In this document: one piece after another, positions 1-46,374 of the stretch
Layout: each line of letters begins with the position of its first letter
Position numbering within the stretch: the stretch's first letter is position 1
NCBI GenBank assembly: GCA_900320245.1
Contig: ONRP01000027.1
Location: forward strand, 1 to 46,374
Reading direction: 5' to 3'
Source: an uncultured Prevotellaceae bacterium
GTDB taxonomy: Bacteria > Bacteroidota > Bacteroidia > Bacteroidales > Muribaculaceae
Length of the DNA: 46,374 nucleotides
The notes under the pieces: generated by a model
Seen by the model: the letters and a program-made list of their open reading frames with translations, nothing else
Told to the model about the DNA's origin: nothing
Databases searched by the model: none
Translations under genes and position numbers: made by a program

Positions 1-1299
<1,299 letters not shown>

Positions 1300-1309
1300 A
1301 GTCGTCTCG

Positions 1310-3154
1310 TCATTTTAAAAGTTTAGCGTTGAAGGCTTTTAACGTAGCAAGCACATTGGTGCGTACATTGATGAAGTTGGTGATTCCCATTGCCTTGAAT
1401 TCGTCGGTCTCGGGACCTGCAAGCACGAGTTCGGCGCGGCCATCAAGTTCCTTCACAGCCTCGGGAATGAGTTCGGCATACTCGTCATCACTGGAGCAGA
1501 GCACAACAACGTCGGCTTTCTTCTCCATAGCGGCATCCATACCCTCCTTGACGGTCTTGAAGCCGTTGTTGTCGATGAGTTCATAACCAGCGCAAGCGAA
1601 GAAGTTGTCGCTGAACTGGGCACGGGCGAGGCGCATGGCCAGGTTGCCGATGGTGAGCATGAACACCTTGGGCGTGTTGGCGGCGTGCTCGGTAGCGAGG
1701 CGAACCTCCTCGAACTGCGTAGCCAGGCGCTTGGTATTCAGCGTCACGGCACCCTCGACCTCCTCGTGATTGCAACTGCAGTGGCAGTTGCACTCCTTGC
1801 AAGCGTCGGCCTTGTCGGCAGCCTTCTCGGTGAAGTTGGGGAACTGGTTGGTACCCAGCAACTGCTCACGGCGCTTGGCCACCTTGTCGAAGCGCTCCTT
1901 GGCGGTAGCGTTAACGGCATTGATAATGTCGCCACTCTCGAGCGCAGCCTTGAAGCCACCCTTGTCCTCGACGTCGAGGAAGAGTTTCCAACCCTGCTCG
2001 GCGAGGTTCTTGGTCAGCATCTCCACATAGTAGGAACCGCCGGCGGGGTCAACGACCTTGTCGAGGTGGCTCTCTTCCTTGAGCAGGATCTGCTGGTTGC
2101 GGGCGATACGCTCGCTGAAGTCATCACTCACTTTGTAAGGAGCGTCAAACGGAGTTACGACGATAGAGTCTACACATGCCAGGGCGGCACTCATGGCCTC
2201 GGTCTGGCTGCGGAGCAGGTTCACATAACTGTCGTAGAGCGTCTGGTTGAAGCGGCTGGTCTCGGCATTGACATTCATCATGCACGAGTAGTCGTTGGCG
2301 GGGTTAAACTGCTTCACGATGAGAGCCCACAGTTCGCGAGCGGCGCGGAACTTGGCAATCTCCATGAAGTAAACCGTCGATACACCCATGTTGAACTTGA
2401 TGCGGTTGGCCACCTCGTCGGCGGTGAAGCCGGCCTCGGTCATCATGGCCATCCACTCGGCACCCCAAGCCAGGGCGTAACCCAGTTCCTGATAGATGTA
2501 GGCACCGGCATTGTTCAATGCAAGCGAGTCAACGCTGAACACGCGCAGATGAGCGACGGGCTTCACGACATTCATCAGTTCGGTAGCCATGGCAACGATG
2601 TCGCCAGGGAAGGGCTCACCGTGCTTGAAGGTACGCTTGAACGGGTTGAAGGTAATCGAGCCTACGAAGGTATCCTCGCAGCCGAGTTTCTTGCAGAGTT
2701 CAACAAGTTCCTTGGCATACTTGACCGCGCACTTGGGGCAGCACATGATGTTGATTTCACAGGCGGGAAGGTCGATGCCCTTGAGGAGCGCGTCCAGGTC
2801 CACATCACTACCATGCATGTGGAAGCCAATCGAGTTGATGCCCTTACCGAGCACCTCGACAGCCTTGGCGTTAGCGGCCTGCACATCGTCAACATCGATG
2901 TTCTGGCGCACCTTCCAGTCGTTGTTGTAGCGGGTTCCGCGGACATAGGGGAACTCACCGGGGAGTGATTTGGTCTGCTTCAGGTCAGCAATGTCCACGC
3001 TGCGATACAGCGGCTGGGCATTGAAACCCTCGTTTGTCCGCCAAACCATTTTCTTCTCAAAGTCGGCCCCTTTCAGGTCAACTTCGGCCTTGGCACGCCA
3101 CTCCTCAGGAGTGACAGGCGCGAATTGGTCGAACAATTTTTTTGTTTCTGCCAT
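1310..3154 (-). CDS. mutA: Methylmalonyl-CoA mutase small subunit
   Basis: A 614-residue structural, non-catalytic partner of MutB in the heterodimeric methylmalonyl-CoA mutase. The N-terminal two thirds match the TIM-barrel domain (for example [36 protein letters not shown] and [15 protein letters not shown]), and the C-terminal part resembles the B12-binding fold, though the DxHxxG cobalamin motif is not evident, as expected for the small subunit. Length fits the family. An odd feature is a Cys/His-rich linker at about residues 450-466 ([12 protein letters not shown]) between the two domains. [11 protein letters not shown] is a natural start, 105 bases downstream of a TACCTTTG promoter element. 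It is the first gene of the mutAB operon. Confidence 0.95.
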
Positions 3155-3259
3155 AAAATAGAAAATTATATAGTAACCTTAAAATAATTTGTCATTATCA
3201 GTTATAAATTGAAAGCATGTCAGGTATAACCCATGACCTGAGCACTGCATTTCAACCCA

Positions 3260-3267
3260 CAAAGGTA
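3260..3267 (-). promoter_or_regulatory. Bacteroidota-type promoter for mutA-mutB
   Basis: Minus-strand TACCTTTG matches the Bacteroidota -7 consensus TAnnTTTG. A TTTG lies 23 bases further upstream (3291-3294), slightly more than the usual 19-21. This predicts a leader of about 100 bases before the mutA ATG. Confidence 0.65.
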
Positions 3268-3394
3268 CAACTATTTCTTGAACTAACGACCAAATAAAGT
3301 AAATATTCATTATTAAAAAAGTATCACATCAAGTGCATCACATTTTTTCCTGCGAAAAAGGACAAAAAACGGATGAATGTCAAGAGAAATGATG

Positions 3395-3402
3395 TACCTT
3401 TG
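3395..3402 (+). promoter_or_regulatory. Bacteroidota-type promoter for the GH18 gene
   Basis: TACCTTTG matches TAnnTTTG and ends 25 bases before the ATG, giving a leader of about 20 bases. No clear -33 TTTG is seen at the normal spacing. The divergent mutA promoter lies about 130 bases away. Confidence 0.6.
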
Positions 3403-3427
3403 GTCGATAGAATGAATTACTAATCGT

Positions 3428-4438
3428 ATGATGAGCAGGAGAGTATTGGTATTGGTGTGTTTATTGGCGCTGATGATGCCAATGTGGGCAGGCAAGCACA
3501 AGGATGACGGGCCTGTCGTGGCAGCCTATGTGACGGGATGGAACGAGTTCAAGGAACTCCCCGACTGCTCGGTACTGACCCATATCAACTATGCTTTCGG
3601 CAAGGTGAACGAGACCTATGACGGAGTGATTGTCCAGTATCCGGAGCGGCTGCGCCAACTGGTGGAGTTGAAGAAAGACCACAAGATTTATATCGTGCTG
3701 AGCATCGGAGGCTGGACGGCAGGCGGCTTCAGCGAGATGGCCTCCACACACCAGCGCCGCAAGGCTTTTGCCCGTGACTGCAAGCGCATCGTTAAGGAAT
3801 ATGACCTCGATGGCATCGACATCGACTGGGAATACCCCAGTTGCAGCGAGGCGGGAATCACTGCCAGACCTGCCGACATCGACAACTTTACGCTACTGAT
3901 GCGTGAACTGCGCAAAGCCCTTGGTAAAGATTACCTGCTGTCATGCGCCACGATTGCCGATGCCAAATTTGTAGATTTCAAGGCGATTGAGCCCTATGTG
4001 GATCTGGTGAACATCATGATGTATGACGTGGGCAACCCACCCTATCATCACGCGGCGCTTTATCGCAGCGAGATGTCGGGCCGCGTGACGGCCGAAGAAG
4101 CCGTGCAGGCACATCTCGATGCCGGAGTGCCCATCAACAAACTGGTGCTTGGCGTGCCTTTTTACGGCCGCTCGGTCAAGGGATTCGGCGATACGGCATA
4201 TGGCGCTCTCGTCAAGCGCGACGATGTAACCCGCATGTGGGACGATGATGCCAAGGTGCCCTATCTGGTCAAGGAGGGAGAGATGGTGTGCACCTACGAG
4301 GATGCCGAATCGCTCGGCTGGAAATGCCGGTTCATCAAAGAGAAAGGCTTGCGCGGAGCGATGTATTGGGAATACCGCTGCGACGACGAAGCGGGCACAC
4401 TGCGCAACGCTGTGTGGAACGGCATCATGGGCCAGTAA
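3428..4438 (+). CDS. Secreted glycoside hydrolase family 18 (chitinase/endo-N-acetylglucosaminidase-like)
   Basis: A 336-residue GH18 TIM-barrel enzyme expected to cleave beta-1,4-N-acetylglucosamine linkages in chitin, peptidoglycan or host N-glycans; the sequence alone does not settle the substrate. A signal peptide occupies residues 1-22 (hydrophobic VLVLVCLLALMMPMW), with no lipobox Cys. The strand-3 motif LSIGGW is at 91-96. The catalytic signature DGIDIDWE is at 128-135, with Glu135 as the acid and the two Asp residues preserved. YWEYRCDD near the C-terminus fits the last barrel strand. Length is that of a single-domain GH18 with no carbohydrate-binding module. Two adjacent Met codons (3428, 3431) are possible starts. 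It is transcribed alone and converges on the following hydrolase gene. Confidence 0.9.
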   Translation: MMSRRVLVLVCLLALMMPMWAGKHKDDGPVVAAYVTGWNEFKELPDCSVLTHINYAFGKVNETYDGVIVQYPERLRQLVELKKDHKIYIVLSIGGWTAGGFSEMASTHQRRKAFARDCKRIVKEYDLDGIDIDWEYPSCSEAGITARPADIDNFTLLMRELRKALGKDYLLSCATIADAKFVDFKAIEPYVDLVNIMMYDVGNPPYHHAALYRSEMSGRVTAEEAVQAHLDAGVPINKLVLGVPFYGRSVKGFGDTAYGALVKRDDVTRMWDDDAKVPYLVKEGEMVCTYEDAESLGWKCRFIKEKGLRGAMYWEYRCDDEAGTLRNAVWNGIMGQ

Positions 4439-4469
4439 TATTCTATTGAGAGGAACCAGTGAGGCAAAC

Positions 4470-5333
4470 TCACTTGAGGGCAATCCTTACATCCTGCCAA
4501 CGGGGATTGTTCAGGATTTCGGGGCTGTCGCCACAAAATGCAGGGGCAGCCAAAGCATCATCTGCCAGCCAATAACGCAGCCAGGCGGTCATGTAGGCAT
4601 CACCCTGATGAAGGACATAACGGTGCTCTATGCCCTTGAGGCGTCCCATCACCATCGGGGTTGAATCCGGCAGTTCACTGGCTATGCGTTTCACCGAATC
4701 AAGAGGCGAAATCTGACGTTCAATCCACCATGTGCCGGCAGTCAGCATGGTGGGAACTTGAATGCTACCCAAAGAATAAGACCAGCGCAGCCTTCGGGCC
4801 AGAGTTGCCTGTGGACAACTGGCGGCATACAGCACCCTGAATCGGTCATCGGCCGATGCCGCATTGATGGCACCGATAGCGCCCTGTGAATGGCCCGCTA
4901 CGCCCATTCTCTGCGGGTCGATGCGATGAAACAGCGGGCTGCTCTTGTCATCATGATGACGGAGGGCAATATCGAGAGAGGCCAATGCCGAGCGGCCATC
5001 CCACGCGCTGGTGTCGTCATTGCCGATGACAATGAAGCCCCACGAGGCCAGGTGCTCGAACACCGGGGCATAGTCCAACGCTTTCAATCCCGTTCCATTG
5101 ACCATCACCACCAGAGGGAATGTTTGGGCTTGCGCAACATCAGGGATAAAAGCATGTGTGCCATCAATGGTGTGATAGGCAACTTGATAAGGTCCAGAGG
5201 CATGATATTTCTGCTCAACAGGGCAGGGATAGGGTTTGCGGTTGTAAGAACGATAAACCGATGGCATTAACGTGCAGTGGGCACGTGTTCCCCATCGCAG
5301 CAAGCGCTCCCCTATCCGCCACAGCACATCCAT
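4470..5333 (-). CDS. Alpha/beta hydrolase (dienelactone hydrolase/chlorophyllase-like)
   Basis: A 287-residue alpha/beta-hydrolase. The nucleophile elbow GHSQG (Ser149) follows the MGVAGHSQGAIGAI strand-turn-helix. VVMVNGTG upstream may form the oxyanion region, and a late IEHRYVLHQGD segment supplies candidate catalytic His residues. The fold resembles the PET-hydrolase/chlorophyllase/PAF-acetylhydrolase-like group; the substrate is unknown. The frame is open up to 5390, but that codon lies upstream of the promoter element at 5362-5369, so the ATG at 5333 (MDVLWRIGERLL) was chosen. There is no convincing signal peptide. It converges with the GH18 gene, leaving only 31 bases between the stop codons, and is divergent from the ECF-like gene. 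Confidence 0.75.
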   Translation of the reverse strand: MDVLWRIGERLLRWGTRAHCTLMPSVYRSYNRKPYPCPVEQKYHASGPYQVAYHTIDGTHAFIPDVAQAQTFPLVVMVNGTGLKALDYAPVFEHLASWGFIVIGNDDTSAWDGRSALASLDIALRHHDDKSSPLFHRIDPQRMGVAGHSQGAIGAINAASADDRFRVLYAASCPQATLARRLRWSYSLGSIQVPTMLTAGTWWIERQISPLDSVKRIASELPDSTPMVMGRLKGIEHRYVLHQGDAYMTAWLRYWLADDALAAPAFCGDSPEILNNPRWQDVRIALK

Positions 5334-5361
5334 TTCTATTGCAGTCAATTCAATTGCTGGA

Positions 5362-5369
5362 CAAAAGTA
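5362..5369 (-). promoter_or_regulatory. Promoter of the alpha/beta hydrolase gene
   Basis: Minus-strand TACTTTTG (TAnnTTTG) has a CTTG 18 bases upstream. The predicted transcript begins near 5355, about 20 bases before the ATG at 5333. This excludes the longer upstream reading-frame start. Confidence 0.65.
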
Positions 5370-5443
5370 GATTATTTTGCCTGAATACAAGAGATAAATT
5401 GATTTTTTTAAGGCAAGTAGTTGTGAAAATGCGCTTTTTAACC

Positions 5444-5451
5444 TACTTTTG
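5444..5451 (+). promoter_or_regulatory. Promoter of the ECF S-component-like gene
   Basis: TACTTTTG matches TAnnTTTG, with GTTG exactly 20 bases upstream (5420-5423). The element ends 27 bases before the ATG. Confidence 0.65.
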
Positions 5452-5478
5452 CAGACAAACTACTAAAATATCATCAAA

Positions 5479-5997
5479 ATGGAAAATAACGCTACTGCAG
5501 TTAGACTGTATTCATTGGGTTGGCACGAGATGCGCACCTATATTTTCGCTCTGTTGTTTGTCGCAGGTAACATTGTGTTGCCGCAGTTGTGCCACCTGTT
5601 TCCTCAGGGGGGCCTCATCATGCTGCCCATCTACTTCTTCACGCTGATTGCCGCCTATAAGTTCGGCTTCCGCGTGGGCCTGCTGACGGCCATCCTGTCA
5701 CCGTTGGTCAACTCGGCCTTGTTCGGCATGCCTCCCGCTGCCGCTCTGCCCATCATCATGATCAAGGGCATCCTGCTGGCTGGTGCCTCTGCCTGGATGG
5801 CCAGCAAGAGTAAAGGAGCCTCGCTGCTGGCACTCATCGGTGTGGTGCTCGCCTATCAGTTGTTCGGCGGTCTGATTGAGTGGGCTATGACAGGCAGTCT
5901 GGCCAGTGCCCTCCAGGACTGGAAACTGGGCTGGCCCGGCATGTTGTTTCAAGCAGTGGGCGGCTGGCTGGTGCTCAACTACCTGTGGCGTAAATAA
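5479..5997 (+). CDS. Integral membrane protein, ECF transporter S component-like
   Basis: A 172-residue, very hydrophobic protein with five or six membrane segments (for example YIFALLFVAGNIVLPQLC, LIMLPIYFFTLIAAYKFG, ALPIIMIKGILLAGASAW and LLALIGVVLAYQLFGGLI). Its size, the YKFGFRVGLLTAILSPLVN loop and the overall pattern resemble the substrate-binding S components of energy-coupling factor vitamin transporters. No ECF ATPase or T component is adjacent, so it would share a genome-wide module. The leader is short and holds no riboswitch-sized region, so the substrate cannot be inferred. The family call is from pattern only; an unrelated small membrane protein remains possible. Confidence 0.6.
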   Translation: MENNATAVRLYSLGWHEMRTYIFALLFVAGNIVLPQLCHLFPQGGLIMLPIYFFTLIAAYKFGFRVGLLTAILSPLVNSALFGMPPAAALPIIMIKGILLAGASAWMASKSKGASLLALIGVVLAYQLFGGLIEWAMTGSLASALQDWKLGWPGMLFQAVGGWLVLNYLWRK

Positions 5998-6010
5998 CCA
6001 CATCAATATT

Positions 6011-6056
6011 GCATAACAAAACGAGGCGGGCCACAACCCGTCTCGTTTTGTTATGC
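6011..6056. terminator. Bidirectional hairpin terminator, 20-bp stem
   Basis: The arms 6011-6030 and 6037-6056 pair over 20 bp with one G-T wobble and a 6-base loop. The outer arms are rich in A (left) and T (right), so either strand gives a stem followed by a U-rich tract. It sits between convergent genes and overlaps the final codons and stop of the DUF3667 gene. Confidence 0.8.
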
Positions 6057-7391
6057 AACTACTGTCACGATGACCGCGACTGCTATAACGAGCAGCGTAG
6101 GCAGGAAAGCCAGCCACAAGCGGTGATAGCGCTTGTAGACCACAATGGGTAGCAGGCTGCAGACCATATTTACAGCGGCAACAAGCACTAACAACAATAT
6201 GGAAACCAATAAATTGAATTTATCGCTAAAGTAAATCCCAATGCCCCATATGACCGATAACATCAGAACCCTGCACAGCCAAATAACCGACTTGGGCACC
6301 TGGGACTTGTTCTTATTCATATACTTGGCTGCACACCAGAAAGACAGCACAAGAAGAACGAAAATTGAAATCATAGTGATGAACGCCTGACGCGTGTCCT
6401 CGTCGTTGTAGAATACGACAAAAGCACTCAAAAGGAGCAACACGCCCAGTATTGCCATCATCACAACCGCCGACAATGACAAACGCCAAACCGTTGATTT
6501 CCATTTCAAGCCATAAAACTGGCGGAAGTCAAGGAGCACGAGGAGGCACAAAGCGAGTTTGTAGACCCTCATGACACGGGTCGACATGGCATCGAAAAAT
6601 CCCATCAACGGATAGTTCGTCAAGGAGAACCCGTTTCCAAACTTGAGTACACTATGCTCCTGCACAAAGTGGTGGATGCCATTGAAAAACGAGAGCGGAA
6701 GGTTGAGGATCAGGTACTGCGACAAGATAAAGATGAGAAAGATGTAGGTCTCGACCAAGTTATACTTACTGACACGGCGAAATCCAATCCAGATGCAGAT
6801 AACGATGAACATGCCGACAAACAGCCATTCGTAAAGCGGATGCTTGGATAGCATACTCAAGAAGCCGATGCTTGCATTGGAGAAGAAATAGGCAAAGCCC
6901 GTGAGCCGGTCAATCTGGATATCGCTAACGCCACTGAAGATAGATTCCATCTGCATCCCCATCAGCCAACCAACCACAAAGGTGAACAGCACCGCCAGAG
7001 CCAACAATTTAAACGGCGGGAAATAGAACTGGCGATGACCATTCAGATAGTCACGCACCATATAACCGGGACGCCAGAAAAGTTCACGCAGGGTGCGGAA
7101 CATTGGCCGGTTGCCCAAGCCCCAGATGTCAAGAAAATTCAACAACGCCTGTCGCCACGTGTAACGATCCCAACTGCCCACTTGACCGCATTGCGGACAA
7201 ACGCGACCCTCATAGACATGTGAGCAGTTCAAACAGCGGCGGACAGTCTTATCGGCCTCTTTGGGGACGACAGTACGCTGCTGCTGTTGCTGGTCAAGAT
7301 CAGTTACCCAGGCCCTCAGACTTTGGTACCATGTGCACCATGACTTCTTGGGTTGCTGCGTCTTGACATGTGGTTTTTGGGCGCGTTTCAT
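6051..7391 (-). CDS. DUF3667-type zinc-ribbon membrane protein
   Basis: A 446-residue protein of unknown function. The N-terminal 45 residues are basic and Gln-rich (a run of five Gln). A zinc-ribbon-like motif CLNC...CPQCGQ then precedes the characteristic DUF3667 region (NFLDIWGLGNRPMFRTLRELFWRPGYMVRDYLNGHR). Several membrane segments follow (LLALAVLFTFVVGWLMGM, WLFVGMFIVICIWIGF, ALCLLVLLDFRQFYG, LLVSILLLVLVAAVNMVCSLL and the C-terminal LPTLLVIAVAVIVTVVA). The only in-frame ATG before the zinc ribbon that is not upstream of the promoter element is at 7391. It lies 4 bases from the end of that element, so the transcript looks leaderless. The gene stands alone between two terminators. Confidence 0.8.
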   Translation of the reverse strand: MKRAQKPHVKTQQPKKSWCTWYQSLRAWVTDLDQQQQQRTVVPKEADKTVRRCLNCSHVYEGRVCPQCGQVGSWDRYTWRQALLNFLDIWGLGNRPMFRTLRELFWRPGYMVRDYLNGHRQFYFPPFKLLALAVLFTFVVGWLMGMQMESIFSGVSDIQIDRLTGFAYFFSNASIGFLSMLSKHPLYEWLFVGMFIVICIWIGFRRVSKYNLVETYIFLIFILSQYLILNLPLSFFNGIHHFVQEHSVLKFGNGFSLTNYPLMGFFDAMSTRVMRVYKLALCLLVLLDFRQFYGLKWKSTVWRLSLSAVVMMAILGVLLLLSAFVVFYNDEDTRQAFITMISIFVLLVLSFWCAAKYMNKNKSQVPKSVIWLCRVLMLSVIWGIGIYFSDKFNLLVSILLLVLVAAVNMVCSLLPIVVYKRYHRLWLAFLPTLLVIAVAVIVTVVA

Positions 7392-7395
7392 TCTG

Positions 7396-7427
7396 CAAAG
7401 GTACACATTTTACGACGAACTGACAAA
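7396..7427 (-). promoter_or_regulatory. Full-consensus promoter immediately before the DUF3667 start
   Basis: Minus-strand TTTG (7424-7427), then 20 bases, then TACCTTTG (7396-7403). This is a complete Bacteroidota -33/-7 pair. Transcription should start at about 7389-7392, coinciding with the ATG at 7391. Confidence 0.75.
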
Positions 7428-7434
7428 ACGGCAC

Positions 7435-7471
7435 GAAAAAAGGCCCGTAAGCGACAATGGCTCACAGGCCT
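7435..7471 (-). terminator. Intrinsic terminator of the galactose operon
   Basis: On the minus strand the arms AGGCC and GGCCT enclose a second imperfect stem (GTGAGC with GCTTAC), followed by six T residues. It lies 35 bases after the nucleotidyltransferase stop, as expected for a Rho-independent terminator. Confidence 0.75.
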
Positions 7472-7505
7472 AATTTCCTTGATTTAAACTGTTTATCCCT
7501 CTGCC

Positions 7506-8411
7506 TTAAAACATCTTTTCGGGATAAACGCCGGTGGCATGCAGTTCTGCAAACTTGTCAACTACGCCCTGACGGTCAGCGGCATAGGTCACGCCAAACC
7601 ACTTGCTCTCGGTAGTGAGCACCTTTACCTGGGCCGTGCCGGTGTTGACCAACTCATTGACCAACGTGGGGATAAAGAATTCTGCCTTGGGCTTGTCGAG
7701 ATTCTCCTTGAGGAAGTCCACGAAGCAACGCTCGCTGTGGGCAAAGTAGTCGGGTGTAAAGCCCCAGAAGTTCATCGATACGGGGGTATCGAATGCCAAC
7801 TGCTGAACGTCGCCGTTCTCGTCGGTGAAGACGATGTTGTGGTCGGCATCATAGCCGATGCTCGTGCGCTCCACCACACCGGTGAGCAGGCCGTCGCGGG
7901 TCTCGCAGACGCCACGTGCCACGGTGCCGCTCTCGCTCATGGTGTTGCCCACCTTGAAGCCCACCATGCTGTAGTGGCCCTTGCTGCCCTCGGGCAGTGA
8001 GGAGAGTTCGGCGGCCATGACCTCAAAACTGTTGCGGCCATAGTAGTCGTCGGCGTTGATGATGGCAAAAGGCTCGTTGATGACGTCCTTACCCATCAAC
8101 AAGGCGTGGTTGGTACCCCAGGGTTTCACACGCTCGGCAGGGCAGGTAAAGCCCTCGGGCAAGTCGTTCAGCCCCTGGAAAACGAGTTCAACAGGGATAT
8201 GACCCTCGTATTTTGATAAAATCTTCTCGCGGAAGTCGGCCTCGAAGTCCTTGCGAATCACAAAAACCACCTTGCCAAATCCGCTGTGGATAGCGTCATA
8301 AATCGAGTAATCCATGATGGTCTCGCCGTGAGGGCCCAGACCGTCGAGTTGCTTCAGGCCACCATAACGGCTACCCATACCTGCAGCAAGCACAAATAAT
8401 GTCGGTTTCAT
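7506..8411 (-). CDS. Sugar-phosphate nucleotidyltransferase, third gene of galactose operon
   Basis: A 301-residue NTP-transferase. The N-terminal AAGMGSRYGGLKQ is the nucleotide-binding GxGxRxxxxxK signature, NADDYYG supplies the metal-binding Asp of this fold, and KPWGTNHALLMGK fits the substrate region. Family members transfer a nucleotidyl group to sugar-1-phosphates, such as UTP:glucose-1-phosphate uridylyltransferases. It lies downstream of galK and galM with no galT in sight. I infer a role in converting galactose-1-phosphate or glucose-1-phosphate to the UDP-sugar, but the substrate is not visible in the sequence. The 74-base gap to galM contains a duplicated repeat. The terminator at 7435-7471 ends the operon. 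Confidence 0.75.
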   Translation of the reverse strand: MKPTLFVLAAGMGSRYGGLKQLDGLGPHGETIMDYSIYDAIHSGFGKVVFVIRKDFEADFREKILSKYEGHIPVELVFQGLNDLPEGFTCPAERVKPWGTNHALLMGKDVINEPFAIINADDYYGRNSFEVMAAELSSLPEGSKGHYSMVGFKVGNTMSESGTVARGVCETRDGLLTGVVERTSIGYDADHNIVFTDENGDVQQLAFDTPVSMNFWGFTPDYFAHSERCFVDFLKENLDKPKAEFFIPTLVNELVNTGTAQVKVLTTESKWFGVTYAADRQGVVDKFAELHATGVYPEKMF

Positions 8412-8417
8412 TATACT

Positions 8418-8461
8418 TAGTTGTAAGTTGTAAGTTTTTTAGTTGTAAGTTGTAAGTTTTT
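8418..8461. repeat. Two perfect tandem copies of a 22-bp unit built from AGTTGTA heptamers
   Basis: Positions 8418-8439 and 8440-8461 are identical. Each contains AGTTGTAAGTTGTAAG followed by a T-run. The repeat fills most of the gap between galM and the nucleotidyltransferase. Similar short intergenic repeats (TAAGTT/AACTTA) are familiar in Bacteroidales genomes. Confidence 0.85.
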
Positions 8462-8485
8462 AGTACAATTCCTATTGCCTAAAAC

Positions 8486-9538
8486 TTAATCTACTGTTTT
8501 GAAGTCAAAAAGAATGGTGCGGCGATATTCTTCGTCGGGACGCAGGAGTTGTGACGGGAAGTTGTCATGGTTGGGAGCGTCGGGCATGCCCTGGCACTCG
8601 ATGGCGACACCGTCATAATCGTGGTACTGCTTACCGCTCTTGCTCACAGGACACCCCCCGAGCCAATTGCCAGTATAAACCTGGACAGCAGGCTGGTCGG
8701 TGCAGACTTCGACCTTGCGGCCTGACTTCTCGTCACACAGCACGGCTGCCAGATGCAGGTCGCCGTCCTCGTGGCCGTCGATAATCCAGCAGTTGTCATA
8801 ACCCTTGCCGTAGTTCAAGGCAGGGAAGTCCTGCTTGATGTCCGTGCCAACGACCTTAGGCTCGGTGAAGTCCATCGGCGTACCCTCGACTGGGGCCATC
8901 TCACCGCTGGGAATGAGCGTGTCGTCGGTGGGCAGGTAGCGCGAGCAGTTGAGTTGCAGCACCTGGTCGAGGGCAGTTCCTCCCCTATCCTCGCCCGCCA
9001 TATTAAAATAGGTGTGGTTGGTGAGGTTGACTACCGTTGGCGCATCGGTCACTGCACCCAGTTCAATCTTGAGCACGTTGTCATCGTTCCAAGTATAGGC
9101 GATGCGTGCCGTGAGGTTGCCGGGATAGTTCTCGTCACCGTCGAGACTCTCCAGCGAGAATACCACGGTGTCACCGTCCATCTCGCAGTCCCAGATTTTG
9201 TTGGCATAATTCTCAGGGCCTCCATGCAGGTGGTTGGGGCCGTTGTTGATGTTGAGTTGATAGACCTTGCCATCGATGTCGAGATGGCCCTTGCAGATGC
9301 GGTTGGCATAACGTCCAGGCACCTTGCCGGCACACGGGCCGTCATAGAAGTAATCCTTCAGGTCCTTGTAACCCAGCACCACATCGGCGAGGTTGCCATC
9401 ACGGTCAGGCACCTTGATTTCCAGAATACCAGCACCAAGGGACGAGAGTTTGACACTTGCTCCACTGGCATTGATGAGTTCGTAGGTGGTGATTTCGCCA
9501 CGCTCTGTCTCATGGGTATCGATACGGATGCTCTTCAT
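8486..9538 (-). CDS. galM: Aldose 1-epimerase (galactose mutarotase)
   Basis: A 350-residue mutarotase that interconverts alpha and beta anomers of galactose, feeding galactokinase. Family landmarks include GKVPGRYANRI, the substrate-binding NGPNHLHGG, VVNLTNHTYFNMAG and the C-terminal VAIECQGMPDAPNHDNFPS. The start was set at 9538 (MKSIRIDTHETERG), because an AAGGAGG Shine-Dalgarno sequence lies 7 bases upstream, inside the last galK codons. The frame extends to an earlier ATG at 9559, but that overlaps galK. The galK stop and this ATG are 1 base apart, so the pair is probably translationally coupled. There is no signal peptide, so it is cytoplasmic. Confidence 0.92.
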   Translation of the reverse strand: MKSIRIDTHETERGEITTYELINASGASVKLSSLGAGILEIKVPDRDGNLADVVLGYKDLKDYFYDGPCAGKVPGRYANRICKGHLDIDGKVYQLNINNGPNHLHGGPENYANKIWDCEMDGDTVVFSLESLDGDENYPGNLTARIAYTWNDDNVLKIELGAVTDAPTVVNLTNHTYFNMAGEDRGGTALDQVLQLNCSRYLPTDDTLIPSGEMAPVEGTPMDFTEPKVVGTDIKQDFPALNYGKGYDNCWIIDGHEDGDLHLAAVLCDEKSGRKVEVCTDQPAVQVYTGNWLGGCPVSKSGKQYHDYDGVAIECQGMPDAPNHDNFPSQLLRPDEEYRRTILFDFKTVD

Positions 9539-9552
9539 CTTAATCCTCCTTG
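9539..9552 (-). promoter_or_regulatory. Strong Shine-Dalgarno site deciding the galM start
   Basis: Minus-strand AAGGAGG followed by ATTAAG and then the ATG at 9538. A near-perfect anti-16S match is unusual here, because most start codons in this window have only A-rich leaders. It lies within the galK terminal codons. Confidence 0.7.
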
Positions 9553-10673
9553 TGAGCACCGTCGCTGATGATGACGTTGATCACCTCGGGCTCATGTCCA
9601 TATTTCGCATTGAATTTCGCCTTGGCCGTGGCAATGAAGTTGTCATAGCGCTCTTCCTTGACCAGGTTGATGGTGCAGCCGCCAAAGCCGCCGCCCATGA
9701 TGCGCGAGCCGGTCACGCCACACTCGCGGGCAACGTCGTTGAGGTAGTCCAGTTCCTCGCAACTTACCTCATAGTCACGCGACAGGCCGTCGTGGGTCTC
9801 AAACATGCAGCGGCCCACGGTCTCGTAGTCGCCACGCTCCAGAGCGTCGCACACATCGAGCACACGCTGCTTCTCGCCGATGACATAGCGGGCACGGCGA
9901 TAGTCCTCGCCGCTCACCTTGTCGCGCACGTCGGCCAGCATGGTATAGGTGGCATCACGCAGGGTTTCAACGCCCAATGTGGCAGCCACGCGCTCACAGG
10001 ACTCGCGGCGCTTGTTGTAGGGCGAATCCACCAGTTCGTGTTTCACCTTGCTGTTGAGCAGCACCAGTTTGTAGCCCTCGGGATGGAAGGGGAAATACTC
10101 GTGCTCGAGCGAGCGGCAGTCAAGGCGCATCAGGCAGTCCTTCTTGCCGAAGACGCTGGCAAACTGGTCCATGATGCCGCAATTCACACCGCAGTAGTTG
10201 TGCTCGGTGCTCTGCCCGATCTTGGCCAACTCAAACTTGTCAATCTTGTTCTCGTTGAACATGTCGTTGAGGGCAAAGGCAAAGCAGGACTCCAGTGCAG
10301 CCGATGATGACAGACCTGCACCCAGGGGCACATTGCCTGCAAACACCGTGTCAAAGCCCTTGACAACGCCACCGCGCTTGATGGTCTCGCGGCACACGCC
10401 GAAGATGTAGCGTGCCCATTGCTCCTGGGGAGCGTCCTCCTCGTTGAGGCCAAACTCGCAATAAGCGTCCATGTCCATACTGTAAACGCGCACCTTGTCC
10501 GTGCCGTTGATATTGATGGCGGCCATGATATACTTATCGATGGCTCCGGGGAACACAAAACCGCCATTGTAGTCGGTGTGCTCACCAATCAGGTTGATAC
10601 GGCCAGCCGAGGCATAGACCACGGAATCAGTGCCGAAACGCTGCTTGAAAATCTCTTGAATCTTCTCTTTCAT
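9540..10673 (-). CDS. galK: Galactokinase
   Basis: A 377-residue GHMP kinase that phosphorylates alpha-D-galactose at C1 with ATP, the first committed step of the Leloir pathway. The galactokinase signature GRINLIGEHTDYNGG is at residues 24-38, the GHMP ATP-binding loop PLGAGLSSSAALE is near 115-128, and the C-terminal motif SRIMGGGFGGCTINL is present. Length is normal and there is no signal peptide. It is the first gene of galK-galM-nucleotidyltransferase. No TAnnTTTG element was found in the 140 bases upstream, so either the promoter is weak or regulated, or there is read-through from the DUF4252 gene. Confidence 0.95.
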   Translation of the reverse strand: MKEKIQEIFKQRFGTDSVVYASAGRINLIGEHTDYNGGFVFPGAIDKYIMAAININGTDKVRVYSMDMDAYCEFGLNEEDAPQEQWARYIFGVCRETIKRGGVVKGFDTVFAGNVPLGAGLSSSAALESCFAFALNDMFNENKIDKFELAKIGQSTEHNYCGVNCGIMDQFASVFGKKDCLMRLDCRSLEHEYFPFHPEGYKLVLLNSKVKHELVDSPYNKRRESCERVAATLGVETLRDATYTMLADVRDKVSGEDYRRARYVIGEKQRVLDVCDALERGDYETVGRCMFETHDGLSRDYEVSCEELDYLNDVARECGVTGSRIMGGGFGGCTINLVKEERYDNFIATAKAKFNAKYGHEPEVINVIISDGAHKED

Positions 10674-10814
10674 GTTACTTGATATTATAGATAGTTAATA
10701 TTGATGACATTCCATCGGGTGGTTAGCATTAAACAATGAGGGATGGTTGACCGCAAAAACAAGCGGGATGTACCTCACAGGCACTCCCCCGACATCCTCA
10801 TCCCTTTTCAACAA

Positions 10815-11306
10815 CTACCGGTCAAAGTAGTTGCTCTGGTCGTTGATGATTCGCTCCAGGTTCTCGAGGTTGATGTGGCCGCTGATGACCACCATCACAT
10901 CGGTCATGTCACTGGCATTGGCGATGACGATCTCATTGGCATACTGGCCATCGCGGTGGATGAGCACCGTCCTGTGGTCAAAGCCCTGCTGGCTGGTCAC
11001 AATCTCCTCATAATAGCGGTTCTTGTAGAGATTCTGGAGGTGCTTGCGGAATTTATCGCGAACGTTCGGGTTACATTTGCTCAAGTCAAGCATCTGCACC
11101 GAATTGATGCCGAGGCCGGCGTCAGCCAAGGAGGGCGATATCAGGCGCCCCAACCCCAGCAGTCCGCTACCCACATTGACATACTGGGCATGTCTTGCAT
11201 CGCGCAGATCGTTGATGATGTCATCTGCATTGCGACTCAACACACCGCAGGACATCACCAACAGCGACAGCAACAACATGGTTATTGTTCTCATTGTTTT
11301 ATTCAT
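10815..11306 (-). CDS. DUF4252-type lipoprotein
   Basis: A 163-residue predicted lipoprotein. MNKTMRTITMLLLSLLVMSC gives a signal peptide ending in a lipobox (LVMSC, Cys20). The mature part has the pattern of DUF4252 (a short alpha/beta domain, with SKCNPNVRDKFRKHLQNL, YEEIVTSQQGFDHRTVLIHRDG and EIVIANASDMTDVMVVISGHI). The function is unknown; family members are exported Bacteroidota proteins. The frame is open further upstream, but an AAAGGAA stretch 6 bases before the ATG at 11306 and the signal peptide beginning there support this start. A TAATTTTG promoter element lies 38 bases upstream. It is co-directional with galK but 141 bases away. Confidence 0.75.
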   Translation of the reverse strand: MNKTMRTITMLLLSLLVMSCGVLSRNADDIINDLRDARHAQYVNVGSGLLGLGRLISPSLADAGLGINSVQMLDLSKCNPNVRDKFRKHLQNLYKNRYYEEIVTSQQGFDHRTVLIHRDGQYANEIVIANASDMTDVMVVISGHINLENLERIINDQSNYFDR

Positions 11307-11344
11307 TGGATTTCCTTTCATAACAGTTAAGATTAACAGGTGGA

Positions 11345-11352
11345 CAAAATTA
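11345..11352 (-). promoter_or_regulatory. Promoter of the DUF4252 lipoprotein gene
   Basis: Minus-strand TAATTTTG (TAnnTTTG). No -33 TTTG at the usual spacing. It predicts a leader of about 35 bases. Confidence 0.55.
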
Positions 11353-11551
11353 GGAAAAAATGTGTGACGACACGCATTTTCTTTTCTTAAAATTCCCAAA
11401 AAGACAATAATATCCATAGAATTCAAGCAGAAATCCATAAAAAGAATGGTTTATGCCTGCGTTCAGAAGCGCAAAACACGCCATAGATACGGCTTTGTAA
11501 TCATCACGTCGTTTTTTGTTGCAAATAATCGGCTATGTACAAATAATTTCG

Positions 11552-11559
11552 TAACTTTG
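11552..11559 (+). promoter_or_regulatory. Promoter of pgk
   Basis: TAACTTTG matches TAnnTTTG and ends 53 bases before the pgk ATG. No -33 TTTG at normal spacing. Apart from this and the divergent element at 11345-11352, the 306-base space between the lipoprotein and pgk shows nothing recognisable. Confidence 0.6.
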
Positions 11560-11612
11560 CAGCCTGCATTTGAAAGGAATAGATTAAATCACATAAATAT
11601 TATTTTTTTGAT

Positions 11613-12866
11613 ATGGCTAACATCAATGATTTTAATTTTGCCGGTAAGAAGGCTATCGTGCGCGTTGACTTCAACGTGCCTCTGAATGAAAAAGGTGAAA
11701 TCACCGACGACACCCGCATCCGCGGCGCAGTCCCCACATTAAAGAAAATCCTCGCCGACGGCGGAGCCCTGATCATCATGTCACACATGGGCAAACCCAA
11801 AGGCAAAATCAACCATAAACTCTCGTTGAGCCAGATCACCAGTGCCGTGGCTGCCGCCCTGGAGAGGCCTGTGAAGTTTGCTCAAGACAGTGCCGACGCC
11901 AAGAGCCAGGCCGATGCCCTGCAACCCGGCGAGGTGCTGCTGCTCGAGAACCTGCGTTTCCACCCCGAGGAGGAAGGCAAGCCCGTTGGCATCGAGAAAG
12001 ACGACCCCAACTATGACGCTGCCAAGAAGGAAATGAAGGCTCGCCAGACCGAGTTTGCCAAGACGCTGGCAAGTTATGCCGACGTGTATGTGAACGACGC
12101 TTTCGGCACCGCTCACCGCCGTCACGCCTCGACCGCCGTTATTGCCGACTTCTTTGACAACGACCACAAGATGCTGGGTTACCTCATGGAGAAAGAGGTT
12201 ACCGCTATCAACAACGTGATGAAGAACGCTCAGCATCCCTTCACCGCCATCATCGGCGGCAGCAAGGTATCGTCCAAACTGTCGGTTATCAAGAACCTGC
12301 TCGACAAGGTGGACAACCTCATCATCGGCGGTGGCATGGGCTTTACGTTCGTCAAGGCACAGGGTGGCCACATCGGTGACTCGCTGCACGAGGACGACCT
12401 GATGCCCGAGGCTCTCAACGTCATCGCCGCAGCCAAGGAGAAAGGCGTGAACCTGAGCCTGTCGGTAGCCACTGTAGCCGGCGACCGCTTTGACAACGAC
12501 GCCAACCGCCAGACGGTTGACATCTTCAACATCCCCGACGGTTGGGAGGGCATGGATGCCAGCGAAGCATCGCTTGAGAACTGGAAGAAGATTATCCTCG
12601 ACTCCAAGACCATCCTGTGGAACGGTCCCGTGGGCGTATTTGAGTTTGAGAACTTCGCTCACGGCACCGGCGAAATCGCCAAGTATGTGGCTGAGGCTAC
12701 CCAGAACGGCGCCTACTCGCTCGTGGGCGGTGGCGACTCGGTAGCAGCCGTCAACAAGTTCGGCCTGGCCGATCAGGTATCCTACGTCTCGACCGGTGGC
12801 GGCGCCATGCTCGAAGCCATCGAGGGCAAGACCCTGCCCGGCGTGGCAGCCATCCTCGGCGAGTAA
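11613..12866 (+). CDS. pgk: Phosphoglycerate kinase
   Basis: A 417-residue glycolytic enzyme transferring phosphate from 1,3-bisphosphoglycerate to ADP. The N-terminal signature [17 protein letters not shown] covers about residues 11-27. The substrate segments SHMGKPKG and [12 protein letters not shown], the [10 protein letters not shown] loop, the nucleotide-binding [19 protein letters not shown] and the C-terminal GGGDSVAAV and STGGGAMLE loops are all present. Length is normal for bacteria. It is monocistronic, preceded by its own promoter and followed by a long nested hairpin. Codon use is GC-rich like the other housekeeping genes. Confidence 0.97.
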
Positions 12867-12888
12867 CACTGCCCAACAATGTGCCTCA

Positions 12889-12911
12889 CGCTAAGCCGCT
12901 AAGGCGCTAAG
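12889..12911. repeat. Three spaced copies of CGCTAAG after pgk
   Basis: CGCTAAG occurs at 12889-12895, 12897-12903 and 12905-12911 with 8-base periodicity, just after the pgk stop. It resembles the other TAAG-type intergenic repeats of the window. Confidence 0.65.
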
Positions 12912-12918
12912 TCTATAT

Positions 12919-13010
12919 ATCAGACAACCTGGACAACTCAGCAAGACAATACTGACAACATCAATTGTTGTAAAGATTGTCAACAACTTTGTCCAGGTTG
13001 TCTGATTTTT
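12919..13010 (+). terminator. Nested long hairpin and terminator after pgk
   Basis: An exact 18-bp outer stem (12919-12936 with 12989-13006) encloses smaller stems (GACAAT with ATTGTC, and ACAAC with GTTGT) and is followed by five T residues. It probably terminates pgk. The nested ACAAC-rich layout recurs after pheS. Confidence 0.75.
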
Positions 13011-13046
13011 ATATTGACTGATATGCAGTAATTGTAAAAAAAGCAC

Positions 13047-13054
13047 TACCTTTG
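13047..13054 (+). promoter_or_regulatory. Promoter of pta-ackA
   Basis: TACCTTTG (TAnnTTTG) ends 57 bases before the pta ATG, shortly after the pgk terminator. No -33 TTTG at standard spacing. Confidence 0.6.
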
Positions 13055-13111
13055 TTGCATTGAAATCAATTAACAATCAGTTTTCCTAAAATACTATCTA
13101 ACAAGAGAACA

Positions 13112-14122
13112 ATGGAACCTTTATTTGAGAAACTCAAAAGCAACGCGATTGCCAACAGGCAGCGCATCGTCCTTCCCGAGAGTACCGAACCCCGCACCAT
13201 GACGGCTGCCGACCGCATCATCGCCGACGGCATTGCTGACGTGGTATTCATTGGCGACAAGGCCGACATTATGGCCAAAGCCGCCGAACTTGGGCTCAAC
13301 AACATCGACAAGGCTACGGTCATCAATCCCAACGATGCCGAAGCCGTCGAGAAATATGCGCAACTGTTCTACGAACTGCGCAAGGCCAAGGGTGTGACTA
13401 TCGAGGACGCCCGCAAGAAGGTGCTTGACCCGCTGTACCTGGGTTGCCTGCTCATCAAGGCCGGTGATGCCGACGGCCAGGTTGCCGGTGCGATGAACAC
13501 CACGGGCAACGTGCTGCGCGCCGCCTTCCAGGTATTGAAGACTGCTCCCGGCATCAGCACCGTGAGTGGCGCCTTCCTGATGCTCCTGCCCGAGGGCTCT
13601 CCCTACGGCCACAATGGCGTGATGGTGTTTGCCGACTGCGCCGTGGTGCCCGACCCCGATGCCCAGCAGTTGGCACAGATTGCCGTGAGCGCCGACCGCA
13701 CCGCACGCGCTCTGGCCGAAATCGACGATCCCAAGATTGCCATGCTCAGTTTCTCGACCAAAGGCAGCGCCAAGCATGAGCGTGTCGACAAGGTGATTGA
13801 GGCTACCCGCCTGGCCAAGGAGATGAACCCCAACCTGAAGATTGACGGCGAATTGCAGGCCGATGCAGCCATCGTGCCCAGCGTGGGTGCCAGCAAGGCT
13901 CCCGGCAGCGACATCGCCGGTCAAGCCAACGTGCTTGTGTTCCCCGACCTGGGTGTGGGCAACATCGCTTACAAACTGGTTCAGCGCATCGCCGGTGCCA
14001 AGGCCGTGGGTCCCGTGCTGCAAGGCCTTGCCGCTCCCGTCAACGACCTGTCGCGCGGCTGCAACGAAGACGACGTGTACCGCACTGTCATCCTGACCTG
14101 CAACCAGGCGATTAACAGGTAA
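13112..14122 (+). CDS. pta: Phosphate acetyltransferase
   Basis: A 336-residue PTA/PTB-fold enzyme interconverting acetyl-CoA plus phosphate and acetyl phosphate plus CoA. Landmarks include RIVLPESTEPRTMTAADRI near the start, DPLYLGCLLIKAGDADGQVAGA, VFADCAVVPDPDAQQLAQIA, MLSFSTKGSAKHERVDKV and the C-terminal VFPDLGVGNIAYKLVQRIAGA. It is the short form (about 330 residues) lacking the regulatory N-terminal DRTGG/AAA extension of enterobacterial Pta. It lies 102 bases upstream of ackA, so the two probably form the acetate-producing, ATP-yielding pair. The gap is almost filled by heptamer repeats. Confidence 0.95.
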   Translation: MEPLFEKLKSNAIANRQRIVLPESTEPRTMTAADRIIADGIADVVFIGDKADIMAKAAELGLNNIDKATVINPNDAEAVEKYAQLFYELRKAKGVTIEDARKKVLDPLYLGCLLIKAGDADGQVAGAMNTTGNVLRAAFQVLKTAPGISTVSGAFLMLLPEGSPYGHNGVMVFADCAVVPDPDAQQLAQIAVSADRTARALAEIDDPKIAMLSFSTKGSAKHERVDKVIEATRLAKEMNPNLKIDGELQADAAIVPSVGASKAPGSDIAGQANVLVFPDLGVGNIAYKLVQRIAGAKAVGPVLQGLAAPVNDLSRGCNEDDVYRTVILTCNQAINR

Positions 14123-14124
14123 CA

Positions 14125-14180
14125 GTTAAGAGTTAACAGTTAACAGTTAACAGTTTAGAGTTAAGAGTTAACAGTTAATT
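14125..14180. repeat. Eight tandem GTTAA-type heptamers between pta and ackA
   Basis: Successive 7-base units starting at 14125 read GTTAAGA, GTTAACA three times, GTTTAGA, GTTAAGA, GTTAACA and GTTAATT. The array begins 2 bases after the pta stop codon and leaves 44 bases before the ackA ATG. Confidence 0.9.
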
Positions 14181-14224
14181 GGCTCAAATCATTAAACTGA
14201 AAATTTTTAAAATAAACTCAATAT

Positions 14225-15439
14225 ATGAACATCTTAGTATTGAATTGCGGCAGTAGTTCCGCCAAGTACAAACTCATCGAGATTAAGGAGAACAAGACCC
14301 TCGCCGAGGGCGGTGTTGAAAAAATCGGTCTGCCCGACGGATTCATCAAACTCAAATTTGACGACGGCAGCAAGAAGAACATCGACCTGGGCCTCACCGA
14401 CCACAAAGGCGCCATCAAGGCCATCCTCGACGCCCTCGTTAACCCCGAGTACGGTTGCATCAAGGACCTGAAGGAAATCGACGCTGTAGGTCACCGCGTG
14501 GTGCATGGCGGCGAGAAGTTCAGCCGCAGCGTCCTCATCACCGACGAGGTGAAGGACATGATCCGCGAGTGCTACGGCATTGCCCCGCTGCACAATCCCG
14601 TGAACATGGCTGGCATCGAGGCCATCGAGGCCGTGCTGCCCGGCGTGCCCCAGGTTGCTGTGTTCGACACCGCCTTCCACCAGACGATGCCTAAGGCTGC
14701 CTATATGTATCCCCTGCCCATGGAGTACTACACCACCGACCATGTGCGTCGCTATGGTTTCCACGGCACGAGCCACCGCTTCATTACACAGCGCGTGTGT
14801 GAGATGCTGGGCACTACCCCCGAGGGCAAGCGCATCATCTGCTGCCACATCGGCAACGGCGCCAGCATCAGCGCCATCAAGGACGGCAAGAGCATCGACA
14901 CCACGATGGGCCTCACACCCACCGAGGGCCTGATGATGGGAACCCGCTCGGGCGACGTTGACCCGGGTGCCCTGCTGTTCCTCATGGAGAAGTACAACCT
15001 CACCCCGGCCGAGATGCTCAACATCATCAACAAGAAGAGCGGTGTGCTCGGCATCACTGGACTGAGCAGCGACATGCGCGACGTCGTTGACGCTGCCGAG
15101 GAGAAGAACGACAAGCGCGCTCAACTGGCTCTCGACATGTACGAACTGCGTATCCTCAAGTACATCGGCGCCTATGCTGCTGAACTCGGCGGCGTGGACA
15201 TCATCGCCTTCACCGGCGGTGTCGGCGAGAACCAGTACCAGACCCGCAAGCGCGTCTGCCGTAACCTGGAATACCTGGGTGTGAAGATTGACGAGCCGTT
15301 GAACGACACCCTGTGGCGCGGCAAGGAGGGCGAGATCAGCACGCCCGACAGCAAGGTCAAGGTAGTGGTAGTCCTCACCGACGAGGAATACATGATTGCC
15401 CACGACACCGAGGCCATCATCGAGGGCCGCGAACCGTGA
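14225..15439 (+). CDS. ackA: Acetate kinase
   Basis: A 404-residue ASKHA-fold kinase making ATP and acetate from acetyl phosphate. The acetokinase signature MNILVLNCGSSSAKYKLIE is at the N-terminus. AVGHRVVHGGEKFS, VFDTAFHQTMP, RRYGFHGTSHRFI, the phosphate-binding CCHIGNGASISAIKDGKS, GLMMGTRSGDVDPG and the adenosine-binding TGGVGENQ follow in normal order. The length is typical. It is second in the pta-ackA pair, and a GAGACGCAA-type palindrome just downstream probably acts as terminator. Confidence 0.97.
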   Translation: MNILVLNCGSSSAKYKLIEIKENKTLAEGGVEKIGLPDGFIKLKFDDGSKKNIDLGLTDHKGAIKAILDALVNPEYGCIKDLKEIDAVGHRVVHGGEKFSRSVLITDEVKDMIRECYGIAPLHNPVNMAGIEAIEAVLPGVPQVAVFDTAFHQTMPKAAYMYPLPMEYYTTDHVRRYGFHGTSHRFITQRVCEMLGTTPEGKRIICCHIGNGASISAIKDGKSIDTTMGLTPTEGLMMGTRSGDVDPGALLFLMEKYNLTPAEMLNIINKKSGVLGITGLSSDMRDVVDAAEEKNDKRAQLALDMYELRILKYIGAYAAELGGVDIIAFTGGVGENQYQTRKRVCRNLEYLGVKIDEPLNDTLWRGKEGEISTPDSKVKVVVVLTDEEYMIAHDTEAIIEGREP

Positions 15440-15479
15440 TTTCAAACTACGAATTAAACTAATTATTATTCTCCTCACG

Positions 15480-15508
15480 AAGAGACGCAAGGCCTTGCGT
15501 CTCTTTGT
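15480..15508 (+). terminator. Palindromic hairpin after ackA, copy 1 of a GAGACGCAA repeat family
   Basis: AAGAGACGCAAGG and its complement (15480-15505) form a perfect stem ending in T-rich sequence, 41 bases after the ackA stop. The core AGAGACGCAA is shared with the larger palindrome at 22330-22379. Confidence 0.75.
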
Positions 15509-15587
15509 TTATCAATGTAATACTTCGCTACCTTTTCGGATAAAACGTCTTTCAAAAAATCAAAAAACTATAACCAAATAACACATT

Positions 15588-15923
15588 ACCCGTTGTCGGA
15601 ATTAAGTGAGCGCATAATCCTCAAGTTGGCCGAACAGATAGCCCTCACTGTTATAACACATGGTTTCCTCGGTCAAACTGAGGGCAATGACCTCGAGGTC
15701 GCCGAACCTGGGGACGACCCCACGCCTGGGCATATTGCCCTTGTCATTCACTAAATCTTGGGAGAATTTTTTGCATACTCCAAGAATTCTTACGAAATTT
15801 GCAAACAAGTTGTGCATACGGTGATTTATCTTTAATGATTTTTACCACTAAATTGCTATAAATCAATTCTATACGCAAATCTTTTAAACATCTTTTTATT
15901 AACTTTTTAATCCCGCCAACGGG
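15588..15923. mobile_element. Internally deleted IS982-family element (MITE-like), about 336 bp
   Basis: Imperfect terminal inverted repeats, 15584-15605 and 15907-15928, match at 19 of 22 positions around a core ACCCGTTG(G/T)CGG(G/A)ATTAA. Between them lies only the N-terminal part of a transposase on the minus strand. The transposase reading frame runs straight into the left repeat. No target-site duplication is apparent. The length was taken from the ACCC termini by analogy with other IS982 elements. The element occupies most of the 499-base space between ackA and the next gene. Confidence 0.7.
15602..15817 (-). pseudogene. IS982-family transposase, N-terminal remnant
   Basis: The 71 residues (FVRILGVCKKFSQDLVNDKG, then MPRRGVVPRFGDLEVIALSL and EGYLFGQLEDYALT) match my memory of the N-terminal region of Bacteroidales IS982 transposases, which are normally about 290-300 residues. 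The DDE catalytic core is absent and the frame stops inside the left terminal repeat, so it cannot be active. Whether it can be mobilised depends on a full copy elsewhere in the genome. Confidence 0.7.
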
Positions 15924-15938
15924 TAGTGAAGTATAGTC

Positions 15939-17183
15939 ATGGAAAGACAAGACACAAACTCTCTTTCTTCTGATACAGATATTATTGTTTATCTAGATTC
16001 TCATCGCATATATAAAAATGGATGCAGAGACTTATACATAGACTTTCGGAGCTCAAATGATTGTCAGCGATTTCAAAAAGTTCTTGAAGGGCAGTTTAAG
16101 TATAGTAGTGCTTCCTACCTACATTTAGAATCTATAAAGGTGAAACAACGCCTTGAGTATGATGCTTATTATCGGCTTAATATAGAGGAGCTTAAAAGAC
16201 TAAAATTAAACAAAGATTTAAGATTTGACATCGAAGAAGACTCTTATGTGATAGGAGGACATTATTGTTTTTCAAGAGATGCAGATTATAATGAGATATT
16301 GCAAAAATGCTCATCTGAGGAACAATCTAAAATTGAGATTGAGGAATTCGAAAACTATCATCTTTCTGACATCGATTATTCGCCAGTTTTAGAGCTCAGA
16401 ATGGATGAGATAGAAAAACCGTCTTTATATGTTGCTGATGTTGGCCAGGCTAATTGGAATGAACTGCGAGATAATGAAAAAACTGTGATTGTCTTTGATT
16501 GTGGTTCTCCTCTTAATTATCAGAAGAAGAAAACGGATGAAATATGGAATAATCACAATAAGAGGCTCAAGGACAAACCAGCTACTTTAGTTGTATCACA
16601 TTGGGATATTGACCATTATCATTGTTTAATTCATAGAGAAAACGAATATAAATTATGTTTCTCCTCAGTTTATTGTACACGCCCCAGATCGACAACATCT
16701 CATAGAGTATTCGATGAACTGCGTAAAACAGCAGGTGGAAATTTTTATTGTATTCTTCCTTTTAGTGAATCTTATAATAGATTGTTTTGGCCTCCAATGC
16801 GACTAAAAGCTAGAGGAAATTTTGTTTCCTTATATATGGGTGCGATGTCTAAAGATATAAATGTTTGTGGTTTGGCGCTCTTTTTTGAGGGTCAGGAGAA
16901 AACGGCTCTTTTTTCTGGAGATCTTCGATTAGGTCAATGTTACGATGTCAAAATGAATGAGAATAAGAGTAAACAACACATTCTGATAGTGCCTCATCAT
17001 GGCGGTTTTTGTGGAAAAACTAGCTTGAAGATACATAATCAGATTGCAATGGGTATAATATCTGTTGGTGCCAATAATTCTTATAAGCATCCTAACAAAG
17101 ATGTACTGAAATATCTTATATCAATTAGCCATAATACGATCTTAAGGACTGATAAACATGGAGGTATTGAAGTACAACTATAA
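15939..17183 (+). CDS. Soluble ComEC/Rec2-like metallo-beta-lactamase-fold protein with unknown N-terminal domain
   Basis: A 414-residue protein. Residues 1-160 are not recognised. From 163 the ComEC-type MBL domain begins with VADVGQANW, then HWDIDH at 221-226 (the HxDxDH variant seen in ComEC), SGDL near 326-329, IVPHHGG at 350-356, and SVGANNSYKHPNKDVL with RTDKHGG at the end. No membrane segments or signal peptide, so it is cytoplasmic, unlike the DNA-uptake channel ComEC; nuclease or phosphodiesterase activity is inference. It is AT-rich compared with flanking housekeeping genes, and an in-frame TGA at 15927 sits at the edge of the IS982 remnant, only 10 bases before the ATG. The native promoter may be lost. 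Transfer and a defence role are possible but unproven. Confidence 0.75.
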   Translation: MERQDTNSLSSDTDIIVYLDSHRIYKNGCRDLYIDFRSSNDCQRFQKVLEGQFKYSSASYLHLESIKVKQRLEYDAYYRLNIEELKRLKLNKDLRFDIEEDSYVIGGHYCFSRDADYNEILQKCSSEEQSKIEIEEFENYHLSDIDYSPVLELRMDEIEKPSLYVADVGQANWNELRDNEKTVIVFDCGSPLNYQKKKTDEIWNNHNKRLKDKPATLVVSHWDIDHYHCLIHRENEYKLCFSSVYCTRPRSTTSHRVFDELRKTAGGNFYCILPFSESYNRLFWPPMRLKARGNFVSLYMGAMSKDINVCGLALFFEGQEKTALFSGDLRLGQCYDVKMNENKSKQHILIVPHHGGFCGKTSLKIHNQIAMGIISVGANNSYKHPNKDVLKYLISISHNTILRTDKHGGIEVQL

Positions 17184-17220
17184 TTAAATGTTAACAACTT
17201 GTATTAATAAAATATAAATA

Positions 17221-20200
17221 ATGACATTTCAAATGAAAACTAATAGTTTTTTTCATTTATTTTTCCTAATGCTCTGTGTGGTATTCGGCAATTCTGTAAT
17301 GAAAGCCTATGACTTCGAGGTAGATGGAATCTATTATAGAATCGTCGGAAATGATGCCCAAGTGACTTCTAAAAGTGATTTTCCTGACATATATAGCGAT
17401 TATAGTGGCGATATTTCGATTCCTGAGTCAGTTACTTTCAATGGCAGAATGTATGCGGTCACTTCTATCGGGGGTGGTGCGTTTTATAATTGCGGAAATT
17501 TATACAGTGTCACAATTCCAAGTTCAGTAGTCTCAATCGGCAACTCAGCGTTCTTGGATTGTGTTAATTTGGCGAACATCGTTATTCCGAACTCCGTGAT
17601 ATCTGTTGATAATTCTGCGTTCGGTGGTACCGCTTGGTTTGAAAATCAACCTGATGGACTAGTATACGCAGGACTCGTTGCTTATAAATATAAAGGAGTT
17701 ATGCAATATGGAACCGAAATCACAATAAGAGATGGTACAACCAGTATTACGAATGCTGCATTTCATAATTGCAACGGGCTTACTAATGTATTTATACCAA
17801 ATACGGTTATCTCCATTGGTTATAATGCGTTCAAGGGCTGTAGCGGGCTGACTAGCGTGACAATCCCCAACTCCGTTAAATCAATAGGTGAATCTGCCTT
17901 TGAAGGTTGCTCTTCCATGAAACTGCTGAATTTCAATGCTGTTGCATGTGCGGATTTTTATTCACCACATACCCCTTTTAAGAATCTAAATATATCGACA
18001 GTTATCATAGGAAATGAAGTTCAAAGAATTCCTTCATATTTTGTTTCAAACTTAAAAGAATTGACAAGTGTAACCATACCTATTGGGGTTACAAGTGTTG
18101 GTAAAGGAGCGTTTGCTGGTTGTACATCACTAGTAGAATTGAATTTCAATGCGGCTTCATGTGAGGATTTTAATTCTTCGGATAATCCATTTGCAAATAC
18201 TGTAATATCCTCTATTACTATAAATGACGAGGTCGAAAGAATTCCTGCGTTTTTTGGGTGGGGTTTGTCCACGCTGAGAACAGTGACTATTGGGAATGCG
18301 GTAAAGACGATTGGTGCATCTGCCTTTAAATCATGCGTTGGTTTATCTAGTATCACCATTCCGAATTCGGTCACAGCTATGGGATCTCAAGCATTTTATA
18401 ATTGCAACGGGCTAGAATTTGTATTTAGTTGTGCGGATGTTCCTCCTGTCATGGAATCCAGCGATTGCTTTAATTGCTACAATACCGCAACGCTCTATGT
18501 GCCTTATGAAGTGCTAGGCACCTATAAGAACACCTATTATTGGAACAATTTTTATAAGATTCTTGGAGTTAATGCTGACGGCAATGTCCTCGTTTCGGAT
18601 ATTACCTTGAACGAGACCGAAAAGGACCTTATTGTCAATCAAACCTATAAACTGATAGCGACAATCACTCCTGATGTAGCTACAAATCAAACCGTGAGTT
18701 GGTCTTCAAGCAATCCCTCTATCGCTACGGTTGATAGCGAGGGCCTTGTGACGGCCATCGCAGTTGGTACTGCGACCATCACCGCCACAACGACAGATGG
18801 CACGAATTTAAGTGCTTCATGCGATGTGACGGTAAGTATTATCCCTGTGACGTCAGTCCAATTAAACAAGACCAGTTTAACGCTTGACATCGGTGATGTG
18901 GACACCTACCAGCTGACTGCAACAGTCACGCCCAGCAATGCCACCTATAAGACATTGGCATGGACCTCCAGCAATCCTGCTGTTGCCACAGTGTCAGATA
19001 ATGGACTTGTCTCCCTCGTTGCTCCGGGAACTGCAACAATTACTGCCACGACGACCGACGGCACCAACTTGAGCGCATCCTGCCAGGTAAAAGTGGTGAA
19101 ACGGATTAAGAGCATTACACTGAATGAAAGCAGCCTTTCGCTTACGCTTCCCGAAACGGCACAATTGACGGCGACGATTACGCCGAGTGATGCTGTGAAT
19201 CAAGTGCTGAATTGGACTAGCAGCAATACGTCGGTAGCTACGGTGGACTCCATTGGATTTATCACTTCAAAAGGTGTAGGCACAACTACAATTAAAGCAA
19301 CCACGACCGATGGGAGCAATTTGAGTGCGTCTTGCACGGTGACAGTGAATAAACAGTATGTTACATCCATATCGTTAAATGAGAGCAGCATGGTGATGCA
19401 TATCGGAGACACATTCCAACTGATTGCTGATGTCCAGCCCGAAAATGCATCCAATCCCACGTTAAATTGGAGTTCGGGCAACACCTCTGTCGCTAGGGTG
19501 GATAATACCGGTTTGGTGACTGCTGTTGCCGGTGGTACGACTTATATCAAAGCCTCTGCCACTGACGGTAGTTACATCTATGCGAACTGCCTGGTTCAAG
19601 TCTTGCCTGATTACTATCTCACGCTTGACACTTTGTCGCATATCAGAGGAGAGTCGGCTCGGGTTGAGGATATGCAAGTGTCGCTGATTAACAAGAACCT
19701 GATTTCGGGCATCCAGTTTGATGTGTCGTTACCCGATGATGTCGAGTTTAATCTCGTTGACGGAATGCCTGATGTTACACTGGATGATGCCAGGGCCACC
19801 CGCAGTCACAGCATTGCTACCAGTCAGTTGAGCAATGGCAAATACAGGGTACTGGTCACCTCTTCCACTTCAAAGGACTTGAAAGGTCATGATGGTGTGC
19901 TGGTTCATATGAATCTGTTATTGCCTCAGATGCACAACACGGGAAATGCGTATGTCAACATCTCGAACATCATCGCATCGGAGGCTGATGAAACAGGGCA
20001 TACGTTGAATAACACCTCAGCACCGGTCCGCTTCTATTACATTGTTGGTGACGCTGATGCCAATGCTGTCGTTGATATTGCGGACCATACCGCCACTGCC
20101 AGCAAAATCTTAGGCAGATCACCGTCGCCATTCTACTATGATGCAGCCAATGTGGATGGCAATTCTTCTCTAAATGTGGTCGATTTGGTTGGCATTACCA

Positions 20201-20868
20201 ATATTGCCCTTGAAATCAGGCCGATAACAGTGCAACAAGCACCAGCGGTTGGCTTTGTGGAAAACCGATTGTTCTGCGATAAACTGAAGTTGAATGCCAA
20301 TAACGAGGCCGAAATCAAGGTCGGCATGGATTGCGCCTTTGACTTTGCAGGTTTCCAGATGGATGTGACGATGCCGCAAGGCTTGGCCCTCGTGGATGCC
20401 ACGCTGGGAGAGAAGGCTTCAAAACTTGGTCTTGTGACCGAAGTACTGCCAGATGGCAGAATCCGCATTTTAGGTACCTCGTTCTCTGATGCCGAAGTTG
20501 ATGGTGCCTGCCCCCAACTGTTAACCTTGAAGGTAAAAGCAGAGAGGAACTATGTATCAGGCTCTCAGATTGAATTCTCGGATATTCTGTTTGCTCAACG
20601 CGACTTGACATCACACTGCTTTGATGGTTTGAATGTTGAATATGTTGAGCAGAGTTCAGTCTATGAGTTGATGAATGAAGCCAGGATCTACATTGAGGAC
20701 GGAAACATCATAGTGGATACTCCTGTTGCTGGAACCGTGCAGATTATTGCTGTTGACGGCCGTATGGTTGAATACCAAGCCCAGGTAGGCCACAATGTGT
20801 ATGCGGTAGGCACTGGCGGCATCTACGTTGTCAACTTTAACGGAAAAACTATTAAAGTAAGATTGTAA
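17221..20868 (+). CDS. Large surface protein: BspA-like LRR, BIG2 repeats, dockerin-like and sorting domains
   Basis: A 1215-residue exported protein. The signal peptide is at about 5-29 (start could also be the Met at 17233). BspA/LRR_5-type leucine-rich repeats run from 75 to 445 (SVTIPSSVVSIGNSAF and similar). Four bacterial Ig-like BIG2 domains cover about 455-795, each with the W(S/T)SxNxxVAxV pattern and a TATTTDGTNLSASC-like end. A cohesin-like beta domain spans about 798-935, a dockerin-like segment 943-998 (GDADANAVVDIAD and NVDGNSSLNVVDL), and a second cohesin-like domain 1015-1140. Residues 1150-1215 resemble a T9SS-type C-terminal sorting domain. Likely roles are adhesion or glycan/host-protein binding. 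The 5' third is clearly more AT-rich than the 3' part. Confidence 0.8.
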   Translation: MTFQMKTNSFFHLFFLMLCVVFGNSVMKAYDFEVDGIYYRIVGNDAQVTSKSDFPDIYSDYSGDISIPESVTFNGRMYAVTSIGGGAFYNCGNLYSVTIPSSVVSIGNSAFLDCVNLANIVIPNSVISVDNSAFGGTAWFENQPDGLVYAGLVAYKYKGVMQYGTEITIRDGTTSITNAAFHNCNGLTNVFIPNTVISIGYNAFKGCSGLTSVTIPNSVKSIGESAFEGCSSMKLLNFNAVACADFYSPHTPFKNLNISTVIIGNEVQRIPSYFVSNLKELTSVTIPIGVTSVGKGAFAGCTSLVELNFNAASCEDFNSSDNPFANTVISSITINDEVERIPAFFGWGLSTLRTVTIGNAVKTIGASAFKSCVGLSSITIPNSVTAMGSQAFYNCNGLEFVFSCADVPPVMESSDCFNCYNTATLYVPYEVLGTYKNTYYWNNFYKILGVNADGNVLVSDITLNETEKDLIVNQTYKLIATITPDVATNQTVSWSSSNPSIATVDSEGLVTAIAVGTATITATTTDGTNLSASCDVTVSIIPVTSVQLNKTSLTLDIGDVDTYQLTATVTPSNATYKTLAWTSSNPAVATVSDNGLVSLVAPGTATITATTTDGTNLSASCQVKVVKRIKSITLNESSLSLTLPETAQLTATITPSDAVNQVLNWTSSNTSVATVDSIGFITSKGVGTTTIKATTTDGSNLSASCTVTVNKQYVTSISLNESSMVMHIGDTFQLIADVQPENASNPTLNWSSGNTSVARVDNTGLVTAVAGGTTYIKASATDGSYIYANCLVQVLPDYYLTLDTLSHIRGESARVEDMQVSLINKNLISGIQFDVSLPDDVEFNLVDGMPDVTLDDARATRSHSIATSQLSNGKYRVLVTSSTSKDLKGHDGVLVHMNLLLPQMHNTGNAYVNISNIIASEADETGHTLNNTSAPVRFYYIVGDADANAVVDIADHTATASKILGRSPSPFYYDAANVDGNSSLNVVDLVGITNIALEIRPITVQQAPAVGFVENRLFCDKLKLNANNEAEIKVGMDCAFDFAGFQMDVTMPQGLALVDATLGEKASKLGLVTEVLPDGRIRILGTSFSDAEVDGACPQLLTLKVKAERNYVSGSQIEFSDILFAQRDLTSHCFDGLNVEYVEQSSVYELMNEARIYIEDGNIIVDTPVAGTVQIIAVDGRMVEYQAQVGHNVYAVGTGGIYVVNFNGKTIKVRL

Positions 20869-20871
20869 ACT

Positions 20872-22275
20872 ATGAAACATACGATAATATCATTCTCGTT
20901 AATCGTTTTGGTTGCTCTCACCTCTGCAGCAAGAGACCGACTTTATATTGAAGACTTTAACATCGCGGCTGGCGAGACTCTGCAGGTATCCGTTTTATTG
21001 CTCAACGACACGGCCTACAGCGGCTTACAGACAGACTTGTATCTGCCAGCAGGCTTATCGCTGGATATGGAAGATGACGAGTATATCATCGACTTGACTT
21101 CACGCAAAGACAATTCCCATACAGTTGCTTCCCGCCAATTGAGTGATGGGGCAATCAGAATTTATGTGTCTTCATTGAGTGCCAAAGAGTTTAAAGGGAA
21201 TAGTGGTCCCATCATGACTTTAAGCATAACTGCAGCAAGTGATTTTGAGGGGCAGGCCATCATTGAATTGAAGAACAGCATCTGTGCCGAATCCATTGGA
21301 ACTAGGCACGTTCTGGATGATGAGGTTTGTACCGTTAATCCTGGATTTACGCCGTCCCAAGTGGGCGATGTAAACGGCAATGGAGCCGTGGATATTAGTG
21401 ATGTAACAGCATTGATAGGCTACCTGTTGAGCGGCGACGGAAGCAACATCATCCCAGGCAATGCCGACATCAACAACAATGGAAGCGTTGATATCAGCGA
21501 CGTCACCGCTCTCATCAGTTATCTGCTAAATGGAAGTTGGCCTGAGCCGCCTGTTCAAGAAGAGACTTATACTGTGAATGGTGTATCGTTTACGATGGTG
21601 CCCGTTAAGGGTGGTACGTTTACGATGGGTGCAACCTCAGAGCAGGTTGATGATGCCTTGGAATGGGAATACCCTGCACATCAGGTAACCTTGTCGGACT
21701 ATTCTATCGGTCAAACCGAGGTGACACAAGCGCTGTGGGTAGCAGTCATGGGTAACAATCCGAGCCTATCCACGACAGCCCCGAACCGTCCGGTTGAACG
21801 CGTGACTTGGGAAGACTGCCAGGAATTTATCGCTGCTCTTAATAGCATAACAGGCAAAAATTTCCGCTTGCCAACAGAGGCAGAATGGGAATATGCGGCC
21901 CGTGGCGGCAACATGAGTCAAGGGTTCAAGTTTGCTGGAAGCAATGAAATCGAAGAGGTGGCTTGGTATATGAATAACAGTTATGCTGTTGGTGGGAGCA
22001 GCCCTGATTACGGGACTCATATTGTCGGCACAAAAAAGGCCAATGAATTAGGCATCTATGATATGAGCGGCAATGTTTGGGAGTGGTGCCAGGATTATTT
22101 CGGCAACTACAATAGTGAGCCCCAAACCAACCCTACTGGGCCGGAAACAGGCACCAACAGGATACGTCGTGGAGGCGGGTGGGACTTAGAAGTGGAATCC
22201 TGCCGCATATCGCACCGTAGCAACCGTGCACCCACCTATAAATACAATAACCAAGGTCTACGACTCGCCCTGTAG
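20872..22275 (+). CDS. Secreted cohesin-like/dockerin/SUMF1 (formylglycine-generating-enzyme-like) protein
   Basis: A 467-residue protein starting 3 bases after the LRR protein stop, hence co-transcribed. It has a signal peptide at 1-20, a cohesin-like beta domain at about 22-155, a type I dockerin at 164-222 with two Ca-binding loops (DVNGNGAVDISD and DINNNGSVDISD), then a SUMF1/FGE-sulfatase domain at about 235-467 (VKGGTFTMGA, FRLPTEAEWEYAARGG, MSGNVWEWCQD, IRRGGGWDLE). Only one Cys (CRISHRSNRAP) is present where true formylglycine-generating enzymes use two, so sulfatase activation is doubtful. A structural or C-type-lectin-like use is more likely. The beta domain is homologous in style to those of the upstream protein. 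Confidence 0.8.
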   Translation: MKHTIISFSLIVLVALTSAARDRLYIEDFNIAAGETLQVSVLLLNDTAYSGLQTDLYLPAGLSLDMEDDEYIIDLTSRKDNSHTVASRQLSDGAIRIYVSSLSAKEFKGNSGPIMTLSITAASDFEGQAIIELKNSICAESIGTRHVLDDEVCTVNPGFTPSQVGDVNGNGAVDISDVTALIGYLLSGDGSNIIPGNADINNNGSVDISDVTALISYLLNGSWPEPPVQEETYTVNGVSFTMVPVKGGTFTMGATSEQVDDALEWEYPAHQVTLSDYSIGQTEVTQALWVAVMGNNPSLSTTAPNRPVERVTWEDCQEFIAALNSITGKNFRLPTEAEWEYAARGGNMSQGFKFAGSNEIEEVAWYMNNSYAVGGSSPDYGTHIVGTKKANELGIYDMSGNVWEWCQDYFGNYNSEPQTNPTGPETGTNRIRRGGGWDLEVESCRISHRSNRAPTYKYNNQGLRLAL

Positions 22276-22329
22276 TGGACATCAGCATCGTGTGGTGCCT
22301 TCGCCCCTTTGGCGCTAGGGCACTGAACA

Positions 22330-22379
22330 TAACCTAAGACGGAGAGACGCAAGGTTTTGCGTCTCTCCGTCTTAGGTTA
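22330..22379. repeat. Perfect 23-bp inverted repeat with 4-base loop, GAGACGCAA family copy 2
   Basis: Arms 22330-22352 and 22357-22379 are exact complements around the loop GGTT. The core GGAGAGACGCAA relates it to the hairpin after ackA. There is no T-run directly after it, so it is better called a REP-like palindrome than a canonical terminator, although it follows the SUMF1 gene. The rest of the 341-base gap before the next gene holds only the promoter at 22478-22509. Confidence 0.85.
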
Positions 22380-22477
22380 CGGCATCATACGATACATGGC
22401 TTCCCATGTTGCTGCATGGGGCTTCGATGTCAAAACGATGACATTTTGCGTTTTTATATCACATTTGCGGTAAATTA

Positions 22478-22509
22478 TTTGTTTTTTCGGCAACAAGTGT
22501 ATATCTTTG
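22478..22509 (+). promoter_or_regulatory. Full-consensus promoter of the first BACON-dockerin gene
   Basis: TTTG (22478-22481), 20 bases, then TATCTTTG (22502-22509): a textbook Bacteroidota -33/-7 pair. It predicts a leader of about 100 bases. Confidence 0.75.
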
Positions 22510-22616
22510 TGGTCTGTTGAATACTCTATGAGACTTCGCCAAGTTGTGAAGCCTCTTTTCGCCATTTCAATATGGCAATTAGTTGATATTGTCTAATATT
22601 TTAATTTAAGGAACCT

Positions 22617-24458
22617 ATGAACAAATTTAAACTTTTAGCAGCCGCTGCACTCATCGTGACGGCAACCAACGCGCAAGTCAAGCGCTCGGACATGAGCCCT
22701 GCTCCACCACGTCCCACCCTGCAATCCATCAAGCCCGAAGCCAAGATGCAAGAGATGCAGATGCGCACCCCTGGAGCACCCGTTGTCAAAGCCCCTGAGC
22801 GGTCTGATAACGTCAATGTGTGGTATCGCCGACCCGCCGGTGCTTTCACCAGTAGCATGATATTAGAAGATGGCGCTTTGGCCGGTTTTTTATATTCGCC
22901 CTATCTGACCGTTAAGCCCTATAGTGACTACACCTTTCTGGGCTTTGCCGAAGGAGTGAGCGACAATGCCCGGTATTATTGGGATGTCCAATATTGGGAT
23001 TTTGATACCGATGAACAAGTATGGACTACTGTAGAGGGCAAAAACCTCACCTGGCATTGGGGTTATGAATCAGTCGAAGTGCCCACATTCCGTGTGGAGG
23101 ACAACGATGCATCCTACTATTGGCACCTGTGCGGCTATGAGAGGACTTCAAGCCATCCGGTTATTTACGAAGAACATAAAGCCTACCTGCTCTCTGTGCC
23201 CGGGTCGATTGAGGAGTTATGGGGCTATGACCTCCTCAAGTCAAGTAAGACATTCACCGGTCGTGGCATCAACACCGAAGGCGTAGCCTATCCCATGACT
23301 TTCTATAGTGGAGCAATTCCTTACGGACAGAACGAGAAAGGCTATTGGTTCGGCAAAAACGGCGGTTTCCCATCGGTATTAGGCCCCACCTACCACATTG
23401 ACGGCATTGCCCAAGCCTTTGAAAAGCCAGAGCATCCCTACCTGCTCAAGCAGGTGGTTATGGATTGCGGCATTCTTGACGTGGTTGGGGATGTCGACAT
23501 GTACTGCAAGATCTACAAGATTGACGAGATTCCTGCCTACGCTGATGATGATTATGTTACCCTACCCGACGAACCCGGTGAACTCATTGCCAAGGGGCGT
23601 GCGCACCTGACACCAACGACCTATGAGGAAACAAGCGGCCTGGTATCCTTCTCCCTCTTTGGCGAGGAAGATGGTCTGGAAATTGATATCACTCCTTCCA
23701 TCGATTGTGCCATCCTCGTTACTATTGAAGGCTACAACTTTCCCGAAATGGAGTACTTGACCGACTTCACTGCAATGATTGCCAGCAATTACTACGATGA
23801 CGAGGGATTTGGCGAACTGGCTTACCTCAAGGTCGGTGTCCCCGACGAGGAGGGCAATGTGGACCACTATGAATGGAGAGGACTCAACAACTTCTTCTCG
23901 AGCGGGACCATGAAGACGGGATTATCCATTTTCCTGACCACCGAGTTACCTTACTTGGTATTCAACTACACCGACGAGGATGGCGAGTACACCTTCCCCA
24001 ATGAGGGTGGCGTGATGGAGAAGCAATTCGGCGACCACACCTGCCGCAGCATCGAGTTCTGGTCATGGGTTCCCAGCGAAGACGGTGGGTGGGAGATGAC
24101 CTGCAAGGGTGAAGAAATTCCCGATTGGCTCACCATCGAACTTGAAGACCAGATTAAAGAAGGCGAATTCTCGGGCTTAGTGAATGCCGTGGTAACCGCC
24201 GAGCCCCTGCCAGCACATATAAATTGCCGCGAGGCCACCGTGCGCTTTGAGTTTCCCGGCGCCTACATCGACTATAAGTTCATGCAGGGAACTGGTATTT
24301 TCCCACCTCTACCCCCTGGTTTTGACTACAACGAGGATGGTGAGATCAACCTCGCCGATATTAACTGCCTGATTGACCTCATCCTGACAGGTCATTACGA
24401 TTTAGGAATCCCCGAACTTAATGCACTCATCGACTACCTCCTGAGTAATGGCGAGTAG
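22617..24458 (+). CDS. Secreted BACON-like/dockerin protein, paralogue A
   Basis: A 613-residue exported protein of unknown function. A signal peptide ends near residue 20 (ALIVTATNAQ). A long region follows with no recognised catalytic motif but with blocks shared with the convergent neighbour: the MRTPGAP pro-region, YRRPAGAF, GYWFGKN, GIAQAFEKP, LKQVVMDCGILDV and TMKTGLSIF. Around 510-565 a BACON-like module contains DWLTIELEDQ, REATVRFEFPGAYIDYKF and a closing MQG. The C-terminus (568-613) is a degenerate dockerin with one clear Ca loop, DYNEDGEINLADI. It is probably cell-surface or secreted and mucin- or glycan-associated, by inference from BACON biology. Confidence 0.7.
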   Translation: MNKFKLLAAAALIVTATNAQVKRSDMSPAPPRPTLQSIKPEAKMQEMQMRTPGAPVVKAPERSDNVNVWYRRPAGAFTSSMILEDGALAGFLYSPYLTVKPYSDYTFLGFAEGVSDNARYYWDVQYWDFDTDEQVWTTVEGKNLTWHWGYESVEVPTFRVEDNDASYYWHLCGYERTSSHPVIYEEHKAYLLSVPGSIEELWGYDLLKSSKTFTGRGINTEGVAYPMTFYSGAIPYGQNEKGYWFGKNGGFPSVLGPTYHIDGIAQAFEKPEHPYLLKQVVMDCGILDVVGDVDMYCKIYKIDEIPAYADDDYVTLPDEPGELIAKGRAHLTPTTYEETSGLVSFSLFGEEDGLEIDITPSIDCAILVTIEGYNFPEMEYLTDFTAMIASNYYDDEGFGELAYLKVGVPDEEGNVDHYEWRGLNNFFSSGTMKTGLSIFLTTELPYLVFNYTDEDGEYTFPNEGGVMEKQFGDHTCRSIEFWSWVPSEDGGWEMTCKGEEIPDWLTIELEDQIKEGEFSGLVNAVVTAEPLPAHINCREATVRFEFPGAYIDYKFMQGTGIFPPLPPGFDYNEDGEINLADINCLIDLILTGHYDLGIPELNALIDYLLSNGE

Positions 24459-24515
24459 CCGTATTAAACACATCACAAATGATATTGTATGCCCGAAAAC
24501 AAATAAAATGACAAT

Positions 24516-24546
24516 ATGGGGGTGTGTCAGACTGACACACCCCCAT
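24516..24546. terminator. Bidirectional hairpin between convergent paralogues
   Basis: Arms 24516-24530 and 24532-24546 are perfect 15-base complements (ATGGGGGTGTGTCAG and its complement); in practice the stem closes on a short CAGACTG loop. It lies between two convergent genes. The flanking T-richness is modest. The remainder of the 235-base gap shows only a weaker GAAGCCA/TGGCTTC inverted pair. Confidence 0.7.
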
Positions 24547-24693
24547 GCTTTATTAGTTGAATTCGTTGTAATTGAGCGCGGAAGCCAAAAATCCGCTCAA
24601 TTGGCTTCGCCGAGCAAAAGGTTCGCGTGATTCGTAGTTTAAAAGACCGCGGATGCTTCTGTAAACTTTAAACTCTTAGCCGCGAGCATATGG

Positions 24694-26493
24694 TCACCAG
24701 TTGCCGGTGAGCACTCTGCCAATCAGGGCCGTCACATCGTTGATGTCAATGTTGCCGTCTCCTTCCTCAATGTTGCAGTCGGCTGCGGTGGCGTCATACT
24801 CGACATTCTTGCCCAGAACGACATCAATCAACAAGGTCACGTCGTTGATGTCGACCTCACCATTGCCGTCCACATCGCCACGCAGTTTCTCACCCTGCTT
24901 GAAGGTGTAGTCGATGTAGGCTCCCGGAATGCTGAAACGCAAAGTAACCTCGCGGTAAGTCGTGCCGGCGGGCAAGGCGTCGGCATTAATCCTGACATTG
25001 ACAAAATCAACATTGTTCTGAATAATAAGGTGTAACCAAATGGGTACATAACCGCCTTCGGCTTTGGCCACCGACCACACATCAGCGCTGTAGGGAGAAG
25101 AAGAGATGAGACGGAGGCTCCTCTCTTGAGGGGTGTCATCACTATACTGTTGCTGCATCAAGCCGCCACTGGCCGGGAAGGTGTACACTCCCGGGTTGAG
25201 ACTGTTGTAGAAACCGATGTAGGGCTGGTCAATAACCATAAAGATCGAAAAGCCCGTCTTCATGGTTAAGTTGCCATCGTCTCCATAGAAGAAGTTGTTC
25301 AGGCCGAGCCATTTATACTCACCAGGGACGTCCTCTTCGCTCTCATAATAGTTAGTTTTGATGTAAGCCAACTCGCCGTAACCCTCATCGACCTGATCGT
25401 CTGTGCTGACGAGAGCCGAGAAATCAGCCAGGTTAGACATCCACGCTGAGTTATAGCCTTCGATAACAATCAGGATGGCATCATCGATTACGGGTGTGAT
25501 GGTCTGAATCCCGTTCACATCATAGAGAGTGAAAGTAATCAGACTATTATTGGTTGAACTGGCATCGAGGTTAGCGATTCCGGTGGCAATCTGCTCTCCG
25601 ATTTGGTCATCAAGAGTGACAGGCTTCTCCTCATCATAGGCGGGGATTCCGTTCAACTTATACACTTTGCAAGTCAGTTGGACTGGTCCGGCCACATTCA
25701 ATTCAGTAACCCCGAGCGCCACATTCTTTAATATATAAGGAGCGGTCGGTTTCTCAAAGGCTTGAGCGATACCATTAATACGGCCTGCGTTCTTGCCAAA
25801 CCAGTAGCCATAGCCATTGTCGCCATAAGGGTCAGCACCAGAATAATAGGTTAATGGATATGTATAATCACCCCAGCGTCCACCCCAGCAGATGGTCTTG
25901 CTGGAAACAAGTAACTCACAATTCTCATTCCCTTCCAAACAACCATAGTTCAGGGCACTTAAAACATTGGCGAAATCTTTATTATGAGTATCAGAATCGG
26001 TATTACCCATATAATAAACATGGGTTGAATCGGCATCCTTGACATTCAATACCGGTACATAATATTTATTGGCTTCGATTGAGGCTTCATAACGGACTGT
26101 AAAATCTCGTCCGTTCCCAAAGGTGACAGTATCTGCAGAGGAATTAAACCAAGTGTAAGTCGCATTAGGGCTGACGCCATCACCAACCGACTTGAAGGTG
26201 TAATAAGTGTATGGTTTGCAAACCAAATACGGATTAGTAGTCAAATAATAATAAGTGGGAGCGTCTGTGTCGTAACCAAGAGTAGCATAAAACGCGCCAG
26301 CAGGGCGAATGTAGTAGGGCTTAGCATCCCTATTAGCGTTGAGACGGGGTTGTGCGGGCATGCCAGGAGTGCCCATCTTCATCTCCTTCATCTGTGCCAC
26401 CGGCATCTGTGCCAAGGAGGACTGTTTCAGTTGTGCGCCGGCGCCCATCGTGATAAGCAGCGCGGCGGCAAGAAATAACATTTTTTTCATCAT
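24694..26493 (-). CDS. Secreted BACON-like/dockerin protein, paralogue B
   Basis: A 599-residue protein homologous to, and convergent with, the gene at 22617. A signal peptide ends at about residue 20 (LLITMGAGAQ; start at 26493 or the next Met at 26490). It shares MGTPGMPAQPR, IRPAGAFYA, GYWFGKNAGRINGIAQAFEKP (in two blocks), TMKTGFSIF and the BACON-like IWLHLIIQNN with REVTLRFSIPGAYIDYTF and KQG. The C-terminal dockerin is complete here (DVDGNGEVDINDV and GDGNIDINDV, about residues 538-598), unlike the degenerate one in paralogue A. No enzyme motif is seen. Promoter TATCTTTG lies about 110 bases upstream. Confidence 0.7.
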   Translation of the reverse strand: MMKKMLFLAAALLITMGAGAQLKQSSLAQMPVAQMKEMKMGTPGMPAQPRLNANRDAKPYYIRPAGAFYATLGYDTDAPTYYYLTTNPYLVCKPYTYYTFKSVGDGVSPNATYTWFNSSADTVTFGNGRDFTVRYEASIEANKYYVPVLNVKDADSTHVYYMGNTDSDTHNKDFANVLSALNYGCLEGNENCELLVSSKTICWGGRWGDYTYPLTYYSGADPYGDNGYGYWFGKNAGRINGIAQAFEKPTAPYILKNVALGVTELNVAGPVQLTCKVYKLNGIPAYDEEKPVTLDDQIGEQIATGIANLDASSTNNSLITFTLYDVNGIQTITPVIDDAILIVIEGYNSAWMSNLADFSALVSTDDQVDEGYGELAYIKTNYYESEEDVPGEYKWLGLNNFFYGDDGNLTMKTGFSIFMVIDQPYIGFYNSLNPGVYTFPASGGLMQQQYSDDTPQERSLRLISSSPYSADVWSVAKAEGGYVPIWLHLIIQNNVDFVNVRINADALPAGTTYREVTLRFSIPGAYIDYTFKQGEKLRGDVDGNGEVDINDVTLLIDVVLGKNVEYDATAADCNIEEGDGNIDINDVTALIGRVLTGNW

Positions 26494-26601
26494 GTTTAAG
26501 AATTAGAGGTGAACGATATAAATATACAATTAGTTCATTAACTTTATGGCATCCAGTCGTTTGACCACTACAAGCCCTCCTAAAGGGCACCATATACACT
26601 A

Positions 26602-26609
26602 CAAAGATA
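26602..26609 (-). promoter_or_regulatory. Promoter of BACON-dockerin paralogue B
   Basis: Minus-strand TATCTTTG, identical to the -7 element of paralogue A and at a similar distance from the start codon. No -33 TTTG at standard spacing. Confidence 0.6.
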
Positions 26610-26782
26610 ATGCTTTTTCTCAAAAATCGTGTTTATATTGTAAATGGCACTTCTGTCATTAAGTTCAGATGCATCAATTGTTTATTATTTCAAAAAACGG
26701 TTAACTGAAAAGTATTATGTGCCTTTGACCATCAATCTAAGTGGTACTCACACTCGGAAAAGCAAAGAAAAAAAAGTTTTTC

Positions 26783-26814
26783 TTTGGCTTTTCGCTCGTT
26801 TAATCGTACCTTTG
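26783..26814 (+). promoter_or_regulatory. Full-consensus promoter of pheS
   Basis: TTTG (26783-26786), 20 bases, TACCTTTG (26807-26814). It ends 24 bases before the ATG at 26839 and rules out the upstream in-frame start at 26644. Confidence 0.75.
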
Positions 26815-26838
26815 CACGTTAATTCAACGACAAAGACT

Positions 26839-27876
26839 ATGTTAAAGGACAAGATAGAGGCGCTGAAAGCGCAAATAGCAGAACTCAAGGCCGAGAACGA
26901 AGAGGCCCTGGAGGCATTACGCATCAAGTACCTGAGCAAGAAAGGTGAGATTACTGCGTTGTTCAACGAGTTCCGTGAGGTGGCTCCCGAGGAGAAACGC
27001 GAGTTGGGCCAGAGGCTCAACGAACTGAAGAACCTGGCTACCGAAAAGATCAACGCCCTGCGCGAGGCCACCAAGCAGAAGGCCAAGGAGCAGAACAAGA
27101 TTGACATCACCCGTCCCGCCTTCCCGGCAGAGTTGGGTACGCGTCATCCCATCTCGGTGGTACGCAAGCAGATTATCGACATCTTCTCTCGCCTGGGCTT
27201 TACCATTGCCGACGGCCCCGAGGTGGAGGACGACTGGCATGTGTTCAGCGCGCTGAACTTTGCCGCCGACCATCCCGCCCGCGACATGCAGGACACCTTC
27301 TTCATCGAGAAGAACGAGCAGGACGTGACGCGCAACATCGTGCTTCGCAGCCACACCAGTTCGGTACAGGTGCGCACCATGGAGCGCAATCAGCCGCCCA
27401 TCCGCATCATCTGCCCGGGTCGCGTTTACCGCAACGAGGCCATCACCGCTCGTGCCCACTGCTTCTTCCACCAGATTGAAGGCCTGTACATCGACAAGAA
27501 TGTGACCTTTGCCGACCTGAAGCAGGTGTTGCTGCACTTCGCCAAGGAGTTGTTCGGCACCGACACCGAAATCCGCCTGCGTCCCAGTTACTTCCCGTTC
27601 ACCGAGCCCAGTGCCGAGATGGACGTCACCTGCATGCTGTGCGGCGGCAAGGGCTGCGGTTTCTGCAAGCACACGGGTTGGGTCGAGATTCTGGGCTGTG
27701 GCATGGTGGATCCCGCCGTGCTTGAGGCCAGCGGCATCGACAGCACGGTCTACAGCGGCTATGCCTTCGGCTTGGGCGTGGAGCGCATCACCAACCTGAA
27801 GTATATGGTGAAGGACCTGCGCATGTTCAGCGAGAACGACGTGCGTTTCCTTGACGAGTTCAAGAGTGCCCACTGA
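26839..27876 (+). CDS. pheS: Phenylalanyl-tRNA synthetase alpha subunit
   Basis: A 345-residue class II aminoacyl-tRNA synthetase subunit that charges tRNA-Phe as part of an alpha2-beta2 complex. The N-terminal coiled-coil (residues 1-85, rich in Lys, Glu and Ala) binds tRNA. The catalytic core shows GTRHPISVVRKQI, GFTIADGPEVEDDWHVFSAL, RSHTSSVQVRTM, motif-2-like RVYRNEAITARAHCFFHQIEG, FTEPSAEMDV and motif 3 GYAFGLGVERI. The start at 26839 follows the promoter; longer frames from 26644 would begin upstream of it. pheT is not adjacent, which is usual in Bacteroidota. A nested hairpin follows. Confidence 0.95.
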   Translation: MLKDKIEALKAQIAELKAENEEALEALRIKYLSKKGEITALFNEFREVAPEEKRELGQRLNELKNLATEKINALREATKQKAKEQNKIDITRPAFPAELGTRHPISVVRKQIIDIFSRLGFTIADGPEVEDDWHVFSALNFAADHPARDMQDTFFIEKNEQDVTRNIVLRSHTSSVQVRTMERNQPPIRIICPGRVYRNEAITARAHCFFHQIEGLYIDKNVTFADLKQVLLHFAKELFGTDTEIRLRPSYFPFTEPSAEMDVTCMLCGGKGCGFCKHTGWVEILGCGMVDPAVLEASGIDSTVYSGYAFGLGVERITNLKYMVKDLRMFSENDVRFLDEFKSAH

Positions 27877-27888
27877 TCACTTTACTCA

Positions 27889-27978
27889 TCAAACAACTTA
27901 AACTATTTATAACAACATAAACAACTTATCTAATTTATAGGGTTGGTTATGTTGTTTTTTGTTGTTCATGTTGTTTGA
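27889..27978 (+). terminator. Nested hairpin and terminator after pheS
   Basis: The outer stem TCAAACAAC with GTTGTTTGA (27889-27897 and 27970-27978) encloses the inner stem AACAACATAA with TTATGTTGTT (27911-27920 and 27947-27956). The inner stem runs into six T residues, consistent with intrinsic termination. The layout parallels the element after pgk. Confidence 0.7.
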
Positions 27979-28002
27979 CAAAAAACATAGTTTGAAAAAA
28001 CG

Positions 28003-28632
28003 ATGACCATCAAGGAAAGATATCAAGGTATTTTAGCATATTTCCAACAGGAACAACCTAATCCTGAAACCGAACTGCAACACCGTGATCCGTTTGAATT
28101 ACTGGTGGCAGTGATGTTGAGTGCCCAATGCACCGACAAACGGGTGAATATGGTTACGCCAGCCCTGTTTGACGCCTACCCTACCGCACAAGCGATGGCC
28201 GCTGCCAGTGTCGAGGATATCCTGCATTATGTCAAGAGCGTGTCTTACCCCAACAGCAAGGCCGCGCACCTGCAGGCTATGGCTCAGAAACTGGTAGATG
28301 AGTTCGAGGGCCAGGTGCCCGACAACATGAAAGACCTCACGTCGTTGCCCGGCGTGGGCCGCAAGACCGCCAACGTGGTCATGGGGGCCGCCTTCGGCAA
28401 ATCAACGATACCCGTCGACACCCACGTCTATCGCGTGTCACACCGACTGGGATTATCCCAAGGCAAGACGCCTAACGATGTTGAGCGTGATTTGGCCCGT
28501 CACATCCCCGCCGAGATGCGTTTCAAGGCCCACCACTGGATACTGCTCCACGGCCGATATGTCTGCAAAGCCTTGCGTCCCGATTGCTTGAATTGCGGTA
28601 TCCAGCAGTACTGCAAGCAATATAAAGCCTAA
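28003..28632 (+). CDS. nth: Endonuclease III (DNA glycosylase/AP lyase)
   Basis: A 209-residue base-excision repair enzyme that removes oxidised pyrimidines and nicks abasic sites. The helix-hairpin-helix LPGVGRKTANVV contains the catalytic Lys, and PVDTHVYRVSHRLGL contains the catalytic Asp. The C-terminal [4Fe-4S] cluster ligands are in the CKALRPDC-LNC-GIQQYC pattern (C-x6-C-x2-C-x5-C). Length is normal. It starts shortly after the pheS terminator and probably has its own promoter, although only a near-consensus ATAGTTTG is visible. Confidence 0.95.
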   Translation: MTIKERYQGILAYFQQEQPNPETELQHRDPFELLVAVMLSAQCTDKRVNMVTPALFDAYPTAQAMAAASVEDILHYVKSVSYPNSKAAHLQAMAQKLVDEFEGQVPDNMKDLTSLPGVGRKTANVVMGAAFGKSTIPVDTHVYRVSHRLGLSQGKTPNDVERDLARHIPAEMRFKAHHWILLHGRYVCKALRPDCLNCGIQQYCKQYKA

Positions 28633-28790
28633 AAAAGCCAGGCTAAATAATAATGTACTCTATTCCCTCAAAATCATGGTTTTTGTCGACAGATTAAACC
28701 ATAAAGCATTATTATCGTCAAACGTTTGTTTTGACTGAAAACAATATTAACAAGAAAACGACTAAAGTTTTTATTAAACCCAAACAAATT

Positions 28791-29411
28791 ATGAAGAAAG
28801 TTTTTGTTTTGATTGCTGCTGCAATCGTTAGCATGAGCGCTATGGCTCAGGTTCAATTTGGTGGAAAGGTCGGTTTTGACATGACCCACTTCTGGGGCAA
28901 GGATGTTGGCCACGAACTTGTACCCAACTATCAATTAGGTTTGATGATGGAATATAAGTTCAATCCGTCGTTTGCCATCGCTCCTGAGGTAGTCTTTGCA
29001 GCCCAGGGTGGCAAGGAAACTGAAGATGGCACTAAAGTCACCTATCACACCAACTATATTAATGTCCCCGTGATGCTCAAGTTCTATGCTACGCCGTCAT
29101 TCAGCATTGACTTTGGACCTCAAGTTGGCTTCAATGTTTATAGCAAAGCCACGGCTGCCTACAGCGGTTACAAGGCAACTCTTGATATTAAGGAGATGAC
29201 CAACTTAGTTGACTTTGGTGTGGGATTAGGTTGCACATATAACTTGACCAATAATGCTTTTGTTCAGGCCCGTTATAATCTTGGTTTGACCAAAGCATTC
29301 AAGGGTGGCAGCGAAAAGTTTGACTATGAGGGATATGACATCGAACTGAGTGGCGATTCTCCCGACGTCAAGAACGGCAACATCCAGTTGGCCTTCGGTA
29401 TGAAGTTCTAA
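28791..29411 (+). CDS. Outer-membrane beta-barrel protein, tandem paralogue 1
   Basis: A 206-residue porin-like protein of the PorT/outer-membrane beta-barrel family. The signal peptide MKKVFVLIAAAIVSMSAMAQ is cleaved after AMAQ. Alternating beta-strand segments follow (VQFGGKVGFDMTHFWG, YQLGLMMEYKFNPSFAIAPEVVF, FSIDFGPQVGFNVYS, FVQARYNLGLTKAF) and it ends with the typical outer-membrane Phe (FGMKF). The start was set at the Met beginning the signal peptide; the frame is open 20 codons further upstream. The function is unknown. The first 71 bases differ from paralogue 2 at one position. Confidence 0.85.
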   Translation: MKKVFVLIAAAIVSMSAMAQVQFGGKVGFDMTHFWGKDVGHELVPNYQLGLMMEYKFNPSFAIAPEVVFAAQGGKETEDGTKVTYHTNYINVPVMLKFYATPSFSIDFGPQVGFNVYSKATAAYSGYKATLDIKEMTNLVDFGVGLGCTYNLTNNAFVQARYNLGLTKAFKGGSEKFDYEGYDIELSGDSPDVKNGNIQLAFGMKF

Positions 29412-29444
29412 TCAAGACAAAGAAGAAAGAATATTCTATAACAC

Positions 29445-29473
29445 AGACAGCCCGACAAAAAGCCGGGTTGTCT
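29445..29473 (+). terminator. Hairpin after the first beta-barrel gene
   Basis: AGACAGCCCG (29445-29454) pairs with CGGGTTGTCT (29464-29473) with one wobble, 34 bases after the stop. A competing 12-bp pairing (29409-29420 with 29468-29479) shares its right arm. Confidence 0.6.
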
Positions 29474-29666
29474 TGATTATAAGCGGCTGATGGCGTTGTG
29501 ACACTGCTCAAAATGCGCAAAAGTGTCCTAAATTGCGCTAAAAGTGTGCTTATAAGTCCGAATTATTAAACTTTCCCAAAATATTAACGTCAAATTAACG
29601 TTTTAACTGAAAACAACAGTATTAACCAGATAATAACGTATCGTTTTATTTAACTGTAAAAAGATT

Positions 29667-30281
29667 ATGAAGAAAGTTTTTGTTTTGATTGCTGCTGCAA
29701 TCGTTAGTATGAGCGCTATGGCTCAGGTTCAATTTGGAGGTAAAGTTGGTTTTGACATGACCAATTTCTGGGGTTCAAATGTTGAACACGGCATGAAGCC
29801 CGGCTATCAAGTGGGCTTGATGATGGAGTACAAGTTCTCCCCCAAGTTCGCTATTGCTCCTGAAGTTGTTTTTGCTGCTCAGGGTGGTAAGAGCAAGGCT
29901 CTGGCTTTTGACATCAATAAGCACGGCATTGAACTCGCTGCTACTGACATTAAATATAATACCAACTACATCAATGTCCCCCTGATGCTCAAGTTCTATG
30001 CAACGCCCAATTTCAGCATCGACTTAGGTCCTCAGGTAGGTTTCAACGTGTACAGCAAGGTCACTGCTAAGGGTGTTGATGATGCCATCGACTTCAAGGA
30101 TGCCACTAATGCTGTTGATTTTGGCATCGGTATGGGCGGCACCTATAACCTCACCGAGAATGCCTTTGTACAGGCTCGTTACACCATGGGTCTTACCAAG
30201 GTGTTCAAGGATGAGTACATCCTTGGCGAAAACAACGCCAAGAACGGCAACATCCAGATTGCCTTCGGCATGAAGTTCTAA
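29667..30281 (+). CDS. Outer-membrane beta-barrel protein, tandem paralogue 2
   Basis: A 204-residue paralogue of the preceding gene with an identical signal peptide and colinear strands (FGGKVGFDMTNFWG, YQVGLMMEYKFSPKFAIAPEVVF, FSIDLGPQVGFNVYS, FVQARYTMGLTKVF and terminal FGMKF). The extracellular loops differ, for example an insertion near KSKALAFDINKHGIELA, suggesting different surface exposure or ligands. The upstream sequence (TTTTAACTGAAAACAA and nearby) is also related to that of copy 1, so the duplication included part of the leader. A strong terminator follows. Confidence 0.85.
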   Translation: MKKVFVLIAAAIVSMSAMAQVQFGGKVGFDMTNFWGSNVEHGMKPGYQVGLMMEYKFSPKFAIAPEVVFAAQGGKSKALAFDINKHGIELAATDIKYNTNYINVPLMLKFYATPNFSIDLGPQVGFNVYSKVTAKGVDDAIDFKDATNAVDFGIGMGGTYNLTENAFVQARYTMGLTKVFKDEYILGENNAKNGNIQIAFGMKF

Positions 30282-30318
30282 TAGCCATAACAGAATACAA
30301 GAGAGAAAACAATTCACC

Positions 30319-30354
30319 GAAAACGGCTGCCCCGAATGCGGAGCAGCCGTTTTC
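30319..30354 (+). terminator. Terminator after the second beta-barrel gene
   Basis: GAAAACGGCTGC (30319-30330) and GCAGCCGTTTTC (30343-30354) are perfect complements with a 12-base loop and a T-rich right edge, 37 bases after the stop. The following 180 bases to the end of def are AT-rich with nothing recognised. Confidence 0.8.
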
Positions 30355-30532
30355 ATCTATATTCTGCCATCATTGAAATCGTCCAAACTATTTCTAAAAA
30401 TATCTATAAAAATATAAAAAGTTCTTAAAAAGTTTGTACGATTCAAAAAATGATTTGTACATTTGTACGTGTGTTTTTCATGGTATTAGATTTAAGGTTT
30501 GTGGAGGCTGTCGTGAGACATCTTCCACTTTT

Positions 30533-31105
30533 TTATTTCTTGCGGTTGTGGGGAGCGAATTTGCAATGGTAACTACACGAGACATCTCCCTTAGCCATAT
30601 TATTTAATTTCTTGCGTATCAACTGTTTGCGAATGGGCGAAATGCGGTCCACAAAGAGCGTTTTGTCCAGGTGGTCACACTCGTGCTGGACCACTCGGGC
30701 CAAGTATCCCTCGACAATCTGGTCATGTTCGTTGAACTCCTCGTCCTGCCAGCGCAGGCGGATCTTCTCGTGGCGTTGAACATTCTCATGAATGCCTGGC
30801 ACACTGAGGCAGCCCTCCTCGCGAGTCACAGCAGGAGACTCTTCATCGATATCGATTACAGGGTTGATGAGCACCATGCGCACGTCCTTGAGTTCGGGGA
30901 AATCCTCGGCCAGAACATCCACATCGATGTAGACGATGCGTGCGTTCACACCGACCTGCGGAGCGGCGATACCGATTCCCTGGGTGTGGTACATGGTTTC
31001 CTTCATGTTCTCAATCAGTTCCTTAAGGTTAGGATAGTCAGGCGTGACCGTGGCATTGTCGGCACGGAGCACGGGATGACCGTAAATGTAAATGGGAAGT
31101 ATCAT
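30533..31105 (-). CDS. def: Peptide deformylase
   Basis: A 190-residue metalloprotease removing the N-formyl group from nascent proteins. All three signature motifs are present: GIGIAAPQVG (motif 1), EGCLSVPG (motif 2, metal-binding Cys) and QHECDHLDK (motif 3, HExxDH-type). Length and start (MILPIYIYGHPVL) are normal. It follows ruvX by 20 bases and is the last gene of an rho-ruvX-def run; no obvious terminator is seen after it. Confidence 0.95.
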   Translation of the reverse strand: MILPIYIYGHPVLRADNATVTPDYPNLKELIENMKETMYHTQGIGIAAPQVGVNARIVYIDVDVLAEDFPELKDVRMVLINPVIDIDEESPAVTREEGCLSVPGIHENVQRHEKIRLRWQDEEFNEHDQIVEGYLARVVQHECDHLDKTLFVDRISPIRKQLIRKKLNNMAKGDVSCSYHCKFAPHNRKK

Positions 31106-31125
31106 GATTATAATGCTGAATTATC

Positions 31126-31545
31126 TTATTGGTTGTAAATGCTCTGTAAGTAATCGTTGAGGATAATGGTCGCAGCGATAGCGTCAACGCGCGACTTGTC
31201 GCGGCGGTCGCTCTTCTTCATTCCGCCGTCGATCATCGCCTGGTGGGCGATGGCACTCGTGAATCGCTCGTCATACATCACGACCGGCATGTCGGGCAGT
31301 TCGTTGTGCAGCCGATTGACAAAGGGAGTGATGTAGCGAACGCTTTCGCTGGGCTCGCCGTTGAGTTGCGTCGGCTGGCCGATGACGATGCGCTCCACCG
31401 GTTCACGCGCGATGTAGTCCTTGATGAACTGTATGAGCGTGTGGGTGGGGACAGTAGCCAGATTCCCTGCCACTATCTTCAGCGGATCGGTCACCGCCAC
31501 GCCGGTGCGCTTGCGGCCATAATCGATGCCCAGAATGCGTCCCAT
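31126..31545 (-). CDS. ruvX: Holliday-junction resolvase-like protein RuvX/YqgF
   Basis: A 139-residue RNase H-fold protein implicated in pre-16S rRNA 5' maturation and proposed as a Holliday-junction resolvase. MGRILGIDYGRKRTGVAVTD carries the first catalytic Asp. IVIGQPTQLNGEPS, VVMYDERFTSAIA and DKSRVDAIAATIILNDYL supply the other conserved acidic segments. The ATG at 31545 was preferred to a TTG four codons upstream. It sits between rho and def in the same direction, with gaps of 18 and 20 bases. Confidence 0.92.
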   Translation of the reverse strand: MGRILGIDYGRKRTGVAVTDPLKIVAGNLATVPTHTLIQFIKDYIAREPVERIVIGQPTQLNGEPSESVRYITPFVNRLHNELPDMPVVMYDERFTSAIAHQAMIDGGMKKSDRRDKSRVDAIAATIILNDYLQSIYNQ

Positions 31546-31563
31546 CGTCCTCAACAATCAATC

Positions 31564-32268
31564 TCAACCTTGTTGCATAGTGAGCAGGAACTCCTCGTTG
31601 TCACGGGTGCGGTCCATGCGCTCCTTGACAAATTCCATGGCCTCGACCGAGGTGCGGTCGCTCAGGAAGCGGCGGATAATCCACATCTTGTTCAACGTGT
31701 CCTGAGGCAACAACAGGTCATCGCGACGTGTGCTCGACGCCATGACATCCACGGCGGGGAAGATACGTTTGTTGGACAACTTGCGGTCAAGTTGCAATTC
31801 CATGTTACCCGTGCCCTTGAATTCCTCAAAGATGACCTCGTCCATCTTGGAACCGGTCTCGGTAAGGGCTGTAGCGATGATGGTCAGGCTACCACCGCCC
31901 TCGATATTACGCGCAGCGCCAAAGAAACGCTTGGGGCGCTGCAGTGCATTGGCGTCGACACCACCAGTCAGAATCTTGCCCGATGCCGGAGCAATCGTGT
32001 TATAGGCACGCGCCAGGCGGGTAATCGAGTCGAGCAGAATCACCACATCGTGGCCGCACTCCACCAGTCGCTTGGCTTTGCTCAACACGAGGTCGGCAAT
32101 CTTGACATGGCGGTCGGCGGGCTCGTCAAAGGTCGAAGCAATCACCTCGGCATTAACGCTGCGGGCCATATCGGTCACCTCCTCGGGGCGCTCGTCGATG
32201 AGCAGAATGATCATGTAGGTCTCGGGGTGGTTCTCGGAAATGGCATTGGCAATCTCCTTCAGCAGCAT
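31564..32268 (-). pseudogene. rho: Transcription terminator Rho, C-terminal fragment (frameshifted from upstream part)
   Basis: This fragment carries the ATPase core of Rho from just after the P-loop: [48 protein letters not shown], the Walker [52 protein letters not shown] and the C-terminal STRRDDLLL. The Met at 32268 corresponds to an internal Met following GKT in normal Rho, so it is not a natural start. Relative to the N-terminal fragment it is in another frame and lacks the Walker A motif. On its own it could not hydrolyse ATP or translocate RNA. Confidence 0.85.
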
Positions 32269-33587
32269 GGTCTAACCACACGCTGCGAAACGGTGGGATG
32301 GGTCTTGCTCACCAAGTCAAACTTTTCGTCGGGGAACAGCGGCACCAGATGCTCAAACGGCACACGGTCACGCACATAGTTAGGCGTGCGGCCGTTGATC
32401 AGGCGGATTTCGCTCAAGGGGAAATACTTCTCACCCTCCATGGGAGGACGTATGGTGCCCTCAATCACGTCACCTGTCTTGAGGCCGTAGGCTTTGATTT
32501 GTGACTGCTGCACATAGATGTCGTCGGGCGAAGTCAGGTAGTTGTAATCACTGGAGCGCAGGAATCCGTATCCCTCAGGAGCAATGTCGAGCACACCCTG
32601 AGCCTCGAGAATACCTTCAAAGTTATATGGCTGGTCGAGATAGGGATTGACCTCGGCAATCTGCTGCTGTTGCTGTTGCTTCATCTTGCGCTTCTTGTTC
32701 TTGCTCTCCTTGACCACCTTGGGTTCCTGGATGACGATAGGAGCGACAGCGGCTTCCTCGGCCTGGCGCTTGCGCTCTTCCTCGGCGCGGCGCATGGCCT
32801 CCTCGCGTTCTTGCTGCGTGCGCGGCTTGAAGGTGAACCCACTACCCGTGTTGAAGAACGAATTCAACGACATGCCTTCGCGCTCACGGGGATTCTGCTC
32901 GGCAGGTGCCTGCTCAACAACGGGAGCCGGTTGTTCGTCCGGCTGCTGCTCAAAGGGCTGCTCGGCCACGGGCTCTTCGGCCTGGGGCTGCGGCTCTTCA
33001 TTGTCGAATGGAAGAGTCGGTGCCATATCTTCCTGCTTGGCCTTGCGTCCGCGGCGACGTGCAGGTTGTTCCTGAATCTTGGCAGCGGCAGCCTTGGCGG
33101 GAGCCTTGGCAGGCTTTTCGGCCGGCTCAGCCATCTGCTCGTCCTGCTGTTCGGCCGAAGCATTCAATTCTGCCTCACGTGCAGCCTTCTCGGCGGCCGA
33201 GGGGCGCCCGCGTTTACGCTTGGGAGCAGGTTGTGCAGGCTGTTCTGCCTCGGCGGGTTCGGCCTGTTCAGCAGGCTTATCTTCTGTCTTGGGCAACTCC
33301 ACCTTGGCTTGCTCTTTATTTTTATTGTTTTTTGAGACCGCATCATCCTTAGTCACCTCGTTCCCGTTAGCCTTAGCAGCCGGTTGGCGGATGCGCTCAC
33401 GGCGACGTTTAGCGGGTTCAGGCGTATTAGCGGCTTCGTTGGCGGCTTCGGTCTCGGCCTGATGGTCCAGTAACTGGTACTGGAGGTCCTCACGAGGAGT
33501 AGTATCGACCTTTTTCAGTCCCATTGACTTGGCCAATTCACGCAAGTCGGTCTCGCTCATTGATTTCAGTTGATCTAAATTATACAT
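32259..33587 (-). pseudogene. rho: Transcription terminator Rho, N-terminal fragment with long disordered insertion
   Basis: A 442-residue N-terminal part of Rho, starting at MYNLDQLKSMSETDLRELAKSM (Rho N-terminal helical domain). A low-complexity region rich in Ala, Pro, Glu, Gln and Lys follows to about residue 300, the disordered insertion known from Bacteroidota Rho (reported to drive phase separation in B. thetaiotaomicron). Then comes the RNA-binding cold-shock-like domain (VLDIAPEGYGFLRSSDYNY, DVIEGTIRPPMEGEKYF). The frame ends after VSQRVV in a spurious RPCC and stop, exactly where DLFAPIGKGQRG and the P-loop should follow. About 64 bases appear to be missing. It could be a real mutation, strain variation or an assembly error. 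Confidence 0.85.
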
Positions 33588-33847
33588 ACTCGTAATGATG
33601 AATCGGGAAAAATCACACACTATACTCCATATCAAAATTGTACAGTGCCACGCACTCTCGTGCCTGTAATATCCCAGTTAATGATTTGTCTTGTTAGTAT
33701 ATCCTCCCGTAATTAGCATTGTCTAACCACTATACTGATATTACCGACATATATAGATGTCGCAAATTCGATAATGGATTCAGGAAAAAAACGGGAGATG
33801 TGAATTAATTGTCACAAAACACTCACTGTTGGAGCCGTTTTGCGTTG

Positions 33848-33879
33848 CAAAATTAGTGATTTTTGGAAACATGAACAAA
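33848..33879 (-). promoter_or_regulatory. Full-consensus promoter of rho with long leader
   Basis: Minus-strand TTTG (33876-33879), 20 bases, TAATTTTG (33848-33855). Transcription should start near 33841-33844, about 255 bases before the rho ATG at 33587. The leader shows no recognised RNA family or good reading frame. Confidence 0.7.
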
Positions 33880-33898
33880 AAAAGCGGGAAAAAAGCAG

Positions 33899-33906
33899 TA
33901 TTTTTG
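33899..33906 (+). promoter_or_regulatory. Promoter of the CCA-transferase/alkyltransferase fusion
   Basis: TATTTTTG (TAnnTTTG) ends 20 bases before the ATG at 33927. It overlaps the divergent rho promoter region, so the two promoters are nearly back to back. Confidence 0.6.
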
Positions 33907-33926
33907 CAGTCAATAAAAACAGAAAT

Positions 33927-35858
33927 ATGGAAATCGACCGTCAAAAAATAGCAAAACACGTCAACCTGCCCGTCATGCAACTGGTGGGCAGCGTAGCCGA
34001 TGAACTGCGCCGTGAATGCTACGTTGTGGGGGGATATGTGAGAGACATCTTCCTGGAGCGCCCCAGCAACGACATGGACTTTGTGACCGTCGGCAGCGGC
34101 ATCGAACTGGCCAAAGCGGTGGCTAACCGCATCGGCAAACGGGCCCATCTGGCGGTGTACCGCAACTACGGCACGGCACAAGTGAGGACGCGGCAGTGGG
34201 AACTCGAGTTTGTCGGCGCCCGCCGCGAATTCTATCATCGCGAGAGCCGCAACCCCATCGTTGAAGACGGGACCCTCAATGATGACCAGCAACGCCGTGA
34301 CTTTACCATCAATGCGATGGCGATTTGCCTGAACAAGGAGCGGTACGGCGAGTTGCTTGACCCGTTTGACGGCATCGGTGACCTGGAACGCCGCATCATC
34401 CGCACACCACTCGACCCGGACATCACCTTCAGCGACGACCCGTTGAGGATGATGCGCGCCGTTCGGTTTGCCACGCAACTGGATTTTGACATCTATCCCG
34501 AGACGTTCAACGCTATCAAGCGCAACGCCAAGCGCATCAGCATCATCACGCGTGAGCGAATTTCCGAGGAACTGATGAAGATCATGCGCAGCCCATCACC
34601 ATCGCGGGGATGGATGCTGCTCGATCAATGCGGACTGCTGCCGCTCATCTTCCCTGAAATTGCCGCACTCAAGGGAGTGGAGACCGTCAACGGACGCGGG
34701 CACAAAGACAACTTCATGCACACGTTGCAAGTGCTCGACAATGTGGCACATTCCAGCAACGACGTGTGGCTACGCTGGGCCGCACTGCTGCACGATGTGG
34801 GCAAGGCACGCACCAAGCGCTGGGATCCACAACTCGGCTGGACCTTCCATAACCACAATTTTGTGGGCGAGAAGATGGTGCCCAAGATTTTCGCCAAGAT
34901 GCGGATGCCGCTCAACGAACACATGAGATATGTGAAGAAACTCGTCGGGCTGCACATGCGTCCCATCGCACTGGTCGAGGACGAAGTGACCGACAGTGCC
35001 GTCAGGCGCCTACTCTTTGATGCGGGCGACGATATCGATGACCTGATGACCTTGTGCAAGGCCGACATCACCAGCAAGAACCAGAACAAGGTACAGCGTT
35101 TCCGTGAGAACTTCGACCTGGTGAAACGCAAACTCGTGGACATCGAGGAGAAAGACCGTGTGCGCAACTTCCAGCCGCCTGTCGACGGCGAAGAAATCAT
35201 GCAGACCTTCGGTCTCGAGCCGTCCAAGCCAGTGGGATATATCAAGGACGCCATCAAGGATGCCATCCTCGACGGTGTCATCACCAACGACTATGCCTCG
35301 GCCTACCGCCTCATGCTCGCCAAAGCCCGTGAACTGGGCATCGAGCCCGTCAACAAGGGGCAACTGTGCCACACCACGATGGACACCCCGGTCGGTCTGC
35401 TCCACATAGGCGCCAGCGCCGAAGGCGTTGCCGTCATTGGCTGGAGCAGTGATGAAGTGGACGCTATCGCACGTCGCTTGGAACTGTCACCCGTCGATGC
35501 CCTCACTCCCCTACTCGCCCAAGCCATGGCCCAACTACGGGAATACTTCGACGGCACCCGTCGCCAATTCTCATTACCGCTGCACATCAAGGGCACCGAG
35601 TTCCAAATGCGGGCATGGGCCGAACTGCAAAAAATCCCGTACGGGGAAACTATCTCCTACGGGGAGCAGGCCGCGCGTCTGGGCAGCCCTAAGGGCTCAC
35701 GTGCTGTTGCGCAAGCCAACCACAACAACCGCGTTGCCATCGTCATCCCGTGCCACCGCGTCATTAACGCTAACGGTTCACTGGGCGGCTACGCTCCTGG
35801 GCCCGACAAGAAACGACTGCTCCTTGACTTGGAGCAGAAACATAAAAACAAGAACTAA
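33927..35858 (+). CDS. Fusion of CCA-adding tRNA nucleotidyltransferase and O6-alkylguanine-DNA alkyltransferase
   Basis: One uninterrupted 643-residue frame (numbering from the ATG at 33927). Residues 1-475 form a complete CCA-adding enzyme: VVGGYVRDIFLERPSNDMDF (GG signature with the catalytic DxD at 49-51), RRDFTINAMA, DDPLRMMRAVRFATQL, and an HD domain with LLHDVGKA (His289-Asp290). Residues 479-643 form a complete MGMT/Ogt repair protein: TPVGLLHIGAS, FQMRAWAELQKIPYGETISYGEQA, and VIPCHRVI with acceptor Cys609, then GGYAPGPDKK. The first repairs tRNA 3' ends; the second removes alkyl groups from O6-guanine. Each half is about normal family length with almost no linker. The promoter supports 33927 over a longer frame from 33840. 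Confidence 0.9.
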   Translation: MEIDRQKIAKHVNLPVMQLVGSVADELRRECYVVGGYVRDIFLERPSNDMDFVTVGSGIELAKAVANRIGKRAHLAVYRNYGTAQVRTRQWELEFVGARREFYHRESRNPIVEDGTLNDDQQRRDFTINAMAICLNKERYGELLDPFDGIGDLERRIIRTPLDPDITFSDDPLRMMRAVRFATQLDFDIYPETFNAIKRNAKRISIITRERISEELMKIMRSPSPSRGWMLLDQCGLLPLIFPEIAALKGVETVNGRGHKDNFMHTLQVLDNVAHSSNDVWLRWAALLHDVGKARTKRWDPQLGWTFHNHNFVGEKMVPKIFAKMRMPLNEHMRYVKKLVGLHMRPIALVEDEVTDSAVRRLLFDAGDDIDDLMTLCKADITSKNQNKVQRFRENFDLVKRKLVDIEEKDRVRNFQPPVDGEEIMQTFGLEPSKPVGYIKDAIKDAILDGVITNDYASAYRLMLAKARELGIEPVNKGQLCHTTMDTPVGLLHIGASAEGVAVIGWSSDEVDAIARRLELSPVDALTPLLAQAMAQLREYFDGTRRQFSLPLHIKGTEFQMRAWAELQKIPYGETISYGEQAARLGSPKGSRAVAQANHNNRVAIVIPCHRVINANGSLGGYAPGPDKKRLLLDLEQKHKNKN

Positions 35859-35862
35859 AAAG

Positions 35863-35890
35863 AAAACCGCCTGATGCGTCAGGCGGTTTT
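35863..35890. terminator. Bidirectional terminator between convergent genes
   Basis: AAAACCGCCTGA and its complement pair perfectly over 12 bp around the loop TGCG, with A-rich and T-rich flanks on the two sides. It ends both the fusion gene and the seven-gene minus-strand operon. Confidence 0.85.
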
Positions 35891-35899
35891 ACTTTTCTA

Positions 35900-36631
35900 C
35901 TATTCGTCTTCAACAAGCCACTCGCTCCACGGTAAGGAGATATCATTCGGGTCATCGGTGCTGATGACATCTTCATCGGAATAATAGTTTCGGATGGTAT
36001 AGCGGTTGGTGACGCGATAAGAGTCATAATAGGAAGGATCAAACACTTGCAGGAAAGTCACCTCGGACTGCAGGTCGGTACCCATCCACATCATCTTCGT
36101 ACAGGTCGTCTCAAATGCCGAACTCGACGTCACGCGATAGACAACCTCATTGTTCGGATCAAAGAAAAAGTAGCCGTTGAAAACAACAAAACCGTCATTT
36201 GAGGCCAGAACAAAGTCGTTTTTCTCATCATTCCACAACAGCAAGACACTGTAATTGCGGTTGCTGCCAGGTCCAACCAAGATATCGACTTTGCCGTCAA
36301 AATTGGCGTCTAGGAAATGTACCACATCCTGGGTCACGCCATAGTCCTCATCAAGGGGTACAGTCGTCATCGGCAGATCGTCGGAAGAAACCAGCACCAA
36401 GTTGATCGCATATTCCCCCTCATTCAGGGTCACATCGAGCACCTCATGAGTTGTGGGGCAGTCGTCAACGGAGAAAAAGCCGTCCTTATCAAGGTTTACT
36501 TTGGGTACTGCCAACTGATCCTTCGACGTTGCAGGCACTACACTCTGCCGGGGTGTACCACACGCCATCAAGGCCGTCATCGCCATCAAGGCAACGACAC
36601 AAGATTGCAAATTAACATTACTCCTTTTCAT
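35900..36631 (-). CDS. Lipoprotein with VCBS/FG-GAP-like segment, last gene of zinc-ribbon operon
   Basis: A 243-residue predicted lipoprotein, signal peptide MKRSNVNLQSCVVALMAMTALMAC with lipobox LMAC (Cys24). The mature protein contains VVHFLDANFDGKVDILVGPG, which looks like a single FG-GAP/VCBS-type calcium-binding element, but no enzyme motif. The function is unknown. It follows the M15 peptidase by 37 bases in the same direction and ends at the terminator 35863-35890, so it is probably the last member of the operon, exposed on the cell envelope. Confidence 0.65.
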   Translation of the reverse strand: MKRSNVNLQSCVVALMAMTALMACGTPRQSVVPATSKDQLAVPKVNLDKDGFFSVDDCPTTHEVLDVTLNEGEYAINLVLVSSDDLPMTTVPLDEDYGVTQDVVHFLDANFDGKVDILVGPGSNRNYSVLLLWNDEKNDFVLASNDGFVVFNGYFFFDPNNEVVYRVTSSSAFETTCTKMMWMGTDLQSEVTFLQVFDPSYYDSYRVTNRYTIRNYYSDEDVISTDDPNDISLPWSEWLVEDE

Positions 36632-36668
36632 AATTCATTAAAAAATTAATTTGTTACTATCAGTCAAC

Positions 36669-37502
36669 TCACATCAGCAACTCGGGCCGGAACTCAAAGT
36701 GCATCGTGTCGTAATGATACCAGCGCCCACCCCAGATAAAGCCATGACGCTCAAAGATACGCACAAGTTCAAGAGGCATACTGTTCTTGTACTTGATGGT
36801 GGCGGTCTCATTTTTGCCGGGATTATCCCATTTCCAGTAATTGGATTTGGAAACGCCGACGTCTATTGCGATACCATAAGAATGTGCGCTCAGACGTTCG
36901 CTGCCACTGACGTTGCGCCAATAAAATGTGCCAGCGGTTTTAGTGTAGGCAAGAAGGTGGGGATTGTTCTTGATCTCCTGGCTGACGGCCCGCAGGCTAT
37001 CGGCAGCACCGTTAACCGAAGAGAACTTCACTTTTGTTCCGAACCAATCCACAGGAACCAGCCGTTTTTGTACCTGAGCCGAAGAGGCCCCGTACATCAG
37101 TTTAAACAGTTGTTCACAACGTGAACGCCCAGGGTCCTCGCAATAACCCGGCTGAGTGCTTACCGTGTCATACTGCCAGGCAAAGATGTCAACCGGCTCG
37201 GCATGGTCAAGTTTATCCATGAAAGACTTATCCTTGCCGCTGTCATAGACAATCTTTGTCCCATCGGCCATAACCAGATTGCCGTCAACAAATTCCTTGA
37301 TGTGGTCGGGATAGGACTTGAGGAGTCGTCCTGCCCCTTCAGGGACAGACGCTTCGGCTCGGGGTGACGGAGCCTCAACCTGCGGCTGGTCAGTGCCTGT
37401 TTCGGCACCAGAGTCAGCCGTCTCGGTCCTGGAGCACGCGATGCACCCCAGCACCAATGCCGTCAAGGCCCATAATATGCTTAGACCTCGAGGCCTCATC
37501 AT
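36669..37502 (-). CDS. M15-family metallopeptidase lipoprotein (D-Ala-D-Ala carboxypeptidase-like)
   Basis: A 277-residue exported protein. The N-terminal hydrophobic segment ends in Cys residues suitable for lipidation (LVLGC or GCIAC). After an acidic linker the C-terminal domain matches peptidase M15 (VanY/endolysin type): RLSAHSYGIAIDVGVSKSNYW provides a zinc-binding His and Asp, and GGRWYHYDTMHFEFRPELL provides the catalytic Asp/Glu and second His. Such enzymes cleave peptidoglycan stem peptides in the periplasm. The start overlaps the stop of the upstream YARHG gene in an ATGA arrangement, indicating translational coupling. Confidence 0.8.
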   Translation of the reverse strand: MMRPRGLSILWALTALVLGCIACSRTETADSGAETGTDQPQVEAPSPRAEASVPEGAGRLLKSYPDHIKEFVDGNLVMADGTKIVYDSGKDKSFMDKLDHAEPVDIFAWQYDTVSTQPGYCEDPGRSRCEQLFKLMYGASSAQVQKRLVPVDWFGTKVKFSSVNGAADSLRAVSQEIKNNPHLLAYTKTAGTFYWRNVSGSERLSAHSYGIAIDVGVSKSNYWKWDNPGKNETATIKYKNSMPLELVRIFERHGFIWGGRWYHYDTMHFEFRPELLM

Positions 37503-38158
37503 TCATGGCTCTTTAAAAACTCGACATTTTTCTTCTCGTAGCCGTTGAGATCCTCGTTCGGCACCTCGTCGCGATATGGTTTATACCAGGATTGAGCATT
37601 GAAGTAATCCCGAAGAGTCTGATCCTTGAAATAGCGGCCGTGGCGGGCATAGATCGAGTTGCGCATGATGCGCAGTTCGGCCGATGTCTTCCCGGCGATA
37701 TCACTCATCGTGGCATAGCGATGAGAGAGCCATTCAAAGCCGGAATCATCAACGACGGTCTCGTCCTCTCGGACTGCAGCATTCGAGGCCGAGGAACGGG
37801 AGTTGTCATCCTCGAGCGATGGAGCGACGCTGACTTCATCGTCATCAGGAACTTCCCACGGCGACTCTGTCGTCGTGCGCGGTTCCATGACATATTTGTA
37901 AACCACAAAGCCTCCCAGGGCCAACACGGCGACAACAAGACAGGCGATGAGGGCTATCAGCGCGGGCGAAGTCCCCTTTTTGGGCTGTGTCATCGGTCTG
38001 GGATTACCGTAGGGTGAATAGCCCTGCTGAGGCATTGGCGCTTGACCCGGCTGTTGGGGAGGAATATTCATTCCTGTCACCGGCGCTCCACAATGCGGGC
38101 ATGCCATCAATTGATCGGAAACAGGCTTACCACAATTATTACATTTAATCAGTGCCAT
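37499..38158 (-). CDS. Zinc-ribbon, single-pass membrane protein with YARHG domain
   Basis: A 219-residue protein. An N-terminal zinc ribbon (MALIKCNNCGKPVSDQLMAC and PHCG, residues 1-24) is followed by a Pro/Gln-rich spacer, one transmembrane helix (about 65-91, ALIALIACLVVAVLALGGFVVYKYV), an acidic region and a YARHG domain (about 140-215, ELRIMRNSIYARHGRYF). The topology suggests the ribbon is cytoplasmic and YARHG extracytoplasmic. The domain is known only as an extracellular module often linked to peptidases, which fits the coupled M15 gene downstream (4-base overlap). The N-terminus is nearly the same as that of the gene at 40102. Confidence 0.75.
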   Translation of the reverse strand: MALIKCNNCGKPVSDQLMACPHCGAPVTGMNIPPQQPGQAPMPQQGYSPYGNPRPMTQPKKGTSPALIALIACLVVAVLALGGFVVYKYVMEPRTTTESPWEVPDDDEVSVAPSLEDDNSRSSASNAAVREDETVVDDSGFEWLSHRYATMSDIAGKTSAELRIMRNSIYARHGRYFKDQTLRDYFNAQSWYKPYRDEVPNEDLNGYEKKNVEFLKSHE

Positions 38159-38219
38159 AATCGAAATGAGTTTACTATTTATTAGAATATTGAACGTGTC
38201 CTGAATGGACTATTATATA

Positions 38220-40094
38220 CTATTGAAAAAGACTTTCGGTTGCCGGCCAAAGGGATTCGTTACGAATCGGCCTTGAGCGCACCGTACCATCTGACTTGAC
38301 TTTAGACCAGTCAATCTTATAGGTACGGTGGTTGACGGATTGTACCCTGTCGACGGTGTCATTGTACTGGCGGTGCTTGATGACCACCAAACTGCCATTG
38401 TTGTATTGCCACATGGTGGTCCACTGGCGGCTGGCACCTGCCCCTGAAGAGTAACTGTACTCATAAGTTGTCTCCTCGAGTGCCGTATTGCCACGCTTCT
38501 TGGTCATCGAAATGACATCACCCTCCTGGTTATATTCATACTCGATAACGATACCCCCACTGCGCTTGGACTCGATAAGCCGATAACGCGAGTCGTAGTT
38601 GTCGGTCTTGACAAATGTCGAGCCTTTGTAATAAGAGATTTGGTTATAGTAATCCATCGAATACACATAGCGGGAGCCATCGCTGCCTCGGATTTCCCTG
38701 AGGGAGCCGCCGATGTCCCACTGCGTTGTGTAGGTTATCGTCTTGCCGCTGGCATCAGTCTTGGACAACAGCACGAAGCCGTGGTCCGGATCGAAATCAT
38801 AGTCATACTGTTCACTCACATCAGTGCGCGAATTATAGTAATTGGTCAAGAGCCCCTGCTTATTGAAATTGAAGTATTCTGTTCCATCGTAGGCATACTC
38901 GCTATCGATATTCTCCTCAACCCTGCCGACAAGACCGTCACAATTGTTGACCACGGCCGAAGTGGGCATCAGCAACAAGTTGGCATACAGCACCTTGATA
39001 TGGGACCCGTCCAGATGATCATACGGCAGATTGTCGCACACACGGTACAACTCGTTCAGGGAGACCGAACTGTTGAAATATTTTCCCAACAGCGCATCCT
39101 GCATCAGTTGGCGTGCCTCGGAGACGTGATCTGAATAAGGGTATTCCTTGACAAAATCACCATAAGCACCCACCGAGTTGGATTTTTGTGCATCACGGAA
39201 AGCATACTTCTCCTGCAGGGCCTTCACTTCGCTGTAATAGTCCGAGGCGGGATACAACTTCAGGTACTCCTTGCAGGCATCGACGGTCTGGTCGAGTTCA
39301 TCAAAGGCGCATTTGTGCAGGCGTTCCTCGACTCTCAGACGATATCTGGAATGGGGATAATCGGTAAGATACTCCTTGCAGGCAGCAGCGGTATATCCCA
39401 GTTCATCATAGGCGATGCTGTCCCTGCGCCACTGGATGGCATTGAAATGGGTCTGGTTCAGATTACCATATTTATTGAGATAGCGTTTGCATTCGCTCAG
39501 GGCATGGGTGTTCTTCACCACATCATAGGCGACCCGTTCACGCTCATTCATCAGAGTGGACATGTCGGGATAGTCAAACAGATCCCCTATCAGTTTGTCA
39601 TATTCAGCCTCGGTCTTCACCTTCCTGACACTGTCAATGAGGTTGGTCTCGATTGCGCTCTTGATATCGGATACATAGAAACCTAAATCCTTGTGCTGCA
39701 GCAATAAGTTGGCATTCTGAACGTCATAGGGCCTCTGGCTGACTTTCTTGACAATCCCGTAGGCGTTCCACGGGTCATAAGGCAGGCAGATGGTCGACTT
39801 ACCCCTTCCGTCACGGATGTTCATCATCATGGCATCGGACAGTTGCCACACGGGATATAGTTGGTCGGTTATGGGTGAGTAAGGGTTCAAATCCTTGTCC
39901 TTGACGGCCTTTTTCTCGATATCTTCCTTGTATTTGGCCGCTTTGTCAAGTTTGTGTTCCTTCAGTGCCTTGAATGTCTTTACCATATTCTTATGGTAAT
40001 AGTTATCCCCGAGGAACAACTTTTCCTGGGCAACGGCATCGATTGCCGAGCCCATAAGCAGAATCATCAATACGGTAACTAATCTCCTGTTCAT
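38220..40094 (-). CDS. Exported helical-repeat protein with C-terminal YD/RHS-like strands
   Basis: A 624-residue protein with signal peptide 1-23 (VLMILLMGSAIDAVAQ). Residues 25-360 are mainly helical and contain TPR-like units such as ACKEYLTDYPHSRYRLRVEERL and ACKEYLKLYPASDYYSEVKAL. From about 390 to 590 there are beta-rich tyrosine repeats of the YD/RHS kind (FNKQGLLTNYYNSRTD, YSMDYYNQISYYKGS, YDSRYRLIESKRSGG, YEYNQEGDVISM). I do not recognise a specific family. It lies 7 bases after the upstream zinc-ribbon gene, within the operon, and shares TPR-like sequence style with that protein, suggesting interaction in the periplasm. Confidence 0.65.
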   Translation of the reverse strand: MNRRLVTVLMILLMGSAIDAVAQEKLFLGDNYYHKNMVKTFKALKEHKLDKAAKYKEDIEKKAVKDKDLNPYSPITDQLYPVWQLSDAMMMNIRDGRGKSTICLPYDPWNAYGIVKKVSQRPYDVQNANLLLQHKDLGFYVSDIKSAIETNLIDSVRKVKTEAEYDKLIGDLFDYPDMSTLMNERERVAYDVVKNTHALSECKRYLNKYGNLNQTHFNAIQWRRDSIAYDELGYTAAACKEYLTDYPHSRYRLRVEERLHKCAFDELDQTVDACKEYLKLYPASDYYSEVKALQEKYAFRDAQKSNSVGAYGDFVKEYPYSDHVSEARQLMQDALLGKYFNSSVSLNELYRVCDNLPYDHLDGSHIKVLYANLLLMPTSAVVNNCDGLVGRVEENIDSEYAYDGTEYFNFNKQGLLTNYYNSRTDVSEQYDYDFDPDHGFVLLSKTDASGKTITYTTQWDIGGSLREIRGSDGSRYVYSMDYYNQISYYKGSTFVKTDNYDSRYRLIESKRSGGIVIEYEYNQEGDVISMTKKRGNTALEETTYEYSYSSGAGASRQWTTMWQYNNGSLVVIKHRQYNDTVDRVQSVNHRTYKIDWSKVKSDGTVRSRPIRNESLWPATESLFQ

Positions 40095-40101
40095 TGCCTT
40101 A

Positions 40102-41811
40102 TCAATAATGAGTTGTCTTGTTCAAGCCCAAAGAAGTTATCTTGCCCTGGGCGTTCACTGTCGCCGTGCCGTTGTAGTGGGCGAACGTCTCCTGGCTGGT
40201 GTCTTCGCGGTTAAGCCGCTGGTCAAAGCCGAAAGTGGCCGTATAGACAGGATCCCCTTGAGCATTGAGCGTTTTCTTGACGGTGATTTTGCCCATCGAG
40301 ACTTTCACCCCATACACGTCACCAGAGTGGATGCGGTTCATATAAGCGGTGACATCACTGTAGGATGCATTCTTCTTGCCCAGGAATGACGCCATCGGCG
40401 ACGTGACACAAGCCGTCATGGCCGACCCGTTACGATTGGCCATCGCCGAGAAGAAGGAACTTACCCGTGAAGTGACCATGCTCGACTCGGCTGGTGTCAA
40501 TTGCTGCTTGGCCTTGAGTTCGGCCTGTTGTTGGGCTTGTTGCTGTTCCTGCTCAGCCTGCTGATTGGCATGCTGTTGGGCCTCGCCACGGTGTTTGCCT
40601 TGAGGGCACTGTGCCATATATTCCTCATAGGCAGCAGATGTTCCGGCAGCAGTGGCCTTTTTCCACATCACATTGTCAAGCGCCTCGACAGCCTGGTCGT
40701 GATAGGGACCATCGGGATGCTTGGCGATAAAATCCTGCAGTGCTTTCGGGTCATCAGACTTTTCAATCTTGGCCCACTCTTCACCGACTGCTTGCAGGGA
40801 GGCTTTAAAATCCTTTACCTGTGCCGCATGCTCGCCATCTGGATAGTTGCTCAAGTAATCTTCAATCGCCTGCATGTCGCCTGTCTTCTCGACTTGCTGC
40901 CATGCCTCATATTCCCGCTGGTTGGCACCGTTCTGATAGAACACATATCCACCCGCAGCAAGCACCAAGGCCAAGATGATACCGGCTATCGAACCGATAA
41001 GCAGTTTGCGCTTCTTGGCAGCGGCGACCACATCTGCATTGTGTTGTTCCATTGCGGCATCCAGGCGGTCTTTCAAATCCTTGTAACTGGACTCGTCGGC
41101 CTTCATAGCGACCAACTGGCACAAATCCTGCTGTGCATCATCCAGGCGCCCGGAATCAAGGCAGTCCTTCATCGTGCGGCGCAAATCCTTCACCCGCTGC
41201 TCGAAGGCGACCTGATAGTCCTTGTTCAGACGCTTGTATCGTTCATTGTCGGGATCCAACTGGAGCAGGCCATCGATATGATTGCGGGCCGAGCCGAAAT
41301 CTTTGGAGTCAAGACTGGCTTTTGCCGCTTTATACATCTGTGCCTCCCGCTCGGCTTTCTGCTTGCGTTCGCGCTCCCGCTCTTGTGCCTCTTTCTGCCT
41401 GCGTTCACGCTCCAAACGTTCTTTGTCGCGCTCACCGCTTGGCGTCAGCGCTCCGCATTGGGGGCACTTCAATGCTTTAGGGCTCATCTGCTTTCCACAA
41501 TGGGGACAGGAAACAAGGTCTGCTGCTGAATTCCTCACTTGTGGGTTGGCTGCCGATACTGCTTGCTCCAGCCGATTCTTCAATTCCAGAAAACGTGCAT
41601 CGGACGGAAATGCGGCGAGCCGGTTATCAATATACTGACGGGCCACATCATAACGCCCTTGCTTCAGGCTGTTGAGCGCCTCACGATACATAACATCGGC
41701 AATGGCATCCGTCCTGGGTGTCTGGACGGACACCGGTGCTCCACACTTGGGACACGCGGCAGCCCTGTCGCTGACATTATGACCACAATTTCTGCATTTA
41801 ATCAGTGCCAT
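40102..41811 (-). CDS. Double zinc-ribbon, TPR-like, single-pass membrane protein with C-terminal NTF2-like domain
   Basis: A 569-residue protein. Zinc ribbon 1 spans residues 1-25 (MALIKCRNCG, CPKCG), a short helical repeat 40-80, zinc ribbon 2 at 102-120 (CPHCGKQ, CPQCG), a charged coiled coil about 127-165 (RERERKQKAEREAQ), TPR-like helices 165-250, a transmembrane helix 268-294, extracytoplasmic TPR-like repeats 300-405 (DYLSNYPDGEHAAQV, DFIAKHPDGPYHDQAV), a Gln/Ala coil 410-440, and a C-terminal alpha/beta domain 445-569 resembling NTF2-like folds. The function is unknown; the layout suggests a cytoplasm-to-periplasm scaffold or sensor. It is the third operon gene, with a gap of 12 bases to the gene upstream. 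Confidence 0.7.
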   Translation of the reverse strand: MALIKCRNCGHNVSDRAAACPKCGAPVSVQTPRTDAIADVMYREALNSLKQGRYDVARQYIDNRLAAFPSDARFLELKNRLEQAVSAANPQVRNSAADLVSCPHCGKQMSPKALKCPQCGALTPSGERDKERLERERRQKEAQERERERKQKAEREAQMYKAAKASLDSKDFGSARNHIDGLLQLDPDNERYKRLNKDYQVAFEQRVKDLRRTMKDCLDSGRLDDAQQDLCQLVAMKADESSYKDLKDRLDAAMEQHNADVVAAAKKRKLLIGSIAGIILALVLAAGGYVFYQNGANQREYEAWQQVEKTGDMQAIEDYLSNYPDGEHAAQVKDFKASLQAVGEEWAKIEKSDDPKALQDFIAKHPDGPYHDQAVEALDNVMWKKATAAGTSAAYEEYMAQCPQGKHRGEAQQHANQQAEQEQQQAQQQAELKAKQQLTPAESSMVTSRVSSFFSAMANRNGSAMTACVTSPMASFLGKKNASYSDVTAYMNRIHSGDVYGVKVSMGKITVKKTLNAQGDPVYTATFGFDQRLNREDTSQETFAHYNGTATVNAQGKITSLGLNKTTHY

Positions 41812-41823
41812 AATTTTGATTCT

Positions 41824-42423
41824 CTATACTCGTTTCTTCAGCAATTCCACGGTGATTTCTTCATTGATTCCATCAACGGTCATGAAACCATGACCATTCA
41901 TCATACTGAATTGAAAACAAAAATCCTCCTCAGATTTATCAGGTAACACTGCCTTGAAGTATTCGCCGTGGTCTAACTTAGCATATAACGGCATATACCT
42001 GCCTGCCAATTCCACTTGGGCAAATACTACGATATCATTCTCCAGTACGAAATTACAATTATACATAGTGCCATGATGCTGGAATTTGGCCATGTACTTT
42101 CCATCTTCGACTTTCTCTACAGCATGGTCAAAAACCGATTCGTAACCAGCCCCGGATCCATCTTCCGGGGAACCGCTATACCAAACGTACAGGGCAGCAC
42201 CACAAAGCACGGCAAGTGCGGCAAGTCCATACAAGAGCCACTTCTTGAAACTGCTCGAACTGCCGCTACCAGGATTATGTTCGGACTGCGATTCCTCGAG
42301 AGGACCCGCGCCGGTTTTTCTTGCACCGGATTCTGCAATAGGTAAAGGAGAGCCGCAAAAAGAGCAAACGCCTTTCTTGCGAGAGACCATCCGCCCACAA
42401 TGTTCACATTTTATTCGTGCCAT
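41824..42423 (-). CDS. Zinc-ribbon single-pass membrane protein
   Basis: A 199-residue protein. The start MARIKCEHCGRMVSRKKGVC (with SFCG following) forms the N-terminal zinc ribbon; the ATG at 42423 was preferred over one four codons upstream because the ribbon paralogues all begin M-A-(L/R)-I-K-C. A transmembrane helix (LLYGLAALAVLCGAALYVWYSG) lies near residues 60-82. The C-terminal domain of about 110 residues (MYNCNFVLENDIVVFAQVELAGRYMPLYAKL) is not recognised. Second gene of the operon, 16 bases after the first. Confidence 0.7.
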   Translation of the reverse strand: MARIKCEHCGRMVSRKKGVCSFCGSPLPIAESGARKTGAGPLEESQSEHNPGSGSSSSFKKWLLYGLAALAVLCGAALYVWYSGSPEDGSGAGYESVFDHAVEKVEDGKYMAKFQHHGTMYNCNFVLENDIVVFAQVELAGRYMPLYAKLDHGEYFKAVLPDKSEEDFCFQFSMMNGHGFMTVDGINEEITVELLKKRV

Positions 42424-42439
42424 AATCCACGACAATCGT

Positions 42440-42868
42440 TTAATTCAGCGGACAGCCGCAGTTGGGACATGCTGATTTATTGGCCTCTACGCTTGCTCCG
42501 CAATCAGGACAGTACTTCATGACCGGTTGCTGAGGGGCAGGCTGCTGAGGGGTTGGCTGTATATTCTGTTGAGGGGCCGTCTGTTGAGGTTGCTGAGGCT
42601 GCTGGACATTCACGTAATCTGTCGGATTGTAGGTATTGGGATTGGAGTTCCCTTGCAGCAAGTCGATAAGCCGAGAGAGTTTATCATCAATAGACTGTAT
42701 CTTGTTATAAAGCAAGAAAACTAAAGCGCCAAGACCTACAATGACCACAAACTCGAGGAAATCACCTATATGCCAAAAACTTACGGACTTCACATAACTG
42801 CCTGATGCACATGAGGTCATCAGCAACAGCGACGACAGAAACATCGATTTCAAAATAACCTTTTTCAT
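42440..42868 (-). CDS. Small lipoprotein/membrane protein with C-terminal zinc ribbon
   Basis: A 142-residue protein. MKKVILKSMFLSSLLLMTSC is a signal with lipobox (MTSC, Cys20). A second hydrophobic segment follows at 35-53 (FVVIVGLGALVFLLYN), then a short amphipathic helix, a Gln/Pro-rich low-complexity stretch (about 78-112) and a C-terminal zinc ribbon (YCPDCGASVEANKSACPNCGCPLN). The reversed order compared with its neighbours places the ribbon after the membrane helix. It is the first gene of the zinc-ribbon operon, about 95 bases downstream of the promoter. Confidence 0.7.
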   Translation of the reverse strand: MKKVILKSMFLSSLLLMTSCASGSYVKSVSFWHIGDFLEFVVIVGLGALVFLLYNKIQSIDDKLSRLIDLLQGNSNPNTYNPTDYVNVQQPQQPQQTAPQQNIQPTPQQPAPQQPVMKYCPDCGASVEANKSACPNCGCPLN

Positions 42869-42963
42869 AAAGCATTCAATTTTTAAGAGTCAATGTCCAC
42901 TTGTTGAAACCAGTTTTCATAGAGGCATGCCGAACGAAGCGCCAGAATGCCACTTCAGCACTG

Positions 42964-42995
42964 CAAAAATATTAAAAAAATCACTGAAACGCAAG
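42964..42995 (-). promoter_or_regulatory. Promoter of the seven-gene zinc-ribbon operon
   Basis: Minus-strand CTTG (42992-42995, TTG matching the -33 element), 20 bases, then TATTTTTG (42964-42971). No other TAnnTTTG element was noticed in front of the six downstream genes. Confidence 0.65.
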
Positions 42996-43043
42996 AGCGT
43001 AAGTGACTTTTTCACAAAACTTCAAAAAACGGGGAATGAAACG

Positions 43044-43517
43044 TCACTTGCCCGGAGTACCTTTCGGATCGACACGGAAGGTGACGAAGCGGTTGTAGGC
43101 GTAGTTGGCCAAGGTATAGGCCACCATGGCAAGCACCATAACGATGTTCTGCCCTGCCTTCTGCATCGGGAAGAACGGAATGATGTCGTCACGCAGATCC
43201 TTCCAGCCGACAACCTCGAGCAGTATCCAACTGACAAACAACTGCAACGCCAGACAAATCAGGAAACCGATGACAAAGAGGGCCAACTCACGCTTGAAGT
43301 CATTCTTGGTCTTGAAGACCCAATTGCGGTTCCACAGGAAACTGTTGATGACACCGAAGATATAACCCACGACGTTGGAAATACCATAGGAAAGCCCCAT
43401 CTTGGTGTTGAGCAGATAGAAGACCACCAGCGTGATAAGCGTGTTCATCACACCTATCACACAATACTTGAGCAGTTGAATGCCCGTCTGTCTGGCTTCG
43501 GCCTTATCTATCTTCAT
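43044..43517 (-). CDS. GtrA family membrane protein
   Basis: A 157-residue protein with four predicted membrane helices (LLKYCVIGVMNTLITLVVFYLL; SYGISNVVGYIFGVINSFLWN; LALFVIGFLICLALQLFVSWILL; NIVMVLAMVAYTLANYAYNRF). NRNWVF and the terminal NYAYNRFVTFR are GtrA hallmarks. GtrA proteins are thought to help move polyprenyl-phosphate-linked sugars across the membrane for cell-surface glycan modification. No glycosyltransferase partner is adjacent here. It has its own promoter and a leader of about 15-20 bases. Confidence 0.88.
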   Translation of the reverse strand: MKIDKAEARQTGIQLLKYCVIGVMNTLITLVVFYLLNTKMGLSYGISNVVGYIFGVINSFLWNRNWVFKTKNDFKRELALFVIGFLICLALQLFVSWILLEVVGWKDLRDDIIPFFPMQKAGQNIVMVLAMVAYTLANYAYNRFVTFRVDPKGTPGK

Positions 43518-43536
43518 GATAATAGTTTTATCGCGG

Positions 43537-43567
43537 CAAATTTAGGTAATTTTAACGAAATCACAAA
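43537..43567 (-). promoter_or_regulatory. Full-consensus promoter of the gtrA-like gene
   Basis: Minus-strand TTTG (43564-43567), 19 bases, TAAATTTG (43537-43544), ending 19 bases before the ATG at 43517. It lies in the 66-base gap after gldH, so the gene need not depend on read-through. Confidence 0.7.
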
Positions 43568-43583
43568 AAAATGTCACCAATTT

Positions 43584-44087
43584 TTAATTATTCGGCCCTT
43601 CTGGAAGACGAACTTGGCTTGGAGAGGCGATAATGCCCACATCCTCAATACCAGCCAAGGTGTCACCAGGAGCCATCACTTGCCACACAAGGAGTCGGGC
43701 TGCATGCGCCGGTGCCACATCTTCGGCAACAGGTACCGTCACCTGATATAGAGTACCGAATCCCCCACTCGTCCAGTTTCCGAATTCGTCAGCGAGTGCA
43801 ATGGAGACCGGATACCTCGCCACCGTAGAGTCCTCGGCTATGAAATCGACCGTTAGCGACAGGTTGCTGTAGGCATAGGTATTGCTGTGGCGCACGGCAA
43901 GCACGATATCATAGGTTGCCGTCGAATCATCATACTCGGGCGTAAATGACAAAGGTGAGTTGCGCAGCCATCCCGTTGACGGCACATGCTTGAATGAGGC
44001 ATGCGGCAAGGCGGGCTTGCGCTGGCAGCAGGCAGCCATGAGCACAACAGCGGCAATGACCACAGCCATTGCCACCGTATGTGCCAT
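43584..44087 (-). CDS. gldH: Gliding motility-associated lipoprotein GldH
   Basis: A 167-residue lipoprotein. MAHTVAMAVVIAAVVLMAAC is the signal with lipobox LMAAC. The mature part has the GldH pattern: SFKHVPSTGWLRNSPLSFTPEYDDSTATYDIVLAVRHSNTYAYSNL (as separate blocks), then VDFIAEDS, DEFGNWTSGGFGTLYQ and a closing GIEDVGI. In non-gliding gut Bacteroidales GldH is retained with unknown function, perhaps in envelope assembly. The frame is open far upstream through the ricT C-terminus; the ATG at 44087 starts the signal peptide, though one at about 44138 overlapping ricT is possible. It follows ricT by 22 bases. Confidence 0.85.
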   Translation of the reverse strand: MAHTVAMAVVIAAVVLMAACCQRKPALPHASFKHVPSTGWLRNSPLSFTPEYDDSTATYDIVLAVRHSNTYAYSNLSLTVDFIAEDSTVARYPVSIALADEFGNWTSGGFGTLYQVTVPVAEDVAPAHAARLLVWQVMAPGDTLAGIEDVGIIASPSQVRLPEGPNN

Positions 44088-44109
44088 GCCTACTGGCACG
44101 GAGCATTGT

Positions 44110-45558
44110 TTATCCGTTATTAGGTTTGCCTTGGGCATTGTCTTTGGAGGGAGCCGCGGCGTCAGGGGCCTTGCGGGGCCTGAAGGTCTTACGTTCAGGA
44201 CGTTGCCTGTCGGCATGAGGCGGCCTGGCAGACTCCTTAGGGTTGCCGCCGTCCTGCTGCCGTTTGGACCGTCCCTGACGGGGCTTGCGGTCGCCACGCT
44301 CAGGCTTCGGACCCTGGTTTTGAGATGGCTTTTCCGATTTGTCCTGTCTATCCGGTTTGTCCTGCTTTTCCTGCTTATCCTGCTTATCCTGCTGTCCGGG
44401 TTTGTCACCCTTGGCGGCCGAAGCAGCCTTGTCGCCACTGTTCTTTTTCTTCTTTTTCTTCTTCTTTTTGTCGAAGCGGTTGATGGCATCCTGGTTGAGT
44501 AGATCGCCAAAAGGCGATGCCCCTTTCTTGCCATCTTCATCGCCGCCAAGGCTGTCGGGCTTGACGCCAGTCTTGTTCAGGGCGATGACCTCGAAAGCCT
44601 GTGCAGCAGTCAGCGTGACCGTATTCACCGGCACATTGCGCTCGGTGGAGTAAGTGATTTCACGTTTGAGCGCATCGGCCTTGAAGAAATAGTAGGTAGC
44701 ATCCTTAGTCTCGAGATGCACGTCCTTGGGCGGCAGTTGACGTATCGCTTCCACGTAGGTGTTCACCTCAAAATTGATGCAGCACTTGAGTTTAGCACAC
44801 TGTCCGGCCAAGTTCTGCGGGTTGAGCGAGATGTCCTGGAAACGCGCGGCGCTTGTTGCCACCGACACGAACCCCGACATCCAGGTGGCACAGCACAAGG
44901 GACGTCCACAAGGACCGATGCCACCGATTCGACCTGCCTCCTGGCGCGCACCGATCTGCTTCATCTCGACACGTATCTTGAAGACATCGGCAAGCACCTT
45001 GATGAGTTGGCGGAAATCCACACGTTCGTCAGCGATATAGTAGAAAATCGCCTTATTGCCGTCGCCCTGATACTCCACATCACCGATTTTCATCTTCAGC
45101 CCCAGGTCCACAGCAATTTTGCGCGAGCGTATCATGGTGTCCTCTTCGCGGGCCTTGGCCTGCTCATAGCGTTCCATGTCGGCCGGCTTGGCCTTGCGGA
45201 AGACGCGCAATATCTCGGCATCCTTGCGCAGGTTCACACGTCTCATCTGGTTCTTGACCAGGCGTCCGGTGAGCCCCACGCGACCGATGTCGTGGCCCGG
45301 GTTGGCCTCAACAGCCACCCAATCGCCCTGTTTCAAGGGGATGTGGGTACTGTTGCGGTAGAAACCGCGCCGCGTGTTCTTGAAGAGTACCTCAACAATG
45401 TCGAAATCGTTGTCGGGCACATCGTCAAGCCAATTGGTGCTGGTGAGGTTGCAACGGCCGATATCGGAGTCACTACCGCAGGCACCGCAATGGCACTTGG
45501 CACACGCGCCGGCGTTATCGGGGATGTTCACTTGAGTGTTGTTATTCTCATCCATCAC
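44110..45558 (-). CDS. ricT: PSP1-domain protein RicT (YaaT-like) with Cys-rich N-terminus and lysine-rich tail
   Basis: A 482-residue protein. Residues 1-35 hold a Cys motif (CAKCHCGACG, then C at about 36). The PSP1 core (about 45-330) contains NTRRGFYRN, DIGRVGLTGRLV, the Cys-bearing RIGGIGPCGRPLCCATW and AGQCAKLKCCINFE. In Bacillus, RicT with RicA and RicF forms an Fe-S complex that adjusts RNase Y activity, and here rny lies immediately upstream (15-base gap), supporting that partnership. The C-terminal 120 residues are a low-complexity basic tail with an almost pure Lys tract (nine to ten Lys) and DKQ-type repeats, possibly RNA-binding. gldH follows. Confidence 0.85.
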   Translation of the reverse strand: MMDENNNTQVNIPDNAGACAKCHCGACGSDSDIGRCNLTSTNWLDDVPDNDFDIVEVLFKNTRRGFYRNSTHIPLKQGDWVAVEANPGHDIGRVGLTGRLVKNQMRRVNLRKDAEILRVFRKAKPADMERYEQAKAREEDTMIRSRKIAVDLGLKMKIGDVEYQGDGNKAIFYYIADERVDFRQLIKVLADVFKIRVEMKQIGARQEAGRIGGIGPCGRPLCCATWMSGFVSVATSAARFQDISLNPQNLAGQCAKLKCCINFEVNTYVEAIRQLPPKDVHLETKDATYYFFKADALKREITYSTERNVPVNTVTLTAAQAFEVIALNKTGVKPDSLGGDEDGKKGASPFGDLLNQDAINRFDKKKKKKKKKNSGDKAASAAKGDKPGQQDKQDKQEKQDKPDRQDKSEKPSQNQGPKPERGDRKPRQGRSKRQQDGGNPKESARPPHADRQRPERKTFRPRKAPDAAAPSKDNAQGKPNNG

Positions 45559-45573
45559 AGCGCAATCACAATA

Positions 45574-46374
45574 TTATTTTGCGTAACTAACGGCGCGGGT
45601 CTCACGGATGACGGTGATGCGCACCTGACCAGGATAAGTCATCTCGTCCTGGATCTTCTGTGCGATTTCGTTGGACAGTTTCTCGGTCTCCTCGTCGCTG
45701 ATCTTGTCAGCGCCCACGATAACACGCAGTTCGCGGCCAGCCTGGATGGCATAGGTCTTCACAACACCGGGATAGGACAGGGCCAGGTGCTCGAGGTCAT
45801 TGAGGCGCTTGATATAGGCCTCGACAATCTCACGGCGTGCACCGGGACGGGCGCCGCTGATAGCGTCACACACCTGTACGATGGGAGCATAAAGGCTCGT
45901 GGCATCCTCCTCATCGTGGTGGGCACCGATAGCGTTGCAGATGTCGGCTTTCTCCTTATACTTCTCAGCCAACTTCATACCCAATTGTGCATGCGGCAGT
46001 TCGGGCTCGTCGTCGGGCACCTTGCCGATATCATGCAACAGTCCGGCACGGCGTGCCTTCTTGGGATTGAGTCCCAACTCGCTGGCCATGATGGCACACA
46101 GGTTGGCGGTCTCACGCGAGTGCTGCAACAGGTTCTGTCCGTAACTGGAGCGGTATTTCATCTTACCGATAAGGCGGATGAGTTCAGGATGCAAGCCGTG
46201 GATACCCATATCGATGGCCGTGCGCTTACCGGTCTCGATAACCTCTTCCTCGACCTGGCGGCGAACCTTGGCCACCACTTCCTCGATGCGGGCGGGATGG
46301 ATGCGGCCGTCGCTAACCAGTTGGTGCAGAGCCAGTCTCGCAATCTCACGGCGCACGGGGTCAAAACCAGAGAG
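45574..46374 (-). CDS. rny: Ribonuclease Y, C-terminal part (start outside window)
   Basis: The last 266 residues of RNase Y, the membrane-anchored endoribonuclease initiating mRNA decay. The frame is open to the window edge ([12 protein letters not shown]). The HD phosphohydrolase domain shows [21 protein letters not shown], the metal-binding GLLHDIGK and [10 protein letters not shown], and the C-terminal domain includes [14 protein letters not shown] and the closing [22 protein letters not shown]. The N-terminal membrane anchor, coiled coil and KH domain, about half of a 510-residue protein, lie beyond the window. It is co-directional with ricT. Confidence 0.95.

Follow-up and report, generated by a model that had tools for sequence, protein, structure and literature searches.

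A 64-base gap that removes the Walker A motif from rho in a draft Muribaculaceae genome: probable assembly error

ATP binding in the ATPase class to which Rho belongs needs the P-loop, or Walker A motif. Bacteroidales-type Rho (TIGR00767) carries, in order, a Rho_N domain (PF07498), a long low-complexity insert, an RNA-binding domain (PF07497) and a RecA-type ATPase domain (PF00006). The rho gene is reported to be among the essential genes of Bacteroides fragilis (PMC4072883), and the B. thetaiotaomicron protein, BtRho, is reported to be essential (PMC13269538). Assembly errors are reported to lie behind many putative pseudogenes in public genomes (PMC11017572). Here we describe a stretch of 46,374 nucleotides (the window) from a draft genome of an uncultured Muribaculaceae bacterium (73 contigs, 90.44% complete), in which the assembled rho is broken at Walker A by a deletion that is unseen in the other copies of rho examined and that is flanked by undecayed coding sequence.

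A rho locus divided between two reading frames

The list of open reading frames and their translations place the Rho coding region on the minus strand at 31564-33587, split over two frames, with the following features:

32259..33587, minus strand: N-terminal rho fragment, with the Rho_N domain, the long low-complexity linker and the RNA-binding domain; out of frame past SQRVV
32273..32274, minus strand: deletion join, with a net loss of 64 bases that include the Walker A segment
31564..32268, minus strand: C-terminal rho fragment, with the remaining ATPase domain without Walker A, opening at the Met just after the lost GKT

The N-terminal frame has its conserved start, by alignment, at 33587 (33635 in the list of open reading frames) and ends in SQRVV-RPCC at a TGA stop codon at 32261-32259; the C-terminal frame extends from an ATG at 32268 to a stop codon that ends at 31564; and the two frames share a 10-base overlap at the join. 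The Walker A P-loop is in neither frame, and cannot be supplied by any frame or frame shift at the locus. The window contains no N, and the genes adjoining rho are sound.

Alignment with the rho locus of a relative (L012) defines the size of the loss. The left flank is identical to L012 at 37 of 40 bases, and the right flank matches at 45 of 54 bases with a shift of exactly 64 bases vs. at most 18 of 54 bases with the remaining shifts tried (58 to 69). A DNA search of 61 genomes of the genus likewise yielded, in relatives, a gap of matching size between the flanking matches at this site. We conclude that the assembled rho is split by a 64-base deletion, as an earlier note made from the sequence had proposed: the net loss is exactly 64 bases, between 32274 and 32273, and the frames and the L012 alignment bear out that note's account of about 22 lost codons, a frameshift and a lost P-loop.

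Profile searches identify the domains on either side of the join. The N-terminal fragment scores 26.5 bits with PF07498 and 103.9 bits with PF07497, above the respective cut-offs of 24.9 and 27. The C-terminal fragment scores 69.9 bits with PF00006, above the cut-off of 29.5, but its match is confined to profile positions 29-212 of 213, the portion before position 29 being gone. With the whole-protein profile TIGR00767, the fragments score 117.9 and 404.7 bits (the latter at model positions 183-414), below the cut-off of 509.45 that is passed in 84 of 100 other genomes of the genus, and there is no single continuous rho reading frame. The window rho thus has the domain order, the long low-complexity insert ahead of the RNA-binding domain, and the remaining ATPase domain of Bacteroidales-type Rho, and differs from it in being without the 64 bases that contain Walker A and in occupying two frames, not one. 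In amino-acid sequence, its C-terminal part and those of the genus relatives compared are 98-99% identical; the best named match to this part, among the matches listed, is from an uncultured Muribaculaceae assembly (88%), which points to a probable origin in the Bacteroidales. The same two genes, ruvX-like and def-like (named by eye), lie downstream of rho in the window and in two relatives (L108 and L111).

The lost segment in relatives and selection on the remaining rho

All 19 genus loci that were read and all 80 named loci (73 recognised by pattern and 7 read directly; the best 80 of at least 592) carry, at this site, an unbroken segment running from GKGQRG (or GKGQRA) to GKT. None of the 80 named loci has a break at the join site, a result that applies to the site and not to whole genes. 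A TIGR00767 profile search detected a rho match in 89 of the 100 other genus genomes, with an internal stop in none of the 89. A degenerate pattern over the codons of IGKGQR, a motif of the lost stretch that lies beside Walker A, was found in 88 of the 100, always inside the rho match (compared by eye), with a second match to this short pattern in each of two genomes (G063 and G077). The 12 genomes without the motif comprise 11 without a rho match, each less than 90% complete, and one (G021) with Ns over the site. When the count is restricted to the 48 genomes with completeness of 90% or more and contamination of 5% or less, the motif is present in 47, and the one that lacks it is the genome that contains the window.

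Ratios of nonsynonymous to synonymous substitution (dN/dS) give no indication that the gene is decaying on either side of the lesion. For the C-terminal 231 codons, the 19 pairs of window and relative have a median dN/dS of 0.0061, and the 171 pairs of relatives one of 0.0103; for the 100 codons ahead of the join, the corresponding values are 0.0176 (18 usable pairs) and 0.0156 (160 usable pairs). Amino-acid changes private to the window number zero before the join and one in the C-terminal part, and several relatives have private changes equal to or above this number. Median dS is 0.9-1.3, a range at which dN/dS is blind to very recent loss and excludes only an old pseudogene, and a recent, real deletion therefore fits these values equally well. 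We conclude that rho outside the gap is not visibly decaying and is under constraint as strong as in relatives, with a very recent loss being undetectable by this measure.

Origin of the 64-base loss

The most likely cause of the gap is an error of draft assembly or consensus, to which we assign a probability of roughly 0.82. According to this reading, the organism's own rho is probably whole, and the loss would have originated in the assembly and not in the cell, the 64 bases having been dropped while the contig consensus of this probably metagenomic assembly was built across the site, possibly through a false join, gap closing or a chimeric read. We favor an artefact because the lesion is isolated, affects a gene that occurs once in the assembly, shows no relaxation of selection and is reported to be essential in two Bacteroides species, and lies in a draft assembly, and because it is present in no readable copy from a relative and has no repeat that could have caused it. 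The spurious pseudogenes described in PMC11017572 are similar in that a lesion interrupts an otherwise constrained gene in a draft assembly, and differ in that they involve a single stop or small frameshift rather than a loss of 64 bases. If the gap is an artefact, it is a caution that loss of an essential gene can be mimicked by a single short gap in a draft sequence.

Counting against an artefact is the otherwise accurate appearance of the assembly. Comparison with relatives over about 100 kb identified one frame-broken interval among 85 gene-like intervals, namely rho, and no similar lesion in another gene. The comparison drew on about 627 kb of own-genome sequence out of 3.02 Mb, the window included, and on 46 stretches from relatives (one largely N); it counted intervals matched by a relative's open reading frame of at least 120 aa, with a best piece of at least 65% identity and at least 60% coverage; and it set aside four short own-genome contigs that are N throughout (L115-L118) and a stretch that repeats the window (L134). 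By design the comparison is blind to in-frame deletions, and a few of the 85 intervals may be shadow frames. Such errors are therefore not frequent in this assembly, and, since none of the 89 genus rho matches has an internal stop, they are rare in rho too; if the deletion is an error, it stands alone in the compared part of the assembly. In favor of an artefact, one stretch of 41 N separates two genes on another contig of this genome (C35) and is probably a scaffold gap, although it could instead be masking.

Also counting against an artefact, the lost stretch ranks 235 of 1113 windows in conservation between species, which is not exceptional, and is no richer than the rest in shared 21-31-mers, and an assembly tangle at this exact site is therefore not specially predicted. 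A hotspot was also rejected: the apparent loss of rho up to the P-loop in G021 is a 989-base N run that ends just past the P-loop and leaves a partial rho match. Contig ends or Ns fall inside rho in at least six of the 89 genomes (G021, G039, G045, G053, G056 and G061; a count that leaves out the far end of the first G053 contig), a frequency that is near chance by a rough estimate from gene length and contig number, and we therefore claim no hotspot. The join sequence has no match in viral contigs, where rho is not expected and where its absence is uninformative.

A search for a biological cause was likewise negative. L012 contains three 6-base direct repeats, none of which brackets the lost stretch, and has no bracketing direct repeat of 6 or more bases; the L012 stretch folds no better than shuffled sequences, 185 of 200 of which fold at least as well. 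With no bracketing repeat and an ordinary fold, we found no ready mechanism for a biological deletion. Local alignments overlap by 3-4 bases at the join, which we judge to be unremarkable.

The alternative that survives best is a real deletion that arose very recently in the strain sampled or in a sub-population. Rho would then be inactive for want of its P-loop, and the mutant would be short-lived, present alongside intact cells or kept alive by a suppressor. In favor of this reading are a window that is free of N and has sound neighboring genes, the undecayed flanks, which a recent event would leave as well, the failure to find a second rho in the assembly, and the lack of another such error in 85 gene-like intervals. 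We regard it as unlikely, given that Rho is reported to be essential in two Bacteroides species, that 88 of the 89 genomes with a rho match elsewhere in the genus keep the motif and the last has Ns there, that no repeat of 6 or more bases brackets the lost stretch, and that the overlap at the join is only 3-4 bases. The earlier note had offered a recent event or an assembly error as the choices; both fit the intact flanks, and the second is the one we favor.

The earlier note had gone further, to a lineage that, were the deletion real, would lack Rho-dependent termination. That claim is not supported, given the apparent constraint on the rest of rho, the prevalence of rho and of the lost motif in the genus (89 and 88 of 100 genomes, respectively), and the reported essentiality in two Bacteroides species. 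It is very unlikely that a 64-base deletion has only now deprived a present-day Bacteroidales lineage of the ATPase activity of its sole rho, and that this lineage lives on with no Rho-dependent termination. Were it so, the lineage would represent a natural loss of a factor reported to be essential in Bacteroides, and would offer a chance to test how a cell copes without Rho.

That Rho function is provided by a second rho missing from the assembly is highly improbable. The check for a second intact rho that the earlier note had suggested was run, and none was found: searches of the genome's own assembly with an intact protein from a relative and with the TIGR00767 profile returned only the two rho pieces, a search with DNA from a relative returned only the rho locus, and the degenerate IGKGQR pattern had no match in the genome. 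At 90.44% completeness the assembly has room for such a gene, but other genomes have one rho match each, save two in which rho is split between contigs (G053 and G056), and an extra match in G084 is weak (18 bits). Least credible is a split, two-chain Rho with both fragments made and acting together: the C-terminal frame does open with ATG at the join and both pieces keep family-level sequence, but neither piece has Walker A, so that neither would be expected to support the ATP hydrolysis known from Rho, and neither the 80 named loci (at the join site) nor the 89 genus rho matches (for internal stops) provide a precedent.

Terminators and other features of the window

A further statement of the earlier note, that many genes here carry strong intrinsic terminators, is not borne out by the 20 kb that were scanned (26375-46374). 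This region has 16 terminator-like sites, vs. 20.7 (sd 4.5) in shuffled sequences; two relatives, each scanned over 20 kb, have 27 and 24. Compensation for loss of Rho by intrinsic terminators is thus unsupported in the region scanned, where such sites are not enriched and are fewer than in either relative. One strong two-way hairpin is present at 35863-35890.

Three other features of the window were observed. The genes at 14225-15436 and 26839-27873, which are adjacent in relatives L108 and L111, are 11.4 kb apart in the window; the extra DNA (15437-26838) encodes a metallo-hydrolase-like protein together with several large proteins that look secreted, some of which have dockerin-like ends (named by eye). 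The interval 28731-30281 encodes two tandem, paralogous outer-membrane-type proteins of 226 and 204 aa, both of which are matched by single proteins from the stretches of three relatives. The interval 33840-35858 is a single frame that encodes, by eye, a CCA-adding-type nucleotidyltransferase with a methyltransferase-like tail, and frames of about equal length are present at the same place in relatives.
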